Part shown: piece after piece, positions 1-64,000 of the stretch
How positions within the stretch are numbered: the first letter of the stretch is position 1
Layout of the letters: every line of letters starts with the position of its first letter
Source: a virus
Virus record (IMG/VR): IMGVR_UViG_3300025141_000075
Span: 1 to 64,000 of that record
Direction: 5' to 3' (one strand)
Length of the DNA: 64,000 nucleotides
The notes under the pieces: model-generated
What the model was told of the DNA's origin: nothing
The model's input: the letters and a program-made list of their open reading frames with translations, nothing else
Database searches by the model: none
Program-made: the position numbers and the translations under genes

Positions 1-1597
1 CAACATCCACGCCACCTTCATTAAAAGTTGCTTCGTTTTGAGTATCCTCGGTGAGATCTAGAAAATTGACTCCGCCGGCTTGAAAGTTTATGTCGTCAGT
101 TGAAAAGTTGATATAAGTGTCGGTATCGCCTATATGAAAGATCTTGTCGGAGACACCTAAGTCTGTTCCATCAAAAGTTAAATTAGATTCTACAGTTGCC
201 TCGTCACCGTCTTTATACGTCGCAACGCCATTAGCAGTAGAACCATCCCAAGATATTCCCGTAGCCGGCAAATTACTTAAACTAGAACCATCGCCATAAA
301 ATGCTGATGCTGAGATGTTAACACTGGCCGAAATATTGCCGGCCACAGTGAGTGTGTGGTCTGGAGATGTTGTGCCAATTCCAACATTACCGGAATTGTT
401 GATTGTCATTCTTTGTGACGGCGATGAGGAGCCTGTCAGTGTTGTCCAGAATGACATACGAGTTGGATACGATGTACTGTTCCATTCGGATCCGTCGGCC
501 TCAACTCTGATTCTAGACGAAACCGATAAAGCGGTCCCAAGTGCAGAGCCAACAAAAACAACATCACCGATGTCATCCCCATCAGAATAATAAGCGGAAG
601 CTGATCTGTGTAATGCAAGTGTGGCTGCGGTACCCTTGTCCGTAATTTGTAGTGTTACGCCCGGGTCATCGGTATTGATACCTACTTTACCAGAGCTAGC
701 ACCACCGGGCTTCACCAACAACATTGGCATATCTGCGGCGCCGCTGACACTTAAGTTTCCACTTACAGCAAGAACGCTGCCGTCAAAGGATAGATTGGCT
801 TCACCGTTCACCGTTGTTGAATTAACTGAAGTTATGATCCTATTGTTTCCATTATTAGTATAGGAGGTAATCGCTGGGGCTGAAATACTATCAGTAATGG
901 CCGTTTTAATCTGACTATACGTTAAATTTTTGATTGAGTCGCTGGCACTTGAATCTGCAATAATAAACTCATCATCATTTGACGGGCCGCCGCTCTTGTT
1001 TGTGGTTTTGGACGCATCCACTTGCAGCGTTTGTCCAGTGAAAGCAAGTCCGCCATTTGAAGCTGTAAGGACTCTAACACCTTCTGTATCAACTGTTATG
1101 CCCTGACCTCCCGTAACTTCAAGTTGCGAGTTATCCATGCTGCTAGATATGCCAATGCCTTGTACAAGATATGAAGCTGACAATCTATTTGCCATTCCGT
1201 CATAATCCGTAACAGCAAGATGATCGGGGTTCAAAATAATGCCAGTTAAACCATGAGCAGAACCAGAGAAAGTTGAGCCGGTTATGTGACCTGTTGTAGA
1301 TAAATAAGTAGTGGTATTGCCGGCGTCGACTGTAACTGTCACGGTTGATTCTGCCGATAACGTACCATCACCGTCGGAGGTTAAAACTCGGTTGGCGCCG
1401 TCGCTACCAATCAAAGATTTTAATGCCCTGACCTCGCCGCCGGCTGTAGTATCCCAAAAAGCACTGGCAGATAAAGTGCTACTGAATGTTTTTACTCCAC
1501 CAACTGTCTGGTTCCTCCATATATCAACCAAACTTTCAACAGAACCTGTTGATGAATTCGAGAATTCAACCCTTCCTTTAATAATATTATAAGCCAT
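1..1597 (-). CDS. Tail-fibre-like structural protein, 3' end outside the window
   Basis: An open reading frame starts at ATG 1597 (MAYNIIKGRVEF) and runs to the window edge without a stop, giving at least 532 residues; the C-terminus is missing. The sequence is rich in Ser, Gly, Thr and Asp, and carries motifs typical of trimeric phage fibres: SASAFYGDGSSLSNLPA, NVGIGTTSPDHTL, and near the edge NEGGVDV. Such repeats usually precede a C-terminal chaperone or receptor-binding head, which would lie outside. A GAGGAAGG Shine-Dalgarno precedes the start. The gene follows a strong terminator and an ACTATTTA motif, so it probably has its own transcript. It is the fourth fibre-like gene in a row, and its GDGSxL stretch matches the gene at 3580-4368. 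The fibre role is inferred from composition and motifs. Confidence 0.8.
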   Translation of the reverse strand, partial: MAYNIIKGRVEFSNSSTGSVESLVDIWRNQTVGGVKTFSSTLSASAFWDTTAGGEVRALKSLIGSDGANRVLTSDGDGTLSAESTVTVTVDAGNTTTYLSTTGHITGSTFSGSAHGLTGIILNPDHLAVTDYDGMANRLSASYLVQGIGISSSMDNSQLEVTGGQGITVDTEGVRVLTASNGGLAFTGQTLQVDASKTTNKSGGPSNDDEFIIADSSASDSIKNLTYSQIKTAITDSISAPAITSYTNNGNNRIITSVNSTTVNGEANLSFDGSVLAVSGNLSVSGAADMPMLLVKPGGASSGKVGINTDDPGVTLQITDKGTAATLALHRSASAYYSDGDDIGDVVFVGSALGTALSVSSRIRVEADGSEWNSTSYPTRMSFWTTLTGSSSPSQRMTINNSGNVGIGTTSPDHTLTVAGNISASVNISASAFYGDGSSLSNLPATGISWDGSTANGVATYKDGDEATVESNLTFDGTDLGVSDKIFHIGDTDTYINFSTDDINFQAGGVNFLDLTEDTQNEATFNEGGVDV

Positions 1598-1616
1598 TAT
1601 TTTTCCTTCCTCGTAT

Positions 1617-1624
1617 TAAATAGT
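1617..1624 (-). promoter_or_regulatory. ACTATTTA motif, candidate late promoter element
   Basis: The coding strand reads ACTATTTA 20 bases before the start of the fibre gene that begins at 1597, just downstream of a strong terminator. The same octamer precedes six other genes in the window. Being placed between a terminator and a gene is the best argument that it helps start transcription. The function is inferred. Confidence 0.4.
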
Positions 1625-1627
1625 ACG

Positions 1628-1666
1628 AAAAAAAGGATGCCCCCCATTCGGGGGACATCCAAAAAA
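1628..1666 (-). terminator. Rho-independent terminator
   Basis: On the minus strand a GC-rich hairpin, stem GGATGTCCCCC pairing with GGGGGGCATCC around a GAAT loop (1635-1660), is followed by seven T residues (1628-1634). It lies 22 bases or more beyond the stop of the 593-residue fibre gene. A-rich sequence on its other side (1661-1666) could let it act in both directions. Confidence 0.9.
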
Positions 1667-1688
1667 GAAATTGTGAAACAACTTCGGC

Positions 1689-3470
1689 CTAGTAGATTAC
1701 CCATTTAGCATCAGACTCCGCCCAAATCAGCGAAATAGCGCCATGTGGGGACTCAATTACTGCTTGTGAGAATCCATCGATTTCATTCTTATTGAGTGAA
1801 GACGAAATCTTGACATAGTTAGTTGAACTAACTCCAGCGGCAGTTTTAACAACAATGATATCGCCGGCAGAACCAGAAGGAAGCGCAAAGTTACAGGAAC
1901 CGGTTGCATCAGATGTCATGTAGTTAATGCCAGCAGTGAGCACAGCATTACCGTAGTTAGCCAACGGAATATGAGTAGAAGTCATACTGTCACCACCAGT
2001 GGTATCAACAGAAAGAACACCGTCAGTAGCAGTAATACCAGTACCAGCTAATACATCGGCGTAAACTTTGAAGTCTGTTGTTTTCATCTCGCCCGAATCA
2101 ATATCGTAGAAAGCAAGTCTAGACTTGTCCGCAGCAACATTACCAACAGTGATACTTTCTTCAGCGAAAGCAGCACCAGAGACATGTACAGGTCCGGTCA
2201 TAAGTACTTGACTGTCAGAAACATACAAGCGATTGTTACCAAACGCAACTGTTCCAGCCAAAGTAAGGCCACCAGAACCACTCATATCACCAATAAGCAC
2301 CGGAGCAGTAATACGATCCAATGTTGCGTTTGCTAAAGTAGCAGTAGCGGATGATGAAAGAAGACCAACAGCCGAAACAGTTGTTTGGTTTTCAAGGCCA
2401 AAGCTAGATACACCAGCAACATCAAGAGTGCTTGAAGCTGAGAGAGTAGTGAATTTACCGGATGTTTGCGAAGAAGCACCGATAGTTGCAGCGTCAATTG
2501 CACCACCGTTAATATCGACCGTCTGAGCGATAAGAGCATCAGTAGTCACTCCATAAAGAGTGGAGATACCCGAGCCAGAAAGAACACCAGCAGCAGAGAT
2601 GCTAGCGAGTGCGCCGGGCCCGAACGAAGATACACCCTCAACACTCATAGTGCTTGAAGCTGACAATGTGGTTGCCTTAAGAGCACCAGCAACGGTAGCT
2701 GTATTAGCAGTCAATGTTAATAAGTCAAGATCACCAGTGACACCGATTACCCCTGTTCCACCAGCGTCAAGTACGAGACTTAAACCACCAAGCGTGTTCG
2801 AAGCGGAAAGAGAAGTAGCAGCAACAACAGCTTCAGTAGAAACTGTGAATTTACCGTTACCAGCAGTAACGATACCAGCAGCTTGAAGCGTGCCAGAACC
2901 AGAAATGTTGGTTCCAGTAACCGTTGTGAAAGTACCAGCAGCGGCTGAATTGCCACCGATTACAGCACCATCAACAGTACCACCGTTAATGTCAGCAGAG
3001 CCGACAGTGATTTGATCTAAAGTAGCATTTGCCAAAGTAGCAGTTGCAGAACCTGAAAGAAGACCGACACCTGAAACCGTTAACTGGTTTTCAGTACCGA
3101 AGCGCACAGCACCCGGAAGATCAACCTGACCAGAAGCTGAAAGAGCACCATTCACACTAACCGAGTTAGCAGCAAGCTGAAAAAGATCAGCATCATCTGA
3201 TGTACCGATTTTACCGGTTGCATCAAGCAATATATTGCCACCAGCAAGAGCCAATGAAGCAGATAACTCGCCAGCGACGGCGACTTTATCAGCAGTAAGT
3301 GTCATGAGATCAGCGTCGGCGCTGGTACCGATGACACCTGCGGCATCAAGAATAAGTTCTTTACCAGAAAGTCTCCCTGAGCCTGAGATTGTGGACTGAC
3401 CAATTAACGATTCTTCAAAAGTTGTTGAACCGCTAAGTTTGGTAGTTCCAAATTGAAATTTATAAGCCAT
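1689..3470 (-). CDS. Repetitive tail-fibre-like protein (593 aa) with shared C-terminal module
   Basis: The protein is made almost entirely of Ala, Ser, Gly, Thr, Leu and Val in short repeats. ATATLANATLD occurs twice, VSSFG occurs with different flanks, and INGG(T/A)(V/I)D(G/A)A is repeated, as in beta-structured fibre shafts. The last ~90 residues form a different domain ending in KNEIDGF...AISLIWAESDAKWVIY. This matches the C-termini of the genes at 3580-4368 and 4411-5142 in pattern: I-x-x-S-x(4)-IDG, then an aromatic end of W/Y-V-x-Y/F. Start ATG 3470 has GGAGGG upstream. A terminator follows the gene. It is likely a receptor-binding or decorating fibre; no enzymatic motif is visible. 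Confidence 0.8.
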   Translation of the reverse strand: MAYKFQFGTTKLSGSTTFEESLIGQSTISGSGRLSGKELILDAAGVIGTSADADLMTLTADKVAVAGELSASLALAGGNILLDATGKIGTSDDADLFQLAANSVSVNGALSASGQVDLPGAVRFGTENQLTVSGVGLLSGSATATLANATLDQITVGSADINGGTVDGAVIGGNSAAAGTFTTVTGTNISGSGTLQAAGIVTAGNGKFTVSTEAVVAATSLSASNTLGGLSLVLDAGGTGVIGVTGDLDLLTLTANTATVAGALKATTLSASSTMSVEGVSSFGPGALASISAAGVLSGSGISTLYGVTTDALIAQTVDINGGAIDAATIGASSQTSGKFTTLSASSTLDVAGVSSFGLENQTTVSAVGLLSSSATATLANATLDRITAPVLIGDMSGSGGLTLAGTVAFGNNRLYVSDSQVLMTGPVHVSGAAFAEESITVGNVAADKSRLAFYDIDSGEMKTTDFKVYADVLAGTGITATDGVLSVDTTGGDSMTSTHIPLANYGNAVLTAGINYMTSDATGSCNFALPSGSAGDIIVVKTAAGVSSTNYVKISSSLNKNEIDGFSQAVIESPHGAISLIWAESDAKWVIY

Positions 3471-3579
3471 TTATAAAACCCTCCATTAATTTAGTTTTTA
3501 TAAAATGATAAGCAGCCATAGATATGACCTAAATCATAAATACAAGTCGCCCATCGCTCATAAATAGGGCTGTTGATGG

Positions 3580-4368
3580 TTAGTAAACATAGTACTTGCT
3601 GACTCCATTGCAATAAAGTGAGAAAGAAGAGTAAGCAGACTCTAATACTAGTGAATTTTCGCCGTCAATAGTTTGTGATCCAGAGGCCAAAATTGTTATA
3701 TTATTGGTGCCTGCGTTACCTCCCTCATCCTTTACAATGTAGGTGTGACCATCTGTTAACACTGCCGCATCTGGTAATCTTAGTTCAACTGCAGCGGCAG
3801 TAGAATCCATTCCAATGTAATAATCGTCCACTGATGCGGTCATAGTGGCGGCTGAAGTTTTGTGGTGAAGTACAACCGCGCCTGATATATGTAAACGCCC
3901 ACCAACAAAACCTGAAGCAGAAACGTTCAAACTAGCAGACATTGCACCGCTTAATGCTATAGCATGGTCAGGGGCAGTATTACCTCCGATTGCTATACTA
4001 CTTGTGGTAAAAGCGGTATCAGCGGCTAGCTCTGTGAATATACCTCCGCCAGTACCGCCGCCGCCGCCACTAATCCCAGTGAGTTTTGAGCCGTCGCCGT
4101 AAAAGGCAGACGCAGATATATTAATACTGGCGCTAACATCCCCAGTGATCGTCAACGTATTACCATTAAAGGTTAAATTTGACTCACCTGTAAGCTTATA
4201 GGAATCGGTACCGATCGTCGTTAAATTATAACGATCGGGCCCGGAAGTAATCTTTAGAACATGTTCAAGTTCTTTGCCATCACCAACGAAAGCACTAGAT
4301 GAAACTTGACCATCTGCTAATAATTGACCGGGAAGCAGTACGTTTCCCGATAAGACATTATATCCCAT
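3580..4368 (-). CDS. Short tail-fibre-like protein (262 aa)
   Basis: The N-terminal half has fibre motifs: SASAFVGDGKEL, then ISASAFYGDGSKLTGI followed by a Gly-rich hinge, the classic GDGSxLTGI fibre repeat. The C-terminal ~95 residues (VDDYYIGMDSTAAAVELRLPD, then TYIVKDEGG, SGSQTIDG and a final YYVY) form a module shared with the neighbouring fibres. It starts at ATG 4368 with AGAGGG upstream. The 109-base gap to the next gene holds only a weak hairpin. The protein is probably a short fibre or receptor-binding tip; the target is unknown. Confidence 0.82.
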   Translation of the reverse strand: MGYNVLSGNVLLPGQLLADGQVSSSAFVGDGKELEHVLKITSGPDRYNLTTIGTDSYKLTGESNLTFNGNTLTITGDVSASINISASAFYGDGSKLTGISGGGGGTGGGIFTELAADTAFTTSSIAIGGNTAPDHAIALSGAMSASLNVSASGFVGGRLHISGAVVLHHKTSAATMTASVDDYYIGMDSTAAAVELRLPDAAVLTDGHTYIVKDEGGNAGTNNITILASGSQTIDGENSLVLESAYSSFSLYCNGVSKYYVY

Positions 4369-4410
4369 CTACATCAGCCCTCTAATATAATTATACAATT
4401 ACAATTATAA

Positions 4411-5142
4411 TTAGAAGACAAACCAGTTAGAACCATTAGAATAAACAGATATTGCCGTCATAGTACCAGTCATTTCGTAATATGGTTCTCCATCGATGGT
4501 TTCACCATCAGTGCCAGAGAGTATAATAGCGCCGGGAACACCATCAATCGGCATGCGTTCACCTGTGAATTCATCCTTGATCACTATTATAGAGCCTGTG
4601 GTGCTGTAGCCCGCAGATCCTGACGCAGAGTGTAACCTTATCTCCACTGGGCACTGACCTTTTACACCTATGAGGTAGTCACTGATAGATGACGATTGAT
4701 ACTTAATGACACCTGCGGCGCCGGAGACATTGGTATACTTATGTTTGACACCACCATAAAGTGAAATTGCTACGTTATCTACATCAGCGTCAAGAATGAC
4801 AGAGCCTGCAGCCTTACCTACAATGAGACTACCAGTTCTAAAATGGTTGTCGTCGTTAGTGTTGCCAAATCTTGTTGAGCCACTAGAATCAATTCTGGTT
4901 ATATCTTCAAAGTGATAGCTACTTGCGGAGATTGCACCAGAGATAAAAAATGTTCCGGTTAGGATGAGGCTGCTTGTTGTACCACCGGCGCCGGGAACTG
5001 ACCCGTTGTAGTTGTACATGAAATAGTTCGAACCAGACATGGAGTTGTTCCCTGTCAGGAACATGACTGATCCGGTCACACCATCCACGTTGGTGTGACG
5101 AATGTCGTCGCAGTTTACATATGCCCATCCAAATCTTGACAT
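4411..5142 (-). CDS. Short tail-fibre-like protein (243 aa)
   Basis: It begins MSRFGWAYVNCDDI and has a Ser/Gly-rich N-terminal half with GTFFISGAISASSYHFE, resembling the fibre segments of its neighbours. The C-terminal half contains SDYLIGVKGQCPVEIRLHSA, GSIIVIKDE, GETIDGEPYYEM and ends GSNWFVF, the most complete copy of the C-terminal module shared with the two following genes. Only three bases separate it from the stop of the 155-residue gene upstream, so the two are probably co-transcribed and translationally coupled. Fibre assignment rests on composition and on the shared module. Confidence 0.78.
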   Translation of the reverse strand: MSRFGWAYVNCDDIRHTNVDGVTGSVMFLTGNNSMSGSNYFMYNYNGSVPGAGGTTSSLILTGTFFISGAISASSYHFEDITRIDSSGSTRFGNTNDDNHFRTGSLIVGKAAGSVILDADVDNVAISLYGGVKHKYTNVSGAAGVIKYQSSSISDYLIGVKGQCPVEIRLHSASGSAGYSTTGSIIVIKDEFTGERMPIDGVPGAIILSGTDGETIDGEPYYEMTGTMTAISVYSNGSNWFVF

Positions 5143-5145
5143 AGT

Positions 5146-5613
5146 TTAACCAACCCCGTTATAGGAACCTGACCAGCTAATACCGTTTGAATCCAAATGC
5201 CACTGGTCTTTAGAACCTGTATTGAAGTTGACTTTGTCGGCATGAATGCTGGTGAGTCCTGCGACAACTGAGACACCCTCATCGCCCCCGGTGCGTCCGG
5301 TGTCGCTGCCACCCTTAAGGTAGATACGATTTACTTTTACTTCAAGACGATCACTTTGGGAGCCGCTGGGGATAGTAAAGTAATTGTTGTTATCAACAAC
5401 AAACGCGTTCGGGCCAAAACCAACTTTCACCGATGCAGAAGTACTATTTATAACTTGTACCCATCTAGTAACATATGGGAAATTGATAACTGCTTGACCA
5501 CCACCGAGCGAGTCTATGCCGCCCGAAGCGAATGGGCGGCCGCTAGTTTGAAAAGCAGGAACGTGATTGATTCCTACTCGCATTTGCCACGATGGGTCTT
5601 TCCAGTTTGACAT
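5146..5613 (-). CDS. Small virion structural protein of unknown role (155 aa)
   Basis: The protein begins MSNWKDPSWQMRVGINHVPAF and has a central beta-rich stretch (VTRWVQVINSTSASVKVGFG, then FTIPSGSQSDRLEVKVNRIYLKG is split over 5300-5390) that looks like a small jelly-roll or Ig-like fold. Similar short proteins occur next to fibre and neck genes in uncultivated marine myophages as I remember them, but I cannot name a function. Start ATG 5613 has TTTTGGAGA upstream, and an ACTATTTA motif lies 32 bases before it. It could be a head decoration, neck or collar protein; the size is wrong for a major capsid protein. Confidence 0.7.
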   Translation of the reverse strand: MSNWKDPSWQMRVGINHVPAFQTSGRPFASGGIDSLGGGQAVINFPYVTRWVQVINSTSASVKVGFGPNAFVVDNNNYFTIPSGSQSDRLEVKVNRIYLKGGSDTGRTGGDEGVSVVAGLTSIHADKVNFNTGSKDQWHLDSNGISWSGSYNGVG

Positions 5614-5644
5614 ATTAAATCTCCAAAATTTGTATCATTCGTAG

Positions 5645-5652
5645 TAAATAGT
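5645..5652 (-). promoter_or_regulatory. ACTATTTA motif, candidate late promoter element
   Basis: ACTATTTA on the coding strand, in the short gap between the bS21 stop and the 155-residue structural gene. Followed by CTACGA, similar to the context at 1617. Promoter role is inferred from recurrence. Confidence 0.35.
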
Positions 5653-5654
5653 CT

Positions 5655-5891
5655 CTAATTTTTTCTACGACGTTTTTCTAACAGTCTCTTTTGCTTAAGT
5701 TCCTGTCTTTTTCTCTCCCTTTCTGCTCTCGCTCGTTTCTCACGTTTTTTTTCAGAAGGTTTTTTATAGTGTCTGCGGTCCTTTACCTCTTCAATGATCC
5801 TTTCTTTTTTACATTTTTTAATAAAACGCCTAATCATTCTTTCGTGATTACCGCGACACTCTTTCGAGTGAACTACTACATTACTACCCAT
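5655..5891 (-). CDS. rpsU: Phage-encoded small ribosomal subunit protein bS21
   Basis: This 78-residue, very basic protein matches bS21 over most of its length. The stretch RMIRRFIKKCKKERIIEEVK aligns with the family core ([22 protein letters not shown] in E. coli, quoted from memory), and the following YKKPSEKKREKRARAERERK corresponds to the conserved YEKPTxxRKR helix. The N-terminal VVVHSKECRGNHE differs from cellular bS21. In bacteria bS21 sits near the anti-Shine-Dalgarno end of 16S rRNA and helps initiation. Phage copies have been described in marine phages and are proposed to bias host ribosomes towards phage messages. It lies between head-assembly and fibre genes, so expression is probably late. 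Start ATG 5891; the previous gene stops at 5893. Confidence 0.88.
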   Translation of the reverse strand: MGSNVVVHSKECRGNHERMIRRFIKKCKKERIIEEVKDRRHYKKPSEKKREKRARAERERKRQELKQKRLLEKRRRKN

Positions 5892-5892
5892 T

Positions 5893-6321
5893 TTATTTCC
5901 TATTCATTTGTTTCCAGATTTGTGAAGCGCCGCCCATAAGAGAGGTGATATCAACTCCAGAACTGCTAGGATCTCCTAAATCAACCGCGCCGGCGTGAGC
6001 TTCTTGCTGCGCAGGAGTGGGTGTTGTCCCTTCAAATAGATCGACACCGTTGTAAGCGTCTGCGCTCACAGCTTCTAGTAACTTCTTTCTATGCTCTTGG
6101 AGCTTCAAGCGACCTTCTTTTTGACTTCGCTTCATTTGCAAGTCTTCATTAAATAGGTGCTCTTCTTGTTTTTTGTTCTCAACAACAACGTTACCTCGTG
6201 TTTGCATACCTTTGGCGACTTCCGAAACAACATTAGACAAGACGCCCTCTTCTATAAGAACTTCGTGAATACATTCTTTCACCAATGGTTTGATTAATCT
6301 TTTTAAGTCAGCTTTTTTCAT
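5893..6321 (-). CDS. Head-assembly candidate with basic N-terminal leader (142 aa)
   Basis: The N-terminus MKKADLKRLIKPLVKECIHE is a lysine-rich amphipathic helix resembling the MKISKSxLKQIIxEE leader of other proteins here, although it is the most divergent copy. A charged coiled-coil-like middle follows (residues ~55-90), then a Gly/Ser/Asp-rich end with DLFEGTTPTPAQQEAHAG and SLMGGASQIWKQMNRK. The ATG at 6321 overlaps the stop of the 593-residue gene upstream (ATGA), with AAGAGGA as Shine-Dalgarno. Its place beside the prohead protease suggests a scaffold, core or internal head protein. No known family was recognised. Confidence 0.72.
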   Translation of the reverse strand: MKKADLKRLIKPLVKECIHEVLIEEGVLSNVVSEVAKGMQTRGNVVVENKKQEEHLFNEDLQMKRSQKEGRLKLQEHRKKLLEAVSADAYNGVDLFEGTTPTPAQQEAHAGAVDLGDPSSSGVDITSLMGGASQIWKQMNRK

Positions 6322-8099
6322 AATATCCTCTTATTAATTCCTGCTAAAGTTTGCCAGCGATCAAGTGTTTCCTGAAGATTTTTCTCGTCTTTGGGCTTTC
6401 TTCTTGTTTGAAATACTTTTTTAAATTCTTTTACATACATTTTCAAATATTTTTGAGATATAGGGGTTACATTTTTTGTTAGAACCAAGCCTGCGATATC
6501 GCTACTCGCTTTGGTGGAGAAGTGGGCTTTCGCTCGGTTAAAAAAGTTTTTTACATTCGCGGGTACAGTAAGACCGTACATGTATTGTCGTGGGGATAAT
6601 TCGTAGGTGCCATTCATGAATGGACGATCATCTGTTGTTTTGACCCATCTGGGTTTTACGCCCTTATCGCCAGTTTCCCTATCTTCAATAGACAACCCTC
6701 CCCCTCGTTCGATCAGGTCTTCTAGATATTCTAGTTGTTTTCTAGCATACTTATAATTGGTCTCCGCGGCGGCGTCGGACGCGAGTACAGTCACAAAAGA
6801 ACTAAGAGCGTTTTCGGGCGTCGGATTTTTTATCCACCGCTCGTTAAACCCATCCCATCCTTGGCCTTCGTACTCGCCTTTCTCGGGCGTGGGCTGCGGC
6901 GTGGGCTGCGGCGTGGGCTGTGCTTCCGGAGCAGGGGCATTTGGGCCCGGTTCGGGAAGATCTGTAGGATCTTGCAACTTAGAAGGGGGTTCACCAGTTT
7001 TTGAGGCTTGAGGCGGAAGCTCATCTGGGGGCAATCCAATATCTGTGTCAGGTTCTTTTGATGGAGCACTGAACTTGACCGTGTTCATTCTGGCCCACTT
7101 GTTTAAAGTCTTTTCTAGTTTTTGTTGAGCCTTGGGTTCTAGTTGAAAAGAACTCACAAGATCATTTAAATCTCTCACCGTATTTGGCGAGAAAGTACGT
7201 GGCTCTCTATCTGGACCCCCAAGCGCTTCCAACACAACGTTGTCCTCTTCTGCTGCTTTTAACATTAGTAAAAGCAAGCGGCCCTTTTCATCTTTGGTTA
7301 AAAAATCAAGAGGCTTGAGCATGTTCAATAAAGAGTCCGGATATGCGTCACTGTTGATCCCGGCAATGATCTTGTCTTGATCATCCGGCTCATCGGACGC
7401 AGCCTTTGAAGCATCGGCTTGAGCTTTTCTTGCCGCTACCTCGTCAGGCGAAAGCTTTCTCCTCTCCGGGTCTACTTCTGGTTCGACGTCCGGTGCCATT
7501 TCTGCCGGCACTGGGGCTGTTTCTAATTCGGGCTCCTCAAGACCAAGAGTATCTAAATCAAAATCACCTAAATCAATCTGTGAAAGTTGCTCTTCGTCGG
7601 ATATGCCTAGGTCTTGGAAATCCAATTCTGGTATGGCTTCAACGGCTATAGGTATATCAATCTCTTTTCCAAGTCGTTTTTCAACAGCGCCAATAAGAGT
7701 TTGTACCCACAGGTTTCCTAGTTCTAATTCAAAGGAAGATGGTGGGCGCCCGAAATCGTCGCCACCGGTGTTCATGCCAAGGTCATTTGAATTGAACAAA
7801 TCAATAAATTCTTCTGTGCCCACTGAGACTGGAACCATTTGTGGGTCTCCGTTTTTGAAAAAATACAACCACTGTGGGGTTATATCCGCTGGCGCCAGAG
7901 ATAGTCTTTTATAAAAAATTAAATCCTCGGGATCCCGATCCGCGACGGCCGCCGCGGTGGCCCAGTCCATAACGCGCTGATCTATCCGTTTTTTGATCTC
8001 TCTTGGAACATTATTGGTCGGAGATCCCGGCTTAAAATCATATTTAGCTTCACTTAAGTGACGGTGCCAACCTTCATGTATAACTTTGTAGTCACTCAC
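6318..8099 (-). CDS. Scaffold-like acidic/proline-rich protein with ENW-type leader (593 aa)
   Basis: Starts at GTG 8099, overlapping the stop of the prohead protease gene. The N-terminus has YKVIHEGWHRHLSEAKYDF (residues 4-22), a variant of the ENWxxFIxE leader seen at 9087-9656 and 18380-19117 and ending in the [I/L]-x-E pattern. Residues ~150-230 are very acidic and Pro-rich; a PTPQPTPQPTP linker follows near residue 400. The C-terminal ~150 residues are basic and helical, ending TLAGINKRIL. Acidic, disordered, helical proteins directly after the prohead protease are often scaffold or core proteins in T4-like phages. That is the leading inference; no family was recognised. Confidence 0.75.
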   Translation of the reverse strand: MSDYKVIHEGWHRHLSEAKYDFKPGSPTNNVPREIKKRIDQRVMDWATAAAVADRDPEDLIFYKRLSLAPADITPQWLYFFKNGDPQMVPVSVGTEEFIDLFNSNDLGMNTGGDDFGRPPSSFELELGNLWVQTLIGAVEKRLGKEIDIPIAVEAIPELDFQDLGISDEEQLSQIDLGDFDLDTLGLEEPELETAPVPAEMAPDVEPEVDPERRKLSPDEVAARKAQADASKAASDEPDDQDKIIAGINSDAYPDSLLNMLKPLDFLTKDEKGRLLLLMLKAAEEDNVVLEALGGPDREPRTFSPNTVRDLNDLVSSFQLEPKAQQKLEKTLNKWARMNTVKFSAPSKEPDTDIGLPPDELPPQASKTGEPPSKLQDPTDLPEPGPNAPAPEAQPTPQPTPQPTPEKGEYEGQGWDGFNERWIKNPTPENALSSFVTVLASDAAAETNYKYARKQLEYLEDLIERGGGLSIEDRETGDKGVKPRWVKTTDDRPFMNGTYELSPRQYMYGLTVPANVKNFFNRAKAHFSTKASSDIAGLVLTKNVTPISQKYLKMYVKEFKKVFQTRRKPKDEKNLQETLDRWQTLAGINKRIL

Positions 8100-8697
8100 A
8101 ATCCAAAACCTCGTTTAACAATCTGTTAATACGGTCGGCTTTGGTGAACACTTGGTTGTTGTAATCTTTTGCTTCTTTCATCATGAAAGCATTGGGAGTT
8201 GAGGGCTCGGAAACAAAGTCAAAGCATATTAATTGAAAATCTTCTTGAACAACGGTCGTATCATTTGATTCGGAAACAGAGCCCATGCCGCGGCTAGAGA
8301 TACCAAGTTTAACGCCACTTTCAACCAGAGATTGCAAAACTTTTCCGGAAGGGGTATTGAGTACTTTTACCTTCCCCATAACTGTTTTTTCTTCCATCCA
8401 TATAGCAGTAACCATATGAGAAGCATTTCTTAAGTTAATTACAGAATCATCTGGGTGGTCAAGCTCTCCTAGAGCACGATGCTCGTCAACAAGTTTTTGA
8501 TAGTTCTTGACTTCACGCATCAAGACATTATACGGATACATTCTGCGGTTTCCATTTATAACATCAGCCTCTTGCAATTTGCCGGTTAGCATAAGCCCAC
8601 CTTCAGCAACAAACTTTTTTTCAGCTTCAGTTAAAAGGTCTTGGCAAACGCCACCCTCACAAAGCTCATAAAATTCTCTAAGTAGTTTCTTACCCAT
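8092..8697 (-). CDS. Prohead maturation protease, T4 gp21-like
   Basis: The 201-residue protein carries the gp21-type (herpesvirus assemblin-like fold) serine protease signature. NGNRRMYPYNVL (residues 48-59) is the family's N-terminal motif. GELDHP (77-82) holds the catalytic His81, and LGISSRGMGS (131-140) holds the nucleophile Ser134 or 135. The length matches T4 gp21. In T4 the protease sits inside the prohead and cuts scaffold, internal and capsid proteins after [L/I]-x-E before DNA packaging. The own N-terminus has LLTE at residues 21-24, a possible self-cleavage site. It lies downstream of portal and terminase, in the usual head cluster, and overlaps the following scaffold-like gene. 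Assignment to the family is strong; the substrates are inferred. Confidence 0.9.
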   Translation of the reverse strand: MGKKLLREFYELCEGGVCQDLLTEAEKKFVAEGGLMLTGKLQEADVINGNRRMYPYNVLMREVKNYQKLVDEHRALGELDHPDDSVINLRNASHMVTAIWMEEKTVMGKVKVLNTPSGKVLQSLVESGVKLGISSRGMGSVSESNDTTVVQEDFQLICFDFVSEPSTPNAFMMKEAKDYNNQVFTKADRINRLLNEVLDCE

Positions 8698-8721
8698 AGC
8701 TAAGATCCTTTGCAGCAGTGT

Positions 8722-9087
8722 CTAACTGGCTGAAGCATCCACTTTCTTGTCCAAGTGGCAGGACTGTTCATTTGCGTGTTTGTGTTCATGTTTAACTCCA
8801 TTATCTCCGAATACCATGTTCATTACATAAGATGTGCCAGATGATAACCAACCAAGAAGGAAAAAGTTTGCTACTGTAACATCATAGCTAAATAGTTCTG
8901 TGAACGGAGAAAGCAGCATTAAAAACCAGCCAACGTGAAATCCCATGCACATTGGACAGTGAAACGCCTTTCCATATCCACCTGCAGCATCTTTGGCTGG
9001 GCGCCATCTTTTTAAAAGTGGCAAGTCGCTATACACTAAAATTTGTGTAAGCCCATAGGCAATAAGTATAAATGTTATTAATTCCAT
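8722..9087 (-). CDS. DUF1360-like small membrane protein with metal-binding-type tail
   Basis: This 121-residue protein has three hydrophobic segments: residues ~3-20, ~48-62 and ~70-92. Between the first two lies GYGKAFHCPMCMGFHVGWF, the CxxC and aromatic pattern typical of the DUF1360 family of phage and bacterial membrane proteins. The C-terminus HEHKHANEQSCHLDKK is rich in His and Cys, suggesting metal binding. The ATG overlaps the stop of the upstream gene by one base (TAATG). The function of the family is unknown. Its place among head genes could indicate membrane-associated assembly, but that is speculative. Confidence 0.75.
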   Translation of the reverse strand: MELITFILIAYGLTQILVYSDLPLLKRWRPAKDAAGGYGKAFHCPMCMGFHVGWFLMLLSPFTELFSYDVTVANFFLLGWLSSGTSYVMNMVFGDNGVKHEHKHANEQSCHLDKKVDASAS

Positions 9088-9656
9088 TATTGTCCTGTAT
9101 TGGTTTTAGATGCGACGTTGCCGGTGCTGTCTTTTTTGGGGCCCAAGGCTTGTTTAGACAGCCATAGATTAACTACCTTATCCATATCCTCTATGGGCTC
9201 GTTTGGGGCAGTGTCGGCCATTTTTTCTATTTTTGGCAGCATGTGGTTAACAAACGCATCTTCAAGTTTGTCGTCGATAAGATCTTCAAAACCATCATCC
9301 AAATTAAATAAAGCTAACACTGGATTATCTTTGGTTTTCTCATCAGATTCTCGGGCGAACAGCCGGAACATTTTGGTTATGGTCTCGGCGGCCGACAAGC
9401 CGCCGGCGGCAATGCCAAGGGCCGCACCGAGGCCACCTGTGGCAAGGGTGGCGGCAAGGGTGAGTCCAACGGTTCCTAATATTCCCAGTAGCACTTTTTT
9501 GCGTTCTGCCGTTACTTTGCCAGTGGCCAGCTCATCGGCGACTTCGATGGCGCCCTTTAGCTGGGCCCATGTTATTCCTTGGGCAGCTTTCTTTTCTATC
9601 TCAAGTTCAGTTATAAAACCTTCCCAGTTCTCCATTATGACTTTCATTTCAGACAT
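9087..9656 (-). CDS. Candidate internal head protein with ENW-type leader and glycine-rich hydrophobic core
   Basis: I chose ATG 9656 (MSEMKVIMENWEGFITELE) because AAGGAA lies at good spacing upstream; a longer in-frame start at 9761 would overlap the upstream gene by more than 90 bases. The leader ENWEGFITE (residues 9-17) matches the ENWxxFIxE motif of other proteins here. Residues ~55-95 form a long Gly/Ala-rich hydrophobic hairpin (LLGILGTVGLTLAATLATGG and onward), which could cross a membrane or pack in a bundle. The C-terminal part is acidic and helical. A protein with a leader and a glycine-zipper core may be packaged in the head and act on the membrane during DNA entry. This is inference; no family was recognised. 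Confidence 0.75.
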   Translation of the reverse strand: MSEMKVIMENWEGFITELEIEKKAAQGITWAQLKGAIEVADELATGKVTAERKKVLLGILGTVGLTLAATLATGGLGAALGIAAGGLSAAETITKMFRLFARESDEKTKDNPVLALFNLDDGFEDLIDDKLEDAFVNHMLPKIEKMADTAPNEPIEDMDKVVNLWLSKQALGPKKDSTGNVASKTNTGQ

Positions 9657-9669
9657 TAGACGTTCCTTA

Positions 9670-10248
9670 TTAAATAGTATACATATAAGAGAAGGAATGC
9701 GGATCTCTGACGTATCCCGGACGAATAGAGCCCTGTTGCGCTTGTTGCGGCACTTCGCCAAGCTCTGTAGAGTCAGCCAGATCTGGGTCTACAAACTCAG
9801 AATCTGTCGCTGATACCATTGCTTCTAAGTTTTCAAAATAAGGGCGCTCTTCCTCAATAAATTTGCTAATATTAATAAGGGCGAATTTGGCTGCATTAAT
9901 TTTGTCGCTATAGGGCGCTTCCATCATTCCCTCAATGGCGCCATAGTAAGAACCACCCTGAACTGACTCAGCAATTACAATTCCCTTTTTGCGAAGAAAT
10001 GCAAACAATCTATTTTGGGCTCCATAGACGATATCGGTCATTGTCTCTTTTGGAAACGCAGTAATTTTATTATTTTTTGAGGACATGACAATGTCAATGT
10101 CTGCGTGGTCAAAAATCATCAAGTCACCACTCAAACTTTTACGTATGTTAAGTTCCAGAGTAATAGATGGCACGGGCTTTCGGGCCGCTGCACCTACTTT
10201 AATGTGGATGGGTTCATCAGAAGGTATTAAATTAATTGTGACCGACAT
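9670..10248 (-). CDS. Conserved-type phage protein of unknown function (192 aa)
   Basis: The N-terminal ~55 residues (MSVTINLIPSDEPIHIKVG, then SITLELNIRKSLSGDLMIFDHADIDIVM) look beta-rich. A mixed helical region follows: VYGAQNRLFAFLRKKGIVIAESVQGGSYYGAIEG. The C-terminal ~50 residues are Asp/Gln/Pro-rich and probably disordered, ending FSYMYTI. It overlaps the 276-residue gene upstream by 17 bases. The neighbourhood (portal, protease) suggests head assembly or a virion protein. No motif identifies an enzyme. Confidence 0.7.
   Translation of the reverse strand: MSVTINLIPSDEPIHIKVGAAARKPVPSITLELNIRKSLSGDLMIFDHADIDIVMSSKNNKITAFPKETMTDIVYGAQNRLFAFLRKKGIVIAESVQGGSYYGAIEGMMEAPYSDKINAAKFALINISKFIEEERPYFENLEAMVSATDSEFVDPDLADSTELGEVPQQAQQGSIRPGYVRDPHSFSYMYTI
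9671..9678 (-). promoter_or_regulatory. ACTATTTA motif, candidate late promoter element
   Basis: ACTATTTAA here encodes the last residues Thr-Ile and the stop of the 192-residue gene and lies 15 bases before the next start (9656). The same arrangement, motif at the stop codon of the upstream gene, occurs at 56252. Confidence 0.35.
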
Positions 10249-11062
10249 CTTCGAAAATTTCCTTTACAAGTTGTTGCGTCCTTAGCACAGTCATAATGAC
10301 ATTTTCACTGATTGTTTCATGTGAGTACCCCTCAAGGCGTGCCAAGACCTGCTGTGTTTTTTCAGTCATTGAAGAGTCCGTATTAATCTCTTCTATTTGT
10401 TTAGCTTTCTCCAGCTGTTCTTTTAATCTACCTATCTCTGCGTTCAAAAACACTTTTAATTCCAGAGAGTTATCAGAAAAAGATGTTATATAATTAGATA
10501 ATAGGCTCTTTTGTTCTTCAAGAAGTTGGTCATCATATTTTTCATTAAATTTATTAACAAAGGTCTTATATACAATGTTGTCAATTGGCGCCTCAGTTTC
10601 ATTTATTGTTGGTGATCTACACATATCGTTGATAATCTTAGTTTCTAAAATGACTTTTTCTTTAGGAGATGAAGTATTAAACATTTTGTTAATTGTAGCC
10701 AAAGCTTTATAATTCGGGACAAAGTTGCTAAACACAGAAGGCGAGATCGCCTTATTGACTACATTAATAATTTCTGTTTGTTTGACGAATAGCTCATCAG
10801 GATTGATCATTCTTTTAGCTAATGAAGCTTCTTTCAATATCTTTTCACTAATTTTTTGTTCAAGCGATTGGTTTTCGTAAAGTGATCTATAACACTCCAA
10901 ATCCTTAGTCAACAATGATTCTGCGCAGAAGTATTCTCTAATTACATCTACTACCTTTTTGCTTCTCTCATTATCATTTTTTAAAACAGCGACTGTGGCC
11001 TCTTTAATCAGGGCCTCATAAACAAATGCTGTATTACGTTTCTTGTTGTGTTTAGCTTTCAT
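10232..11062 (-). CDS. Helical protein adjacent to portal, unknown function (276 aa)
   Basis: ATG 11062 (MKAKHNKKRNTAFVYEALIKE) is preferred to the longer start at 11095 because GGAG lies seven bases upstream of it. The N-terminus is strongly basic and the rest almost entirely alpha-helical, with heptad-like stretches such as SLELKVFLNAEIGRLKEQLE and the C-terminal VIMTVLRTQQLVKEIFEDVG. It overlaps the portal gene by 11 bases, so the two are translationally coupled. Proteins with this KHNKKRNTAFxYEAL start recur beside portals in uncultivated marine myophages, from memory. The role could be neck, portal chaperone or scaffold; none can be fixed from sequence. Confidence 0.72.
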   Translation of the reverse strand: MKAKHNKKRNTAFVYEALIKEATVAVLKNDNERSKKVVDVIREYFCAESLLTKDLECYRSLYENQSLEQKISEKILKEASLAKRMINPDELFVKQTEIINVVNKAISPSVFSNFVPNYKALATINKMFNTSSPKEKVILETKIINDMCRSPTINETEAPIDNIVYKTFVNKFNEKYDDQLLEEQKSLLSNYITSFSDNSLELKVFLNAEIGRLKEQLEKAKQIEEINTDSSMTEKTQQVLARLEGYSHETISENVIMTVLRTQQLVKEIFEDVGHN

Positions 11063-13031
11063 CTTTTTGCTCCGTTGGCTTTTCTTTATTATCAAGTTCT
11101 TCTAAAAGAACTGCTAGCGATCTATTCATCGATAACATTTTTTGTTCTTCATTTTGCTCTCTCAAAGAGTAAATAGGCTCATTATCTCCATAAACACTTT
11201 CAGTAATGCCGCGGCCCAACGATTGTAGGCCCGTATACCCTAAATTGTTCGTTCTTACGGTGTTCATTTCTGGTGTTCCTATGCGGGAGAAATGAAGGCT
11301 ACGGCGGCCGGCTGGACGTTTATCAACTTTCTGTGGATAATAAACTTTACCTTTAGAGCCCGGGGTTAGCCGCGGTGAATTTCTTGTTCCGGGCGGAGCA
11401 GCTAAGAGTGAGGAATCATCCTCGGCGTCGGCGCCTTCGGGCTCAGTACCGCCGGTATCGCCGAGATCTAAACCACCACCTTCAGGGCTGGCATCCCCGC
11501 CAAGGTCTAAGCCACCGCCGGCATCGTCGGCGCCGAGATCTAGACCCCCGCCGGCTGCGCCGGCAGCTTGAGCTTCTGCGACCGCTTGGAGAGAAGAGTC
11601 ATGCTTGCGATCATAATACATCTCATGCTGGTTTCTAGCAAACTCCTCATGAGACATATTGAATATATTTTCAGTGACCCAACGACGAGAAAAATATCCC
11701 TCAGTTGCTGAGCCGGCGATATCAAACTTGGCTTTCCAGTGTTCAATTTCTTGAAGCTCCGCAATCTTGGATGGGTTGTTTAAAGAAAGTTTGAAATTAA
11801 TAAGATCATCGCCGCGGAAACCAAGAGTATAAAGATGAATGATCCCAATTTTTTCAAGCTCGTGGATTACGGTTCTCTGTAATCTTTGAACTGTACGGGC
11901 GAAGCGAATGTCCTTCTGTGCTAATGTTGTTTTATCTTCGGTAGCACCTTCGCCCATTGACAAATAGGACTGTGGTACTTTTAATGCAGAAAAGAGTTTG
12001 TCACGTAGGTATTTGATGTCGTCAATCTCTGTTGTATTTGTTCCTCCGGCGATATTCGAAATGTCTGTAGCTGAGCCAGCACGAACAGGAATGTAATAGT
12101 CTTCTTCAATTGATAAAGGATTATAACGCAGGTCAACGCGACCGGTGTCTTTGTCTACGATTGAGTGCCTTTTAAGCTGTGATACAATCTTTTGCATGTA
12201 ACCCTCAACATCTTGTGGAGGGATGGCGCCAACATCAATCTTGAATACGCGTCTTTCGGAAGATCTGACAATTCGATATGCCATCATGGCGTCTTCCATA
12301 AGTGTAAGTTGGCGCCAAATACGGCGCGCTGGTTCAAGAACTGATGAACCATAAGGGACATATTTATCGTTACCGAGAATACGAAAATGAGCAACCTGCC
12401 AATTTTCAAAAGTCATGCCGGCCGAGTTCCACTGATACTGTACATAATTGGGATTAGTCGCGTCTAGGCCCTCTAGTCTCTCAACTTCTTGCAGTGGCAG
12501 CGCGATGGCTGACTGCACTCCCATCTTGTCGTCAATGTCAAGGTAAAGCATGAAGTCGCCATATTTACACATGGTGCGGCACCAACCAAAAAGATTATAT
12601 TCAATATTCAAAATATTATGATATAAAAGATCCAATACTGCTTTAATCTCTTCGTTCGTGCATTTGATGTTGAGCATTGGTCGCAAAGCAGAAAATGTTG
12701 TCATTTCATCAGCATAGATATCTAGCGACGAGGCAATCTCGGGCATGTATTCCATCTGATCAAAATCAATATATCTCTCGGAGCGACGTTGATTGGATAT
12801 TGCATTAGCGGCAATTTGGTCTAACGGATTATAAGTCTGTTTCTTAAACTGCTGACCGGAGGCGGTCTTGAATCTAGAAGCGTATTTGTCCAGATGTTGC
12901 CTTCTGATCTTGCGCCCAGATTGCGAACGATAGGTAACTATCGGACCTGAAAAAAGTCTAGTTAGCGACTTAAATAACGATGATTGTGTGTTTACAGGGT
13001 TTTTCCCTTTTCTCATATTTCTTGGTGCCAT
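11052..13031 (-). CDS. Portal protein, T4 gp20-like
   Basis: The 659-residue protein has the features of myoviral portals. These are a basic N-terminus; SERYIDFDQMEYMPEIASSLDIYADE (84-109), the typical start of the wing region; YGDFMLYLDI and the conserved VAHFRILGNDKYVPYGSSVLEPARR; DDIKYLRDKLFSALKVPQSYL; and EDKTTLAQKDIRFARTVQRLQ, the crown/clip helices. T4 gp20 is about 520 residues. The extra length is a Gly/Asp-rich insertion at ~490-550 with three copies of GGGLDLG, followed by a C-terminal extension to EQKDES. The portal sits at the capsid vertex, starts head assembly and is the docking site of the terminase, which is encoded just upstream. Confidence 0.9.
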   Translation of the reverse strand: MAPRNMRKGKNPVNTQSSLFKSLTRLFSGPIVTYRSQSGRKIRRQHLDKYASRFKTASGQQFKKQTYNPLDQIAANAISNQRRSERYIDFDQMEYMPEIASSLDIYADEMTTFSALRPMLNIKCTNEEIKAVLDLLYHNILNIEYNLFGWCRTMCKYGDFMLYLDIDDKMGVQSAIALPLQEVERLEGLDATNPNYVQYQWNSAGMTFENWQVAHFRILGNDKYVPYGSSVLEPARRIWRQLTLMEDAMMAYRIVRSSERRVFKIDVGAIPPQDVEGYMQKIVSQLKRHSIVDKDTGRVDLRYNPLSIEEDYYIPVRAGSATDISNIAGGTNTTEIDDIKYLRDKLFSALKVPQSYLSMGEGATEDKTTLAQKDIRFARTVQRLQRTVIHELEKIGIIHLYTLGFRGDDLINFKLSLNNPSKIAELQEIEHWKAKFDIAGSATEGYFSRRWVTENIFNMSHEEFARNQHEMYYDRKHDSSLQAVAEAQAAGAAGGGLDLGADDAGGGLDLGGDASPEGGGLDLGDTGGTEPEGADAEDDSSLLAAPPGTRNSPRLTPGSKGKVYYPQKVDKRPAGRRSLHFSRIGTPEMNTVRTNNLGYTGLQSLGRGITESVYGDNEPIYSLREQNEEQKMLSMNRSLAVLLEELDNKEKPTEQKDES

Positions 13032-13039
13032 TTATTTTC

Positions 13040-14623
13040 TCACTTTATAATCCACATATATTCTTTGTATAAATTTTCTGCATCTGACATTTTATCCATA
13101 ACTCCATCTTCTTTGTATCCAATTTGTCCCCTTATTTTTGTATCAAAACTGGTTCTTGAGGTTATTATAGCATCTACGAAAGCCTTCTTGTAGTTCAAAT
13201 CTCTTTGATTTGTCTGTAGTGCTGTGTCTCTGACCCAACATGCAATCGCAAGCGCCATAACTAAATCATCATTGTATCCTTTTAATGCTTGGGGTTTTCC
13301 GTTTGTCCAAATAAATGTTCTCAATTCATTTGCCAGACGAGACGAATATGTAGTAATTAGTTTGTTTCTTATAAACTCTTCTAATTTAGCAACAACCAGT
13401 GGCCGAGTTTTTGAAGATGTTGTAAATCCGGGTACCGCTGAATTCTTATGTTCTGCCATGTGCTGCTCAATATATTCATGGGTAGATTTTACAGAATAAT
13501 AAATATTTGGGTAAGCATAATCAATTAATTTGTCTAAAACCGTGTATCCGATGCTGTTGTTCTCTATAACCATCATTGCGTTTCCAAATTCTCGGCCGAT
13601 TTGATTTAACATGTTCGCATACAAATCGGGCGTTGGTTTACCTTGATACTCTCCCACAACCTGCATTGTTTCTAACTTAATAATATGAAAGGTTGAATAG
13701 TCTGCTCCATCGCCGCGAGCCACGTCTGCGGTCAACAGGTAGCTGCACGAAGGATCGTGCTCTTCCCAAATCCAGAAATTACGATCAAACGCTGTTTTGT
13801 ATTTTGGTTCAATTATATTGTTTGTGATCCACTCAAGGGCGTCTGGATCGATCACAGTTTCACCAGAAGTGTTGAAATTACATTCAAGCTCTTGGGCAAT
13901 TTGCCGGCGTGACATATTGCGGGTCTCTTTTTTGAACCACTCTTCATCGCGCTCGGGATGGACGTCCCACATTAACGTTGTTAACTTGAAATTATTCTCT
14001 TTGGTCTCGGCGCCCACACATGTTTTGTGGAACCAGTTACCAACACCATTTGGGGTTGATATCGCTATGCAACGACCACCGGTGGACAGTGTGGGATACA
14101 GGCCGGTCCATAAATCCTCAAGCCCGTCAATGTGTGCGGCCTCATCAAGAACTAAAAGAGACAATGCTTCTGAACGACCTGCATCACCAGAGGTAGAAGC
14201 AGCTTTGATTGTTGAACCATTAGAAAGCTCAAATGAAGTGCGGTTATCAGTAGAGATAGAAGCAATTCTAATCCAATCTGGTAGATTTTTCATTATACTT
14301 TTGACTTTGCGGACAAGGTTTCCAGCGGTCTCAAACTTGGTGGCCATAACAAGAATGGACTTATCACGATGAAACAGCATCATCCATACAATATAGCCGG
14401 CGGTCAATGTAGAAATACCAAGCTGACGTCCCTTGTTGATCACGTTGAAACGATAGTCATTAAAGTCGTCCAATAAATCATCTTGGTAATCAAAGGTGTT
14501 GAAAAGAATCAACCCGTGCATCGGGTGAGATATACGGGCATACGTTTTAAGGAAGTAGGAGGGGTCTTTACCGCATTTAACTACTTCTTTTAATATCTCT
14601 TTCTTTGTTAATTTGAAACTCAT
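13040..14623 (-). CDS. terL: Terminase large subunit (packaging ATPase-nuclease), T4 gp17-like
   Basis: All key motifs are present in 527 residues. INKGRQLGIS (62-71) is the Walker A-like loop of gp17-type terminases. LLVLDEAAHI around 155-165 is Walker B with the catalytic Glu, and ISTPNGVGNWF is the coupling motif. The RNase H-fold nuclease has TADVARGDGADYS (~297-309), IENNSIGY and YNDDLVMALAI (~450) with its metal-binding Asp residues. The enzyme cuts concatemeric DNA and pumps it through the portal. Its start overlaps the upstream stop (ATGA), and the portal gene begins nine bases beyond its stop. The small terminase was not recognised nearby; the coupled upstream gene is a weak positional candidate. 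Confidence 0.95.
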   Translation of the reverse strand: MSFKLTKKEILKEVVKCGKDPSYFLKTYARISHPMHGLILFNTFDYQDDLLDDFNDYRFNVINKGRQLGISTLTAGYIVWMMLFHRDKSILVMATKFETAGNLVRKVKSIMKNLPDWIRIASISTDNRTSFELSNGSTIKAASTSGDAGRSEALSLLVLDEAAHIDGLEDLWTGLYPTLSTGGRCIAISTPNGVGNWFHKTCVGAETKENNFKLTTLMWDVHPERDEEWFKKETRNMSRRQIAQELECNFNTSGETVIDPDALEWITNNIIEPKYKTAFDRNFWIWEEHDPSCSYLLTADVARGDGADYSTFHIIKLETMQVVGEYQGKPTPDLYANMLNQIGREFGNAMMVIENNSIGYTVLDKLIDYAYPNIYYSVKSTHEYIEQHMAEHKNSAVPGFTTSSKTRPLVVAKLEEFIRNKLITTYSSRLANELRTFIWTNGKPQALKGYNDDLVMALAIACWVRDTALQTNQRDLNYKKAFVDAIITSRTSFDTKIRGQIGYKEDGVMDKMSDAENLYKEYMWIIK

Positions 14624-15438
14624 ACATCTTTTAAGTTTTCGTTAGCTCGGCCAAGAGAATCTCCCGTGTCTAAACCATCTAAAATATTAGCGACATTATC
14701 TAGAGCGCTTTGTAGTTCTGGATGGTGTTTGACTGCATCCTCAAGAGCGTGATATGTTGTCATTAACTTTTCGTAATCGTCGGGGGCTTCTTTGGTTGGG
14801 GTGTTAGTTTCTGGGGGGCTCTCCCCTTTCATTACATCGTAAGATGCTTCAAAATCTTGGTAATCATCAAATACTTCTTTAATCATGGCTTTAACTTCTT
14901 CAAATCCTATTCTGCGACGTTGAGGTTCTATGTATTCGGGAGCAAGTTTTTCAATAACGGCTGTAAACAAATCTAACATTTCTTCTGGTGGCAGCTCTTG
15001 TACCAAGGATACGACCCGATCTTCTAAAGGGGGACCAGCACGATCTTGAAAACCACCGTAATCACTCTCTGGTGCGTCATCTGATGGAACATCTGAGACT
15101 GCGGCTTCGGCTTCCGGATCATATGCACCTTCTTCGTCGTACTCATCATCGTATTGAGGCATATCATCCGTAGGAAGGGGCATTGTTTCAGCAGAACGAT
15201 CAACATTGGAATCATTTGCTGGTGTTTGTTTTCCGCGTTTGTAGCTGCCCGGGCCATATTCACGTTCAAGCCACTCTGGTTTGGGCCCTTCTTTCTTAAT
15301 CCAAGCTACAAACTCATCAGCTTTTTCTTGAGTCATAACTTCGTCAAGATTAAATTCTTTAGCATATTCTTCTAAAGCTTCTTCTTTGATGTACTCTTCT
15401 AAAATAATCTGCTTAAGTCGGGATTTACTAATTTTCAC
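14620..15438 (-). CDS. Acidic protein with LKQIILEE leader (272 aa)
   Basis: I place the start at GTG 15438 rather than the longer in-frame start at 15510. AAAAAAGGAA precedes it, it begins two bases beyond the upstream stop, and the resulting N-terminus KISKSRLKQIILEEYIKEE matches the leader of 20268-20621 almost exactly. The middle (residues ~85-140) is extremely acidic (DDEYDEEGAYDPEAEAAVSD), and the C-terminal half is helical. It is coupled to terL by ATGA. The acidity, the leader and the position suggest an internal or scaffold head protein, or less likely a terminase partner. No family was recognised. Confidence 0.72.
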   Translation of the reverse strand: MKISKSRLKQIILEEYIKEEALEEYAKEFNLDEVMTQEKADEFVAWIKKEGPKPEWLEREYGPGSYKRGKQTPANDSNVDRSAETMPLPTDDMPQYDDEYDEEGAYDPEAEAAVSDVPSDDAPESDYGGFQDRAGPPLEDRVVSLVQELPPEEMLDLFTAVIEKLAPEYIEPQRRRIGFEEVKAMIKEVFDDYQDFEASYDVMKGESPPETNTPTKEAPDDYEKLMTTYHALEDAVKHHPELQSALDNVANILDGLDTGDSLGRANENLKDV

Positions 15439-15439
15439 T

Positions 15440-15988
15440 TTACGATTCCTTTTTTCTGGAATCATTCTCTGGGCGCTTGCCACCCTTACCATTCCATCCA
15501 CCTTGGTCAAGGAACTTTTTAAAACTATCTTCTAGGCGATCTTCAGATGGTTGACTGTATGCCATGTCTTCATCTAAGCCGCCAATCTTGTAGTGCATTT
15601 TGGCAGTGACCCAGCTTCTCACTCTGGATGAATTTTCAACACGGACATCAACTTCACCTTCTTTGGTAAGAGTAACTCCACTACCTGTGATCTTCTTGTA
15701 TTCTTTCTTGAGAAACTTAACAATATCGGCAAGGCGTTGTTCAATCTCTTGCTCAAAGCCATTAGCATATACTTCGCGAAGCTGTACTTCAGAATGGTAG
15801 CCTAAGCAAAGCATGTTACCATAAAAACTAACATTAAAACCATCCATCACCCTTTTATCAATCAGTGGGCGCCCTTCATCGCGTTGGAGACCGGGCTTTA
15901 AAGCTTCTCCGTTTTCATCCAATGCCCCATCATAAGCATTAGCTGCGGCCTGTGATAAGCCTTGTATAATTTCGTAAACTGTTGCCAT
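15440..15988 (-). CDS. Conserved-type phage protein of unknown function (182 aa)
   Basis: It begins MATVYEIIQGLSQAAANAYD, continues with RPLIDKRVMDGFNVSFYGN, and has a well-structured middle: SEVQLREVYANGFEQEIEQR, then VTLTKEGEVDVRVENSSRVRSW. The C-terminus is charged and Gly-rich (GGWNGKGGKRPEND), probably disordered. I recall similar proteins in uncultivated marine myophages near terminase genes, always without a function. AAAGGAGATCA is the Shine-Dalgarno before ATG 15988, and an ACTATTTA motif lies 30 bases upstream, inside the previous gene. A structural or packaging-related role is likely from context only. Confidence 0.72.
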   Translation of the reverse strand: MATVYEIIQGLSQAAANAYDGALDENGEALKPGLQRDEGRPLIDKRVMDGFNVSFYGNMLCLGYHSEVQLREVYANGFEQEIEQRLADIVKFLKKEYKKITGSGVTLTKEGEVDVRVENSSRVRSWVTAKMHYKIGGLDEDMAYSQPSEDRLEDSFKKFLDQGGWNGKGGKRPENDSRKKES

Positions 15989-16569
15989 TACTGATCTCCT
16001 TTAGTTTTCTTGTATTGTAAATAGTGTTTAACTGAAGAAAGGTAATCAGAGGCTTTGGTGATTTTGGCCTGCACCCAAGCATCTAATTCTTCTCCATCGT
16101 GAATCATTTGTTCTAGCTCCGACGCATATTCGGCGGTGCGATATAGCTGCGACTTTGCCATTTGTGATTCATCCTGATCATAGTCGCTGGTCACTTGTGG
16201 CAATGGTTGTGTGGAGGGCATGGATGACCCACAACCCTCTGTTGTAGTTAGAGGGTCGTCTTCTGTGCTAGATCCGCCCGGGTGCATTCTTTTGTCGAGC
16301 AAATCAAAAACAATTTGAATAACATTTCTTTTGGTATTTAAATCCATACCTTCCTCTGCTGCCAATTGGAGTATATACTCATAAACCTTGGTGGCTATAT
16401 TCCGCTCTTGCGGACTAATCTCGCCGGCAGTGGCTTTGGTAGCAGTGCGCGTTTGAGTCGTTGCTTTTCCGACGCCAGCACTGGCGCGGTCTTTCTTTAC
16501 ATCAAGGGCGCCCTCTTCATTAAGTGATTCTAAGATAGCTCTCTTGATATCATTTTTCGTTATCTTCAT
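15988..16569 (-). CDS. Leader-bearing helical protein (193 aa)
   Basis: The N-terminus MKITKNDIKRAILESLNEE is a variant of the MKISKSxLKQIIxEE leader. A Thr/Ala/Lys-rich linker (~25-45) follows, then a helical segment (NIATKVYEYILQLAAEEG and onward), an acidic Ser/Thr-rich linker with two nearby Gly-Ser runs, and a helical C-terminus ending HYLQYKKTKGDQ. Its start overlaps the zinc-ribbon gene by 20 bases, with GGAGACCAA as Shine-Dalgarno. The stop overlaps the next start (TAATG). It is a candidate virion or core protein on the basis of the leader. Confidence 0.7.
   Translation of the reverse strand: MKITKNDIKRAILESLNEEGALDVKKDRASAGVGKATTQTRTATKATAGEISPQERNIATKVYEYILQLAAEEGMDLNTKRNVIQIVFDLLDKRMHPGGSSTEDDPLTTTEGCGSSMPSTQPLPQVTSDYDQDESQMAKSQLYRTAEYASELEQMIHDGEELDAWVQAKITKASDYLSSVKHYLQYKKTKGDQ
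16018..16025 (-). promoter_or_regulatory. ACTATTTA motif, candidate late promoter element
   Basis: ACTATTTACAATAC on the coding strand, inside the 3' end of the 193-residue gene and 30 bases before the start at 15988. If active it would drive the 182-residue protein, the acidic leader protein, terL and portal. The role is inferred. Confidence 0.35.
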
Positions 16570-16942
16570 TTGGTCTCCATCCTTTTATCCACCTGTCTTC
16601 TCTCTGCTGTACATATTTGTAGTAGCATTTCTCGCAACATTCAAACTTAGCCATACAAACATTATCCATAGATTTTTTGGGATATCTCCCGCAAACCGGA
16701 CATGTCTGAACAGGTTCTCTATTAAGTAGTTTTTTCGATACCTTTATTCCATTAATATCTATTTTCTCGGCAGACTGTTCATTTTGCTTCGCTTTCTGGT
16801 ACAGTTCTTTCATCTGCCGAAGATAATCTTTCTCTTTGGATTCATCCCAATTGGCTTTTGGGTTTTGAATAGCCTCATCGCCGTATTTCTCAGCTATAGC
16901 TTTTTCTACAGCAGCAATTTGATCGTAGTTTTTATTTGTCAT
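16550..16942 (-). CDS. Zinc-ribbon-like small protein (130 aa)
   Basis: The N-terminal two thirds are charged and helical. The C-terminal third holds CPVCGRYPKKSMDNVCMAKF followed by ECCEKCYYKYVQQRE, two CxxC pairs about 22 residues apart plus extra cysteines, the pattern of a zinc ribbon or treble-clef finger. The end is WIKGWRPNEDNEK. It overlaps genes on both sides. A zinc finger next to packaging genes could mediate nucleic-acid or protein contacts, but no specific role is visible. Confidence 0.72.
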   Translation of the reverse strand: MTNKNYDQIAAVEKAIAEKYGDEAIQNPKANWDESKEKDYLRQMKELYQKAKQNEQSAEKIDINGIKVSKKLLNREPVQTCPVCGRYPKKSMDNVCMAKFECCEKCYYKYVQQREDRWIKGWRPNEDNEK

Positions 16943-17354
16943 TTATGGCTCTATATGCGCCATATGATGCCGCAGTACCAACGAGGATCCCACCAGCAAA
17001 ATACAACCATTTGTGCCGCGGAGAAGTTTTTTTTAGTGAATTAGCCAAAGCTTTAATTTCCATATCTTTCTGTAGTATAAACAAATCGTATTCATCTGTT
17101 AAGGCTTTATGTTCAATTCTCAGATCCTCTAATTTGAATTCGTATTCTTCTTTTTGAATTTTTAGTTGATAGTCGGTTTTGATATCACACGAATACTTGT
17201 ATGTGTCATAGTCTGCTAATATTTTTGCCATTGCTTTCTCGTCAAAAAGAACGCCGGTAAACGGCGCTGGCGCCTTGTATTCTAGGAAGGTAAACTTAGC
17301 CGGCTCAGTCGCACTTGCTGAGAGGCTCAACATTATAAGAAGTTTAAGGAACAT
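16932..17354 (-). CDS. Exported, C-terminally anchored coiled-coil protein, spanin-like candidate
   Basis: I prefer ATG 17354 (MFLKLLIMLSLSASATEP) to the TTG at 17366. The N-terminus reads as a signal peptide with a likely cut after SASA. The middle (residues ~45-105) is a charged helical region, and near the C-terminus WLYFAGGILVGTAASYGAY forms one membrane segment. A signal sequence, a periplasmic coiled coil and a C-terminal membrane anchor suit an envelope-spanning lysis protein. There is no lipobox cysteine, so it is not a standard outer-membrane spanin lipoprotein. It overlaps the Rz-like gene by 11 bases. Spanin function is inferred from topology and neighbours. Confidence 0.65.
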   Translation of the reverse strand: MFLKLLIMLSLSASATEPAKFTFLEYKAPAPFTGVLFDEKAMAKILADYDTYKYSCDIKTDYQLKIQKEEYEFKLEDLRIEHKALTDEYDLFILQKDMEIKALANSLKKTSPRHKWLYFAGGILVGTAASYGAYRAINDK

Positions 17355-17727
17355 ACTCAATACCAAATTTAGTTTCTATATCTTTAATTAGTGCTTCCTT
17401 ATCATGTCTGAACTTTCTTTTATATTCGTTATTCTTTTTTTCTCGAAGTCCTTCAAGTTCTTCTTGAGCCTTCTCATACTCTTCTTCAATCGCCGCAATT
17501 GATTCTATAAAGCTCTCCATTAATAATTGCTTCTTTTCTATTTCTCGCTTGTGGATTTCTCTTAAGCCTTCTATCTGGGCTTCGTGAGATTCTATTTGAG
17601 TTTCATACGCGGTCTGCATAAGTTTATAGTCGTGACCGTTCTTGAGAGCCACAACGGTCAAAAGCAATACTATTAGTATTGCCTTCCAATTCTTCAGAGC
17701 AAATTCTAGTATCTTCTGCTTAATCAT
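17344..17727 (-). CDS. Rz-like inner-membrane spanin candidate (127 aa)
   Basis: The N-terminus has one membrane segment (residues ~15-28, WKAILIVLLLTVVALKNG). It is followed by about 90 residues of continuous charged coiled coil rich in Glu, Lys, Ile and Leu (ETQIESHEAQIEGLREIHKR and onward). This is the layout of i-spanins such as lambda Rz: an N-terminal anchor and a periplasmic coiled coil. It starts within the stop region of the holin-like gene and overlaps the next exported protein, as in nested Rz/Rz1 pairs. Sequence identity to Rz is not claimed; the call is from topology and gene order. Confidence 0.65.
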   Translation of the reverse strand: MIKQKILEFALKNWKAILIVLLLTVVALKNGHDYKLMQTAYETQIESHEAQIEGLREIHKREIEKKQLLMESFIESIAAIEEEYEKAQEELEGLREKKNNEYKRKFRHDKEALIKDIETKFGIEYVP

Positions 17728-17920
17728 TATATCCCTTTAGCCGGGCAATACCATCGATAACCGTTTGGCCCCCAATATAGATTGCTGAGATAATCACCCA
17801 GTCTTCACTGGTGACGTGCTCTGTGAAGGTCAACGCCGTAGCCGTTAACCATACCATCAACTTGCGCGATGTTAATTTTTCTAACCAACTGTCTACAAAT
17901 GCTTGTGCTTTTGCCATCAT
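17720..17920 (-). CDS. Holin-like small membrane protein (66 aa)
   Basis: A short helical N-terminus is followed by two hydrophobic segments, KLMVWLTATALTFTEHV and WVIISAIYIGGQTVIDGIA, with a basic C-terminus ARLKGYND. The SRKLMVW...WVIISAIYIGGQTVIDG pattern resembles small phage holins with two membrane passes. It is followed directly by two spanin-like genes, as expected in a lysis cassette. The start is ATG 17920; a second Met at residue 2 is an alternative. No endolysin gene was recognised next to it. Confidence 0.62.
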   Translation of the reverse strand: MMAKAQAFVDSWLEKLTSRKLMVWLTATALTFTEHVTSEDWVIISAIYIGGQTVIDGIARLKGYND

Positions 17921-17922
17921 TA

Positions 17923-18096
17923 TTACCTCTCTTTTAATATGTTTTTTAATTCTTCACGAATAATTTCTTCAACAGAATACAGCTTTTTTAAATATCTTTT
18001 AGCTTTTGAAACAGAGCTAGAGCAGCCCTTCTTTTTACCCTGTGAGCCATCTCGCATTTTCTTGTATATACACTTGCCGACGCGCTTGTAAGGCAT
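17923..18096 (-). CDS. Small basic protein of unknown function (57 aa)
   Basis: A short frame from ATG 18096 (MPYKRVGKCIYKKMRDGS) to TAA at 17923. The ATG overlaps the stop of the upstream gene (TAATG), and the next gene starts three bases beyond its own stop, so it fits exactly in the operon. The protein has 16 or more Lys/Arg residues, two cysteines (residues 9 and 25) and a helical C-terminus SVEEIIREELKNILKER resembling the LKQIIxEE leader in character. Similar MPYKxVGKCxYKK mini-proteins occur in marine phages as I recall. Nucleic-acid binding is possible; nothing specific is shown. Confidence 0.72.
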   Translation of the reverse strand: MPYKRVGKCIYKKMRDGSQGKKKGCSSSVSKAKRYLKKLYSVEEIIREELKNILKER

Positions 18097-18383
18097 TACT
18101 TAAGTTTTGCCAGCTTTGAGGCCAAGGCCGGTGTTTCATGCTTAAATTGGGCGATTGAATCCATAATACTTTCTGCGTTTGCGGGACCATTGTACCATTC
18201 AAAGAATATAGATGCCATATTATATTTAATAATCCACTTCTTTTGAATTCCAGCTTCAACACACAAAGCTGTGAATATCTCGGCTACGTCACCAGCATCT
18301 TCCTCTTCCTGTACTACTACAAGTGTGGGAGATACAGAAGTCTTCTTTACTAATTTATTCCAAAGTGTTTTTAATAAATTCAT
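18096..18383 (-). CDS. Unknown small protein coupled to the tubulin cluster (95 aa)
   Basis: Begins MNLLKTLWNKLVKKTSVSPT, then a short strand LVVVQEEEDAGD, and a compact alpha/beta region (EIFTALCVEAGIQKKWIIKY, then FFEWYNGPANAESIMDSIAQF). Its ATG overlaps the stop of the ParB/sulfiredoxin-like gene inside the 26-base junction repeat. No family was recognised. Its coupling to the two upstream genes suggests a role in the same process. Confidence 0.65.
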   Translation of the reverse strand: MNLLKTLWNKLVKKTSVSPTLVVVQEEEDAGDVAEIFTALCVEAGIQKKWIIKYNMASIFFEWYNGPANAESIMDSIAQFKHETPALASKLAKLK

Positions 18384-18404
18384 GTTGCCAATCCATTCAT
18401 GCTT
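18379..18404 (-). repeat. Junction repeat copy 1: shared gene end, RBS and start overlap
   Basis: The coding-strand sequence AAGCATGAATGGATTGGCAA plus CATGAA encodes SMNGLAT-stop of the upstream gene and contains the ATG of the next one. It matches 19113-19138 at 24 of 26 bases. GGA lies eight bases before the start, so the repeat also supplies a weak ribosome binding site. Confidence 0.75.
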
Positions 18405-19117
18405 CTTTTCAGTTCATTTAATGAAAAGTTTTCAAATCTTTCTTCTTTGATGGGCAATTTCCATTTACCGCTACCTGAATTCCAATCAATTTCGCAATAG
18501 CAGGATGTTTGCCCGTTCTCTATAAACTCAACCAATCTGTGTAAGCCGTCTACAACTAAAAACTTTTGTTCTTCCTCGATCCAATTAACTTTAATTGGGG
18601 CTTGCGGGGTTCTGCTTCGTGCCCCTTTCAAGACATTTTGATAAGCAGCAAGAATTCCCTGCTCCGTGTTACCTGTTTCGACAATCAAATGATCAAAGTG
18701 GATCTTAGCTTCGCCGAGGGCGCCCTGTAGCGATTTTAGCACCTGCTGCAGCTGGCCGGCCAAAGCAGACGCCTTGACTGTTGCCTGTTTTACTGCTGCT
18801 GGATTTGCTTTTGCTTGCTGGCCGCCTTTCGCTGCTGGCGACACAGCGGTACTCTCAAAGCCTTGAGGGCCGGAAGCAGCTGCTTTGGCTTTCTTGTCGG
18901 CGGCGACATCGTCGGCGGTTGCAACGTAAGTATTTTTGAAGGGATCTTTTGTCTTTGGTTCAGGTTCGCCGGCTTGCTGTCTTTTAAAGCGTGCAAGCTC
19001 TGCTTTATACTCTTCGGGAGATATGAGGCCCTCATCTGCCATGGCCTTCAGTTGCTTAAGCTCTTGTTCTGTATTTTCTTTTATGTGCTTTCGCCAATTT
19101 TCAAATAGTTTTTTCAT
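18380..19117 (-). CDS. ENW-leader protein with ParB/sulfiredoxin-fold-like C-terminal domain (245 aa)
   Basis: ATG 19117 is chosen because it overlaps the tubulin-like stop (ATGA) and yields the leader MKKLFENWRKHIKENTEQE; upstream in-frame starts would run deep into the tubulin gene. The leader matches ENWxxFIxE. Residues ~20-60 include a short SPEEYKAELARF segment like an SHOCT motif, followed by an Ala/Lys-rich linker. The C-terminal ~110 residues have FDHLIVETGNTEQGILAAYQ, then KFLVVDGLHRLVEFIENGQT and CYCEIDW. The VDGLHRL-type signature is that of ParB/sulfiredoxin-fold domains (DGxHR). The protein ends SMNGLAT, identical to the tubulin-like protein. It might be a DNA- or nucleotide-binding partner of the GTPase, or a packaged enzyme. 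Confidence 0.72.
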   Translation of the reverse strand: MKKLFENWRKHIKENTEQELKQLKAMADEGLISPEEYKAELARFKRQQAGEPEPKTKDPFKNTYVATADDVAADKKAKAAASGPQGFESTAVSPAAKGGQQAKANPAAVKQATVKASALAGQLQQVLKSLQGALGEAKIHFDHLIVETGNTEQGILAAYQNVLKGARSRTPQAPIKVNWIEEEQKFLVVDGLHRLVEFIENGQTSCYCEIDWNSGSGKWKLPIKEERFENFSLNELKRSMNGLAT

Positions 19118-19138
19118 GTTGCTAATCCATTCATACTT
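19113..19138 (-). repeat. Junction repeat copy 2: tubulin gene end and next gene start
   Basis: The coding-strand sequence AAGTATGAATGGATTAGCAA plus CATGAA encodes SMNGLAT-stop of the tubulin-like protein and the ATG of the next gene. Two mismatches to 18379-18404, both silent (AGT/AGC, TTA/TTG). Confidence 0.75.
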
Positions 19139-20256
19139 AGTATCGCAATCAATCCGGGCACATTCTTTCTGACATAAACGCCAGAGAAAAGTGTCTCGCA
19201 TCGGCCGCCGACATAAGCGATTGCCGACTCAATATTCTTGCTGACTTTTGGATCAGCCACCATCTCTTCTGACACAACCAGCACTAACGAGCCTGCAGCA
19301 GCCTTTCCCTTGGGGGGAGGGCATGCAGAACGATTCATGCAGTTATGGAGGATCACCGATCCAAGCTTAGCTGTATTTGGATCTTTTATCATAGTTGAGC
19401 CCAAGAAGGCACGACCGTCATTGCCCAAACATGTTTCCAAATCCTTGCTGTCAAAAGATTGGATCGGTGAATCCTCAGTGGAGAGCTTTAACACTTGGGC
19501 AAGTGACTTAGCAAAAGTTGTGTTGGCGACAGGGTACATGCCAAGCATGCCGATTCTGCCGCGCAGTAAGCGTGTAGCTCGTTCGTTATCAAGAACGATA
19601 TGCGGATGTTTAGCAACGTCATTTGCCAGTGTCAACGCATTACGAGCGATTGTGGGGTTAAGGTTTTCTTGTGCGGTTGGCCATGAGACTATGTAAACGA
19701 CCTTGCCGCTCGACTGCACAGAGCGCATGTAACGCTCAAAGACAGGGTGCAGAGCGGTAACACTACTACCGGTACCGCCACCACCGCCAGCAAGGACGAA
19801 TAGCCAATCAACTTTACCGAGTTTGATGCGGAGGGCATCTTCAACAATTGCACCATTTTGACTTAAAACCTCTTTTCCGTAGTCTACGTTTTTTCCAATC
19901 CCGTCTGAATCGGGGATGAGGACAACGTGATCCTCTTCTACATTCTTTGGAATGTCTTTACCTGTTGAATTTACGAGTAGCGTTTTGTTGAATCCAAGTT
20001 CAATAAACGCATTCGCCATTTTATTGCCTCCACCGCCGACACCAACGAAACCAACATTGATAGATGAGGGTGCTGTGTTCTCGGGGAGTAAATCTTCATC
20101 AGAGTATTCCATCTGTAATCCGAAATCCTCAACCATGCCGAAATCTTCTGCATCTACTTCTTCGTGGTAACTGTCTTTCTCCTGCGCAAACGCGGGAGGT
20201 GGTTCTGCGGGAGGCAGAAAATCAAATTCGTTTTTATCGTCGTTTTCGTCTGACAT
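19114..20256 (-). CDS. FtsZ/tubulin-like GTPase
   Basis: The 380-residue protein has the main tubulin-superfamily motifs. INVGFVGVGGGGNKMANAF (66-84) is the FtsZ-type GGGGN start of the nucleotide domain. AGGGGGTGSS (156-165) is the tubulin signature (T4 loop). IVLDNER (220-226) fits the guanine-contacting IVIPN region of FtsZ. IQSFDSKDLETCL (265-277) aligns with the FtsZ T7 loop NxDFAD, keeping both Asp residues (269 and 272) but with Ser for Asn, and is followed by GRAFLGS like GxAMMGS. An unusual acidic, Pro-rich extension fills residues 1-65, and the long C-terminal tail of cellular FtsZ is absent. It probably polymerises with GTP. Roles could be positioning of DNA or virions, or interference with host division. 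Confidence 0.88.
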   Translation of the reverse strand: MSDENDDKNEFDFLPPAEPPPAFAQEKDSYHEEVDAEDFGMVEDFGLQMEYSDEDLLPENTAPSSINVGFVGVGGGGNKMANAFIELGFNKTLLVNSTGKDIPKNVEEDHVVLIPDSDGIGKNVDYGKEVLSQNGAIVEDALRIKLGKVDWLFVLAGGGGGTGSSVTALHPVFERYMRSVQSSGKVVYIVSWPTAQENLNPTIARNALTLANDVAKHPHIVLDNERATRLLRGRIGMLGMYPVANTTFAKSLAQVLKLSTEDSPIQSFDSKDLETCLGNDGRAFLGSTMIKDPNTAKLGSVILHNCMNRSACPPPKGKAAAGSLVLVVSEEMVADPKVSKNIESAIAYVGGRCETLFSGVYVRKNVPGLIAILSMNGLAT

Positions 20257-20267
20257 TGTTTATTCCT

Positions 20268-20621
20268 TTAAGCTTGATGCTTTCCGTGATGTGGTTTACC
20301 AAGTTCTGCAAAGATCTGAGAAATCTCAATGAAAGCTTCTTTGCCCGGGCGTCCCATATACTTAAGACCGTTCTCAAGTGAACTCGCAATATGATCTACA
20401 CTGAAATATTTCAATGCGTTTTTCATATCTGTGGCAAGTTTCGCCTTATCAACCTCAACATCGTCGTTGTAGAAAGGATCATAAGGCTCTGACATATCCG
20501 GGTACTTCTCTGGTTCGGGCTCTGGTTCGTAAACGCTTTTTCCTGCGGGGGCGTCGAAGTTAATTGCCTCTTTTATCTCTTCCTTAATAATTTGTTTAAG
20601 TTGCGACTTACTAATTTTCAC
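20268..20621 (-). CDS. Small LKQIIKEE-leader protein (117 aa)
   Basis: Starts at GTG 20621 with a perfect AGGAG Shine-Dalgarno. The leader KISKSQLKQIIKEEIKEAI is nearly the same as in 14620-15438, which also uses GTG. A Pro/Glu/Asp-rich linker (PEPEPEKYPDMSEPYDPFYN) follows, then a helical domain (TDMKNALKYFSVDHIASSLE, GRPGKEAFIEISQIFAELGK) ending with a His-rich PHHGKHQA. It lies between the Mre11-Rad50 gene and the tubulin-like gene, 11 bases from the latter. No family was recognised; packaging into the head is suggested by the leader only. Confidence 0.72.
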   Translation of the reverse strand: MKISKSQLKQIIKEEIKEAINFDAPAGKSVYEPEPEPEKYPDMSEPYDPFYNDDVEVDKAKLATDMKNALKYFSVDHIASSLENGLKYMGRPGKEAFIEISQIFAELGKPHHGKHQA

Positions 20622-20632
20622 TTTGTAATCTC

Positions 20633-23600
20633 CTATTGGTTTACTCTTGCGTATCCGTCTTTCTTTTCAATCACGATTTGCATGTCAACACAATCTTTGA
20701 GCGAATCAAGGTGCGAGATCAGCAAAACGTTCTTAAAATACACTTTAATTAGTTCCAAGATCCGAATAAAACCCTCCATATTTTCTTCGTCTAGTGCGGT
20801 ACCCGGCTCATCAAGGATAAACAAGTCGCTTTTAGGCAATGATGAAACACTCAAAAGTGCCAAGCGGATGGCCATGGCGGCCATTGTTTTCTCTGCTCCA
20901 GATGCCATCTCAATTGGGCGCTCGTTATACTGTGGGTGTTTGATGAAGATATCAAATTTATTTCCTGATGTCTCAAAGAAAATTTCGAAATCTACAATAT
21001 TGGCTAATACTTTGGCAATTTCTGAATTAATAACAGGCATTTTCTTTTTGATAATGTCATAAGCAATACCATTGGAGTGCATACAACGCATAAATAAATC
21101 ATAAGCTGAGAACTCTTTTTCCAGCTGAATATACTCTGCTTTTAATTCTTTCAAATTTTCAGATTGTTGTTCAAATGAGCCCACCTTTTTATAGAGACCA
21201 AGGGTCTTATCTGTTTCTATTTTGATACTTTGTCTCACCTTAATAATACTCTGTTCATAATCTTCTTTATTGTTGAGCAGTTTTTCAAGATTTTCAATAG
21301 CTTCTTTGTTTTGCTCATAGGCCATCTTTTTGTCGGTCAAATCAGAAACAGAGTTATTGATCCTCTCAAGAGCGATATTGTTTCTTTCAATACTCATTTT
21401 TAAATCGTTAATCAAAATCTCTGTTTCTTGTTTTTTGTTCTGCAGTTTCTTAAATTTCTCTATGTGATCCGAAACGATTGTGGGAGCCAAGGCAGACAAG
21501 GTCTTCTCTAATTGTACTACTTCGGTTTTCATTTCAGGTATTGTTGCGACTGCAATATGTGCATCTTTTATAAACTTACACGTAGGATATGATGTACCAC
21601 AAGGTATATCATCCAGCAATCGTTCTTTGCTTATTGCGGAATCTAACAAACTTGTAAACTCAGCTAATTTATGGTTAGTCTCGGTGATTTGTGTCTGCTG
21701 TGTAAGCAAAGCATCGTAATCAAGCTGTCCCATAAGAATAGTTATTTTATCATATCGGGCTTTTTCATTTTTGAGAGTTGTTGAGTCTTCAATTATTTTA
21801 TTAGACAATAAATTAATCTGTTTTTGATTCTTTTCTAAAGCACGATAAATATCGAAGATATCAATTGCCTCCGCGGGGATGTCTGAAATTTGTTTGTCAG
21901 CCTCAGCCAAATTTGCTTCTTGCTCTTTTAAAACTTTTTCTTTAGATTTTACAATCTTTTCTTGTTTTAAAATTTGATTTTTACAGTTTTTCAGATTTTT
22001 GAGTGCTTCTTCAATTTCAGCCTCATATTCCCTATCTTCTAATTTTTTAAGATATGCTTTCGCTTCAACTGATTCTTCCTTCGCCAATTTAAACTTTTTA
22101 TCAAAAATCTCTAAGTCTAAAAACTTGGCAATGATTTCCTTACGACGCGTGGAACCTTCGTCGATAAATGCCAGTGAACCATGTTGTGAGGCTAATGATG
22201 ATACGTTGAAATCCTCAATTGTGCCAAAGTGTTTACGTATATTCGCATCCGTGTTATTACGTGTTAAGCCATTTAGAGATGTTGTCTCGCCGGTGGCACA
22301 ATTGTGAACTTCAAAATTTAGCTCAGTCTTAGCTTCTTGTGTTTTCTCCCCCTTCAGCGTCTTAACATATTTCGTGGCTGTTCTTTCAATCATGAAAAGG
22401 TTATCATTAATTTGAATTTCTAATTTGCCGCGGCCGTGATCTTTGTTTTGATTAATTACATTAAGGTTTTTGCGCTCATTCTTAGAGGTTGTATTGAACA
22501 ATGTCCATAAGGCGGCATCTACAACAGAACTTTTGCCTGAGAAGTTTTTGCCAAATATACCAACGATCCCATCCAGTGTATCAAAACAAACATTATTTTC
22601 TTCACCGTAATTAAACAAATTATCAAATTCAAAATTTATCAATTTCCAATTAATGTTGCGAGAGACGTCTTCCTCTTTTTCAATGATCACGTTGTACTTT
22701 CTATTTAATTCATAAACGCTTTCTAATATATCATCTGTAATATGGTAATCCTTCAGATATTCGCTGATCAATTCTTCTTGAACTTTGATATCACGTAGGT
22801 TCTCGGTCTTAAGACCATCTGTTAACTCTTCTACATTGCCACGTTGGCCTGATGCTCTGTTAAGAAACGAAATGCTTTCAGGCTTAAATCTATGTTTAGC
22901 GATATCCACTGCACGTTTCATTACATCTAAAGGCAGGTTGTTATTGCTGACTAGTCGTAAACGTGAACCGGTAGGAACCGCGGTGTTTTTGGGCATGCGG
23001 CCCTTCCGCGTAAGTTCTATTGTAATAAACGCCTTGGGGTTTATAAGAGATACATGACGGGTATCAAAATTGTTTTTGTCTTCTATCTCCCATATCAAAT
23101 AACCTTTGTCGTTGCTTTCACCATGGTTCTGCTGTACTAAACTGCCCGGGTATCTTGCTTTCCCATCATTATCAATCTTTTGATTAGTCTTGTGGATATC
23201 ACCCAAGAGCGCATAGTCGTATTTCTCAAGGGTTTCCATGTCAATATCACCGTGAGTCATCATCCAACCACTGTCGGTGACTGAGCCAACCACAGAGCCA
23301 TGATAAAGGGCGATGTTCGTGCGGTCTTCCGGCAACGTCTCTTGCCAATTTTCTGGATCAACAATAGATAACACATGTAGATCAATTCCGTCAGCAACTT
23401 CAATAACATCTGAATATTTGTGAAAATGAATATTGGGGTGCTTCAGATTATCCACAATAGGGCTTATTGCATCCAGTCTTCCGCTATTCTTAAGGTTCAT
23501 ATCATGATTACCAAGAATTATATGGTATGGTGCGATGTCTGCTAAATTAACAAACAGATCACTCATCATACGAATCGCCTCGGGGCTCAAATCAAGTTTA

Positions 23601-23749
23601 GTGTGAAAGGTGTCACCGGTGTTAACAATAATATCTGGTTTTTCTTCTTTTAGTTTTTCGTAAAGCTGTTCAAATACAGCACGGTATTCCTTATGATACT
23701 TCAATTTTCGGACATGGATATCCGATACATGCGCAATCTTAATGCCCAT
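20633..23749 (-). CDS. Mre11-Rad50 (SbcD-SbcC / T4 gp47-gp46) single-chain fusion
   Basis: The N-terminal ~340 residues are a Mre11/SbcD metallophosphoesterase: SDIH (9-12), GDTFH (45-49), GNHD (80-83), then LYHGSV and LLGDIHK. The remaining ~690 residues are a Rad50/SbcC ATPase: Walker A GIFGKNFSGKSS near 395-405, two long coiled coils around a hook region with CGTSYPTCKF near 715, ABC signature MASGAEKT near 945 and Walker B LFILDEPGTALD near 978. Cellular and T4 versions are two proteins; here both are one 1038-residue chain with no internal stop. The complex resects DNA ends for recombination-dependent replication and can degrade host DNA. The start has AGGAGAG upstream and lies downstream of a sigma70-like promoter. 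Confidence 0.93.
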   Translation of the reverse strand: MGIKIAHVSDIHVRKLKYHKEYRAVFEQLYEKLKEEKPDIIVNTGDTFHTKLDLSPEAIRMMSDLFVNLADIAPYHIILGNHDMNLKNSGRLDAISPIVDNLKHPNIHFHKYSDVIEVADGIDLHVLSIVDPENWQETLPEDRTNIALYHGSVVGSVTDSGWMMTHGDIDMETLEKYDYALLGDIHKTNQKIDNDGKARYPGSLVQQNHGESNDKGYLIWEIEDKNNFDTRHVSLINPKAFITIELTRKGRMPKNTAVPTGSRLRLVSNNNLPLDVMKRAVDIAKHRFKPESISFLNRASGQRGNVEELTDGLKTENLRDIKVQEELISEYLKDYHITDDILESVYELNRKYNVIIEKEEDVSRNINWKLINFEFDNLFNYGEENNVCFDTLDGIVGIFGKNFSGKSSVVDAALWTLFNTTSKNERKNLNVINQNKDHGRGKLEIQINDNLFMIERTATKYVKTLKGEKTQEAKTELNFEVHNCATGETTSLNGLTRNNTDANIRKHFGTIEDFNVSSLASQHGSLAFIDEGSTRRKEIIAKFLDLEIFDKKFKLAKEESVEAKAYLKKLEDREYEAEIEEALKNLKNCKNQILKQEKIVKSKEKVLKEQEANLAEADKQISDIPAEAIDIFDIYRALEKNQKQINLLSNKIIEDSTTLKNEKARYDKITILMGQLDYDALLTQQTQITETNHKLAEFTSLLDSAISKERLLDDIPCGTSYPTCKFIKDAHIAVATIPEMKTEVVQLEKTLSALAPTIVSDHIEKFKKLQNKKQETEILINDLKMSIERNNIALERINNSVSDLTDKKMAYEQNKEAIENLEKLLNNKEDYEQSIIKVRQSIKIETDKTLGLYKKVGSFEQQSENLKELKAEYIQLEKEFSAYDLFMRCMHSNGIAYDIIKKKMPVINSEIAKVLANIVDFEIFFETSGNKFDIFIKHPQYNERPIEMASGAEKTMAAMAIRLALLSVSSLPKSDLFILDEPGTALDEENMEGFIRILELIKVYFKNVLLISHLDSLKDCVDMQIVIEKKDGYARVNQ

Positions 23750-23760
23750 ATACTCTCCTA

Positions 23761-23862
23761 TTAATTAATAGCTTTGAGTAAAAATAGGGTACTGTAATAC
23801 GCGGCGGCCAAAACAGTGGCGTCCAGAAGTGTTTTAAAGATAAAGAAAACAACTTTGTTCAT
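23761..23862 (-). CDS. Predicted 33-residue membrane peptide
   Basis: A short frame from ATG 23862 (MNKVVFFIFKTLLDATVLAA) to TAA at 23761, with a strong GGGAGG Shine-Dalgarno eight bases upstream. It fills the gap between a sigma70-like promoter and the Mre11-Rad50 gene, which begins 12 bases after its stop. Almost the whole peptide could be one or two membrane segments. There is no homologue I can name, so the coding call rests on the ribosome binding site, position and composition. Confidence 0.55.
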   Translation of the reverse strand: MNKVVFFIFKTLLDATVLAAAYYSTLFLLKAIN

Positions 23863-23887
23863 AGCACAGCCCTCCCAAGCTACTATT

Positions 23888-23915
23888 AGTATATCATGTC
23901 TGTGGATAAATGCAA
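23888..23915 (-). promoter_or_regulatory. Sigma70-like extended -10 promoter for the small peptide and Mre11-Rad50
   Basis: On the minus strand TTGCAT (23910-23915), 16 bases, then TATACT (23888-23893) preceded by TGA, forming an extended -10. A perfect 5-base-arm palindrome TACTATTAGTA (23881-23891) overlaps the -10 and could be an operator. Confidence 0.6.
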
Positions 23916-23933
23916 GCTTTTTCTGTTAATATT

Positions 23934-24830
23934 TTACTTACCGACGTTTTGGCCGGTAATTTTATTAAACATTTGCATGTAATATTGAGAAGCAGACATG
24001 CCTGCATTTGGAAGTTCAGGATTCACCATATCTAACAAGGGGTAAGATTCGTATCCGAAAGATTCACCCTTACCTTTAAGGAATTTTATACCGCCTTGAG
24101 ATGCCTTTTGCATTTGTGCTTGGTTTCCACCAATTTCGCCTTTACTTACCTTGGCGGGATTAAAATCTGGTAAATCATATAACTGTTTATACTGTTGTGC
24201 ATATTGTTCTTTGGACATATCGGCATCCCTAACTGTGTCAAGATCAATACCCGGCCTTAGTTCTGCCTTGCTGGTTACACCCTTGGCAATTTGGTTTTTA
24301 ATGTCTTTCTGTAATTTCAGCAAAACGCCGTATTCTTGTGAAAACATTTGTGTGCGACCACCATCGTAATCTTGGAAAATAGGGAAGTTTTGCATTTGAG
24401 ATACTCTATCACTAAAATCTTGACCTGCTTCACCACCTACAGAACCCTTGTCTGCATCTGGGCTTATATTCCACATAAAGTTGGCTGATGAACCTAGCAG
24501 GTCATTAACTGATTCTAATGCGTGGCCGGACAGTTGTTTTTCAGCTTCTACGCTAGCTTCTGCAGCCGCGCGTTCAGCAGCTTTAATATCAGATAAATCG
24601 GAACTTCGGTCTCCGAGAACAGCCAACAAACCGCCAACAACTGCTAGGGGGAGTAGACCTTTTTTAATTCTAGAAACCAAGTCGCGGCGGTGTTCCTTTT
24701 TGTATGCTTGCAAGTCTTCATCATTTTCAAGAAGAAATTTATCCAATTCTTCTTCAATTATTTGTTCTAAAAAATTATCAACTATTTCTTCTAAAATAAT
24801 TTGTTTAAGTTTTGACTCTGTGATATTCAT
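23934..24830 (-). CDS. LKQIILEE-leader protein with one membrane segment (298 aa)
   Basis: The N-terminus MNITESKLKQIILEEIVDNF matches the leader family, and the following EQIIEEELDKFLLENDED is a second similar acidic helix. Residues ~55-73 (GLLPLAVVGGLLAVLGDRS) form a hydrophobic segment. The remainder is mixed, with many Gln, Gly and Met residues and repeated MQ/FN patterns (FNKITGQNVGK at the end). It starts just beyond the primase stop, and an ACTATTTA motif sits inside the primase 3' end 29 bases upstream, so it may be expressed late, unlike primase. Candidate internal head or membrane-active protein; no family was recognised. Confidence 0.7.
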   Translation of the reverse strand: MNITESKLKQIILEEIVDNFLEQIIEEELDKFLLENDEDLQAYKKEHRRDLVSRIKKGLLPLAVVGGLLAVLGDRSSDLSDIKAAERAAAEASVEAEKQLSGHALESVNDLLGSSANFMWNISPDADKGSVGGEAGQDFSDRVSQMQNFPIFQDYDGGRTQMFSQEYGVLLKLQKDIKNQIAKGVTSKAELRPGIDLDTVRDADMSKEQYAQQYKQLYDLPDFNPAKVSKGEIGGNQAQMQKASQGGIKFLKGKGESFGYESYPLLDMVNPELPNAGMSASQYYMQMFNKITGQNVGK

Positions 24831-24831
24831 G

Positions 24832-25770
24832 CTATACCGCCGATAGTAAATCTAGCAGTAAATAGTTGTCTCTATCGATAAAGGAGGCTTTATTCTTTCT
24901 TTCAGCAAACACTTCTTTAGGCATTGAGCCTACATCTTCGAACCCAGAAATATCAATCTTGTAAAGTTCAATATCATATCGAAGAAGCATTTCAATAATC
25001 CTCCTCTCTTTGCTGGCTGCATCTGGGTCAAGTGCGACGTAGATTGGGGTGTCATTTCGTACAATCTTTCGTAATAAATCGGACCCGGCGCGTAGGGTTG
25101 AGCCCAATATAGGAACAGCATTTCCGGCGACAAGTGCATCAAAAACTCCCTCGACCAATACTAGGTCTCTATTCCAGTCAATATATAGGTCGTTAAACAC
25201 TATATCCTTGGATGCTCTTGGATTTTTATACTTATAGGAGTCCCCAGTATAGGATCTCGCGATAAAGTAGCTACAATCGCCATCTTCGTCAAAAGATGGA
25301 ATAATGATTCTGTTGCGATATTCGCCGCTAAAACAAAAACCTATCTTCCACTTAATTATGTCTTCTTTTGTAAGTCCTCTTTTGAGTAAATATTTGAGGG
25401 CGTAAGCACCTGTTGCTGGGACTTTGTTTGTGCAGAGTGTTGCGAATTCTTCTGGTAATTGTATTTTCTCACTCCTTGTTTCAGGCTCGTATTCATCAAA
25501 GAGTTCATTAAACTTCTCCAAGTCTGTCCGAACTGTAATTTCGTCCCACCGCTGGAGTTGTGTAAAAGAACCAAAACGCCTAATAACCCGCCTAATATTA
25601 CGACCGCGATAATCACAAACCCAACACTTAAAAGCATTTTTATCCAAATTAATAGAGAATTTACGCTTGTGGTGATTGCACGCAGGACACGTGAAAAGAA
25701 GTTCCTGTCCTTTGTCAATGTTGTTTCCAAACGTTTCATATAATATTCTCTTTGCTTCTTTCTTATTCAT
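24832..25770 (-). CDS. DnaG-type DNA primase, T4 gp61-like
   Basis: The 312-residue protein has an N-terminal zinc-binding domain with CPAC (28-31), nearby histidines, and CWVC (49-52). It has a TOPRIM core with LVEGVFDALVAG near 200-213, ILGSTLRAG, and YVALDPDAASK near 245-255, carrying the catalytic Glu and Asp-x-Asp residues. The domain order and short length fit phage primases lacking the helicase-binding domain of bacterial DnaG. It makes RNA primers for lagging-strand synthesis. No replicative helicase or polymerase is in the window. The gene has its own sigma70-like promoter behind a terminator. The C-terminal end overlaps the signal for the next gene. Confidence 0.9.
   Translation of the reverse strand: MNKKEAKRILYETFGNNIDKGQELLFTCPACNHHKRKFSINLDKNAFKCWVCDYRGRNIRRVIRRFGSFTQLQRWDEITVRTDLEKFNELFDEYEPETRSEKIQLPEEFATLCTNKVPATGAYALKYLLKRGLTKEDIIKWKIGFCFSGEYRNRIIIPSFDEDGDCSYFIARSYTGDSYKYKNPRASKDIVFNDLYIDWNRDLVLVEGVFDALVAGNAVPILGSTLRAGSDLLRKIVRNDTPIYVALDPDAASKERRIIEMLLRYDIELYKIDISGFEDVGSMPKEVFAERKNKASFIDRDNYLLLDLLSAV
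24859..24866 (-). promoter_or_regulatory. ACTATTTA motif inside the primase 3' end
   Basis: ACTATTTACTGC on the coding strand, 29 bases upstream of the leader protein that starts at 24830. It separates a replication gene from a putative virion gene, where a late start would make sense. The role is inferred. Confidence 0.35.
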
Positions 25771-25784
25771 ATGCCCTCAAAGCA

Positions 25785-25813
25785 AATTTATCATGAATTG
25801 GTGTTCATGTCAA
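25785..25813 (-). promoter_or_regulatory. Sigma70-like promoter for primase
   Basis: Perfect -35 TTGACA (25808-25813), 17 bases, then TAAATT (25785-25790) on the minus strand, 15 bases before the primase ATG and directly downstream of a terminator. The spacer contains an inverted repeat CATGAA-N6-TTCATG (25792-25809), a possible operator. Confidence 0.7.
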
Positions 25814-25815
25814 GT

Positions 25816-25840
25816 AAAAACCCCGCCGAAGCGGGGTTTT
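25816..25840 (-). terminator. Rho-independent terminator after the FKBP gene
   Basis: Stem CCCCGC / GCGGGG with a TTCG loop (25821-25836), flanked by A and T runs on both sides (25816-25820 and 25837-25840). It begins a few bases past the FKBP stop and ends before the primase promoter. The symmetric flanks allow bidirectional action. Confidence 0.92.
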
Positions 25841-25844
25841 AATT

Positions 25845-26420
25845 TTACTGTGCTTGTAAGGCGTCAATAATTTGAGCCTTGGTGGACTTTGTGTTGACCG
25901 GCAAGCCTCGCGACTTTGCAACTTCAAGAAGTTCAGCCTTCTTCATGCCAGCACTCCAGTCAGTGAATGTAATGTCTGGAGTTGCTTCCGGTGGGTGACC
26001 TACACTCACCAATTCGATCTCAAAAGTTAACTCCTCTCCAGCTAACGGGTGATTGAGATTTAATACAACCTCATCTTCCAAGATCTCGTGAATCTTGGCC
26101 AAAAAAGATCCTTCAGGACCATTTCCTTGAACTACTTCTCCCACCACAAAATCAAAATCAGCCCCAAAAGCTGATTTTGGCGCTGGGCGAAGTGCATCGG
26201 GGTTTATAGGCCCGTAGGCTTCTTCTGGAGAGAGATTGACTACAGTCTTTTCTCCCGCAGTCATGCCAACAATGGCGTTCTCAAAACCTTCAATCATGGT
26301 TCCGGTGCCAAGACTGAAATTTAAAGTTTCACCGCGTGTGCGTGAGTTGTCAAATTCGGTACCATCAATTAAGGTACCCTTATAATGGACACGAACTCTG
26401 TGTCCTGTTTCTGCTTTCAT
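25845..26420 (-). CDS. SlyD-type FKBP peptidyl-prolyl isomerase with SAP-like C-terminus
   Basis: Residues 1-~70 are the FKBP core: VHYKGTLIDGTEFDNS, then GTGTMIEGFENAIVGMTAGE. The insert-in-flap chaperone domain typical of SlyD follows, with AYGPINPDALRPAPKSAF and LNLNHPLAGEELTFEIELVSV. Cellular SlyD ends in a His/Cys-rich metal tail. Here the C-terminus is instead ~35 residues, KKAELLEVAKSRGLPVNTKS then TKAQIIDALQ, the pattern of a SAP or HeH helix-extended-helix nucleic-acid-binding motif. Such an enzyme would speed proline-limited folding, possibly of phage proteins at DNA. It has its own promoter with an operator-like palindrome, and a terminator directly after, so it forms a single-gene transcription unit. 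Confidence 0.9.
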   Translation of the reverse strand: MKAETGHRVRVHYKGTLIDGTEFDNSRTRGETLNFSLGTGTMIEGFENAIVGMTAGEKTVVNLSPEEAYGPINPDALRPAPKSAFGADFDFVVGEVVQGNGPEGSFLAKIHEILEDEVVLNLNHPLAGEELTFEIELVSVGHPPEATPDITFTDWSAGMKKAELLEVAKSRGLPVNTKSTKAQIIDALQAQ

Positions 26421-26448
26421 TTTTATCTCCTAGGTTGATGAAAGAACA

Positions 26449-26470
26449 TCATGTGTAAGATAACACATGA
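26449..26470. promoter_or_regulatory. Operator-like perfect palindrome over the FKBP promoter -10
   Basis: Eight-base arms TCATGTGT and ACACATGA flank a six-base centre that is exactly the -10 hexamer TATCTT. A dimeric repressor bound here would block polymerase. An RNA hairpin role is less likely because it lies at or before the expected transcript start. Confidence 0.55.
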
Positions 26471-26485
26471 AGAGTTATTTGTCAA
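26457..26485 (-). promoter_or_regulatory. Sigma70-like promoter for the FKBP gene
   Basis: Perfect -35 TTGACA (26480-26485) overlapping the stop codon of the RuvC-like gene, a 17-base spacer, and TATCTT (26457-26462) preceded by TGT (extended -10). AGGAGA lies before the FKBP ATG at 26420. Confidence 0.68.
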
Positions 26486-27039
26486 GAACATTCTGTATTA
26501 TAACCGGCTTGAGCTATTATAATAGCATCTGCTCTATCGTAAGATTCTGGCTTGGGGTTTCCATACCTTGTATATTCAATTTTGAAGGCCGGCTCGGTTT
26601 CTAAAAGATGTTCTAATACCACTTGTTTGGCCTTCTGACCGCGGGGGACTTTGATTCCGGCAAGCTTCCTTGCGGACGTGGCACCGATAAATTTGGGCTT
26701 AATTTCAAAAAGTTCATATACAACCCAAGATACAATTCCATTAAACTTTTGTAACGTAGCCATAGTTTTAGCGGAAGATCCACCAGAATTAAAAAACGTA
26801 AAAGGCTGTTCAATATAAATATGTTCAATGGGATATTTAGAATCTCCAAGACCCGCCACATCTTCATTGTTGCATTGGTACATCTCATATAAATCAAGTA
26901 GTTTTTCTTTAATTGTTATTGTTTTCTCAAACACATCTTTGTATTTTCTTAGATCAATTGAATCATAAAAAACCAATTGTCCTTCAGCAACAATAGCAAA
27001 ACCAGTAATACTGGTGCTTATATCAATTCCTAAAATCAT
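26482..27039 (-). CDS. RuvC-like Holliday-junction/RNase H-fold nuclease
   Basis: The 185-residue protein has the RuvC catalytic set: ILGIDISTSITGFAI (Asp6), IYIEQPF (Glu77) and YDRADAIIIAQA (Asp168 and Asp171). The length is close to bacterial RuvC. KLAGIKVPRGQKAKQVV gives a basic DNA-contacting segment. It probably resolves branched DNA before packaging; T4 uses the unrelated gp49 for this. It follows a small HExxH gene by one base and is transcribed with the structural block upstream unless an unseen promoter exists. A crossover-nuclease role other than junction resolution cannot be excluded. Confidence 0.85.
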   Translation of the reverse strand: MILGIDISTSITGFAIVAEGQLVFYDSIDLRKYKDVFEKTITIKEKLLDLYEMYQCNNEDVAGLGDSKYPIEHIYIEQPFTFFNSGGSSAKTMATLQKFNGIVSWVVYELFEIKPKFIGATSARKLAGIKVPRGQKAKQVVLEHLLETEPAFKIEYTRYGNPKPESYDRADAIIIAQAGYNTECS

Positions 27040-27040
27040 T

Positions 27041-27382
27041 TTAAACCCTATATTTTCGCCAACTATATGGTTTTCTGTTGTCTAGATAGTATTCATTGAA
27101 CATTTGAGCGTACGCTTCTTGTTCAAAACGAATCCTGTGGTATGCTACCTCTTTATCTCTGAACTTTATCATTCCCTTTAGATAATCCCAACCATATAAC
27201 AAATAAAAGAATACCACAAAAAGTTCTTTTTGTTGAGCAATATGTATACTTTCATGATTTAAAACATCAGGTGACATGTCTTCGCGCGAAATAATAAATG
27301 GGTATAGTGTAATTGCACAAATATCAATTACCCAAGAAATCGCTTTCAAAAATTTTGGAGCTATTATTACTATTGGTTTCAT
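27041..27382 (-). CDS. Small membrane-associated HExxH protein (113 aa)
   Basis: LNHESIHIAQQKELF (41-55) carries an HExxH motif, and RFEQEAYA (85-92) provides the downstream Glu expected for a third zinc ligand. Two hydrophobic stretches surround it: residues ~8-31 and FVVFFYLLYGWDYL at 55-68. The pattern HExIHxxQQxE...FYLxYG...FExEAY is known to me from small uncharacterised bacterial proteins, especially in Bacteroidota. It is thus a putative minimal metallopeptidase. Its ATG overlaps the stop of the upstream structural gene. Substrate is unknown; host-envelope or virion protein processing are options. Confidence 0.75.
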   Translation of the reverse strand: MKPIVIIAPKFLKAISWVIDICAITLYPFIISREDMSPDVLNHESIHIAQQKELFVVFFYLLYGWDYLKGMIKFRDKEVAYHRIRFEQEAYAQMFNEYYLDNRKPYSWRKYRV

Positions 27383-28677
27383 TATATATCTATTTTCAAT
27401 TTAAACGAATAATCATCATCTTCATTTTTCAGTACTGGGTTAGCTAAAGTTGCTACACCTATTAAGTTTTTATGTTCATCATATATTGCAATTCTTGAAA
27501 TGTATACTTGTCTTTTAAAATCAGCATTATGGCCCATATAACTTGATGATACCATATTAACTATCAATTTGTTTTCATTTTCTTGGTATACTGCCGAAGA
27601 AGAAATTGAAACCTTCTTTTGTCCATATTTTATATATGACGGATTATTAGAATAATTCACTTCGCCCTTTTTAGCATGCGCAAACATAGTAACAACCTGT
27701 GTATCTGTTTGTCCCCTAAAGGACAGATTAAAAGAAGCAGATACAAAATTGCCGCCGGCGGTCGATTGATTAACACCATCTAGTGCGCCGGCGCCGAAAT
27801 AAATCCACCGTGGTCTGTCACTGGTTGTGTCACTTTTGATCGGGATGGAATCGCCCTCAAGTTGCCAAGACCCTGTTAACAATAAGAAACCTTCGTCGTA
27901 AAGGACAACACCAGCCACAGAACCTGAACCAGTGGAACCCGGGGGCCCGACCTGCACAAGTTCTCCATTTCGCTTTTCATCTCTAAGTTCACCAACAAGT
28001 GAGCCTGTAAAATACCATTTAAGAGAGACGGTGCCGGGTTGCAATTGGGTGCCATAAAATATTGATGGAATTGAGACTAAATTAATAATTTGATTATCTT
28101 TGTTCCAGTTCCAGTACCCTCCATCAGCGGCGCCCATGGTGCCGCCTTTTGATTCTACCAAATAGTGGCGGCTTCGGGTTGCTCCATAAAAATCCAGCCT
28201 GTTCTTCAAAGCAAAATAAAACGGATGAATTGGTGTACCTTCACTTGTTCTAGTGCCGGTGTTGGTGTCAACAATTGTGTCTCTTTGACTGGGGTTAGCC
28301 ATGTAATACCGATGTATAGAGGCAGACATCGGATAACTACTTGTTATCGTGTCACCATAAACAAATTCATTACTGTAACTGGCTGGGCTAGCTGTTCTGA
28401 AACTAGCGCCGGCGGAATCCTTTGTAATAAACGGGTAAATTGACTTCGCGGTTGACGGCTTTCCGGGGGTACCGCGGTCAATCACGCGATCAATATTATA
28501 CTCATATAAACTTATGTGGCCTTCTGGAACATTATAGACGTCGTGTGACAAGACACCAGACTGCTCTGGTATGCTATTGTAAAACACGCGACTATCAAAT
28601 ATTAAAAACTCAACGCGCGGGTGAGCGCGCATTGTGTTGATTATAATATCTTTGTCCGAGAACTTCTTTAGGGACAT
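27382..28677 (-). CDS. Tail/baseplate structural protein, paralogue of 28688-29812 (431 aa)
   Basis: Begins MSLKKFSDKDIIINTMRAHP. The middle is rich in Tyr, Gly, Ser and Asp, with a WNWNKD patch and a strand-rich region LVGELRDEK to FLLLTGSWQLEG. The last ~90 residues share a domain with the next-upstream gene: NYSNNPSYI, YISRIAIYDEHKNLIGVATL and a final LKIDI match NYSTNPTYV, a corresponding strand and VRLDY. It lies at the end of the baseplate block. Likely a virion protein; the precise position in the particle is unknown. Confidence 0.75.
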   Translation of the reverse strand: MSLKKFSDKDIIINTMRAHPRVEFLIFDSRVFYNSIPEQSGVLSHDVYNVPEGHISLYEYNIDRVIDRGTPGKPSTAKSIYPFITKDSAGASFRTASPASYSNEFVYGDTITSSYPMSASIHRYYMANPSQRDTIVDTNTGTRTSEGTPIHPFYFALKNRLDFYGATRSRHYLVESKGGTMGAADGGYWNWNKDNQIINLVSIPSIFYGTQLQPGTVSLKWYFTGSLVGELRDEKRNGELVQVGPPGSTGSGSVAGVVLYDEGFLLLTGSWQLEGDSIPIKSDTTSDRPRWIYFGAGALDGVNQSTAGGNFVSASFNLSFRGQTDTQVVTMFAHAKKGEVNYSNNPSYIKYGQKKVSISSSAVYQENENKLIVNMVSSSYMGHNADFKRQVYISRIAIYDEHKNLIGVATLANPVLKNEDDDYSFKLKIDI

Positions 28678-28687
28678 AACGGCCCCC

Positions 28688-29812
28688 TTAGTAATCCAGC
28701 CTGACGCGGAGGGTTAATTCATTTGTTGGATCTTTGCGCAGCGGCTCAGACAGTTTGGCAGTAGCTAACAGTTCGCCGGCGGCACTATACATGCCCACAG
28801 TGGTTACATATGAAATTGGAATATCACTAGAGATGTTTTTAACAACAATCGCGGCGCCCGAAACATATGTTGGGTTTGTGCTGTAATTGAATTTATTCCA
28901 AGGTACGCGACAGAAGAAAATATTTGAGTTAATTTCTGTTGTATTGTTGAAAGCAATGTTCGTGATTCTGTGGCGGAATGCGTTGCAGGCACCGGAGATC
29001 GAAGAACCCGAGAGGGTCGCGACGACGCCCTTAGTATTCGCGTCCAAATCCCCCTGATTCCATGAAAAATCGCCATTAAAATCAACGTTAAGTGTGTCCG
29101 CTTCGGCTTTTCCACCCAGATCATTCTTAAAAATCGAAGCAGTTAAAACCGCAATTCCTGCTTGATAGAAAATGTTGCCGACTTCAGCCCTACCAAGTTT
29201 TGTAGCCAAAACACCGTCTTGGGCATAGAGAATGCCATACTCGCCGCCGAGCGCAGCGACTGTACCTTGGTTATCAGAAGCACTAACATCAGCTATGGTG
29301 ACAACGGCGCCGGCGGTGGTAGCGTCAGCCCATGAGCCCGTAGCCACTGTCATACTAAAGGTACCCTTTTTGATCTGGTCTTTTGTTAATAATCTAGAAA
29401 AGTTAACGAATACTACTTCAAGCATTTGATTGGTGTTATCTGAGATATTTAAGTCAGACTCGAATCTTTCAACGAACTCGCCCGTATCTTTACTATAACC
29501 CAGCAGCACTTGGGCCATAGAATTATACATATTGATCTTTTTAGCGTTTTGAATACTTGCAGAACCACTCAGCGCAGAAGCTTCGTCGTAGCCCACTGTT
29601 AAATCAAAAATGTGGTTTGCAGAAGAACTCAAATAGGGATAATCATAGACGGACTGAAATTGTCCGTGGCTAAAATTCTTGATATTTTCTTCAATATAAG
29701 AGCCCGTACCGAACTTGTAAATAGCTCCGGTCATGGGGATTGCTTCGTGAAGCAATGTCTTTGTCGTGATGATGTCCGTACTTAAATTAAACGGCTGAAA
29801 TTGGTTAGGCAT
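28688..29812 (-). CDS. Tail/baseplate structural protein, paralogue of 27382-28677 (374 aa)
   Basis: Begins MPNQFQPFNLSTDIITTKTL and contains IENIKNFSHGQFQSVYDYP-like and QVLLGYSKDTGEFVERFESD segments, then a beta-rich central domain with many Ala/Gly/Thr (QMLEVVFVNFSRLLTKDQIK). The C-terminal ~90 residues match the C-terminus of the following gene (NYSTNPTYV, then YSAAGELLATAKLSEPL, ending RVRLDY). Phage structural proteins with this organisation recur in marine myophage metagenomes as I recall, without assigned function. Confidence 0.75.
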   Translation of the reverse strand: MPNQFQPFNLSTDIITTKTLLHEAIPMTGAIYKFGTGSYIEENIKNFSHGQFQSVYDYPYLSSSANHIFDLTVGYDEASALSGSASIQNAKKINMYNSMAQVLLGYSKDTGEFVERFESDLNISDNTNQMLEVVFVNFSRLLTKDQIKKGTFSMTVATGSWADATTAGAVVTIADVSASDNQGTVAALGGEYGILYAQDGVLATKLGRAEVGNIFYQAGIAVLTASIFKNDLGGKAEADTLNVDFNGDFSWNQGDLDANTKGVVATLSGSSISGACNAFRHRITNIAFNNTTEINSNIFFCRVPWNKFNYSTNPTYVSGAAIVVKNISSDIPISYVTTVGMYSAAGELLATAKLSEPLRKDPTNELTLRVRLDY

Positions 29813-29824
29813 TAGTAAACTCCA

Positions 29825-30856
29825 TTATACTTTCCTTACTACTCTAATAGGTATGTGTGCTGTGACACCCGATGTTTTTCCAACTGCGTACACAGTGGTG
29901 TCAATATAATCATATGTGTTGCCATCACTAAACAAATCTTGGCTAGTTTTTCCATATAGGGCATATTTTGCAGCGCTATCTTTAAGATCTGGGTGTACAG
30001 TGAAAGAGAGACAGGTAATAACACCACTAGGGCCATTAATAGCTGAATAGTCATCTGCTGCTGTAGAACCATCTGCACGGGCAGAAATTTGGGTGGTGAT
30101 AGTGGGTACAATGGCTGTGCCATAGTTAGAGATCCCTATCCTATTGGTACCCGCACGAACTCGGCTTCCGAACGCTATCTTAATCTGTGAATCACCTTTG
30201 GCTGGATATAGCCATTGAGAATTAGCTGGGGAAGGATGTGCCACGCCGTTCAAAAATCTCGTATCCATTGATATATCCATATTATTATCTATTAGATGTT
30301 GATCTGAAAGGTATGCTTGTTTATTGGTGCGCCCCACTGTTCTCGGCGGATCAGCATTAAGGGAATCAATGCCGGTCTCTATATAGATAGCAGTATCGCC
30401 ACTTCCCGGGGCTTGGTAATAACCAACACCATTGCCTGCTCCGTGAGCGGTGTCTAATGCGGATTTGAGGGCATCACCAGTCTGGGCATTAACCGAGACG
30501 TAATAGATGCCACTGCTAGTTCTTTGAACCGCGGGCCCTTTGATACCGACGGTTTTATCCCACACTTTTAGTGTTGGCATATAAAGCAGGTTCAAATTAC
30601 CATTGAAGCTGACCAAACCATAGTTGATATTTGCATTTGAAGAGGCGAAAGCCTCTAATACCGGTGTTTGTAAAATTTCTAAATCATAATATGCCGAACC
30701 GGACGGATGATTTTTGTTATAAATTCTATAATCAATTTCGTCGTCACCTAAAGCAAATTGAGTAATTCTAAAATTACCTTCTGCCATTCTTTTGCGACCT
30801 AAATCTGTTAAAACTGCATCGAGAACAATGTCTCCGCTGTTATCTAAAAAAGCCAT
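29825..30856 (-). CDS. Baseplate/tail-associated structural protein with LTxxGRxxxxxGNF motif (343 aa)
   Basis: The N-terminus FLDNSGDIVLDAVLTDLGRK, followed by RMAEGNFRITQFALGDDEID, resembles the start of the gene at 39705-40763 (DVIDFKLTSYGKHLLGRGNF and FDDNILYD). Both appear to share an N-terminal domain. The rest is beta-rich, with NTYDYIDTTVYAVGK and a C-terminal HIPIRVVRKV. The ACTATTTA motif lies 20 bases upstream and AGGAGAGAGG is the Shine-Dalgarno. The role is likely structural. Confidence 0.75.
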   Translation of the reverse strand: MAFLDNSGDIVLDAVLTDLGRKRMAEGNFRITQFALGDDEIDYRIYNKNHPSGSAYYDLEILQTPVLEAFASSNANINYGLVSFNGNLNLLYMPTLKVWDKTVGIKGPAVQRTSSGIYYVSVNAQTGDALKSALDTAHGAGNGVGYYQAPGSGDTAIYIETGIDSLNADPPRTVGRTNKQAYLSDQHLIDNNMDISMDTRFLNGVAHPSPANSQWLYPAKGDSQIKIAFGSRVRAGTNRIGISNYGTAIVPTITTQISARADGSTAADDYSAINGPSGVITCLSFTVHPDLKDSAAKYALYGKTSQDLFSDGNTYDYIDTTVYAVGKTSGVTAHIPIRVVRKV

Positions 30857-30875
30857 TTATTTTCCTCTCTCCTGA

Positions 30876-30883
30876 TAAATAGT
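30876..30883 (-). promoter_or_regulatory. ACTATTTA motif, candidate late promoter element
   Basis: ACTATTTATCAGG on the coding strand, in the gap between two structural genes and 20 bases before the start at 30856, the same spacing as at 1617. Confidence 0.38.
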
Positions 30884-30895
30884 AGTCAAAATTGT

Positions 30896-33748
30896 TTATC
30901 CCCTTGACAATTTATAAGTAATGTTCAAATCAATTTTTTTGCCCGTCTTCTTTGAAGTTAAACGAATCTTAAAGGTTTTATCCCAAATGGGGTCTTCCGC
31001 AAGTCCGACTTTGATTTTTTCTTTTTGACTATATGATGGTCTGGAATAATCAACGCCATCGGTATTTAATAGCAGTTGCTGAATATTTGGTACAAGGTTA
31101 ACTAGTTTTTTAAATTCTTTTGTTGTATTAATCGCAACGTCGGGCACCAAATCGTGCGGATAAATGGTATCAAAAATGGGATACATATAACCGCCATCAC
31201 TCACAAGCTCGGCCTGATATACAGGACTGAAGTAACCCGGCTCTTCGCGTTCATTCAGAAATCTCATAGTATAATAATATTTTTTATTTGGCTGTATCTT
31301 GTCATAAAATAGTGCTTCCGAGGCAACTGATATATCTTTCAAAACTATTTTTGGTCCGCCGGGGCCGCCTCTGATAGCCGGCTGACGGGGCGCCATCGCT
31401 AGGACACTCTCATGGTCGCCCTCGGGCGCCCAGTGGTGGAAATCCGGTAGATATTCGGCCATGGCTTTATAATTCGCTAGATCAAGCAAAGATACTCGCT
31501 TACCTTCAAATTCTTTATAACTCGTTGGTTTATGATCAAGTCTATAAATTTCAAGGTATCGCGCGATGGAGGCAGACTCTCGTTCTAATTCGGTAGTTTC
31601 AGTAAAACTATTAGAGGCTAAATAATCTCCTTTGTTTTTTTCTTCTTCTTCTGTCAAGACCGCCGGATATGGGAGTTTTTCAAATGCCCGGTGTTCAATC
31701 TCAAAACCAATTCTGCTAGAATCATCATCAACCGGGAAAGGAAGGGCATATGCGGGACTAGTTGGGTGATCAAGAACCCTAACTGTCTTTGTAGCTACCG
31801 GGATTTCAAGCAATTTCAGCGACGGCTGGATTGCAATATTTAAATCGGCCAAATATTTGTAATGTTCGCTAGCAACTTGTGCATCTGTTGCGAATTCATT
31901 TTCTAAAGCACGTGCAGCAAGGGAGGGCCTTTTCGCCGGTGGGGCGCCCGGTCTCATAATATCAATTAACTTATCTTTTCTTTCTTCAGTAAACGGATCA
32001 TAAAATTCAAGACAGTATAGGGGGTTCATAGTTTCAACAGTCAAATCAGATATAACCTTTGTAATTCTCAAATCGCTAGCTTGATATCTAGATCCGTTCA
32101 CAAGCACGTAAGCGTAGATTTTATAAGTATATTCTTCACCATATTTCACCTGAGTGTCAAGAATTTCTGCCCTATGGATGTCGTGAGCATTCATGAGATA
32201 AAAGTTTTGCAGAACGTTTTGAGATTGACCATCGCCGGTTGCTGGGCCGCCAATCTTTTCAACCCGGTACGCCATGGTCTCAGCGAAGCTTGATTCTCGT
32301 ACGGATTCAAAATAGGGGCTTTTGATCTTCTCTAAATATATGTCATCGTCAACATAATCAAGATATTCCGTCAAAGCATAGGTCATCGCGATTGTATTCA
32401 AGTGTCTAAAAAAGCCATCTTTATCATATAGGGCTCTCTTTGTGGGTTCGTTCATATTACCAACACAATAGAAGTCATCTGAAGTATTCAAATAATTTTC
32501 TCTCATATGAAATAACAATTTACCCATATCTACTAACTTTATATCAGCATTGTAAAACTCGTTGCTTTCTTTGTTGGGATTTAGATTTTGTGTCTCTTGT
32601 ACCGAGAAGGACGTAGTAGTGGTTTGCAGGGCTGCTGATTTATCGACAAATAAATCCTTAAGTGTCAACAAAAATTTAGCGGAGGCATCATTGTTTATCA
32701 CACTATCGGTTATGGGGCCGGAGCCTTGAGGCGGCAACTTAACTTTAGTGTACATCGGCAGAGCTTTCTTATTGTCCAATATTTCTAGAAACTCTTTTTG
32801 TAATGAGTTATGATCAAATATTATATTTTTTAATTTTTGAGTGACATACGCCTCTGTTTTATCATTTAAAGGTGCAACGTCTAGAGTGTTATAATAATGC
32901 TTAAGTACTTGTGATTCACCCATGTATGAAAATTCTGTTGGTTTCGCAGCCATCATATTGTGATAATCTTTGACAGTTTTAAGGAATTGTAAAGTGGTAC
33001 TTGTGGGCCACACACTTTCACGATTTATATAATTGAGTATATCAGGTTGACACTGTGAATAGCTATAATCCTCTAGAGACACTGCGGGACGTGCTTCATC
33101 ACCCAAATAAACATCGTCAATTGAGCTAACAGTTTGTAAAATATATGCATTTGGTATAAGAAGCTCGTTATCCAGTGTTGACAAATACTCTTCATATTCT
33201 TTATAATAATAGTTGTATTCATATCCTATTTCAATATTTGAAAAAGAGTCTTTATTTTCTATATTAGATTCTCTTAGTTGCAAGGCTTCATATGGCAATG
33301 AATAATCAAACCAATGATCATAGTATTCCTCACCCGAGTATAAGGCGCCGTACACTTGATTATTAAAATTTCCGCCGGCCCAGATTGCTTGCCAGTGTTT
33401 ATCGTTTTTTATTAACTTATTGTTCCCGTATATTCTAATAGGATACTTTATAATTGGCTGCACGACTTTTGAAGCATAATGTTGGCTTCTTATAATATTT
33501 TGTTCATGATCAAACCTCAATACATAAGTTATATATGGATTTGGATACATTTCTACGGGAACGATTTTGGTGTCGTGCCCGGGCGATATGGGTTCCGCGC
33601 GATAAACCGATTCTAGCGTATACTCCGATCCTCTCTCGGAAGAGCTAACTACTTGCCAGCTTCCCCCAAGCGCTGTACGCAAAGAATCAGACGATCCAGA
33701 AATTAAGTTCTTATCAAAAATTCTAAGTTTTCTGGTATATAAACTCAT
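30896..33748 (-). CDS. Large virion protein with Ig/FN3-like segments (950 aa)
   Basis: ATG 33748 (MSLYTRKLRIFDKNLISGSS) is preferred to an in-frame start at 33805 because it overlaps the upstream stop as TAATG; the extra 19 residues would be an Arg/Trp-rich read of the neighbour's Gly-rich end. The protein is long, Tyr/Asp/Glu-rich and mostly beta with helical stretches. Around residues 540-560 (YGEEYTYKIYAYVLVNGSRY) and 815-845 (NKKYYYTMRFLNEREEPGYF) there are typical FN3-like strands. The C-terminus KTFKIRLTSKKTGKKIDLNI is basic. It sits among baseplate proteins; a peripheral baseplate or fibre-connecting role is plausible. Confidence 0.78.
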   Translation of the reverse strand: MSLYTRKLRIFDKNLISGSSDSLRTALGGSWQVVSSSERGSEYTLESVYRAEPISPGHDTKIVPVEMYPNPYITYVLRFDHEQNIIRSQHYASKVVQPIIKYPIRIYGNNKLIKNDKHWQAIWAGGNFNNQVYGALYSGEEYYDHWFDYSLPYEALQLRESNIENKDSFSNIEIGYEYNYYYKEYEEYLSTLDNELLIPNAYILQTVSSIDDVYLGDEARPAVSLEDYSYSQCQPDILNYINRESVWPTSTTLQFLKTVKDYHNMMAAKPTEFSYMGESQVLKHYYNTLDVAPLNDKTEAYVTQKLKNIIFDHNSLQKEFLEILDNKKALPMYTKVKLPPQGSGPITDSVINNDASAKFLLTLKDLFVDKSAALQTTTTSFSVQETQNLNPNKESNEFYNADIKLVDMGKLLFHMRENYLNTSDDFYCVGNMNEPTKRALYDKDGFFRHLNTIAMTYALTEYLDYVDDDIYLEKIKSPYFESVRESSFAETMAYRVEKIGGPATGDGQSQNVLQNFYLMNAHDIHRAEILDTQVKYGEEYTYKIYAYVLVNGSRYQASDLRITKVISDLTVETMNPLYCLEFYDPFTEERKDKLIDIMRPGAPPAKRPSLAARALENEFATDAQVASEHYKYLADLNIAIQPSLKLLEIPVATKTVRVLDHPTSPAYALPFPVDDDSSRIGFEIEHRAFEKLPYPAVLTEEEEKNKGDYLASNSFTETTELERESASIARYLEIYRLDHKPTSYKEFEGKRVSLLDLANYKAMAEYLPDFHHWAPEGDHESVLAMAPRQPAIRGGPGGPKIVLKDISVASEALFYDKIQPNKKYYYTMRFLNEREEPGYFSPVYQAELVSDGGYMYPIFDTIYPHDLVPDVAINTTKEFKKLVNLVPNIQQLLLNTDGVDYSRPSYSQKEKIKVGLAEDPIWDKTFKIRLTSKKTGKKIDLNITYKLSRG

Positions 33749-35196
33749 TAGTACATGCCCCCATCGCCGGTGGGCAAGCCACCACCGCCGTCGCCGGGCC
33801 TCCAATCTGCCTTAGAGCCGGCGTCTCGTGCTTCTTCCATTTCGGCTGCGTCAAAGCCGGCGGTGTCGGAGGAGGTTGGGACCAGCGTCGGGTTCATCAT
33901 ATAGTAATAACTAAGATCAAAAAATCCTCCTGTTGGAGTTTCGGGCGCCCTATAAGCTTCACCACTATATGTGTCAACATAATGAGATGGGTAATATCCT
34001 GCTGTAGAGAATTCAGCATCGTCTGTACTGGCTATCGCCGCTTGAATATTGGTACCTGACGATAACGCCAAATTAGCGGGCGTGATTTGTTCCGGAGTCA
34101 ATTGTTGTGTATCTACTTTCTTAAACGTGTACGCCACCTCAATAAAGGTCGTTGCCAAAAAATTTGCCATCCCCATATACAAGTTGTTTAATGTTGTATT
34201 CAGATCATTTGGTTGGCCGAACCGAGCCTTAAGTGCTTCTTCTTCTAATATATTGTAGGTAACTTTAAATTCATTTTCGCGAGGTACTTGTCGTTCCTTA
34301 TAAAGTGATTTGAGGCGGTCTTCTTTAAAAAATTGAAGACTCGTAGCCTCTGAGGTTGCCGGGGTACCGGGCACGTTTTCCATCCGATCAATGATTGTAG
34401 AAGGATAAGGTACTTTAAAAGACAATACCGCGGAAGAATTTTCGACAGCGCGGATCCAGTCTGGAAAGGGCAATACGCTGTTTTGGGGTTCGCCGGCTGT
34501 AGACTCCACATATTCACCAGTATATGGATCGAGGTGGTAACCGGCCGTCGCAAATCCGCCGCCGGGTCGACCATCGCCGCGCGCGATGCTATCGGCCCAG
34601 TCATCTATTAGAGTAGCTCGCTTCCCGGAAGTTGCTTTGGCTTTTTGGAAAGGCATACAGTATCTTACACCATCTGTGGCCTCAATTATAACATTTTTTG
34701 GTCGTGTGGCTGCCTCAACGACGGTGAAGTCAGCACGTTCAAGTTCATCCGTTGTATAGCCGGCTGAGGCAGCGTATGAACCATGGTCGCATTTCCAAAA
34801 GTCGCCGGAGGGGTCTTCACCATTGGTATTAACGGTAACCATAATTGGGGGGTCACCAATAGGATAATAAGTTTTGGCATATACGCTTTCACCTTGCTGG
34901 ACGGAATTATATACAGAATTCCTCGTCCATCCGATCGCAATTTCAGAATTAGTTCTTTCGCTAAAGTCCCCCAACCGTTTGGTTGTTGATCTAGCAGTTA
35001 ACGGCTCAAACGTTTCTTGATCATAGCCTATAATTGAATATGAGCCACCACCAAAAATATTTTGAGATTCCGGGGAGGAATCGGGTGATGCAAAATTGGC
35101 AACCTTGGGCTTGTTGTCAGCTTCTAGATCCCTCACGAGATCCTCATCCGCTAATTCCTTGTATGCGCCGGCCATTTCGCCAAATGGTGCTCCCAT
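33748..35196 (-). CDS. Virion protein of unknown role with Gly-rich C-terminus (482 aa)
   Basis: Starts MGAPFGEMAGAYKELADEDL. The middle contains TYYPIGDPPIMVTVNTNGED and FPDWIRAVENSSAVLSFKVP, then ENEFKVTYNILEEEALKARF, suggesting alternating beta domains and linkers. The final 60 residues, with SYYYMMNPTLVPTSSDTAG and ADWRPGDGGGGLPTGDGGMY, are flexible. The stop overlaps the next start, giving tight coupling with the 950-residue protein. No domain was recognised; classification rests on position in the structural block. Confidence 0.72.
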   Translation of the reverse strand: MGAPFGEMAGAYKELADEDLVRDLEADNKPKVANFASPDSSPESQNIFGGGSYSIIGYDQETFEPLTARSTTKRLGDFSERTNSEIAIGWTRNSVYNSVQQGESVYAKTYYPIGDPPIMVTVNTNGEDPSGDFWKCDHGSYAASAGYTTDELERADFTVVEAATRPKNVIIEATDGVRYCMPFQKAKATSGKRATLIDDWADSIARGDGRPGGGFATAGYHLDPYTGEYVESTAGEPQNSVLPFPDWIRAVENSSAVLSFKVPYPSTIIDRMENVPGTPATSEATSLQFFKEDRLKSLYKERQVPRENEFKVTYNILEEEALKARFGQPNDLNTTLNNLYMGMANFLATTFIEVAYTFKKVDTQQLTPEQITPANLALSSGTNIQAAIASTDDAEFSTAGYYPSHYVDTYSGEAYRAPETPTGGFFDLSYYYMMNPTLVPTSSDTAGFDAAEMEEARDAGSKADWRPGDGGGGLPTGDGGMY

Positions 35197-35199
35197 TAT

Positions 35200-35865
35200 T
35201 TAACCTCCTTGTTTTCCATATGCTATTTTAAAATGTGGTATCATAAGTCTTGGACTTGTTTTTGAAATACGTTTCTGTTGTTTTGTAATCTGCTCTACCA
35301 ATCGCACAACATTGGGAGTGTTGATTTTCTGTATCCTAAGTTTGTGCCGTTTTTCAAGATCTGTCGGATTGTCATCTGGTTTAAAAATATTAGAGGTCTC
35401 AGCGGCATCAAGCTCTGATGGGATTTTGTATAATTCACCTATTTTAACCATAAGTGGGGGCCCTTGTTTCTTATCAAAACTAACTTTATCAAACAAATTT
35501 GCATTTGGTATATTTGTAGTATCTGTCTCTAACTGTAATAGTGAAAAATCAACGGCAAATTGCGCAACGGAGCTGTCAGGAGACCGAGGACTGGGTGCCT
35601 TTGGCGCCGTCATAACAAATCCAATCCCCATTGATGAGAGGATCCCTAGGGCATCGTCGTTAGCTGTACTGTTGTCAGGCGGTTCGGCCAGAAGTCCCTT
35701 GTTGGCGAAATTCATTCTAGCTTGTTTTAAATTTTGAATATTTTGGCCCGGGCCCGTTCTTTTATTGCAGCCCGGGCATTTTATTTGAGTTCTGCGTGCA
35801 CCAGTCGTACTACCAGCTACCTCTTGCGCTTTGGCTAGATCTTTGGGGCGTACCTGTCTTGGCAT
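35200..35865 (-). CDS. Unknown protein with one CxxC knuckle (221 aa)
   Basis: The N-terminus is basic and carries KCPGCNKRTGPG (residues ~29-40), a single CxxC that would need a partner or a dimer for metal binding. It then has SSVAQFAVDFSLLQLETD and a C-terminal basic helical region (VRLVEQITKQQKRISKTSPR). AAAAAAGGAGACAAA is the Shine-Dalgarno. It lies between two large structural genes and probably serves in tail or baseplate assembly. The function is not known. Confidence 0.68.
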   Translation of the reverse strand: MPRQVRPKDLAKAQEVAGSTTGARRTQIKCPGCNKRTGPGQNIQNLKQARMNFANKGLLAEPPDNSTANDDALGILSSMGIGFVMTAPKAPSPRSPDSSVAQFAVDFSLLQLETDTTNIPNANLFDKVSFDKKQGPPLMVKIGELYKIPSELDAAETSNIFKPDDNPTDLEKRHKLRIQKINTPNVVRLVEQITKQQKRISKTSPRLMIPHFKIAYGKQGG

Positions 35866-35913
35866 GATTTTGTCTCCTTTTTTAATTAGTATTAATGTTA
35901 TATTTTTGCTTGT

Positions 35914-38900
35914 TCAATCCATCTTGCGGCCGATGTGATCTTCACCAATATTACTGGTTTCTGTGTCGTCTAATTCGTTGAATCCAGTATTAGCTTGATC
36001 CATTGCAGATTCGTGCTGCTGGCCGGTTGTATATGTTTCGGAAGAATATTCCGTCGCGGCGCCGGACATGGAGGAAGCGGCCTTTCTTAGATATTCATCG
36101 TAACTCGCGAAGTCGCGGATGACATCAAAGCCCGGGATTTGTCTTTCATAACCTCCCTGCGGTGTAGACCCCTCGGGGTAATAGTTGAGGTAACGTTTGG
36201 TGTCGTCAACCAGGAAATCAGGGCCGTTGTAGAGTTTTCCGGCGCCTTTGGGGCTGCCGGAGAACCAGCCATATCTTCTTTCACCCTTTTCGTTGCCTGC
36301 TTTTTGTTTGCGTTTTTTGGCGCGGTATCTATAAGCTCGTTTAATAAACCTACACTTAATATCGCCCTCGAGGTCGCGACGATAGCTGGCATAAACTGTT
36401 GGTTCACCATATTTTTCAACATCATACCAATCTACCACATCGTCTTCGTAATGTGGGTCAATCCAAACATAACCGTATTTATCATTGGCAATACCCATGG
36501 GATCAATATCTGAAAATTCGTCTTTTACGACGTCGTAGTTTTGTGCTTGAAGGCTTGTTTTGCCATATTTGGAGAAATCTTTCTTTGTATTCCAAGCATC
36601 CCACCACCAGACGTACCAGCATCCGCCCTGCCAATTAACTCGCTGGGCCTCATACTCTAATTTTTCCTCGTATACGAGCTTCCTTTCCTCAAAAAGCAGT
36701 TTGATATCCTCGGCGACATCTCCGCGGACTGATTGAAGCGCCTCATGATAGGCAGCTTGTGCATCATTATATCTTGTCTGTTCAGCGTTAATGACACTTA
36801 TAAATGCATCGCGATCTGATTCAGACTGATTAGAATAGGTAGAGTCCGTCCAGCTGTTTTCAAGAGTCAGTGTCTGCACAAATGGAGTAGCAAAGGCGCT
36901 TGGGCCGGCATAGCCGCTGTCCGGACAAGCTCGTGGTTCCGACATATACTTACCGAGAGTAGAAGATTCAGAATAATATGTTTCATAAAAATCAATATAA
37001 TTATAATAAAAGGCCTTTAAAGCTTCTAGGGTGCCCGATCTCGGTGATATTTTTTGAACAAGATTGCGCGCAGCTATCAACATCTGCGTTGGATCGCCGG
37101 CATACTTATTTGTCATAAAATCTACATTTTTAATATAGGAGACCGCGGTCATAAGCCATGGCGCTGAACCGGGTGCGGCAGCAAACTCGGCGTCCATAGA
37201 CTCAGCGAAGAAATCGTTAAATACTCCATCAATATTATTATAGCTGCACTCCTGTGACGCGTCTAATAAATATGCTCTGAGTGCTTCTCCGAGATAATAA
37301 TAATGACTAATAAGATCAACCATTACTTGTTTTGTCCCATCTTGTATGTGTACCTCATAATCATATTTGTCCAAGGTGGGGAGATTGTATTCATGCATGG
37401 TGCTATGCTGATCTATATTTTGAAACTCAAATGCCATCAGTTTGCCATTATTGTCTGAGGCTTCTTGGGTATCAGCAAGGAATCCCATATTTCTTTCAGT
37501 TAAATAATGTTGCAAAATCTTGTTTCTGTTGGTTGTTACTTTTTCAGGATAGGCTGCCTGAGATACCGTGACGCCCAGTGTGCTCGGTGATGGGCCCGAA
37601 GTTCGCTCAACTTGACTAGTGGCAAGATTGGGATCATAGTTGGTTGCCGGGGACCAGCCCGCAGTTTCTGTCATGTCTCTGGTATATGTAAGAATTGGGC
37701 TGTGCGCTCCATCTTGAGCATCTTGGGCGTCCTTGGGATTAGCTTCTGTTACGGGCATATATTTTTTCAATACTGCTTTTTTGGGTACGAAATACCTTTG
37801 TAACAATTCATTGCCAAAATGTTTTTGAAAACTTCTAACATTTATCATAGTAGCCAAAAATGAGTTATTAACAATATGTTGTTGCCAGTCATAAAGAAAA
37901 TATCCAAAACTAACATTATATTCTTCTTTAGCAAAATAGTTTGTCTGGAATAACCCAGCGTACGCCGGATCATCAACGGTGATTGTTTTTCTGCCTAACA
38001 AGGTATCCATATAAATTACGAGATAACCTTCTTCGTTGATCTCAAAATTGTAGTTGACGTTTCCAGCCTGTGTACCGCCCGTGGCAGATCTGGCATATCG
38101 ATCCTTCAACTCACCGACTCCGACCTCGCCCGGGCCAAATTCAGCTCCAGTTTGGCCAACGAAAGGAGTATCATCTAAATAATCCGCTAATTTTACCCTA
38201 TATGATGGCTCATCTGTCCAAACAATACTTCTCCCTAAATTAAAGTTTTTCAACAACTCTTCGGCCGCCAAGGGTCTTGGATTCGGCAATTCATAGCCGG
38301 CCCTTTTAAACTTTCTTTCGTCCATGACTTTAGCATTAATAGTCAATTTCTTCGTTAGAGGGGTTCCAGAGATTATGACACTGTTGGCTCTATTTAATAA
38401 TTCTCCAGAATCACTGTAAAATGCGCCCGTTTTAGTACCAGATGAGCGATCCAAAATAGTACGGCGGGCTTGTGCGAGGCGCGGTACAAGATTTGGGGAT
38501 TTCGCGTATTTTGTTAAGGCATAACTGACTGATTCTAACGATGCTTCAAGCATTGGATCCGCGCTATCACTATCGTTTAATGGTCGTGCGCCGCCGACGG
38601 AGGTGGCTATAACATCCAATCGTTTAAATGGTGATATTAATTTATGATATCTGTCTATAAGCATCTTAAATTCAGACGCAATTATTTTATGATTTGTGGT
38701 ATCAGCTTTATAATATTTACCATTTAGTCCTCGTAAGGGAGCTTGGCCATAGATTTCATTATTTGCATCAAAAAAACTATATTCAATTTGCGAGTCACTA
38801 ACTGCGCCGTCAATAAGAACATGCTCGTAAGCCACATCACCGAATGCCATGGAGAGAGCAGCGTTTGTTTTAATATTTGAGGTCCGGAGTTGTTCTGGCG

Positions 38901-39717
38901 TCAAAATGCTGGAAAATGCTAAAATATTCACATTGGCATTATGAGATTCTGCGTACCGATATTTAAGAAGGTGCTCGTAGTCTTCCGGGTATCTATCATA
39001 CATCAATCGTTCGCCAGAGGTCAACGGAACCTGTTCCGGAACTTTAACAACGGTTTGATGGTTTTGAACAGTCTGCACCTTCAGGATTTTTTGGCCGTCT
39101 TTAGAATAAAATGTAGTATATTGACCTTCGTCTATTGCTCTCATGATATCTTCTTTTGAGATGTGTATTATATCATATGAAACACCTTTATTCGGAGCGT
39201 CAGGATCGAAACCTATTGTGTGGGCGCCTATGTTTTGGTAAGAAGTTGGCGGTGGGTCTTTCAATAATTCAACCAAAATGGAGCTATCATATAATAATAG
39301 AGACAACTCATCAACAGCATCTTCAGCGTCTCTGAAATCAACACCTGTGGCCTTTTTATATTTTTTCATCGTCTCCTCGTGGTCTGTTCTGGGGCTGACA
39401 AGGTGCTCTTTTGTTTTCTTTTCAAGCGTATAGAATAGATCGGGACCGTGAGATGTGGACTTGGTAACAATATAATAAAATTGTAACTTATTAACTATGT
39501 CTTTAACAAAGTTGATATCGTTATTTGGCATAACAGGATCGTGTTCCGGCACCGTAAACAGGAGAGAAGATCTAATTTCCATAATGAAAGCGCCGCGGAG
39601 CGATTCACCGGTTATGGAATGGGTCGGGCTTCTTAATGTAACCAAATCAATGTAAGGAGTTGGAAAAAATTCCCCAAAGTTCTTATTTAAATCGCCAGTG
39701 TATACTAATCTAGACAT
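35914..39717 (-). CDS. Very large virion protein (1267 aa)
   Basis: Begins MSRLVYTGDLNKNFGEFFPT. It is Tyr-, Asp- and Ala-rich with alternating helical and strand regions, including YDWQQHIVNNSFLATMINVR and a long helix VRGDVAEDIKLLFEERKLVY. Near residue 1040 is the very aromatic cluster CWYVWWWDAWNTK, followed by a basic stretch YRYRAKKRKQKAG. Its ATG overlaps the stop of the 352-residue gene upstream. No family was recognised. Size and location point to a baseplate wedge, arm or tail-fibre-anchor protein. Confidence 0.75.
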   Translation of the reverse strand: MSRLVYTGDLNKNFGEFFPTPYIDLVTLRSPTHSITGESLRGAFIMEIRSSLLFTVPEHDPVMPNNDINFVKDIVNKLQFYYIVTKSTSHGPDLFYTLEKKTKEHLVSPRTDHEETMKKYKKATGVDFRDAEDAVDELSLLLYDSSILVELLKDPPPTSYQNIGAHTIGFDPDAPNKGVSYDIIHISKEDIMRAIDEGQYTTFYSKDGQKILKVQTVQNHQTVVKVPEQVPLTSGERLMYDRYPEDYEHLLKYRYAESHNANVNILAFSSILTPEQLRTSNIKTNAALSMAFGDVAYEHVLIDGAVSDSQIEYSFFDANNEIYGQAPLRGLNGKYYKADTTNHKIIASEFKMLIDRYHKLISPFKRLDVIATSVGGARPLNDSDSADPMLEASLESVSYALTKYAKSPNLVPRLAQARRTILDRSSGTKTGAFYSDSGELLNRANSVIISGTPLTKKLTINAKVMDERKFKRAGYELPNPRPLAAEELLKNFNLGRSIVWTDEPSYRVKLADYLDDTPFVGQTGAEFGPGEVGVGELKDRYARSATGGTQAGNVNYNFEINEEGYLVIYMDTLLGRKTITVDDPAYAGLFQTNYFAKEEYNVSFGYFLYDWQQHIVNNSFLATMINVRSFQKHFGNELLQRYFVPKKAVLKKYMPVTEANPKDAQDAQDGAHSPILTYTRDMTETAGWSPATNYDPNLATSQVERTSGPSPSTLGVTVSQAAYPEKVTTNRNKILQHYLTERNMGFLADTQEASDNNGKLMAFEFQNIDQHSTMHEYNLPTLDKYDYEVHIQDGTKQVMVDLISHYYYLGEALRAYLLDASQECSYNNIDGVFNDFFAESMDAEFAAAPGSAPWLMTAVSYIKNVDFMTNKYAGDPTQMLIAARNLVQKISPRSGTLEALKAFYYNYIDFYETYYSESSTLGKYMSEPRACPDSGYAGPSAFATPFVQTLTLENSWTDSTYSNQSESDRDAFISVINAEQTRYNDAQAAYHEALQSVRGDVAEDIKLLFEERKLVYEEKLEYEAQRVNWQGGCWYVWWWDAWNTKKDFSKYGKTSLQAQNYDVVKDEFSDIDPMGIANDKYGYVWIDPHYEDDVVDWYDVEKYGEPTVYASYRRDLEGDIKCRFIKRAYRYRAKKRKQKAGNEKGERRYGWFSGSPKGAGKLYNGPDFLVDDTKRYLNYYPEGSTPQGGYERQIPGFDVIRDFASYDEYLRKAASSMSGAATEYSSETYTTGQQHESAMDQANTGFNELDDTETSNIGEDHIGRKMD

Positions 39718-40763
39718 ATCTCAGCCTCCGACACGCTGCCATAAATATCAAACAATAAATCTTCCTCATCTCCAGGATTATCACAATTAAAGTCCAAATC
39801 AACATAATAAGAATCTTTGTTAAAATTAGAAGCTGCCTTACACGCGTAGTAGCTTGGAATATCAGCGTCAAGCACTAAATCAAAGTAGTATTTAACATCT
39901 TGGGGACTTAAAGTGCTGCCAACATCGTCGCGATCCAAATATGACCCCTCAACAGTTTCTTCCGGCAAACTTTCATCCGCATTTGTGGGCATTGTCATAT
40001 AGCCATCAATAATCTGAGGAGGGATCTTGGGGAAATATTTTCTCTTAAGGTGCTGAAATTCTTCTCCTACTACTTTATCGCTGAATTCAAATACTTCTAT
40101 TTCAAAATTTTTAGTCAGCAACTCTGTGTTCATTTCTTCAATGTAAAAGAGGGAATCGTCTCTTTCTAGAAAAATTATCTTTTTATCTATAAACTCAGTC
40201 GTTGCTAACTCAAAGTCTCTTGGTTCAATAGAGTTGTATGAATCATTATAATATGATTCAGCCGTCATGGTTCTTAGGGTATAACTGGCAGTCAGATGTA
40301 GTTGCGGAACCCTAGAATTATTTTGAGCATCTAAAAAGCTGCTAGATAGAATCTTATTGTGGAGAGATACCACTTTCCACGCCGGCGCCACTTGGGCACC
40401 GCCTTGAAGATACGCATCCCCCAATACTTGATCGAATCTAAAAATATCTTTTCGAGGCGATTCTAAAGATGGTTCAATATCAACAGTAAAAAAGTTAATC
40501 TCTCCTACGCCATCGCGATTATTAATTTCTTCAAGATCACGAAATAGAGTCAAGCCTTCCAAATATTGTGTTTCTTCTTTAATTCGCTTGCGCGTTTCAT
40601 TCTGAACTTCGGCAAGGCCGGCGTATTGCGAATCATATAATATATTATCATCAAAGAACGCATAATAAATAGGTTTAAAGTTACCACGACCAAGGAGGTG
40701 TTTGCCATAAGATGTTAGCTTAAAATCAATTACATCCTGTTTTTTATTTAGAAATCTTGCCAT
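39705..40763 (-). CDS. Structural protein with DVIDFxLTxYGKxLLxxGNF N-terminus (352 aa)
   Basis: The N-terminal ~55 residues (FLNKKQDVIDFKLTSYGKHL, then LGRGNFKPIYYAFFDDNILY) resemble those of 29825-30856 and are a recurrent start in marine myophage structural proteins. Downstream is RRKDIFRF-like DNA-code region PSLESPRKDIFRFDQVLGDA and a domain with acidic C-terminus ending GSVSEAEICLD. It overlaps the next gene by 13 bases. Likely a baseplate or tail component made with its large neighbours; no enzymatic motif is seen. Confidence 0.75.
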   Translation of the reverse strand: MARFLNKKQDVIDFKLTSYGKHLLGRGNFKPIYYAFFDDNILYDSQYAGLAEVQNETRKRIKEETQYLEGLTLFRDLEEINNRDGVGEINFFTVDIEPSLESPRKDIFRFDQVLGDAYLQGGAQVAPAWKVVSLHNKILSSSFLDAQNNSRVPQLHLTASYTLRTMTAESYYNDSYNSIEPRDFELATTEFIDKKIIFLERDDSLFYIEEMNTELLTKNFEIEVFEFSDKVVGEEFQHLKRKYFPKIPPQIIDGYMTMPTNADESLPEETVEGSYLDRDDVGSTLSPQDVKYYFDLVLDADIPSYYACKAASNFNKDSYYVDLDFNCDNPGDEEDLLFDIYGSVSEAEICLD

Positions 40764-40798
40764 TTTTGAATCCTTTATTAATTAGTCGCTTGTGAAAG

Positions 40799-43700
40799 TT
40801 AGTTGGAGAATCGTAGGGGGGTCCATACGATTCCTCCTGTGCCGCCGCCGGATGGTGGTGGCGGTGGTGGTGGAGCGCCGCCGCCGGATGGTGGTGGCGG
40901 TGGTGGTGGCGGAGAAGAGCCGGGTGGTGGTGGCGGGGCCCCCCCGGGGATAGAAGGAGACATATCTCTAATTGCGGCGGTCGCTGCGGCTTTGGTAGAA
41001 TATACCTGTGGTAATATTTGTGCTTGTTGTTTAATAAGATTCAGCGTATCCACCGGGGGTGATAAGACAGGCGTAGTAGTGGCAGATGAGGCTTGCTCTC
41101 TAATTAAAGATACACCCCTATTTGATTCATCATCAAACAATATTTCAATATCAACCTTAATACCTTCAACAATCGACACAAAGTCGTAAGGCCAGTTATA
41201 TTGAACTTCATATGCTTGCACTGGGGGTTGGGCCGGTTGGGCTTCACCGGGAGCCCCGGATGTGCCGGTTTCTTCCTCAGCAGTGTTGCTTCCTGCTCCT
41301 GTCCCCCAGCCCCCGGGGTTTACCATGCCCGGGACGTCTGCGCCAAGTACAATGCCTTGGCCCGGCCATCGGGATCGGGCGCCGGAGGGACCAACAAATT
41401 GAATGCCTGTGACTTTGCCAAAAGAATCTTTAGCTTGCTCTAATACATGACTGTTATACTCTCCAACGGCTTTTTGTTTGACCTTGAATGCCATAAAACG
41501 TACATCGGGTGTTTCAATCCCTAGGGCCTCACTAGTGCCTAAGAGATGACTAGCGTTCAATAATTCGCTGGTATCTAAGCTGTGTGCGATTGATTGTTCT
41601 TCAAATCTAATTTTCTTATAGTCTGCCGGAGCGAGATTCTGCCAGATGTAAGACAAGTCATTTTTATGGAATTTGTGAGAAAACTCAAAAATATACATTA
41701 CAATTGGTGTAGTTTCAGGATTTCTAATAAAGTCAAACTCTGGTGGTAATATATACTTATCCATCTTAGCAATGAGTTTTCTAATTGATTCTCCAGCAAC
41801 ATCTATATTAGCACCCGTCGCACTTTGGGCATTGGCAGAAATAGCTGCCTGAACCGCAAGCATCGGAATGCCAAAGAACTGTTTAGCAGCGTTTAAAGAC
41901 ACGTCATCGGCCGCTTCAGGGTGTGTTGAAAGCGTCGTATCAAATTCTTTGGTTGTTATATATGGGATTAACACAACCGCTTCTTTTATTGTCCGGGTGG
42001 GCGCGAGTTCGCCAAGTCTTCTCCTTCTATTTATTGGTGTGAAGCCAAGCCGGCTCGTGAGAGATTTAAATTTATTTTTTATTGAATTACCGTTTGATCC
42101 GGGGTCGGAGACAATGCCCGGGTTGCCTTTATTATAAATACTGGCGTCGTTTACCACATTATAGTGATGTGCTAACCAGTTCTTTGGAATATCACCAATT
42201 TCCATAAATATTCCTTTTTTCTTATTAGGTTCAATAATTCCAAATTGGTGCCACATTCCGCGGGGGACTGAGCCAGATCCAAATACTTCCGGTATTGTTA
42301 AAGATCCGGATGCTGCGCTGACTCTGCGATAATTAGAGTTAAAGTTCAGCATCGGGGTCTCGAATTTTGGTTTAATAACCCACCGCATAGCTTTTGTCTC
42401 GTTGCGTGTTTCTTGTAGAAGTTCAAGGGCATCATTAGTCTGGAAGGGTATTCTTTCAATACCAAACATATTTACACTAGCACTCAATTGAACAGCTTGG
42501 TTGTTGATATTTCGTGCACCACCGACGTATGATAAAGAATGACCAGTTGGGCGGCGCACATCATGCATAAATGCTGGCCTTGTATAAGCTGCATTAGAAT
42601 ATTTAATTTCGGGGCCCGGGTCGGCGCGCCAATAAACAGTTTCTGCTCTGGCTAAGATCTCATCGATAGCATATTTTCTAGTTTCATGTGGATAAAATAA
42701 GATGTCGGCCCATGCCTCACCATGATAATAAGGTGGGGTAAATGACCAGTTATATCCATTTACGCAGTCCATTGCACCAGAAAAAGAAGCGCTGATAAAT
42801 TCATCTTCATCCGCGCCGCGGCCGGCCACCGGGGGACCAAAGGCCGTAGGCCTACTGTACATTGTGAATGTTTCGTTCACGCCAGAATTATCGGATGGAT
42901 TAGGATCTTGAGGGAGTGGATATTCGCCGGAGCCAAATCTAGTGCCTTGTTGGTTGGCGGCTGCATCGCCCCCATTTGAACCACTGTTGGCAAGTAATCG
43001 CCTACCACCTGTCTTGCCCAAAGAAGCCGAAGCATTAACATCTGTAACGGTATGGAGACTGGAGTGTCCGCCTGTGCCGGCTTCCAACAACCTATAGCCT
43101 GCATTATCAAAGTCCATCCCGTAGTGTTTTGTTCCGTTCGTGGAGCGGTACATTTTAAGGCGGGCGCCCCATAGGGTACCACTTTGGAAGAAAAGGCCGT
43201 CGCTCGGTATTTCAGCTGATTTCATCTGTGTGAAGTCTCCGCCTCGTAAGAAAAAGTTTGCTGTTTCGCCAAAAAAGTTCCGGGCCGCTAATTTATACGT
43301 GAAGTCGCTGTCAGTCGTTAAAGAGGCTGTGAAAGGTGATGAGGATGAGACTGCCACCTCTAAATCACTTATTTTTTTATTCAGCAAATACTCAGCAGGA
43401 TCTAATAGTGTTTCAAACGGAAGTCTATCATCCCAGAATGGACCCTCAGTCCAACTGGACTCGTCCATTAAACTAACGGTGCCAGCACCAAAGGGTGAAC
43501 CTTGTGATCCGGCATATGCCCTTATAGAGCCACTTCTATTTTTATCTTTCAAAGCATAAATATAATTTGGCTTTGTGGTGGTACCGTACAAGATCGGATG
43601 ATCAACGGCCATACCAGATTTAATACTATTATAAAGGAGCCCGGGATTAAATAAAGGCCCTACTACCGGGCGAATCTGGGCGAATAAATCTTTGTTATAA

Positions 43701-46700
43701 CCAGCGCTGAGGTCGATCTCCTTAGTGATCAGAGGCCCCGTGTTCAGATCGGAGCCCGAATAATATGTTAGCGATGGAAGGATACTATCTTTAAAATCGT
43801 CATAAAATATTGAAACCAAATCAAGTGTGCGCTGGGCAGGGTAGAAACCCTTATAAGGATTGAATTTTTTAACTGCCGCGACGGTGATTCTAATCTCTTT
43901 AGGTGTCATCGTCGTTTTGGCTTTTAAGGCCCGGGCATACATTAGTTTTTCTGAGTTTGTGTAATCCCTGTAGAATGATGAGGTTACTGCCCTCATTGCT
44001 GTTCCGGGGATTTCAAGATAATCCTGAAATTTTGACCAGTGGTTTCTCAATAAATCTGGCACGTGTTGACTCATTCTAAATTCTGGCACAATTGCGTAAT
44101 CTTTTGCCAATACCCGTATATCATCGCGGAAATCTTGGTAATTGTCATACCATGGTTTAGATTTGCGTGAATGAAATACTGGGTGAAGTTTCATATCTAA
44201 TGATCTTGACAACTGAATATAGCCAGCTTGCTCATCAGCCTCCCACAAGGCTTCGCCCGAAAAAGGTTCAACAGTATTAACAATCTCTGGGTTGGCTGCC
44301 ATGTTTGCGACCCCTGTGGAGTCCAGAGACGCTTGAGTTCCTTTTTCCGGGATGGACATACCGGAGGGAGGAACAACAGATCCAATATTTGGTAGCATTT
44401 GTTTTCTTGTATACAAAGCGCCGTTGGAGAGTTGAAATCTCATATCAAGATTGCGGAACGCGAAGGCCAGGGCGGCTTTGATCGCGGACGGTGCACCAGA
44501 ATCAGCCGGCGCTTGTTCAAATTCTGCCAGATCTTGGTCAAAGAAATACTGTGTGTAATTATTCTGTAGTTCTCCCGCTTTTCCGTAAGCGATCAAACTA
44601 TCTTGTGGCGAAATATAGGCGCCCATGCCGGTTAAAGAACCAGTACGAGTCAAGAAATCTTCTTGTGCATCTAAACACCAAGCGCTTTGACTCAGAAGAT
44701 TGTGATGTGTTCCGAGGTTGCCTTCGCGCGTGCCAGCAGAATTAGCAAAAGTGGAGCCCAAAGTAACACGATCCGCTATGAGATCTCTCCAGAACAAGTT
44801 GTCATAATTCGTTCTTCTTCTCGATGATGAAACGAATTCCATGCGTTGTGATGGGAAAATATTTTCTGTATATATCAGGTAATTTGGATCAGCCCAGCCA
44901 ATAGATTCACCATCCATAGTCGCCATAAGATAATCAAAAGGTGTTAATATTTCATGGGGATTTATATCGGTGTAAGTGTTTAAACCATTAGAATTAAAAA
45001 ATATTTTATTATTATTATCTGTCGCCTTTAAAGTAATTGAATTACCTAGAGGTGAGGCACCCATTCCGCATGGGGTCGTTTCTACACTTGGTGTATAATT
45101 AATGATCGTAGGGCGCCCCCTCATTGACACTGGCGGCAACGTGAAATTAGTCATCGCATATGTTCTTTCTTGTCCCGTTATGGTGTGTTCAGGATTCCAA
45201 GTTGGGGGCCACGGTGATAATACCCACGCGCCGCGATAAACATCCCTCATAGCATGGGTTATGACTGAAATTTCACTTGATGATCTTTCGTTACGTAACA
45301 CTGGGTGGTTGGGGTTGCGTCTAAACTGAGCGTGTGTTCCGTATCCATATGGGCCGTTGCGTTTAAGCATCAGGGTGTTAAACATATACCCTTGCATTTG
45401 CCATGAAGTCCAATCACCTTGAGGGCCACCGGAATAAGAACCAGAGGTAGAGCCACGAATAGTTGTGGATGTTGCATCATTTATAAGTGCGCCTTGGCCC
45501 TTATAAGATCTGTTCATGTAATGAGGTGTTTGATCCAGCGTCGTGGATGAAGATGGGAACCAATGACCAGTAGTTCCTTTTGAACGTTCAAATAGTGGAG
45601 TTCCTTTAGGGTATCCCAGCATGTTCGAAGATGCGGTGATGGGTTCATAAATAATTGTGTTGAGGCCAACAAAATCTTGCGGAGTAAAGGATTCTTTTAC
45701 TCTCGTACTATAACTCATAGCCCATTTTTTAGTAGCACCGAATCTTCTGCTGGCGCTGCCACCACCGTTGTATATACCAACTTCACCGCCGCTAATCATC
45801 GTCATCCATGGCTCCCAGCCAGAAGATGCAGAATATCTACCTTGCTGTTCGCCAAATAAAGGCATATACCCAGAGTATCTAAAGTTATGACTGCATGGGT
45901 CTGTGTGTTCCATAGCACCCGTCATCCATGTGTATTGACGATCTCCGCGAGGGATTTGGTGATGCTGATTAAGGTTGTCGTAATGATTTCCACAGGAATA
46001 AGTCATAGAGGAAGAATAACCAAGGACTGCCGGCGTGCAGCCGTCAAGGGGCGCAGGATAATGGCCACCTGCCCCAGCGCCTTCATCAATCACTAATGCT
46101 GTATTTTCTGTGATTGTGGCATACGCCAAGGGGAATAAATGATTTCCTGCTGTATGTGAATTCCATATAGCGTTTGAAGATGAATTAAAAGCTTTGGGAT
46201 TACTTTTGTCAATAGCATCTGTTTGGTTGCCATCTCCAAGTTTGTACCAAGCAAATAAATGTGACCCGCTAGCACCATATACTGAAGATGCTGTAATATC
46301 ACAAGGGATTCCACTATTATATAATGCTGTAACTTCAGAAGCGCTTAGTGCAACGGCCCATAGAGATATCTGGTCCATGGCACCGGTGTGGTTTTGAGTC
46401 CCGATGGATGTTCTAGAACAATCTGTTCCAAAACCCATTACCGAATCACTGTCTCTCGGGACCGCACTCAAGACAGAATATGAACTATCAATTTTTTGAT
46501 CGAAGTATTCACGTGGGGATGTGTTCTCTACAACTATCTGCGATTCTCCGTTAAAATATATTGATGGGAAACTGGGGCCATTGACTCCAGCAGAGACAGG
46601 CAGCGATACTGCAACATGTACCCAACTTCCGTTGTTTAAATTGGCAGCTTGACCTATCGTTCCCGTGGTTGAAACCAGATATTTAGCGCGAGTATGGCTT

Positions 46701-49700
46701 CCACCATGACCGGTGGCTTGGTTTCTCGTTGCAACTTCCAAGCCTAAGCTTGCTGAAACTTTTGAAATCTCTATAAAGGCCTTAGAGCTAGCGCCGTTTT
46801 TTCCAACACTAAACAGTGAAGTGGAGCCGTTGCTGGGGGAAATTCTAATCCAGCCTGTATATGTAAAACCCCTAGAACGAGAAGCAGTCAAAAAGTTAGT
46901 ACAAGATGCTGATTCTGCATTGAGCAACATATGGCCATAGTTAACCGACTCCATGAAGTACACAGCGTTAACGTTTGTCAGTGATGAACCAGAAGTAACC
47001 GCGTAAAATGTTTCTGCACCCTTTTCTGGCCGCCATAAATTATTTCGGTGAACTCTGTGGAATGCCGGCTTCTCATCGTATGTGGCGCCCTGATTGCTGG
47101 GTACTAATATAGAATCTCGGAAGAACCTCTCTGTGTGGCGTGCAGCGTGAATGGTGTGACCATAGTCGTTACCATGTATATCAAATACTCTTATACCATC
47201 AACTTCTGGGCCGTCTGTTCCTCCGGTCATGCCAGTGGAACTATAGAGCCAAGTTCCGGCGGTCGAAATCGCGACGTTGCCCTTTTCATAATGTTTTATA
47301 TTATTAAGACTGGCAGTGGCGCCCTGAATATTATCCTTATATCCACCGCGAACATAAAAATCTCTTTGTGAGTTTAAAACAGATAAGAATTCACTCATCT
47401 GGTCAGCAGTGTTTGATTTGCGAGCAACCCATGTTGTGTCGGTAGCTGCCATCGATGTTTTAAATGTAAATATTCTGCTTGTTTGTCCATCACTTATTGT
47501 AATTGTATTATTATTAGCCGGCACTTCGTTCATTGCAAACTCGCCAGTTGGGTGCGTCCCGGAGAGGCCCGGATGACTTTGAAAAGGTCTCTTAACTGTA
47601 AGGTTTCTGTTATTCAGCATGTTGTATACTGAGAATTCACCAGATCTAAAGTCTTGATATCCTCTTGACATGACTTCAATGCCGCCGGGAGCGCTGAATT
47701 TAGAAACAAACACTGAATTATTAGTGGTTGCTTGACCACCTAGAGGTGTTGTAGTATAGCCTAGGCCGCCTTGCAGATAGTCAGTTGAGTAATCGCCACT
47801 CCAGTCTGTGTGTGCTGTGGAAGAACCAGTTATAGCTTGATGTACACCATCAATAGAGCCGCGATGAATATCCAACAGTGTTCGCACTGATGTTGAACTA
47901 GAAAGATATTTTACGTAGTTTGGATCGGCAGACGAGCTGAATATTGTCTTTGGCAGATTTGGCTGTCTTTCAATAAATTGTCTTGGGTTAGACCAGCCAC
48001 CATGAGCGTTAACTACTTCATAGTTATGGTTGTAATTTCCAAGAATTGTAGAACCAGTGGTGTGGCGAATATTTCTAATGTTAACAGGGCGTTTAGCAGT
48101 AAATCCTCTATAATACACAGCCTTTTGTGATGCTGTGTGTGGATATTGCCCCAACTCTTCTGGTGCGTTAGCCAAGGGATAGTCCGGACCCACCATACCG
48201 ATCGCGCCAGATATGGGCGGATCGTCAGCTTTACCAAGAAGTATCTTCCATGCTTCTGGCCTAGAGTCCCATCGATCAAGGCCGCCTGTACCACCAGCCA
48301 TTCCACTTATAGCATACATCCATGCGCCCGTAGAGGTAATTGCAATATTACCGATTGTATAGTCGGGAGAATTAACAAAATTTGTTAAGCTAGCTGTACC
48401 ATTTGATGTTATACCTGCTTTAATTGTAAAACCCGGATACGAGTTGATTGCAATAACAAGATTTTCCATTGTTGTGGTTGTATCACCATCAATATCAACA
48501 TCTTCTGGATTAGTGGGTGATGCAGTAAACGTGAATTCTACAGACGTACCACCGTCGCTTATGGTTACAGTTCTGCCCTCAATTGAGGCAATAGTATTCA
48601 TTGATATTTCCCCAGTTGGGAAATTTGAGCCGACTGCGGCCTTATTTACCTTTACATGTCGCGACTGATGGCCGCCTACGGCGTAGTTTGTAAACGGGCC
48701 TTGCATTGGGCTTTCCATGTCAGGACCATACACATCATTATGTAAGTTAGTAATAATAACACCGGACATTACACGAGCAACAACTGCCTTTTGATAACCA
48801 GTGTCAAGATTTCCACTAATAATATTAAAGGGGAAGGAAATATCTGATTTTATGTTTTTATAGCCTATTCCGTCTTCCCAGTCTCTACCATGTTGTACTT
48901 TAACTGTTCTCTTTACTTTATCATTAGGTTTAGAGAGCGGATCTTGTATATTTTTAAGTCTTACAGTTTCATCTTCTTCACCGTCAATGCCATATACCGA
49001 AGAAAAAAGTACGTTTTCTGGGACGTATGCGCCGGCATCTTGGTTAACAGGCCCATGGGGGCGTGTAGCATTATAGGTTAAATCAATCTTTTTGTTTCTT
49101 TCAAAGTTTACACCACCTTTAATCGGCATTACTGGTGAGGCTGTGCGATAGACGGTAAGTTTGTAAGGTTTTGCTAATTTTCTAATAACGAAAATAGAAC
49201 CACTGTGTACACCATCTGACAGAGTTGAGAGCATATTGAGTTTCTGATTATTGTCATTCTCAATTGACATTCTCATGTTGTCTCTTTCAGCATCGACATA
49301 GGGGTTGCCGCTGCTGATATCAGACTTTTGTCTTTCTGCTCTCTCTTTCCACCATTGAGCGTTTATCATCTGTTTAGAAGACCCGGTCAGATCTGTGGAT
49401 GGATGATGATTTACTCTCCAATTATAAAGCCTTTCATTGATTCCCATTATTGGAGTAATCGGATCATCAAGCCTAAACTCAATTGTTGGAAATTGTGACT
49501 TATATTTGTTTCTTTCAAGAACGTGGCTTTCAATAACATTCATGGTGTCGTCGGTAAACTTAGATGATGCTGGCATTAACTGGCCAATAATTTGAGAAAT
49601 TGTGTCGTCAAACCACTGATAATATTCAACATACTTTTCAACGTCTGAAACAGTGGATACTCTACGGAAAAACGCTTCTCTCAATTTTTCTAATTTTTTA

Positions 49701-52700
49701 TATCTTGCGCGGTACCTATTGACTGGCTCACCAATCATATTATTAAAGTCTAGGGCTCCAGCAAAGAAATTCAACATTTCATCTGAAACCGCTGCGTACA
49801 TGCTTTTCTCTACCGTATGATGATAGTTGGGGATTGTCTCTACAAATCCGAAGGCACGATCATCCGAAGTCAAAATTTGAACCATATCGGATGATATTGG
49901 CGATTCGGGGTCCATAAACTTGAAAGTGTTGGTAAGAAATTCTCTTTGTACTTTGCTGGAGTTTACAGTAAATCCGTATCCCAAACCGGGATGTTTGTAT
50001 CTAGACAAACCACCAAGCCAACCGAGAGCACGGCGATCTTGAGCAGAACCCGATGACATATCTACTGTTAAAAACTGTCCGGAAGCATCTGAGCTAGTCA
50101 CATCATTAAAGTTCCAATCTAATACCAGTGTATTGATATTTAAAAGATCTAAATTGTTTGAATTTGGATCCAACGGTGAGAGGTGTTGAAAGGAGCCCGA
50201 AATGCCGGCATTATCAATATCATATATGTGTTGTTTTAATGAATCTTCGTCTAAAAACTTGCCCCAATAGCGCGCGTTGAACAGTCGTATATCGGTTGGA
50301 TGATTTACTGTTCCTGAAAAATTGATTCTATTAGCGCCGGCATAAAAACGTTTTGAGCCGGACAAAAAGTGTTCAGCAGTAGTTCTGCTTACCGACGCTG
50401 TTAACACAAATTGATCTTCAATGGCGCCGAGCTTAGTGTTTAAACCTTGGAATATTAAGTCATATGTGTAGCCGACATCGGAGCCGGATACAGTTTTTGT
50501 CATCCCAAATGTGCTTGGCTTGAGGCGTACCGATATATTCCAATCTGAATTACTATAAGCATCAAAAAATACACTGCTTGTTAGAATCGGGAAGGGGCCG
50601 GCATTCGGATTCAACCATGGGGTGCTGCCGGCCGGATCATTCGGATAGTATGACGATGAGAGCATGAAGAATGCGTTTTTAGAGTATCTTGCTTCTCTGA
50701 CAACATATACTTGGAAATTGGCACTGTCATATACGTGCCAGTTAGTGTTTGTGTCTTCGCCGGCCGATGCACTGTACATCCCATAGAGCGATGATACTTC
50801 AAAGGAGCGGTCTACACTGTCATAGTCAGTTTGAAAAGATGGTAAAGTAAAGTCGGCCTCTGCTGTAAAGCCGTATGGATACTCATAGCCGAACTGACCG
50901 GAGCCAGAAATATAGCCTCTGGTGGCGGAGGTATCATCTGGGTCTTGATACTGGAAGCATGTTGCATTAATATGGCTTGAAGTATTAAAATAAAGCGCTT
51001 TTTTATTAACCAGCGTTTGTTCTAAACGAGGAGTCCGGGCATCTAGATCATATACTGTGTTGTCTGCATAAGTTCTTACTTTTATTACAGTATCATCTAA
51101 ATTAAAACACCTGAAAACATTTTTAATTGTTTTTTCGGTACCCTTTGTTTTGTAAATGTTCGTTAAGTTATTATAAAGGTTCTGGTAGATCAGGTTTTTA
51201 GTATCAGTTAAATCTGCTTGAAATCTAAAATCATCTGTTTTATTCGCGAATCGGCTTATTACTTTCGCATCAACAAACAATTGTGGCATGTAAAGACCCA
51301 AAGATTGAGGTAGATGCTCCGCAAACGGCAATGGAGTGTATGATGCGCTTGTCATCTGCATATGTTTAAAGGTTGGAATGGCTTCTATTTGGTTGTAAAT
51401 TTTGTCAAAATAAGCACCAAGAATGTGAGTTAATAATTCAACATTTGTATTTCCGATAGCCTCGTGTTCTTCTAAAATCCAGCTTGGAATCAAGGTTTTT
51501 AAATTTGAAGTGTTGTTTCTATCATGATAAGAGCCAGAATTAAAAAGACCTTGGCGCACATTGACAATATCCGGATGCAAAGAATAAATAATCGGATCTT
51601 TGTATTCGGAGGCGGCGGCAGAGGCCTCTACAATCGCTGAACTCAACGTTCTTGAGGGGGTACCCGTCCATGTACCGTTGGTAATGCGACCAGAATAATC
51701 CAGCACGTTTTGATCTAAATAACCATAGCCGGAATTTCCTTCATTAAACTTGTAATACACTCCCAAAGTTGCATTACTTATATCTGTATTTGTTCCGCCG
51801 CGGACCTGAGCAAACCAATTTCTGCCGATCTCTTCGGCAGACCGGGCAGCTTTCCAAAATCTAAATTCGTCCACTGAGCCTGTTAGCGTGTGAGTATTCG
51901 CCGCGCGCGTGCTAGCGACAGCATCAGCTCTGAAGGGTGCCGTTATTAACGCGCCGATGCGGGCTTTCATATCTCTTGACGGAAGTTCTCCTATAGCTAA
52001 ATCTGAATTAATTACAGTGTGATTGAGATATCCGTTAAGATAAAAATTAGTTCTAAAGTCAGAGCCAGAATTTTGAAACACGAATGCATAGTGATTCCAA
52101 TCGTCTAATGTGGTGGAAGTTATAGTTTGGCCGATAGGTTGTTGGAATAATGTTCCAGAACCCGGTGCGCCAGAGGTCATAGAGCCGGACTGAACCGTAA
52201 ATAAGAATGGCGAAGTTGAAGAGGCACTCAAAACCTCAATAGTCATTCGGCCCATATCATGCGAACCAGATGCATTATCGTTCCACATATCAAATATAAT
52301 TGAATTGGCATTGGCACCGATATCTTCGGCTTTTAGCCAAAATTCAACTGTAACGCCGCTATCAAAATTCGTTCTCAGGTTTGATTGTCTGGAGCCGGTT
52401 CCATATGAAGTAGGGAGGCCGGCAGTTTCATAAATATTTTTATCATACAAATTCGCGGAGTGTCTTTTGCTATCATGAGGACTATCAAATAACTGATTTA
52501 CTGTATCGTAAGTTACACCATGTGGGCCTCCCTTAAAATCGATGTAAGAACTAGAATCAAAATTAGCATACCCGTTAGTCCGCGGGAACAAATTATTGAA
52601 AATGTATTTTTCAACATCTAGTGATTTATTATAAAACTCATTCTGTTCGGCGTCGGAACCATCATATGGATAATAGTCTATAATTCGGCCCATTGCTCCG

Positions 52701-52903
52701 CTGTAATAATAATAGGCGGATCCAAACTTGGCAAAATTTTCAGGCTTACCATAATCAATTTGTGGAACAAAAGTCTCTTGTTTAATAGAGAGTTGTTTCA
52801 TGTTATCGGATGATTCTACATCTCTGAAAAGATTTTTTTGATTGGTTTTTGCTAAATAATTTCTACTATTTTCAACAGAGCCAAAAAGCTTTTTAATACT
52901 CAT
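40799..52903 (-). CDS. Giant baseplate/adhesin-like protein with LamG domains and polyproline tail (4034 aa)
   Basis: A single uninterrupted frame of 12.1 kb. LamG/concanavalin-like jelly rolls are visible at ~185-430 (VTVEFWLKAEDIG, WNHYAFVFQNSG, GSVDEFRFWKAARS, GVYYKFNEG), probably ~780-920, and ~1975-2240 (FTYTGWIRISPS, WVHVAVSLPV, MDQISLWAVALS). A segment near 560-600 (NLYNNLTNIYKTKGTEKTIK, then NVFRCF) matches a motif I know from large phage baseplate-associated proteins. A ~110-residue module is duplicated near 1430-1540 and 1785-1905. The last ~45 residues are PPPPPP-SGGG-type repeats. LamG domains commonly bind glycans, so host-surface contact is likely. The gene overlaps its upstream neighbour by 11 bases. 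Confidence 0.85.
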   Translation of the reverse strand: MSIKKLFGSVENSRNYLAKTNQKNLFRDVESSDNMKQLSIKQETFVPQIDYGKPENFAKFGSAYYYYSGAMGRIIDYYPYDGSDAEQNEFYNKSLDVEKYIFNNLFPRTNGYANFDSSSYIDFKGGPHGVTYDTVNQLFDSPHDSKRHSANLYDKNIYETAGLPTSYGTGSRQSNLRTNFDSGVTVEFWLKAEDIGANANSIIFDMWNDNASGSHDMGRMTIEVLSASSTSPFLFTVQSGSMTSGAPGSGTLFQQPIGQTITSTTLDDWNHYAFVFQNSGSDFRTNFYLNGYLNHTVINSDLAIGELPSRDMKARIGALITAPFRADAVASTRAANTHTLTGSVDEFRFWKAARSAEEIGRNWFAQVRGGTNTDISNATLGVYYKFNEGNSGYGYLDQNVLDYSGRITNGTWTGTPSRTLSSAIVEASAAASEYKDPIIYSLHPDIVNVRQGLFNSGSYHDRNNTSNLKTLIPSWILEEHEAIGNTNVELLTHILGAYFDKIYNQIEAIPTFKHMQMTSASYTPLPFAEHLPQSLGLYMPQLFVDAKVISRFANKTDDFRFQADLTDTKNLIYQNLYNNLTNIYKTKGTEKTIKNVFRCFNLDDTVIKVRTYADNTVYDLDARTPRLEQTLVNKKALYFNTSSHINATCFQYQDPDDTSATRGYISGSGQFGYEYPYGFTAEADFTLPSFQTDYDSVDRSFEVSSLYGMYSASAGEDTNTNWHVYDSANFQVYVVREARYSKNAFFMLSSSYYPNDPAGSTPWLNPNAGPFPILTSSVFFDAYSNSDWNISVRLKPSTFGMTKTVSGSDVGYTYDLIFQGLNTKLGAIEDQFVLTASVSRTTAEHFLSGSKRFYAGANRINFSGTVNHPTDIRLFNARYWGKFLDEDSLKQHIYDIDNAGISGSFQHLSPLDPNSNNLDLLNINTLVLDWNFNDVTSSDASGQFLTVDMSSGSAQDRRALGWLGGLSRYKHPGLGYGFTVNSSKVQREFLTNTFKFMDPESPISSDMVQILTSDDRAFGFVETIPNYHHTVEKSMYAAVSDEMLNFFAGALDFNNMIGEPVNRYRARYKKLEKLREAFFRRVSTVSDVEKYVEYYQWFDDTISQIIGQLMPASSKFTDDTMNVIESHVLERNKYKSQFPTIEFRLDDPITPIMGINERLYNWRVNHHPSTDLTGSSKQMINAQWWKERAERQKSDISSGNPYVDAERDNMRMSIENDNNQKLNMLSTLSDGVHSGSIFVIRKLAKPYKLTVYRTASPVMPIKGGVNFERNKKIDLTYNATRPHGPVNQDAGAYVPENVLFSSVYGIDGEEDETVRLKNIQDPLSKPNDKVKRTVKVQHGRDWEDGIGYKNIKSDISFPFNIISGNLDTGYQKAVVARVMSGVIITNLHNDVYGPDMESPMQGPFTNYAVGGHQSRHVKVNKAAVGSNFPTGEISMNTIASIEGRTVTISDGGTSVEFTFTASPTNPEDVDIDGDTTTTMENLVIAINSYPGFTIKAGITSNGTASLTNFVNSPDYTIGNIAITSTGAWMYAISGMAGGTGGLDRWDSRPEAWKILLGKADDPPISGAIGMVGPDYPLANAPEELGQYPHTASQKAVYYRGFTAKRPVNIRNIRHTTGSTILGNYNHNYEVVNAHGGWSNPRQFIERQPNLPKTIFSSSADPNYVKYLSSSTSVRTLLDIHRGSIDGVHQAITGSSTAHTDWSGDYSTDYLQGGLGYTTTPLGGQATTNNSVFVSKFSAPGGIEVMSRGYQDFRSGEFSVYNMLNNRNLTVKRPFQSHPGLSGTHPTGEFAMNEVPANNNTITISDGQTSRIFTFKTSMAATDTTWVARKSNTADQMSEFLSVLNSQRDFYVRGGYKDNIQGATASLNNIKHYEKGNVAISTAGTWLYSSTGMTGGTDGPEVDGIRVFDIHGNDYGHTIHAARHTERFFRDSILVPSNQGATYDEKPAFHRVHRNNLWRPEKGAETFYAVTSGSSLTNVNAVYFMESVNYGHMLLNAESASCTNFLTASRSRGFTYTGWIRISPSNGSTSLFSVGKNGASSKAFIEISKVSASLGLEVATRNQATGHGGSHTRAKYLVSTTGTIGQAANLNNGSWVHVAVSLPVSAGVNGPSFPSIYFNGESQIVVENTSPREYFDQKIDSSYSVLSAVPRDSDSVMGFGTDCSRTSIGTQNHTGAMDQISLWAVALSASEVTALYNSGIPCDITASSVYGASGSHLFAWYKLGDGNQTDAIDKSNPKAFNSSSNAIWNSHTAGNHLFPLAYATITENTALVIDEGAGAGGHYPAPLDGCTPAVLGYSSSMTYSCGNHYDNLNQHHQIPRGDRQYTWMTGAMEHTDPCSHNFRYSGYMPLFGEQQGRYSASSGWEPWMTMISGGEVGIYNGGGSASRRFGATKKWAMSYSTRVKESFTPQDFVGLNTIIYEPITASSNMLGYPKGTPLFERSKGTTGHWFPSSSTTLDQTPHYMNRSYKGQGALINDATSTTIRGSTSGSYSGGPQGDWTSWQMQGYMFNTLMLKRNGPYGYGTHAQFRRNPNHPVLRNERSSSEISVITHAMRDVYRGAWVLSPWPPTWNPEHTITGQERTYAMTNFTLPPVSMRGRPTIINYTPSVETTPCGMGASPLGNSITLKATDNNNKIFFNSNGLNTYTDINPHEILTPFDYLMATMDGESIGWADPNYLIYTENIFPSQRMEFVSSSRRRTNYDNLFWRDLIADRVTLGSTFANSAGTREGNLGTHHNLLSQSAWCLDAQEDFLTRTGSLTGMGAYISPQDSLIAYGKAGELQNNYTQYFFDQDLAEFEQAPADSGAPSAIKAALAFAFRNLDMRFQLSNGALYTRKQMLPNIGSVVPPSGMSIPEKGTQASLDSTGVANMAANPEIVNTVEPFSGEALWEADEQAGYIQLSRSLDMKLHPVFHSRKSKPWYDNYQDFRDDIRVLAKDYAIVPEFRMSQHVPDLLRNHWSKFQDYLEIPGTAMRAVTSSFYRDYTNSEKLMYARALKAKTTMTPKEIRITVAAVKKFNPYKGFYPAQRTLDLVSIFYDDFKDSILPSLTYYSGSDLNTGPLITKEIDLSAGYNKDLFAQIRPVVGPLFNPGLLYNSIKSGMAVDHPILYGTTTKPNYIYALKDKNRSGSIRAYAGSQGSPFGAGTVSLMDESSWTEGPFWDDRLPFETLLDPAEYLLNKKISDLEVAVSSSSPFTASLTTDSDFTYKLAARNFFGETANFFLRGGDFTQMKSAEIPSDGLFFQSGTLWGARLKMYRSTNGTKHYGMDFDNAGYRLLEAGTGGHSSLHTVTDVNASASLGKTGGRRLLANSGSNGGDAAANQQGTRFGSGEYPLPQDPNPSDNSGVNETFTMYSRPTAFGPPVAGRGADEDEFISASFSGAMDCVNGYNWSFTPPYYHGEAWADILFYPHETRKYAIDEILARAETVYWRADPGPEIKYSNAAYTRPAFMHDVRRPTGHSLSYVGGARNINNQAVQLSASVNMFGIERIPFQTNDALELLQETRNETKAMRWVIKPKFETPMLNFNSNYRRVSAASGSLTIPEVFGSGSVPRGMWHQFGIIEPNKKKGIFMEIGDIPKNWLAHHYNVVNDASIYNKGNPGIVSDPGSNGNSIKNKFKSLTSRLGFTPINRRRRLGELAPTRTIKEAVVLIPYITTKEFDTTLSTHPEAADDVSLNAAKQFFGIPMLAVQAAISANAQSATGANIDVAGESIRKLIAKMDKYILPPEFDFIRNPETTPIVMYIFEFSHKFHKNDLSYIWQNLAPADYKKIRFEEQSIAHSLDTSELLNASHLLGTSEALGIETPDVRFMAFKVKQKAVGEYNSHVLEQAKDSFGKVTGIQFVGPSGARSRWPGQGIVLGADVPGMVNPGGWGTGAGSNTAEEETGTSGAPGEAQPAQPPVQAYEVQYNWPYDFVSIVEGIKVDIEILFDDESNRGVSLIREQASSATTTPVLSPPVDTLNLIKQQAQILPQVYSTKAAATAAIRDMSPSIPGGAPPPPPGSSPPPPPPPPSGGGAPPPPPPPSGGGTGGIVWTPLRFSN
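40841..40909 (-). repeat. Two direct 33-base repeats encoding polyproline-SGGG
   Basis: Copies at 40841-40873 and 40877-40909 are identical, with a third degenerate part beyond. On the coding strand they encode runs of six to eight prolines separated by SGGGA linkers at the end of the 4034-residue protein. Such codon repeats can change copy number by slippage. Confidence 0.8.
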
Positions 52904-54431
52904 AATTCTCTACTCTAAACCTGAATGTTTCATCTTGTTCAACCCAATCACTTAGGCTTGAATCATAGAATGCAAACTTAAATGCATATTCATATCCGGG
53001 TTCAAGAAGCGTCATATCAAAATCAAAATAATTTCCTGATATATCGTGTGATAAAACAGTGTGTAAATCACTGCCTGTACCATGTGGAATGGCATTAAAG
53101 CTATCTAATACGCGATAAACCCTATAAGACGCACTTTCAATTGTTGTGGTTTCAATATTGTTATTGGCCTTGGTATAAATTGTTGGGGACCAGAATTTTT
53201 CCCTAACATATAGGTTAAATCTTGCATTTTCTTTGGAGCGATATCTTTGTTTTAAGTTTGTAATATTCAAATAGTAACTTGGTCTAATTGAAATTTCATT
53301 TCCTTCGAATGTCTGTGGCTTGAACGAGCCCGTGAAAAACCTCGTACTACCCGTGTACCAAACATCAAACATATCTGTGATCTTGTTCCTTGCGGTACCT
53401 GTAATAGCAAGACTACAACTATAAATACCTGTTGAGACCTGACCAGCAGTAGCATAAAGCTGGGAATCTCCGTATCCAGTTCGGTCATCAACACAAAGTG
53501 TCAACGCGCTTCCAGATGGCGTTGTGTTGTCCACTGAGCCAGAGTGAAGGCGGACCCTCAAGAGGCCAGTACCCACGTTGGGCAAGTTTTGTAAATTGCC
53601 GCGGACATAGTTATAATAATATAGTGTATTTACATTTTGGTCACCGGAAGCTACTGAACTACTGTAATAAAAATTTGCTCGGTCGTCTTTAATACTGGAA
53701 TCCCAGCGCGCCTCTATGACCGGTCTTTTAAAATAATATTGAGTGCCGCGGGCGAAAAAACGTTTTGTATAAAAGGAGGTGGCGGTGCCGGTTAAATTGT
53801 AAGATGCGGTCGTCTCTTGTGAGGCGGACAAGCCAATACCAAATCCGTAATTTGAGTATACACTACCAAGCCACTCTTCCATAAGAATAGTAACATCAAC
53901 TTCAAGATCTTCAAGGCCACTCTCAAAAACTTGATTAAAGTTTGAGGCCGTCAGATAATCCCCCCCTGCTTCAGCCCAGTCTGATACTGTTCCATTATCT
54001 TCTCGCTTACGTTGAACCCAATTCGAGCCTGTATTTCCAATCGTATAATCAAGATAGTTTTCCAAGTCAAGGCCGCTGCCTTCTTGCCACGATTGGGAAA
54101 CTGGCTTAACCGTGAGAGTATAATTTTTCGGAACAGTTTTAGATGTTTCTGCGTTGTATAATTTTAAATAAAAATTAACACTTCCGCTAGCGGGGATGGC
54201 GCCACTACTTCTGTCAGTACTAATTGACGTAACAGGGAACTGAACCAATATTCTTGATAATTCAACTTGTTTATTTTCGACCGAGGACGTATAGGCGCGC
54301 CCAAATATAGAATATGTTTCAAGAACGTCTGCGGCGCCCATGTTTGAGCCCGTGGCGCGGCGAGTCAAGTTAGCCTGCCATGCATTTGAAATTGTATTAT
54401 CTGCCGTCGCGGTGTAGCGCTTTATCGCCAT
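52893..54431 (-). CDS. Baseplate-associated structural protein (512 aa)
   Basis: Starts MAIKRYTATADNTISNAWQA; the first ~230 residues look like a beta-rich domain in which an ADxTI..A start, LVQFPVTSI, VNFYLKLYNAE and WQEGSGLDL with LMEEWL form the pattern of the DNRLRE-type carbohydrate-binding-like domain family. The C-terminal ~150 residues are a second beta domain (SYRVYRVLDSFNAIPHGTG, ending FRFRVENYEY). The gene sits directly after the gp6/J-like gene with a one-base overlap and before the giant LamG gene, as wedge-to-fibre connectors usually do. The domain call is tentative. Confidence 0.72.
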   Translation of the reverse strand: MAIKRYTATADNTISNAWQANLTRRATGSNMGAADVLETYSIFGRAYTSSVENKQVELSRILVQFPVTSISTDRSSGAIPASGSVNFYLKLYNAETSKTVPKNYTLTVKPVSQSWQEGSGLDLENYLDYTIGNTGSNWVQRKREDNGTVSDWAEAGGDYLTASNFNQVFESGLEDLEVDVTILMEEWLGSVYSNYGFGIGLSASQETTASYNLTGTATSFYTKRFFARGTQYYFKRPVIEARWDSSIKDDRANFYYSSSVASGDQNVNTLYYYNYVRGNLQNLPNVGTGLLRVRLHSGSVDNTTPSGSALTLCVDDRTGYGDSQLYATAGQVSTGIYSCSLAITGTARNKITDMFDVWYTGSTRFFTGSFKPQTFEGNEISIRPSYYLNITNLKQRYRSKENARFNLYVREKFWSPTIYTKANNNIETTTIESASYRVYRVLDSFNAIPHGTGSDLHTVLSHDISGNYFDFDMTLLEPGYEYAFKFAFYDSSLSDWVEQDETFRFRVENYEY

Positions 54432-56227
54432 TATCTAACTTTTCCTTTAATATCTATCTCTGGAAATTTAACCTCAACAATAGCATTTTTAGGTACCATC
54501 AAATAATTGCCGTCTGGTGATAGATTATCATTGATGCTAATGCTTGCTTGGTTGTATTCAGAAGTTGTTTTTGGTACTATTTTAACTTTCAATGCATCCA
54601 ATACGCCGGGCACATCCTTCAGAAATGAGTATACATCACTAATTGAAAATTGTTCACCGATATATTGCGTATCAGTGAATCTTGAACGGACTGCGCGAAC
54701 GGCGCGGTCTAAAATAACAAATTTATTTGCTGACGGCATTGGCTTTATAACAAATTCAATGCCCACATTTAGAATATATGGATCTAATATATCAATGGTG
54801 TCACTAAGCATTCTGTAATTGTTCAACCATGTCTTAAGATTCTTCTTTATTGTATCATTGGATAGTGTTAATTTTCCAAACTTGTCTTCCGAAATAACAT
54901 ACATATTTAGATTGCGCTTTTGAGAGTCTGGGTCTCTTTGGACGGAGATCCTCTTGATTGAACCGTATTTAGGTGGCATTCTATATGCTAAATTTTCATA
55001 ATCTGCTTGTGTCACTGCTCTATTTTGAGTCGGAAAGGTGTCAAACACTCTTCTTTTAAGTTCATCCGCCGACAAAAGCGTCGTATCACCTAAAATTGGC
55101 TTTTCGTTAGTAACTTCCAATGAATCATTAATGTCTTTTATAGCAGCACTGCTCAGGCCGGCGCGCTTAGGATAATCAAAAAGCCTACTTGCTACATTAG
55201 TTAAGGCGTTCACAGCAACGTTAGAATTAGTGGGATTTGTTGACCTATAAATAATTGTTAGAGTTGTATTAGAGGGAACAATTCCAAAATTTTGATTATT
55301 GGATAATTTAGTTGGATCAAATGTCTTGTCAGTGGTGTAGCTTTTACCATAAATATCCATAGCCACCGACTGCGGGCTAGCAATAACATTGGATTCAGAT
55401 TCATTACCACTACCAAACTGGAGTATTGTTTTGTCTCGTTGATATTCAACTATAAACTTTCTGGCGACCAAATAAGGCTTTATGATTGAAGGCACATTAT
55501 CGTTTTTATAATTATTGTTGGCAAGTTCTTTAAACACAAGATCTTGCGCAAGGTAATCTACTTCAAAGTATTCGTTACCTTGAGAATCAACAACAGAAAT
55601 TATTTCAGAGACATTTATATTTGAAAGCTCAACATTTCTGAATCTTTGAAATGAACCAACCTCTATTACTTCCTGATTTAGCATGCCAGAAACAACATGG
55701 CCATGGGCCCTTACTGCATAATATGTTGGTGCACCGGTCGTGGTGTCGTTCCTTGCTATAGCGACATCATTTTTAGGATCGGAGAAATCAACGTTTTCTG
55801 TAAGCATAAAACTTAAACCTGAAGATGATGTGAATCGGGCGCCGCGGCGCAGAATAGGTAAATAATTTTCATCCGGCCCCAAAGCAACCGTGGAGGCAGG
55901 GACAATTATAAAAAGTGTGACCTGTCCAAAAGTTGAGGGGCGGCCTTCAGCTTTATAACCTAAGATCCTTCCATGCCTTAAAATATTGTTGTATTGGTAT
56001 GCTGTATCTAGAAAAGCTTCATTTACATTGTAGTCTAAATAAAAGTTTAATTGGTCACCGACGTATGCCGCGGCATCTAAAACAATCGCTCCGAAGGAGG
56101 CTTCGCTAAAATCTTGAAAAGTGTCTGGATAAAACCTTTCTGCCATATCCAATAAATCTTCTCTAATAGAACCAAATTCTCTATTAGTATAGTTTATTGG
56201 CATTATTTTCTTCTGGTCATCCGACAT
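54431..56227 (-). CDS. Baseplate wedge protein, gp6 / J-like
   Basis: The 598-residue protein opens with PINYTNREFGSIREDLLDMA and FQDFSEASFGAIVLDAAAYV, followed by GDQLNFYLDYNVNEAFLDTA, the hallmark N-terminus of T4 gp6-type and baseplate-J proteins. Later it has YRMPPKYGSIKRISVQRDPD, then a C-terminal part with DIYSFL-type ISDVYSFLKDVPGVLDALKV and a final VEVKFPEIDIKGKVR. T4 gp6 has 660 residues. It forms the ring of the baseplate wedges that rearranges on contraction. It follows the gp25-like gene, the order found in T4-like baseplate operons, and has AAGGAG upstream plus an ACTATTTA motif at the end of the gp25-like gene. Confidence 0.9.
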   Translation of the reverse strand: MSDDQKKIMPINYTNREFGSIREDLLDMAERFYPDTFQDFSEASFGAIVLDAAAYVGDQLNFYLDYNVNEAFLDTAYQYNNILRHGRILGYKAEGRPSTFGQVTLFIIVPASTVALGPDENYLPILRRGARFTSSSGLSFMLTENVDFSDPKNDVAIARNDTTTGAPTYYAVRAHGHVVSGMLNQEVIEVGSFQRFRNVELSNINVSEIISVVDSQGNEYFEVDYLAQDLVFKELANNNYKNDNVPSIIKPYLVARKFIVEYQRDKTILQFGSGNESESNVIASPQSVAMDIYGKSYTTDKTFDPTKLSNNQNFGIVPSNTTLTIIYRSTNPTNSNVAVNALTNVASRLFDYPKRAGLSSAAIKDINDSLEVTNEKPILGDTTLLSADELKRRVFDTFPTQNRAVTQADYENLAYRMPPKYGSIKRISVQRDPDSQKRNLNMYVISEDKFGKLTLSNDTIKKNLKTWLNNYRMLSDTIDILDPYILNVGIEFVIKPMPSANKFVILDRAVRAVRSRFTDTQYIGEQFSISDVYSFLKDVPGVLDALKVKIVPKTTSEYNQASISINDNLSPDGNYLMVPKNAIVEVKFPEIDIKGKVR

Positions 56228-56250
56228 AAAAAACGGGCTCCTTAATTATA

Positions 56251-56619
56251 CTAAATAGTAAATTGCAGCAAATCTGAAACTGAAATGCCGGGTAAATAAT
56301 AAGAAATACTGACTGCTAATTTGTTTGCATCTTGTTCAGCTGACGAAAATCTAATTTCATTTATTTGTATTGCCGGCATGTAAATTGCAATTTGTTCTCT
56401 TATTTTGGTATCAATTTCGCTATATGTATCGCCCGAGAAGTTGTGAAACAAATATTTTTTCATCCCCACTCCATAATCTGGATCCATCACTCTTTCACCG
56501 GGGATCGTAAGCAACAACATTTTAAGATTTTGTTTAGCAGTCGTAGCAATTCTTTTAAGCATTGTAAAACCATCAATATCATTTTTTGTTAAAGGGAGTG
56601 CTACACCAATTGAAGCCAT
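56251..56619 (-). CDS. Baseplate wedge protein, gp25-like
   Basis: The 122-residue protein matches the gp25/lysozyme-like wedge family: PLTKNDIDGFTMLKRIATTA at the start, the diagnostic LLTIPGERVMDPDYGVGMKK (residues ~36-55), then FHNFSGDTYSEIDTKIREQI and YMPAIQINEIRFSS. T4 gp25 is 132 residues. The GER-x-MDPDYG segment corresponds to the GERxxxPxfG signature of the family. It binds the gp6-like ring and nucleates the tail sheath. ATG 56619 has AAGAGGTAAT upstream. It directly precedes the gp6/J-like gene. No lysozyme catalytic activity is expected, since the family name reflects history. Confidence 0.93.
   Translation of the reverse strand: MASIGVALPLTKNDIDGFTMLKRIATTAKQNLKMLLLTIPGERVMDPDYGVGMKKYLFHNFSGDTYSEIDTKIREQIAIYMPAIQINEIRFSSAEQDANKLAVSISYYLPGISVSDLLQFTI
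56252..56259 (-). promoter_or_regulatory. ACTATTTA motif at the gp25-like stop
   Basis: ACTATTTAG encodes the final Thr-Ile-stop of the gp25-like protein and lies 25 bases before the gp6/J-like start. Same arrangement as at 9671. Confidence 0.35.
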
Positions 56620-56663
56620 TTTTTATTACCTCTTATTTAAATATATACTAAAACAATTACTTA

Positions 56664-59600
56664 TTATTCTTTTTTGCAAATATCGCCATTAGCATTGAAA
56701 GGATTAGAGCGAAGCATTTTACGCTTGTGCCATGGTATGTGGCGCAAGGCGGCATTAGATACAAACATGCTCTTGTAATTTTGAAGATGATAGGGTTTAT
56801 TCAATTTTCCAATTCCGAGGCCACCAGCGCCAGCATTCTTGCTGGGATCGAACTTTCTATGGAAATAGTTTGTTTTGAACATTGCTTTAATCTTTGATTT
56901 TGTATAGTACAATTCTGACCGATCCCAATTGTCAAAATGTAGTAAATGTTTACCATATCCGCGAGCAAAGCCCGGATATCGCTGCCATTTTTGGGCCCAA
57001 CCATCAGCGCCATCGACTAATGAATACACAATCTGATCATTTTCGTCCATTGAGGTCTCAATGCTCATGCCCGGCTTTTCATCAATATCGGAATTGATAA
57101 CATTCCTCTGTACTTCTCCAATTGAAGGTATAAAGCCCATGGCCGAATAAATTGCCAAGGATGAGATAAATTTAGGTATCGGAAATACGTATTTAAATAA
57201 TAATTGGAAGGCCGGCTCGTCAATCAGATTATTTATTAAGCAGTACATCAGTTTACTATCATATTCTAAAGGTGGTATCTTACCAATTGGGACATCAAGG
57301 GCATCAACCTCTGTATGTAAGAGTACTCTTTTCCTAGTGTCCATCACCAGAGTAAATTTGAGCCCATACCGAACCCCCAATTTTCCTTCAATACCTACAA
57401 CCTGATCGGTTGTCCGGCCGTCGGCGTCAGTAACGGGCGCCGTACGGAGCTTCATAGTGCCGGGATATACCTCTGAAATATTTTTAGTTGCGTCGGCTTG
57501 CCTGAGCTTCGCCATCCCGGCCTCTACTGTATACTCTTCATTATCAATAAGCATATATGTTTCTGCCATAAACGGCTTAGTTGGGTCATCCACTGCCGAA
57601 ACGAGACTTCCTATACCACCGATCGGCAATTTTACTCTATTTGCCAAAGGTTCTAGAACCTCATGATCTGAGTCAGTGTGTTCCTCTCCTTCCATGAAGA
57701 TTATTTTATCTTCTTCATTCCTATGTACGTGGTAATACCCAACATAAGAATTACCATCTGGGTAAATCAATTCGCCGCCGATCGTGTAAAGTCCGGAGGT
57801 TTCTTCTTCAGGAAATCCGATTGGTTCTTCTAATATGGTTTTGTGTAAATCTAACTGAGTGTTGGAGGATAGGTTTTGAAGCACATAGTATCCCAAATTG
57901 CGATACATGGAATCTATACCTTCCATCTTTGCTATAGTTAGGCTTTTCTCAAAGGCCTCGCCAAGAGAATCAAGCTCAATAGACACAAACTCTGTCAGTA
58001 TGATCTTGGCATCGTCTTCGGTAGCTTGTACACCTTCTAACACTTTTTCGTACCGGTAATTCTTGAATGATTCTTTACGCGATGTATCTCCGATAAGTTT
58101 TGCCATTTTAAAATCTTGTCTTGAGGGCATTTTGTAACTCATTTCGAAGTTTTCCATCCTCTCAAGAGCAGCAACAATCTCTTCTGATGGTTCTCGTATA
58201 TCGCCGGTCTCAACTAACCTAGCATATGTTTGGACAGCTTGTTCCAAAAATGCATACCAAAATTCATCATCTTTGAATGATGTAAACATCTCCATGATAT
58301 CATTTTGTGCATCTTTAAGACCTTCTTCCATAACTTCTACAATATACGAAGCAAAAAGGTTGCTATAATTTTCTTTAAAGTCTGGAGCAAATTTACTAAT
58401 CACTGGGTAAGCTTTAATCATTTCCATGCTGCCGAATACCCTACATGCAGCTTTGACGACCGCTTCAATGGTAGACTTCGGTGCACGATGTAAAATTCTA
58501 TTATATGGTTTCTCAGAAACGCATTTAGGATTTTTTTGTAATCTTTTGTCTTCGGCAATTTTAGAATACGATACATCAATACTGTTTTTTATCTCTTCAA
58601 AATCAACAAAAGGTTTACTTCTGGGTTCGCAGGCGGAGTGTTCTGGGTATAGGGCTTGTGCCATACCCAGCCAGCCGCTGGCCGAGGGCGACTTAATATA
58701 AAATGGGGGATTCACGTTTTTGCCGCCATAATCTTTTGGATCTAAATAAAATACTCGGTTTTCTGGTCCTTCTTTATTTTCTGCCTCAAACTGCATGCGG
58801 CTGATACCCAGAGGCAGTGTTCGCATCTTCCAGTCAGAGTCTTCTTCTATCCGCTTCATAATATATTCGAAGACAGTCAAGAATTCTCCGTTTTCTTCAA
58901 ATCCATAATCTATCTGGCTTTTAGTTATGGAGTCTGCCGCGGCGCCATAACGGAAGGCCGGCTCGTTATCTACGATTTCGGCAGACAACGCTTTCCAAAT
59001 TTTGTTCATAGTATCATTATAAACCGTTTCCAAGCGGCCTGTCGCCATCGTTTGTCCAAGGGCGGCCTTGGTGGCCATCTCACCAAGTAGAACAAGTTGT
59101 GGAGGGACGAGGGTTGCATTAATGGGATCAGTTAGTGCTTGATCAAATTTAATATAATGACCGGTGCCGACAAGTGGGTTGTCATCTAATACATTGTCTT
59201 TGGCTATAAACTCATATTCTTGCCATGTGATTGGTTGCCACGGGGCATCGCCACCGCGAGTTTCCTGTTCTTTTTCGCCTGCAATAAAGAAATTATCACC
59301 AGAACTCGGGGATGAATTATCGATAGTTTTATGAACGACCATTCTTGAGGTGTCGCCCGGGCGCCAGTAGAATTCTCCATCTTCTTTTCTAATATCATTA
59401 GTGAATAGTTCTATATCAAATCCATATGTAAATACTTCATGATCATTAACTGTTTCAGGGGTTCCGAAATAGCCACCATCTCTATAACTTAAGCTTAAAT
59501 CAGGAGTTCTCTTTCTAGCATATTTCATGAATTTGACGCGTTGGTCGCCCCATTCAACAATCGGCTTTACGTTGTAGCCGTGATCTGGTAAAATTGTTAA

Positions 59601-62600
59601 TTCTACATCAATATCCGTATATTCTTCGGCGCCTATTCCAAACCATCCGCCGGAGGTTTTACCTTTTCTAATGAATCCAAGCTCTTCATAATTTTGATAA
59701 AATATTTCAGTATCTGCTACATCCATAGTTGCTCTGAAATCATGGTTATCCGGCAATTGTCGGAATTCGCCTTGAAGTTGTTTGGCTATAGTTTTTGGGT
59801 ATGCACCATATTGATCTTCGTGGCCGGCCCACGCGCTTTTCTCTGTGGGCGGGTTATTCGGGGTATAAGGAACATAATAATCGACATATCTAGTGAACCC
59901 AAAGATGCTTGAGAATGTTGTCATATCACTGTGATTTGAATATGGTCTCCCCATCGTATCTGACAGTACCATATTCAACCAACCCCACTGATGGGCCCTA
60001 TCATGACCTTCACCCATCATATCGCGATAGAAGGCGGCTTCTATTGCAGAAAATGCTGCTTTTGATGTGCCGGTCACCGATTCTCGGAGGACAGGTGGGT
60101 CGTATGGTAATATACCATCATCACAAGTTGGTTCAGTTGACATGATAGGCGGCATATTTTCATCCAACCAAGCAGGAACTCCTTTTTGAAAAATGTCTCC
60201 AATATCCTGTAATTCTTGCTTGAGGGTGTCACGGCCGGCATCACAAAGACGTTGGATTTGATTCGGTGAGGCGCGACCGGTGAGCAGCTGGGCACGAGTA
60301 GAACAAAATTCTTCTACTTCTTCCGGTGTAGCGCAGAGACTAGGATTGGCTGGCATCATGTCGTCATCTTCTAGCATGCCTCTAAACTTATTAAGTTCAT
60401 CTCTGGCTTCAAGTGGCATCAATTTACCAATATTTTCAAAGAAAGCTGCAGCCTTACTACGATTACCGAATGTGCTAGCATATTCTGGGTATTCAAATTC
60501 AACAAGACTTTCTAAAACATTTAAGAATGTACTAGATGCATCTCCAGAAACCGCGTCGGTTAACTCTTTACGAGTTACAGCCGAAGATAGGTCTTCAACA
60601 AAGTTGGTAATTTTTTCTTTGTCTGAGAATGCCGCAGAGCCATCGCCGAAGCTTTGGAAGATACCTTGAACTGTTTCTTCTATTTCTGCTGGATCTGAAT
60701 CTGGACCACAAATCGCATCTTTAACAACGTCATGGAAACTTTTTGGCGAACCAGTAAGAGCATTTGCGACTGTAGCACCAACAATTTCTAAAGCTTTACA
60801 AAGAGCATCTGATAGTAATTGGCATAACCAAACCATCAAATTCATAATAATAATGATGAGCAATTGTTGTAAAATTTTCTTTGCTAGCCATAAAAGAAAT
60901 GCCAAAATGTCATCTAACTTCGGAATCCACGCAAACAAGTTATCTATTCTTGGCAAGCCAATGGCCCACTTACCTTTACAAAATGGAAGTGCTAAATCAC
61001 CCAAGAAATCAGCCAATGTTGGATTGAATAATGGTGGACGTGGGCAATCCAAAGTAGCAATCAAGTATTTAATTATCGGGGCGCCGGGAATGTCATCAAG
61101 CATCTTTACCAAGTCTGTGAGATTATCAGAGTATTCTTCAATCAACAAACTGACGTATGCTTCCATAACAATGCTTGGGTTCAAATCGTCACCAATACCC
61201 TTCACTTGTGCTGCGACCGTTGCTCTAGATAGTTGGGATTCTTGGCTGCCCTTTCTGGGTGTGCCCGCTGGTGAGAAATCAGACAAGGGGCCTTCTCTCA
61301 TATAATTTCTTTTTTGTTCCTCAACTATTTCTTTATTCTCCCAAGGTTTTTCAATTGTGATGCTTTTAGCAAATAAGGGTGCTCCATGAGGTACTCCCGA
61401 ACTTCCATCTCTATTTCTGGTTTCAATAGAGTCGGACAAATTCTGACCCGGCGAGCCTTCACTGAAGATATTGCCGGAAGCTAATTTTTGTTTAACCATG
61501 GCATCAAGCTTAGCTTGTTTATCAGGAGGTAAGCCAACAAATAAGAATCCAAAATCTTCAATATTCATGGCTCTTAACGCCGACCTTACTGCGGCCGCTA
61601 CGAGTTCTTCAAAAGTAAGACCTGAAAACAAACATTCGATAACGTCAAGCATCATATCCATTAGAAAACACAGTAAGGCAGGATCTAGACCATGGAACCA
61701 AATTTTATCCAACATCTGCTGCCCTGTTCCGCCGGCGATTGAAGACATCCTCGCACACATGCCAGCAAATAGCATATCTTTGTCTTTAATTTCACCAAAT
61801 GCCTGTTGTTGGGCATATTGGAATATCGTCTTTTCTCTTTCCTCTAGAGGTAGGTCAGGGTTTCCTCCGGGGTCTTGTACTTTTCCGATCTTAAAGTCTT
61901 CTTGGAGCATTTCGCGATAATCACCAAGACATAAAGACTTGTGGAATTGGGCGGCGAGAGCATCTCCCATGTCGAAAATATCATCTTTGATATCTTGACC
62001 CAGTTGTTTAAACTCAGCCTCTAGATTATCGCCAATGCACCCCATAATTGTTTTTTCTGCATCTCCAGAGTCTGATGAGTCGGATAATTTCACTGGATCT
62101 GCAACTTTGACGCTTTTGATGGGTGGGTAAGTATAATTGACCACTGTATCTAGCCATGGTTTTGGTGCCCGGGCCTGAGCATCTCTTAGGAGTTCACCTT
62201 GGTGCGCAAAGTATGAGACAGCGGTGGGGTCATTCCATCCCATTTTAGAGTTCAGAACACTAAGTTTAGCTGGACCGAAGACTTTTGCATCACAGCCGCC
62301 CTGCAGGTGAACTTTCATTTTCTTTAATTCATATTCGTGTGTGAAAGTGAAATCAATTTTTGTCGCGACGGACCAATGCATATTAAAAAACATAGGGAAT
62401 GGGCGTAAGAAAATATCATATCTTTGCAGAAAATGATCCAACGCTGGAACCATTCGTTCTGTAATTGATTTACCAAAGGGCGCAGAATCACCATATAGGT
62501 CAAGATTAAAGACGCCACCTTTTATAAAGAATAAATTCTTACCCTCTATAGCACGATACACTTTTAAATTACTTGAATAATAATCCAATGCTCTTCTAAC

Positions 62601-63176
62601 ACGGATCATATTACCTATTAACTTTGAGGCGAACAAGGTTACATCAATGTCGTCAGTATTGGGCTCTTCTTCTTCATCATTATATGGGGCTTCTGGAAGC
62701 TCTGCAATTGTACTATGAGGCACTGAGTATAGAAATTTAAGATGAGACATTGGGCGAGCATCTAGTTCCCAATCTGACCACTCCATAGCATCTACTATTT
62801 TTTTAATTGAGGTTTCACTCGCATCTTTGTTGTAATATCCAGCGAGTGTTTCGGCAGCGTTATCCTTAAAAATTTCGGCTCGTTCTTCTAAAACTATTTG
62901 GGCTTGTTCTTCAGTTGCATTGGGTCCGAATTTTTCATATGCACCAGTATCAGTATAGGGAGTTGGATATGTTATTTGGTATACACATCTCCTTTCATTC
63001 AAAAACGGATCATTCTTGCTTCTAGGGCGCCATCGCGGTACCAAAGCTGTTGGTTTTGGTATGCATGATGGACACTTTGGTGCCTGAATTGGTATTTGCG
63101 GAGTACAGACATCCGGTAAACCATCATTGTTCTTATCTTGATATTTTAAAAATTTTGAAACTTCCCAATTTGACAT
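56664..63176 (-). CDS. Giant baseplate/tail protein with hydrophobic segment and Ca-binding-type motif (2170 aa)
   Basis: The N-terminus has DKNNDGLPDVC (residues 14-24), the D-x-N-x-D-G-x-x-D-x-C pattern of thrombospondin type 3/dockerin calcium loops, next to CPSCIPKP. Residues ~510-560 and especially ~750-800 (ILAFLLWLAKKILQQLLIII, then MNLMVWLCQLL) are strongly hydrophobic. The C-terminal half is a mixture of helices and strands ending in the basic LRHIPWHKRKMLRSNPFNAN. It lies immediately before the gp25-like gene. Tape-measure proteins also carry hydrophobic segments and precede baseplate genes, but they are mainly helical and this is not. I call it a baseplate or hub protein. Confidence 0.75.
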   Translation of the reverse strand: MSNWEVSKFLKYQDKNNDGLPDVCTPQIPIQAPKCPSCIPKPTALVPRWRPRSKNDPFLNERRCVYQITYPTPYTDTGAYEKFGPNATEEQAQIVLEERAEIFKDNAAETLAGYYNKDASETSIKKIVDAMEWSDWELDARPMSHLKFLYSVPHSTIAELPEAPYNDEEEEPNTDDIDVTLFASKLIGNMIRVRRALDYYSSNLKVYRAIEGKNLFFIKGGVFNLDLYGDSAPFGKSITERMVPALDHFLQRYDIFLRPFPMFFNMHWSVATKIDFTFTHEYELKKMKVHLQGGCDAKVFGPAKLSVLNSKMGWNDPTAVSYFAHQGELLRDAQARAPKPWLDTVVNYTYPPIKSVKVADPVKLSDSSDSGDAEKTIMGCIGDNLEAEFKQLGQDIKDDIFDMGDALAAQFHKSLCLGDYREMLQEDFKIGKVQDPGGNPDLPLEEREKTIFQYAQQQAFGEIKDKDMLFAGMCARMSSIAGGTGQQMLDKIWFHGLDPALLCFLMDMMLDVIECLFSGLTFEELVAAAVRSALRAMNIEDFGFLFVGLPPDKQAKLDAMVKQKLASGNIFSEGSPGQNLSDSIETRNRDGSSGVPHGAPLFAKSITIEKPWENKEIVEEQKRNYMREGPLSDFSPAGTPRKGSQESQLSRATVAAQVKGIGDDLNPSIVMEAYVSLLIEEYSDNLTDLVKMLDDIPGAPIIKYLIATLDCPRPPLFNPTLADFLGDLALPFCKGKWAIGLPRIDNLFAWIPKLDDILAFLLWLAKKILQQLLIIIIMNLMVWLCQLLSDALCKALEIVGATVANALTGSPKSFHDVVKDAICGPDSDPAEIEETVQGIFQSFGDGSAAFSDKEKITNFVEDLSSAVTRKELTDAVSGDASSTFLNVLESLVEFEYPEYASTFGNRSKAAAFFENIGKLMPLEARDELNKFRGMLEDDDMMPANPSLCATPEEVEEFCSTRAQLLTGRASPNQIQRLCDAGRDTLKQELQDIGDIFQKGVPAWLDENMPPIMSTEPTCDDGILPYDPPVLRESVTGTSKAAFSAIEAAFYRDMMGEGHDRAHQWGWLNMVLSDTMGRPYSNHSDMTTFSSIFGFTRYVDYYVPYTPNNPPTEKSAWAGHEDQYGAYPKTIAKQLQGEFRQLPDNHDFRATMDVADTEIFYQNYEELGFIRKGKTSGGWFGIGAEEYTDIDVELTILPDHGYNVKPIVEWGDQRVKFMKYARKRTPDLSLSYRDGGYFGTPETVNDHEVFTYGFDIELFTNDIRKEDGEFYWRPGDTSRMVVHKTIDNSSPSSGDNFFIAGEKEQETRGGDAPWQPITWQEYEFIAKDNVLDDNPLVGTGHYIKFDQALTDPINATLVPPQLVLLGEMATKAALGQTMATGRLETVYNDTMNKIWKALSAEIVDNEPAFRYGAAADSITKSQIDYGFEENGEFLTVFEYIMKRIEEDSDWKMRTLPLGISRMQFEAENKEGPENRVFYLDPKDYGGKNVNPPFYIKSPSASGWLGMAQALYPEHSACEPRSKPFVDFEEIKNSIDVSYSKIAEDKRLQKNPKCVSEKPYNRILHRAPKSTIEAVVKAACRVFGSMEMIKAYPVISKFAPDFKENYSNLFASYIVEVMEEGLKDAQNDIMEMFTSFKDDEFWYAFLEQAVQTYARLVETGDIREPSEEIVAALERMENFEMSYKMPSRQDFKMAKLIGDTSRKESFKNYRYEKVLEGVQATEDDAKIILTEFVSIELDSLGEAFEKSLTIAKMEGIDSMYRNLGYYVLQNLSSNTQLDLHKTILEEPIGFPEEETSGLYTIGGELIYPDGNSYVGYYHVHRNEEDKIIFMEGEEHTDSDHEVLEPLANRVKLPIGGIGSLVSAVDDPTKPFMAETYMLIDNEEYTVEAGMAKLRQADATKNISEVYPGTMKLRTAPVTDADGRTTDQVVGIEGKLGVRYGLKFTLVMDTRKRVLLHTEVDALDVPIGKIPPLEYDSKLMYCLINNLIDEPAFQLLFKYVFPIPKFISSLAIYSAMGFIPSIGEVQRNVINSDIDEKPGMSIETSMDENDQIVYSLVDGADGWAQKWQRYPGFARGYGKHLLHFDNWDRSELYYTKSKIKAMFKTNYFHRKFDPSKNAGAGGLGIGKLNKPYHLQNYKSMFVSNAALRHIPWHKRKMLRSNPFNANGDICKKE

Positions 63177-63187
63177 TTTATTCTCTC

Positions 63188-64000
63188 TTATGTTGCCCTA
63201 ATGCTTCTACTGCCAATAAATTTATATCCGCCATGTTCTAAGTGATCAAAATCTATGGCCATCCGCTGTGCGCGAGAGTGATATAAACCATTTTGACCCA
63301 GAATCATAATTATCTGTCCAAGAACACCCACGAGAACCTGAACAATTATGTTGAGGATAGCCATGAAACTAAACGGGAGCGGAGTATAAGTTACACTAAG
63401 ATTCATAATGATCGTGCAAATAGCTTGTAATAAGATTGATTGGTTTGTAACGGAGCTATATAAATCATCAGTTAACGCGCTAACTTCCTTTAAATAGTCT
63501 CTAATATTATATGTTTTACAAACGGGTTGAAGATCCAACAATTGTTCTGGAATGTTCCACGGATTCCACACGTACCGGTCACCGTTGAAAGCACCAGCAA
63601 TCATATCAATTCCGCCCGCAACGGGAAGCTTCCCGCCTTTTGATGTTGTTTCTCCGCGAATACCGAACCCTCTAACATTGTTACCGCCACCGGTGCAGAT
63701 TTTAATACCGGTGCGACCCATAATCCTCGTTTGGTCTGATTTGATCGCCACAGTTGAGACACCTTTTGGGTTTCCGACAATACCTTCAACTAAACCGAAA
63801 TTTTGATCTACGTTGGTTGTTTCACATATATAAATTCTTGCAGCATCAGCAAAGAAATTATTGTCGACGTAAGTTCCGGGTGGCACACCATCTCCTTTGT
63901 TGACCGAAGCCATGCGACCCACTACCAGATCAATTCTAGAAGATCCAATACTTTTATTTTGATGACCGGTCCAGCCGCGAGCGCCGAAGCCGGAGCCACG
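63188..64000 (-). CDS. Spike/hub-like structural protein, 5' end outside the window
   Basis: The frame is open to the window edge; the first visible codons read RGSGFGARGWTGHQNKSIGS. An internal GTG at 63922 (VGRMASVNKG) would give 244 residues, but the upstream coding similarity suggests the gene starts outside. FFADAARIYICE and KSDQTRIMGRTGIKICTGGG resemble the repeating strands of phage baseplate spikes (gp5/VgrG beta-helix, SDxxRxxGRxGIKIxTG). The C-terminal ~90 residues hold a long hydrophobic segment (AICTIIMNLS to GVLGQIIMILG). The stop lies 11 bases before the 2170-residue gene. The spike assignment is tentative. Confidence 0.65.
   Translation of the reverse strand, partial: RGSGFGARGWTGHQNKSIGSSRIDLVVGRMASVNKGDGVPPGTYVDNNFFADAARIYICETTNVDQNFGLVEGIVGNPKGVSTVAIKSDQTRIMGRTGIKICTGGGNNVRGFGIRGETTSKGGKLPVAGGIDMIAGAFNGDRYVWNPWNIPEQLLDLQPVCKTYNIRDYLKEVSALTDDLYSSVTNQSILLQAICTIIMNLSVTYTPLPFSFMAILNIIVQVLVGVLGQIIMILGQNGLYHSRAQRMAIDFDHLEHGGYKFIGSRSIRAT

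Follow-up and report, generated by a model that had tools for sequence, protein, structure and literature searches.

A natural single-chain Mre11-Rad50 fusion in a group of large uncultivated phages

Results

The fused gene and its domains

The window analysed here is a stretch of 64,000 nucleotides from a virus record of 64,930 bp, and its minus strand carries at 20633..23749 the coding sequence of a single-chain Mre11-Rad50 fusion of 1038 amino acids, read from an ATG at 23749 down to 20633 (TAG stop included), with no internal stop in the translation. Pfam places Metallophos at residues 3-186 (7.9e-14) and SMC_N at 376-1013 (4.4e-10; 39.8 bits for a cut-off of 40), and PHROG gives the SbcD-like phrog_100 at 1-472 (9.3e-33) and the SbcC-like phrog_77 at 302-1037 (8.6e-53). 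Since these two profiles span 967 and 989 positions, i.e., approximately the length of the fusion, the PHROG clusters themselves seem to hold fused members already. Both coordinates and content agree with the original prediction of one uninterrupted frame carrying all Mre11 motifs followed by all Rad50 motifs.

Motif conservation was scored on an alignment of 68 fusion sequences. All five phosphoesterase motifs can be found in the Mre11 half, namely DIH (10-12), GDTFH (45-49), GNHD (80-83), H150 and GDIH (183-186), and D10, H12, D46, H49, N81, H82, D83, H150, D184 and H186 are invariant; the sole departure is in motif V, where the first His of GHxH is replaced with Asp (GDIHK). The five Rad50/SbcC ATPase motifs are also complete, i.e., Walker A (GKNFSGKSS), the Q-loop (Q522), the signature (SGAEK, 950-954), Walker B (LDEP, 979-982) and the H-loop (SH, 1012-1013), split by a long coiled coil (547-918) and with G400-K401-N402, K406, Q522, S950-G951, E953-K954, D980-E981-P982 and S1012-H1013 invariant in the same 68 sequences. 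The CXXC zinc hook is absent from the window protein, which has CX6C instead (C717, C724), and therefore the family assignment is based on ATPase and nuclease and leaves the hook aside.

The full-length AlphaFold2 model, with the family alignment as input, has a pLDDT of 74.5 and a pTM of 0.39, so that we used its predicted domain folds, the relative arrangement of the domains not being usable. Residues 1-300 (22850..23749) form the predicted Mre11/SbcD phosphoesterase and capping domain according to Pfam Metallophos and structure alignment, where the fold with its capping domain was matched by 5dny_C (Z 19.7, 271 aligned residues, rmsd 4.2) and 7dog_A, which contains nuclease plus capping domain (Z 19.6, 272 aligned residues, rmsd 4.0). 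The aligned stretch of the Mre11/SbcD structures extends to residue 297-300, and the human Mre11 chain 9q9j_E can be aligned as far as residue 360. Helices predicted at 321-335 and 339-359 (in the same model of pTM 0.39) occupy the slot of the Rad50-binding helix-loop-helix of Mre11 (residues 321-359, 22673..22789), and are followed by a junction linker, delimited by alignment and model (residues 360-367, 22649..22672), with conserved R364-N365. The Rad50/SbcC part consists of the N-terminal ATPase lobe with Walker A and Q-loop (residues 368-546, 22112..22648, structure alignment), the antiparallel coiled coil (547-918, 20996..22111, helix prediction) with the zinc-hook tip C717-G-T-S-Y-P-T-C724 (21578..21601, sequence alignment), and the C-terminal lobe with signature, Walker B and H-loop (919-1038, 20636..20995, from Pfam, motifs and structure alignment), all of these features being on the minus strand. 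When Rad50/SbcC chains from the PDB are aligned, their own residue 1 or so falls on model residue 366-368 and the alignment runs to 1038 (Z approx. 18). Neither subunit appears to have lost anything at the join, because the Mre11 structures cover 1-300, Rad50 is covered from about its residue 1, and a helix pair with a linker of about eight residues lies between. A sequence search of the PDB revealed no solved structure of a natural Mre11-Rad50 fusion.

Gene neighbourhood

Directly upstream on the same strand, separated from the fusion start by an 11-nt gap, is a hydrophobic ORF for a predicted membrane mini-protein of 33 aa (23761..23862, minus). Short hydrophobic ORFs ending at most 25 nt upstream were found at 20 of 70 fusion starts and at 8 of 531 other gene starts of the same loci (Fisher p 2e-14, which is overstated since the loci are related). 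Further upstream, also on the minus strand, are a DnaG-type primase (24832..25770, Pfam and PHROG), present in 42 of the 43 relatives whose upstream flank is 3 kb or longer, and a RuvC-like Holliday-junction resolvase (26482..27039, PHROG), which is upstream of the fusion in 39 loci. Downstream are a tubulin/FtsZ-like gene and T4-type terminase and portal genes. An end-processing role in recombination-dependent replication is established for T4 gp46/gp47, and by analogy the neighbourhood fits such a nuclease.

Loci, copy number and junction

A protein-to-DNA scan of IMG/VR gave 376 stretches encoding a relative of the fusion, and nearly all of the best 80 span residue 1-4 to 1036-1038, with 51-95% identity. 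When 84 loci, including the window's own record (L084), were read for ORFs, both halves were in a single frame at 82; one exception is a contig edge that removes the first 88 residues (L075), and the other is a 484-kb phage (L002, LR756508) with a copy interrupted by an inserted ORF. In the isolated Microcystis phage Mel-JY01 the whole fusion is a single annotated CDS. Copy number was sampled in 12 IMG/VR records (six of them 185-203 kb, the records being possibly incomplete), in which there is exactly one phrog_77 and one phrog_100 place per record, both inside the fusion, and PHROG profiles found no separate gp46/gp47-like copies. In the large group of approx. 200-kb uncultivated phages examined, the fusion is fixed and neither half has another copy.

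In LR756508, the stretch at 5665-6582 with a 305-aa ORF splits the fusion gene shortly past the GDIHKRQ active-site motif and is possibly a mobile element, intron- or intein-like. A group I intron was sought in this copy, without an Rfam match up to E = 1, save one far under the gathering score.

Residues R364, N365 and W368, located at the first strand of Rad50, are invariant in the aligned family. The R-N-x-x-W motif is common also to the most distant fusions, those of Mel-JY01 (TRNSVW) and a 735-kb phage (TRNIIW), which are overall about 28-30% identical to the window protein. Since this motif is maintained across such distant sequences, it suggests that the joined state itself is under selection.

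Phylogeny of the two halves

For the trees, each half of the fusion was set against the unfused subunits of T4, Proteus phage phiP4-3, three cyano/pelagiphage relatives, Caulobacter phage Cr30, two SPO1-like phages, a T5-like Vibrio phage, Rhizobium phage RHEph10, Moorella phage MTATph1 and E. coli. All 14 sampled phage fusions are on one side of a single branch (100/99 for the Mre11 half, 100/97 for the Rad50 heads) and the T4-like phages are a separate group on both trees. Support for the deep order of branching is weak, there are several long branches, and BLAST matches to the window protein supplied most of the taxa. Within these limits the trees support one origin for the sampled phage fusions, and the half-by-half comparison with T4-like gp46/gp47 proposed in the original prediction puts the fusion outside the T4 lineage on both half-trees. 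The 2011 study described the other Mre11/Rad50 fusions as scattered and recurrently created (PMC3175470). Joining the two genes needs little, because in split relatives they are often adjacent or overlapping.

Zinc-hook switching

Hook tips fall into two discrete types: IPCGxxxPxC (CX6C) is present in 61 of 81 sequences, window included, and YDPxCxxC (CX2C) is at the same place in 19, with one further odd variant; CX6C of the fusion type was not seen among the split relatives sampled. On a tree built without hook columns (L004-L083 and the window), 10 changes of hook type are needed, 8 of which are forced by well-supported branches. Sister pairs of differing hook type are mostly 80-100% identical in the Mre11 half and heads, while the distal coil round the hook tip falls to an identity of roughly 20-70%; in pairs of the same hook type the coil is also fast-evolving, with a usually less steep drop at the tip. 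From this pattern it looks as if the hook segment has been exchanged between relatives.

Discussion

The best explanation overall, which we regard as highly probable, is that a single polypeptide from this locus constitutes a complete DNA-end-processing nuclease of the Mre11-Rad50 (SbcD-SbcC) type, most likely acting as a homodimeric MR nuclease in recombination-dependent replication and DNA-end processing. The viral structure search, which was led by giant-virus proteins of similar length, was counted in favour of this reading. The MR complex is ordinarily 2:2, and we infer that two fused chains would pair via their Mre11 domains, ATP-sandwiched Rad50 heads and zinc hooks, keeping that composition in a homodimer. 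The helix-loop-helix of Mre11 would most likely dock at the base of the coiled coil of a Rad50, with the short linker passing straight into the first strand of Rad50. The nuclease would then probably resect and cut DNA ends of both phage and host in recombination-dependent replication, adjoined in its gene cluster by the primase and the RuvC-like resolvase. Metal binding may differ from that of cellular Mre11, because an Asp replaces the His in motif V and the hook is CX6C.

It had been predicted that a fusion fixes the stoichiometry and constrains the geometry. For the former little is changed, as a dimer of fused chains has the same 2:2 content; for the latter there is no obvious strain, since helices are kept in the position of the Rad50-binding domain of Mre11 and a short linker precedes Rad50 residue 1, and since the gap in the T. 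maritima complex, which the published domain order fits, was estimated at about 28 Angstrom, a distance that a linker of 9-12 residues can bridge (PMC3175470).

As an alternative, the fused frame could be an assembly or sequencing artefact that deleted a stop and start between two genes; a single indel might be sufficient, because the genes abut or overlap in related split phages (e.g., Proteus phage phiP4-3 and Vibrio phage PG07) and in E. coli sbcD-sbcC. Yet the common frame occurs at 82 of 84 loci on independent contigs, the junction is conserved family-wide with R364, N365 and W368 invariant, and the annotated isolate Mel-JY01 has one CDS, so that sequencing error or a missed frameshift, raised at the junction by the original prediction itself, is ruled out, an artefact of any kind is vanishingly improbable, and the natural single-chain Mre11-Rad50 is borne out. 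The chain could also be made fused and then cleaved, or a Rad50-only product could arise by internal initiation, in which case an ordinary four-chain complex would do the work. Linker residues 363-365, with pLDDT under 50, are indeed among the least ordered points between the halves, but a separately started Rad50 is disfavoured because, between residues 300 and 419, the 81 sequences share no start codon that is preceded by a ribosome-binding-like sequence, and R-N-x-x-W is kept in distant fusions; we consider this outcome unlikely.

A persisting single chain might still have shifted from MR repair to another job, i.e., anti-phage defence or structural end-tethering without nuclease activity, as hinted by the Asp in place of a metal-binding His in motif V and by the unusual, variable hook tip. 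We find this very unlikely, considering that Mimivirus R555 has the same Asp (PMC3175470), every other metal ligand is invariant, and these phages have no MR copy besides the fusion, which lies among replication genes. The MR nuclease in one chain can also be taken a step further, with the hook tip as an exchangeable specificity element and the mini membrane protein perhaps anchoring the homodimer to the membrane, which is an improbable extension; if true, abundant phages of one lineage would be swapping IPCGxxxPxC and YDPxCxxC between proteins that are much alike elsewhere, perhaps as a guard against cross-pairing of co-infecting relatives.

Natural fusions of this kind are known. Yoshida, Claverie and Ogata in 2011 reported Mimivirus R555 together with twelve further Mre11/Rad50 fusions, an Asp in R555 replacing His206 of P. 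furiosus Mre11, and an abundance of R555 homologs in aquatic, virus-fraction metagenomes, on scaffolds also with phage primases (PMC3175470). The window fusion shares with R555 and the GOS/BIOME homologs an N-terminal Mre11 and a C-terminal Rad50 in one virus-borne chain and a short linker that the known complex can accommodate, with R555 the Asp at the His206 position (D184 here, invariant in 68 sequences), and with the GOS/BIOME metagenomic homologs the adjoining phage primase genes. R555, set beside it by published description, has 1351 aa and belongs to a giant eukaryotic virus, whereas the window fusion has 1038 aa and belongs to a tailed phage with a T4-type portal. Because of the same order, same Asp, similar linker and same primase neighbour, the window protein can be considered a phage member of the R555 kind of fusions.

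Among named phages, the "AAA domain containing protein" of Mel-JY01 (PP395634, WWT39521.1) is a full-length fusion with 30% identity over the whole chain, it has the GDIHK motif V and a primase two genes upstream, and the Mel-JY01 portal is among the closest named portals to that of the window (40%); unlike the window, it has a CX2C hook and lacks the upstream hydrophobic mini-ORF. A fusion has also been published for Bacillus phage 0305phi8-36. The top structural matches over nearly the full chain were Tupanvirus A0A6N1NVE8 and Tenacibaculum phage pT24 A0A1B4XWF0 (Foldseek, BFVD), which because of this coverage are probably fused too, although the BFVD matches from giant viruses and large phages are only 14-22% identical, are mostly of 1,200-1,400 residues and have low TM-scores, as expected because of the long coil.

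T4 gp47/gp46 have the same two activities in the order 47 before 46, but as two proteins with a GHFH motif V and a CPTC hook, and on either tree their halves fall into a different group from the fusions. Just upstream, T4 has 47.1 (46 aa), a small gene for a predicted membrane protein, which occupies the same slot as the 33-aa mini-protein of the window and which, by a suggestion cited in a paper on phage SPN3US, anchors the T4 protein to the membrane (PMC5105663). E. coli SbcD/SbcC have the same domains, and the sbcD stop overlaps the sbcC start, but the subunits are separate, SbcC alone has 1048 aa, and the motifs are GHIH and CPLC.

The core claim (natural fusions, compatibility with the complex and aquatic abundance) is not new, as it was published in 2011 (PMC3175470). 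New here are the single clade for 14 phage fusions apart from T4, the shared junction motif, the lack of a conserved internal start, and also the hook switching and the upstream mini-protein, although later papers on the hook variants or on this phage clade may have been missed. The interest of the fusion is its fixation across a large phage group with the hook and mini-protein patterns. It gives R555-like fusions of aquatic metagenomes a genome context, i.e., full-length, single-copy, junction-conserved genes in tailed phages of approx. 200 kb whose packaging genes are of T4 type. Because its two halves cannot come apart, a natural single-chain MR of about the length of SbcC alone would lend itself well to structural and single-molecule studies, and the hook switching is a natural experiment on the requirements of the Rad50 hook.

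Other observations at the locus

Bacterial genome contigs gave three matches for a possible host. One is a WOR-3 MAG chromosome (L087, CP070664.1) with a fragment of the fusion phage group flanked by runs of N, which is probably a scaffolding chimera; the remaining two, both short contigs from MAGs, could be mis-binned, and for these reasons no host is claimed.

The tubulin/FtsZ-like GTPase of the window (19114-20256; PF00091, 4.3e-8) is conserved in 49 related loci and had no tblastn match among 50,697 named phage records. The genes flanking the fusion (23934-24830 and 20268-20621) start with the same kind of leader (MNITESKLKQIILEE... and MKISKSQLKQIIKEE...), which is also found on seemingly unrelated upstream-slot proteins of many relatives and is perhaps a capsid-targeting leader. 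Two neighbouring genes both end in ...MNGLAT (18380-18403 and 19114-19137), and near the baseplate-type genes there are very long ORFs of 4034 and 2170 aa (40799-52903 and 56664-63176).
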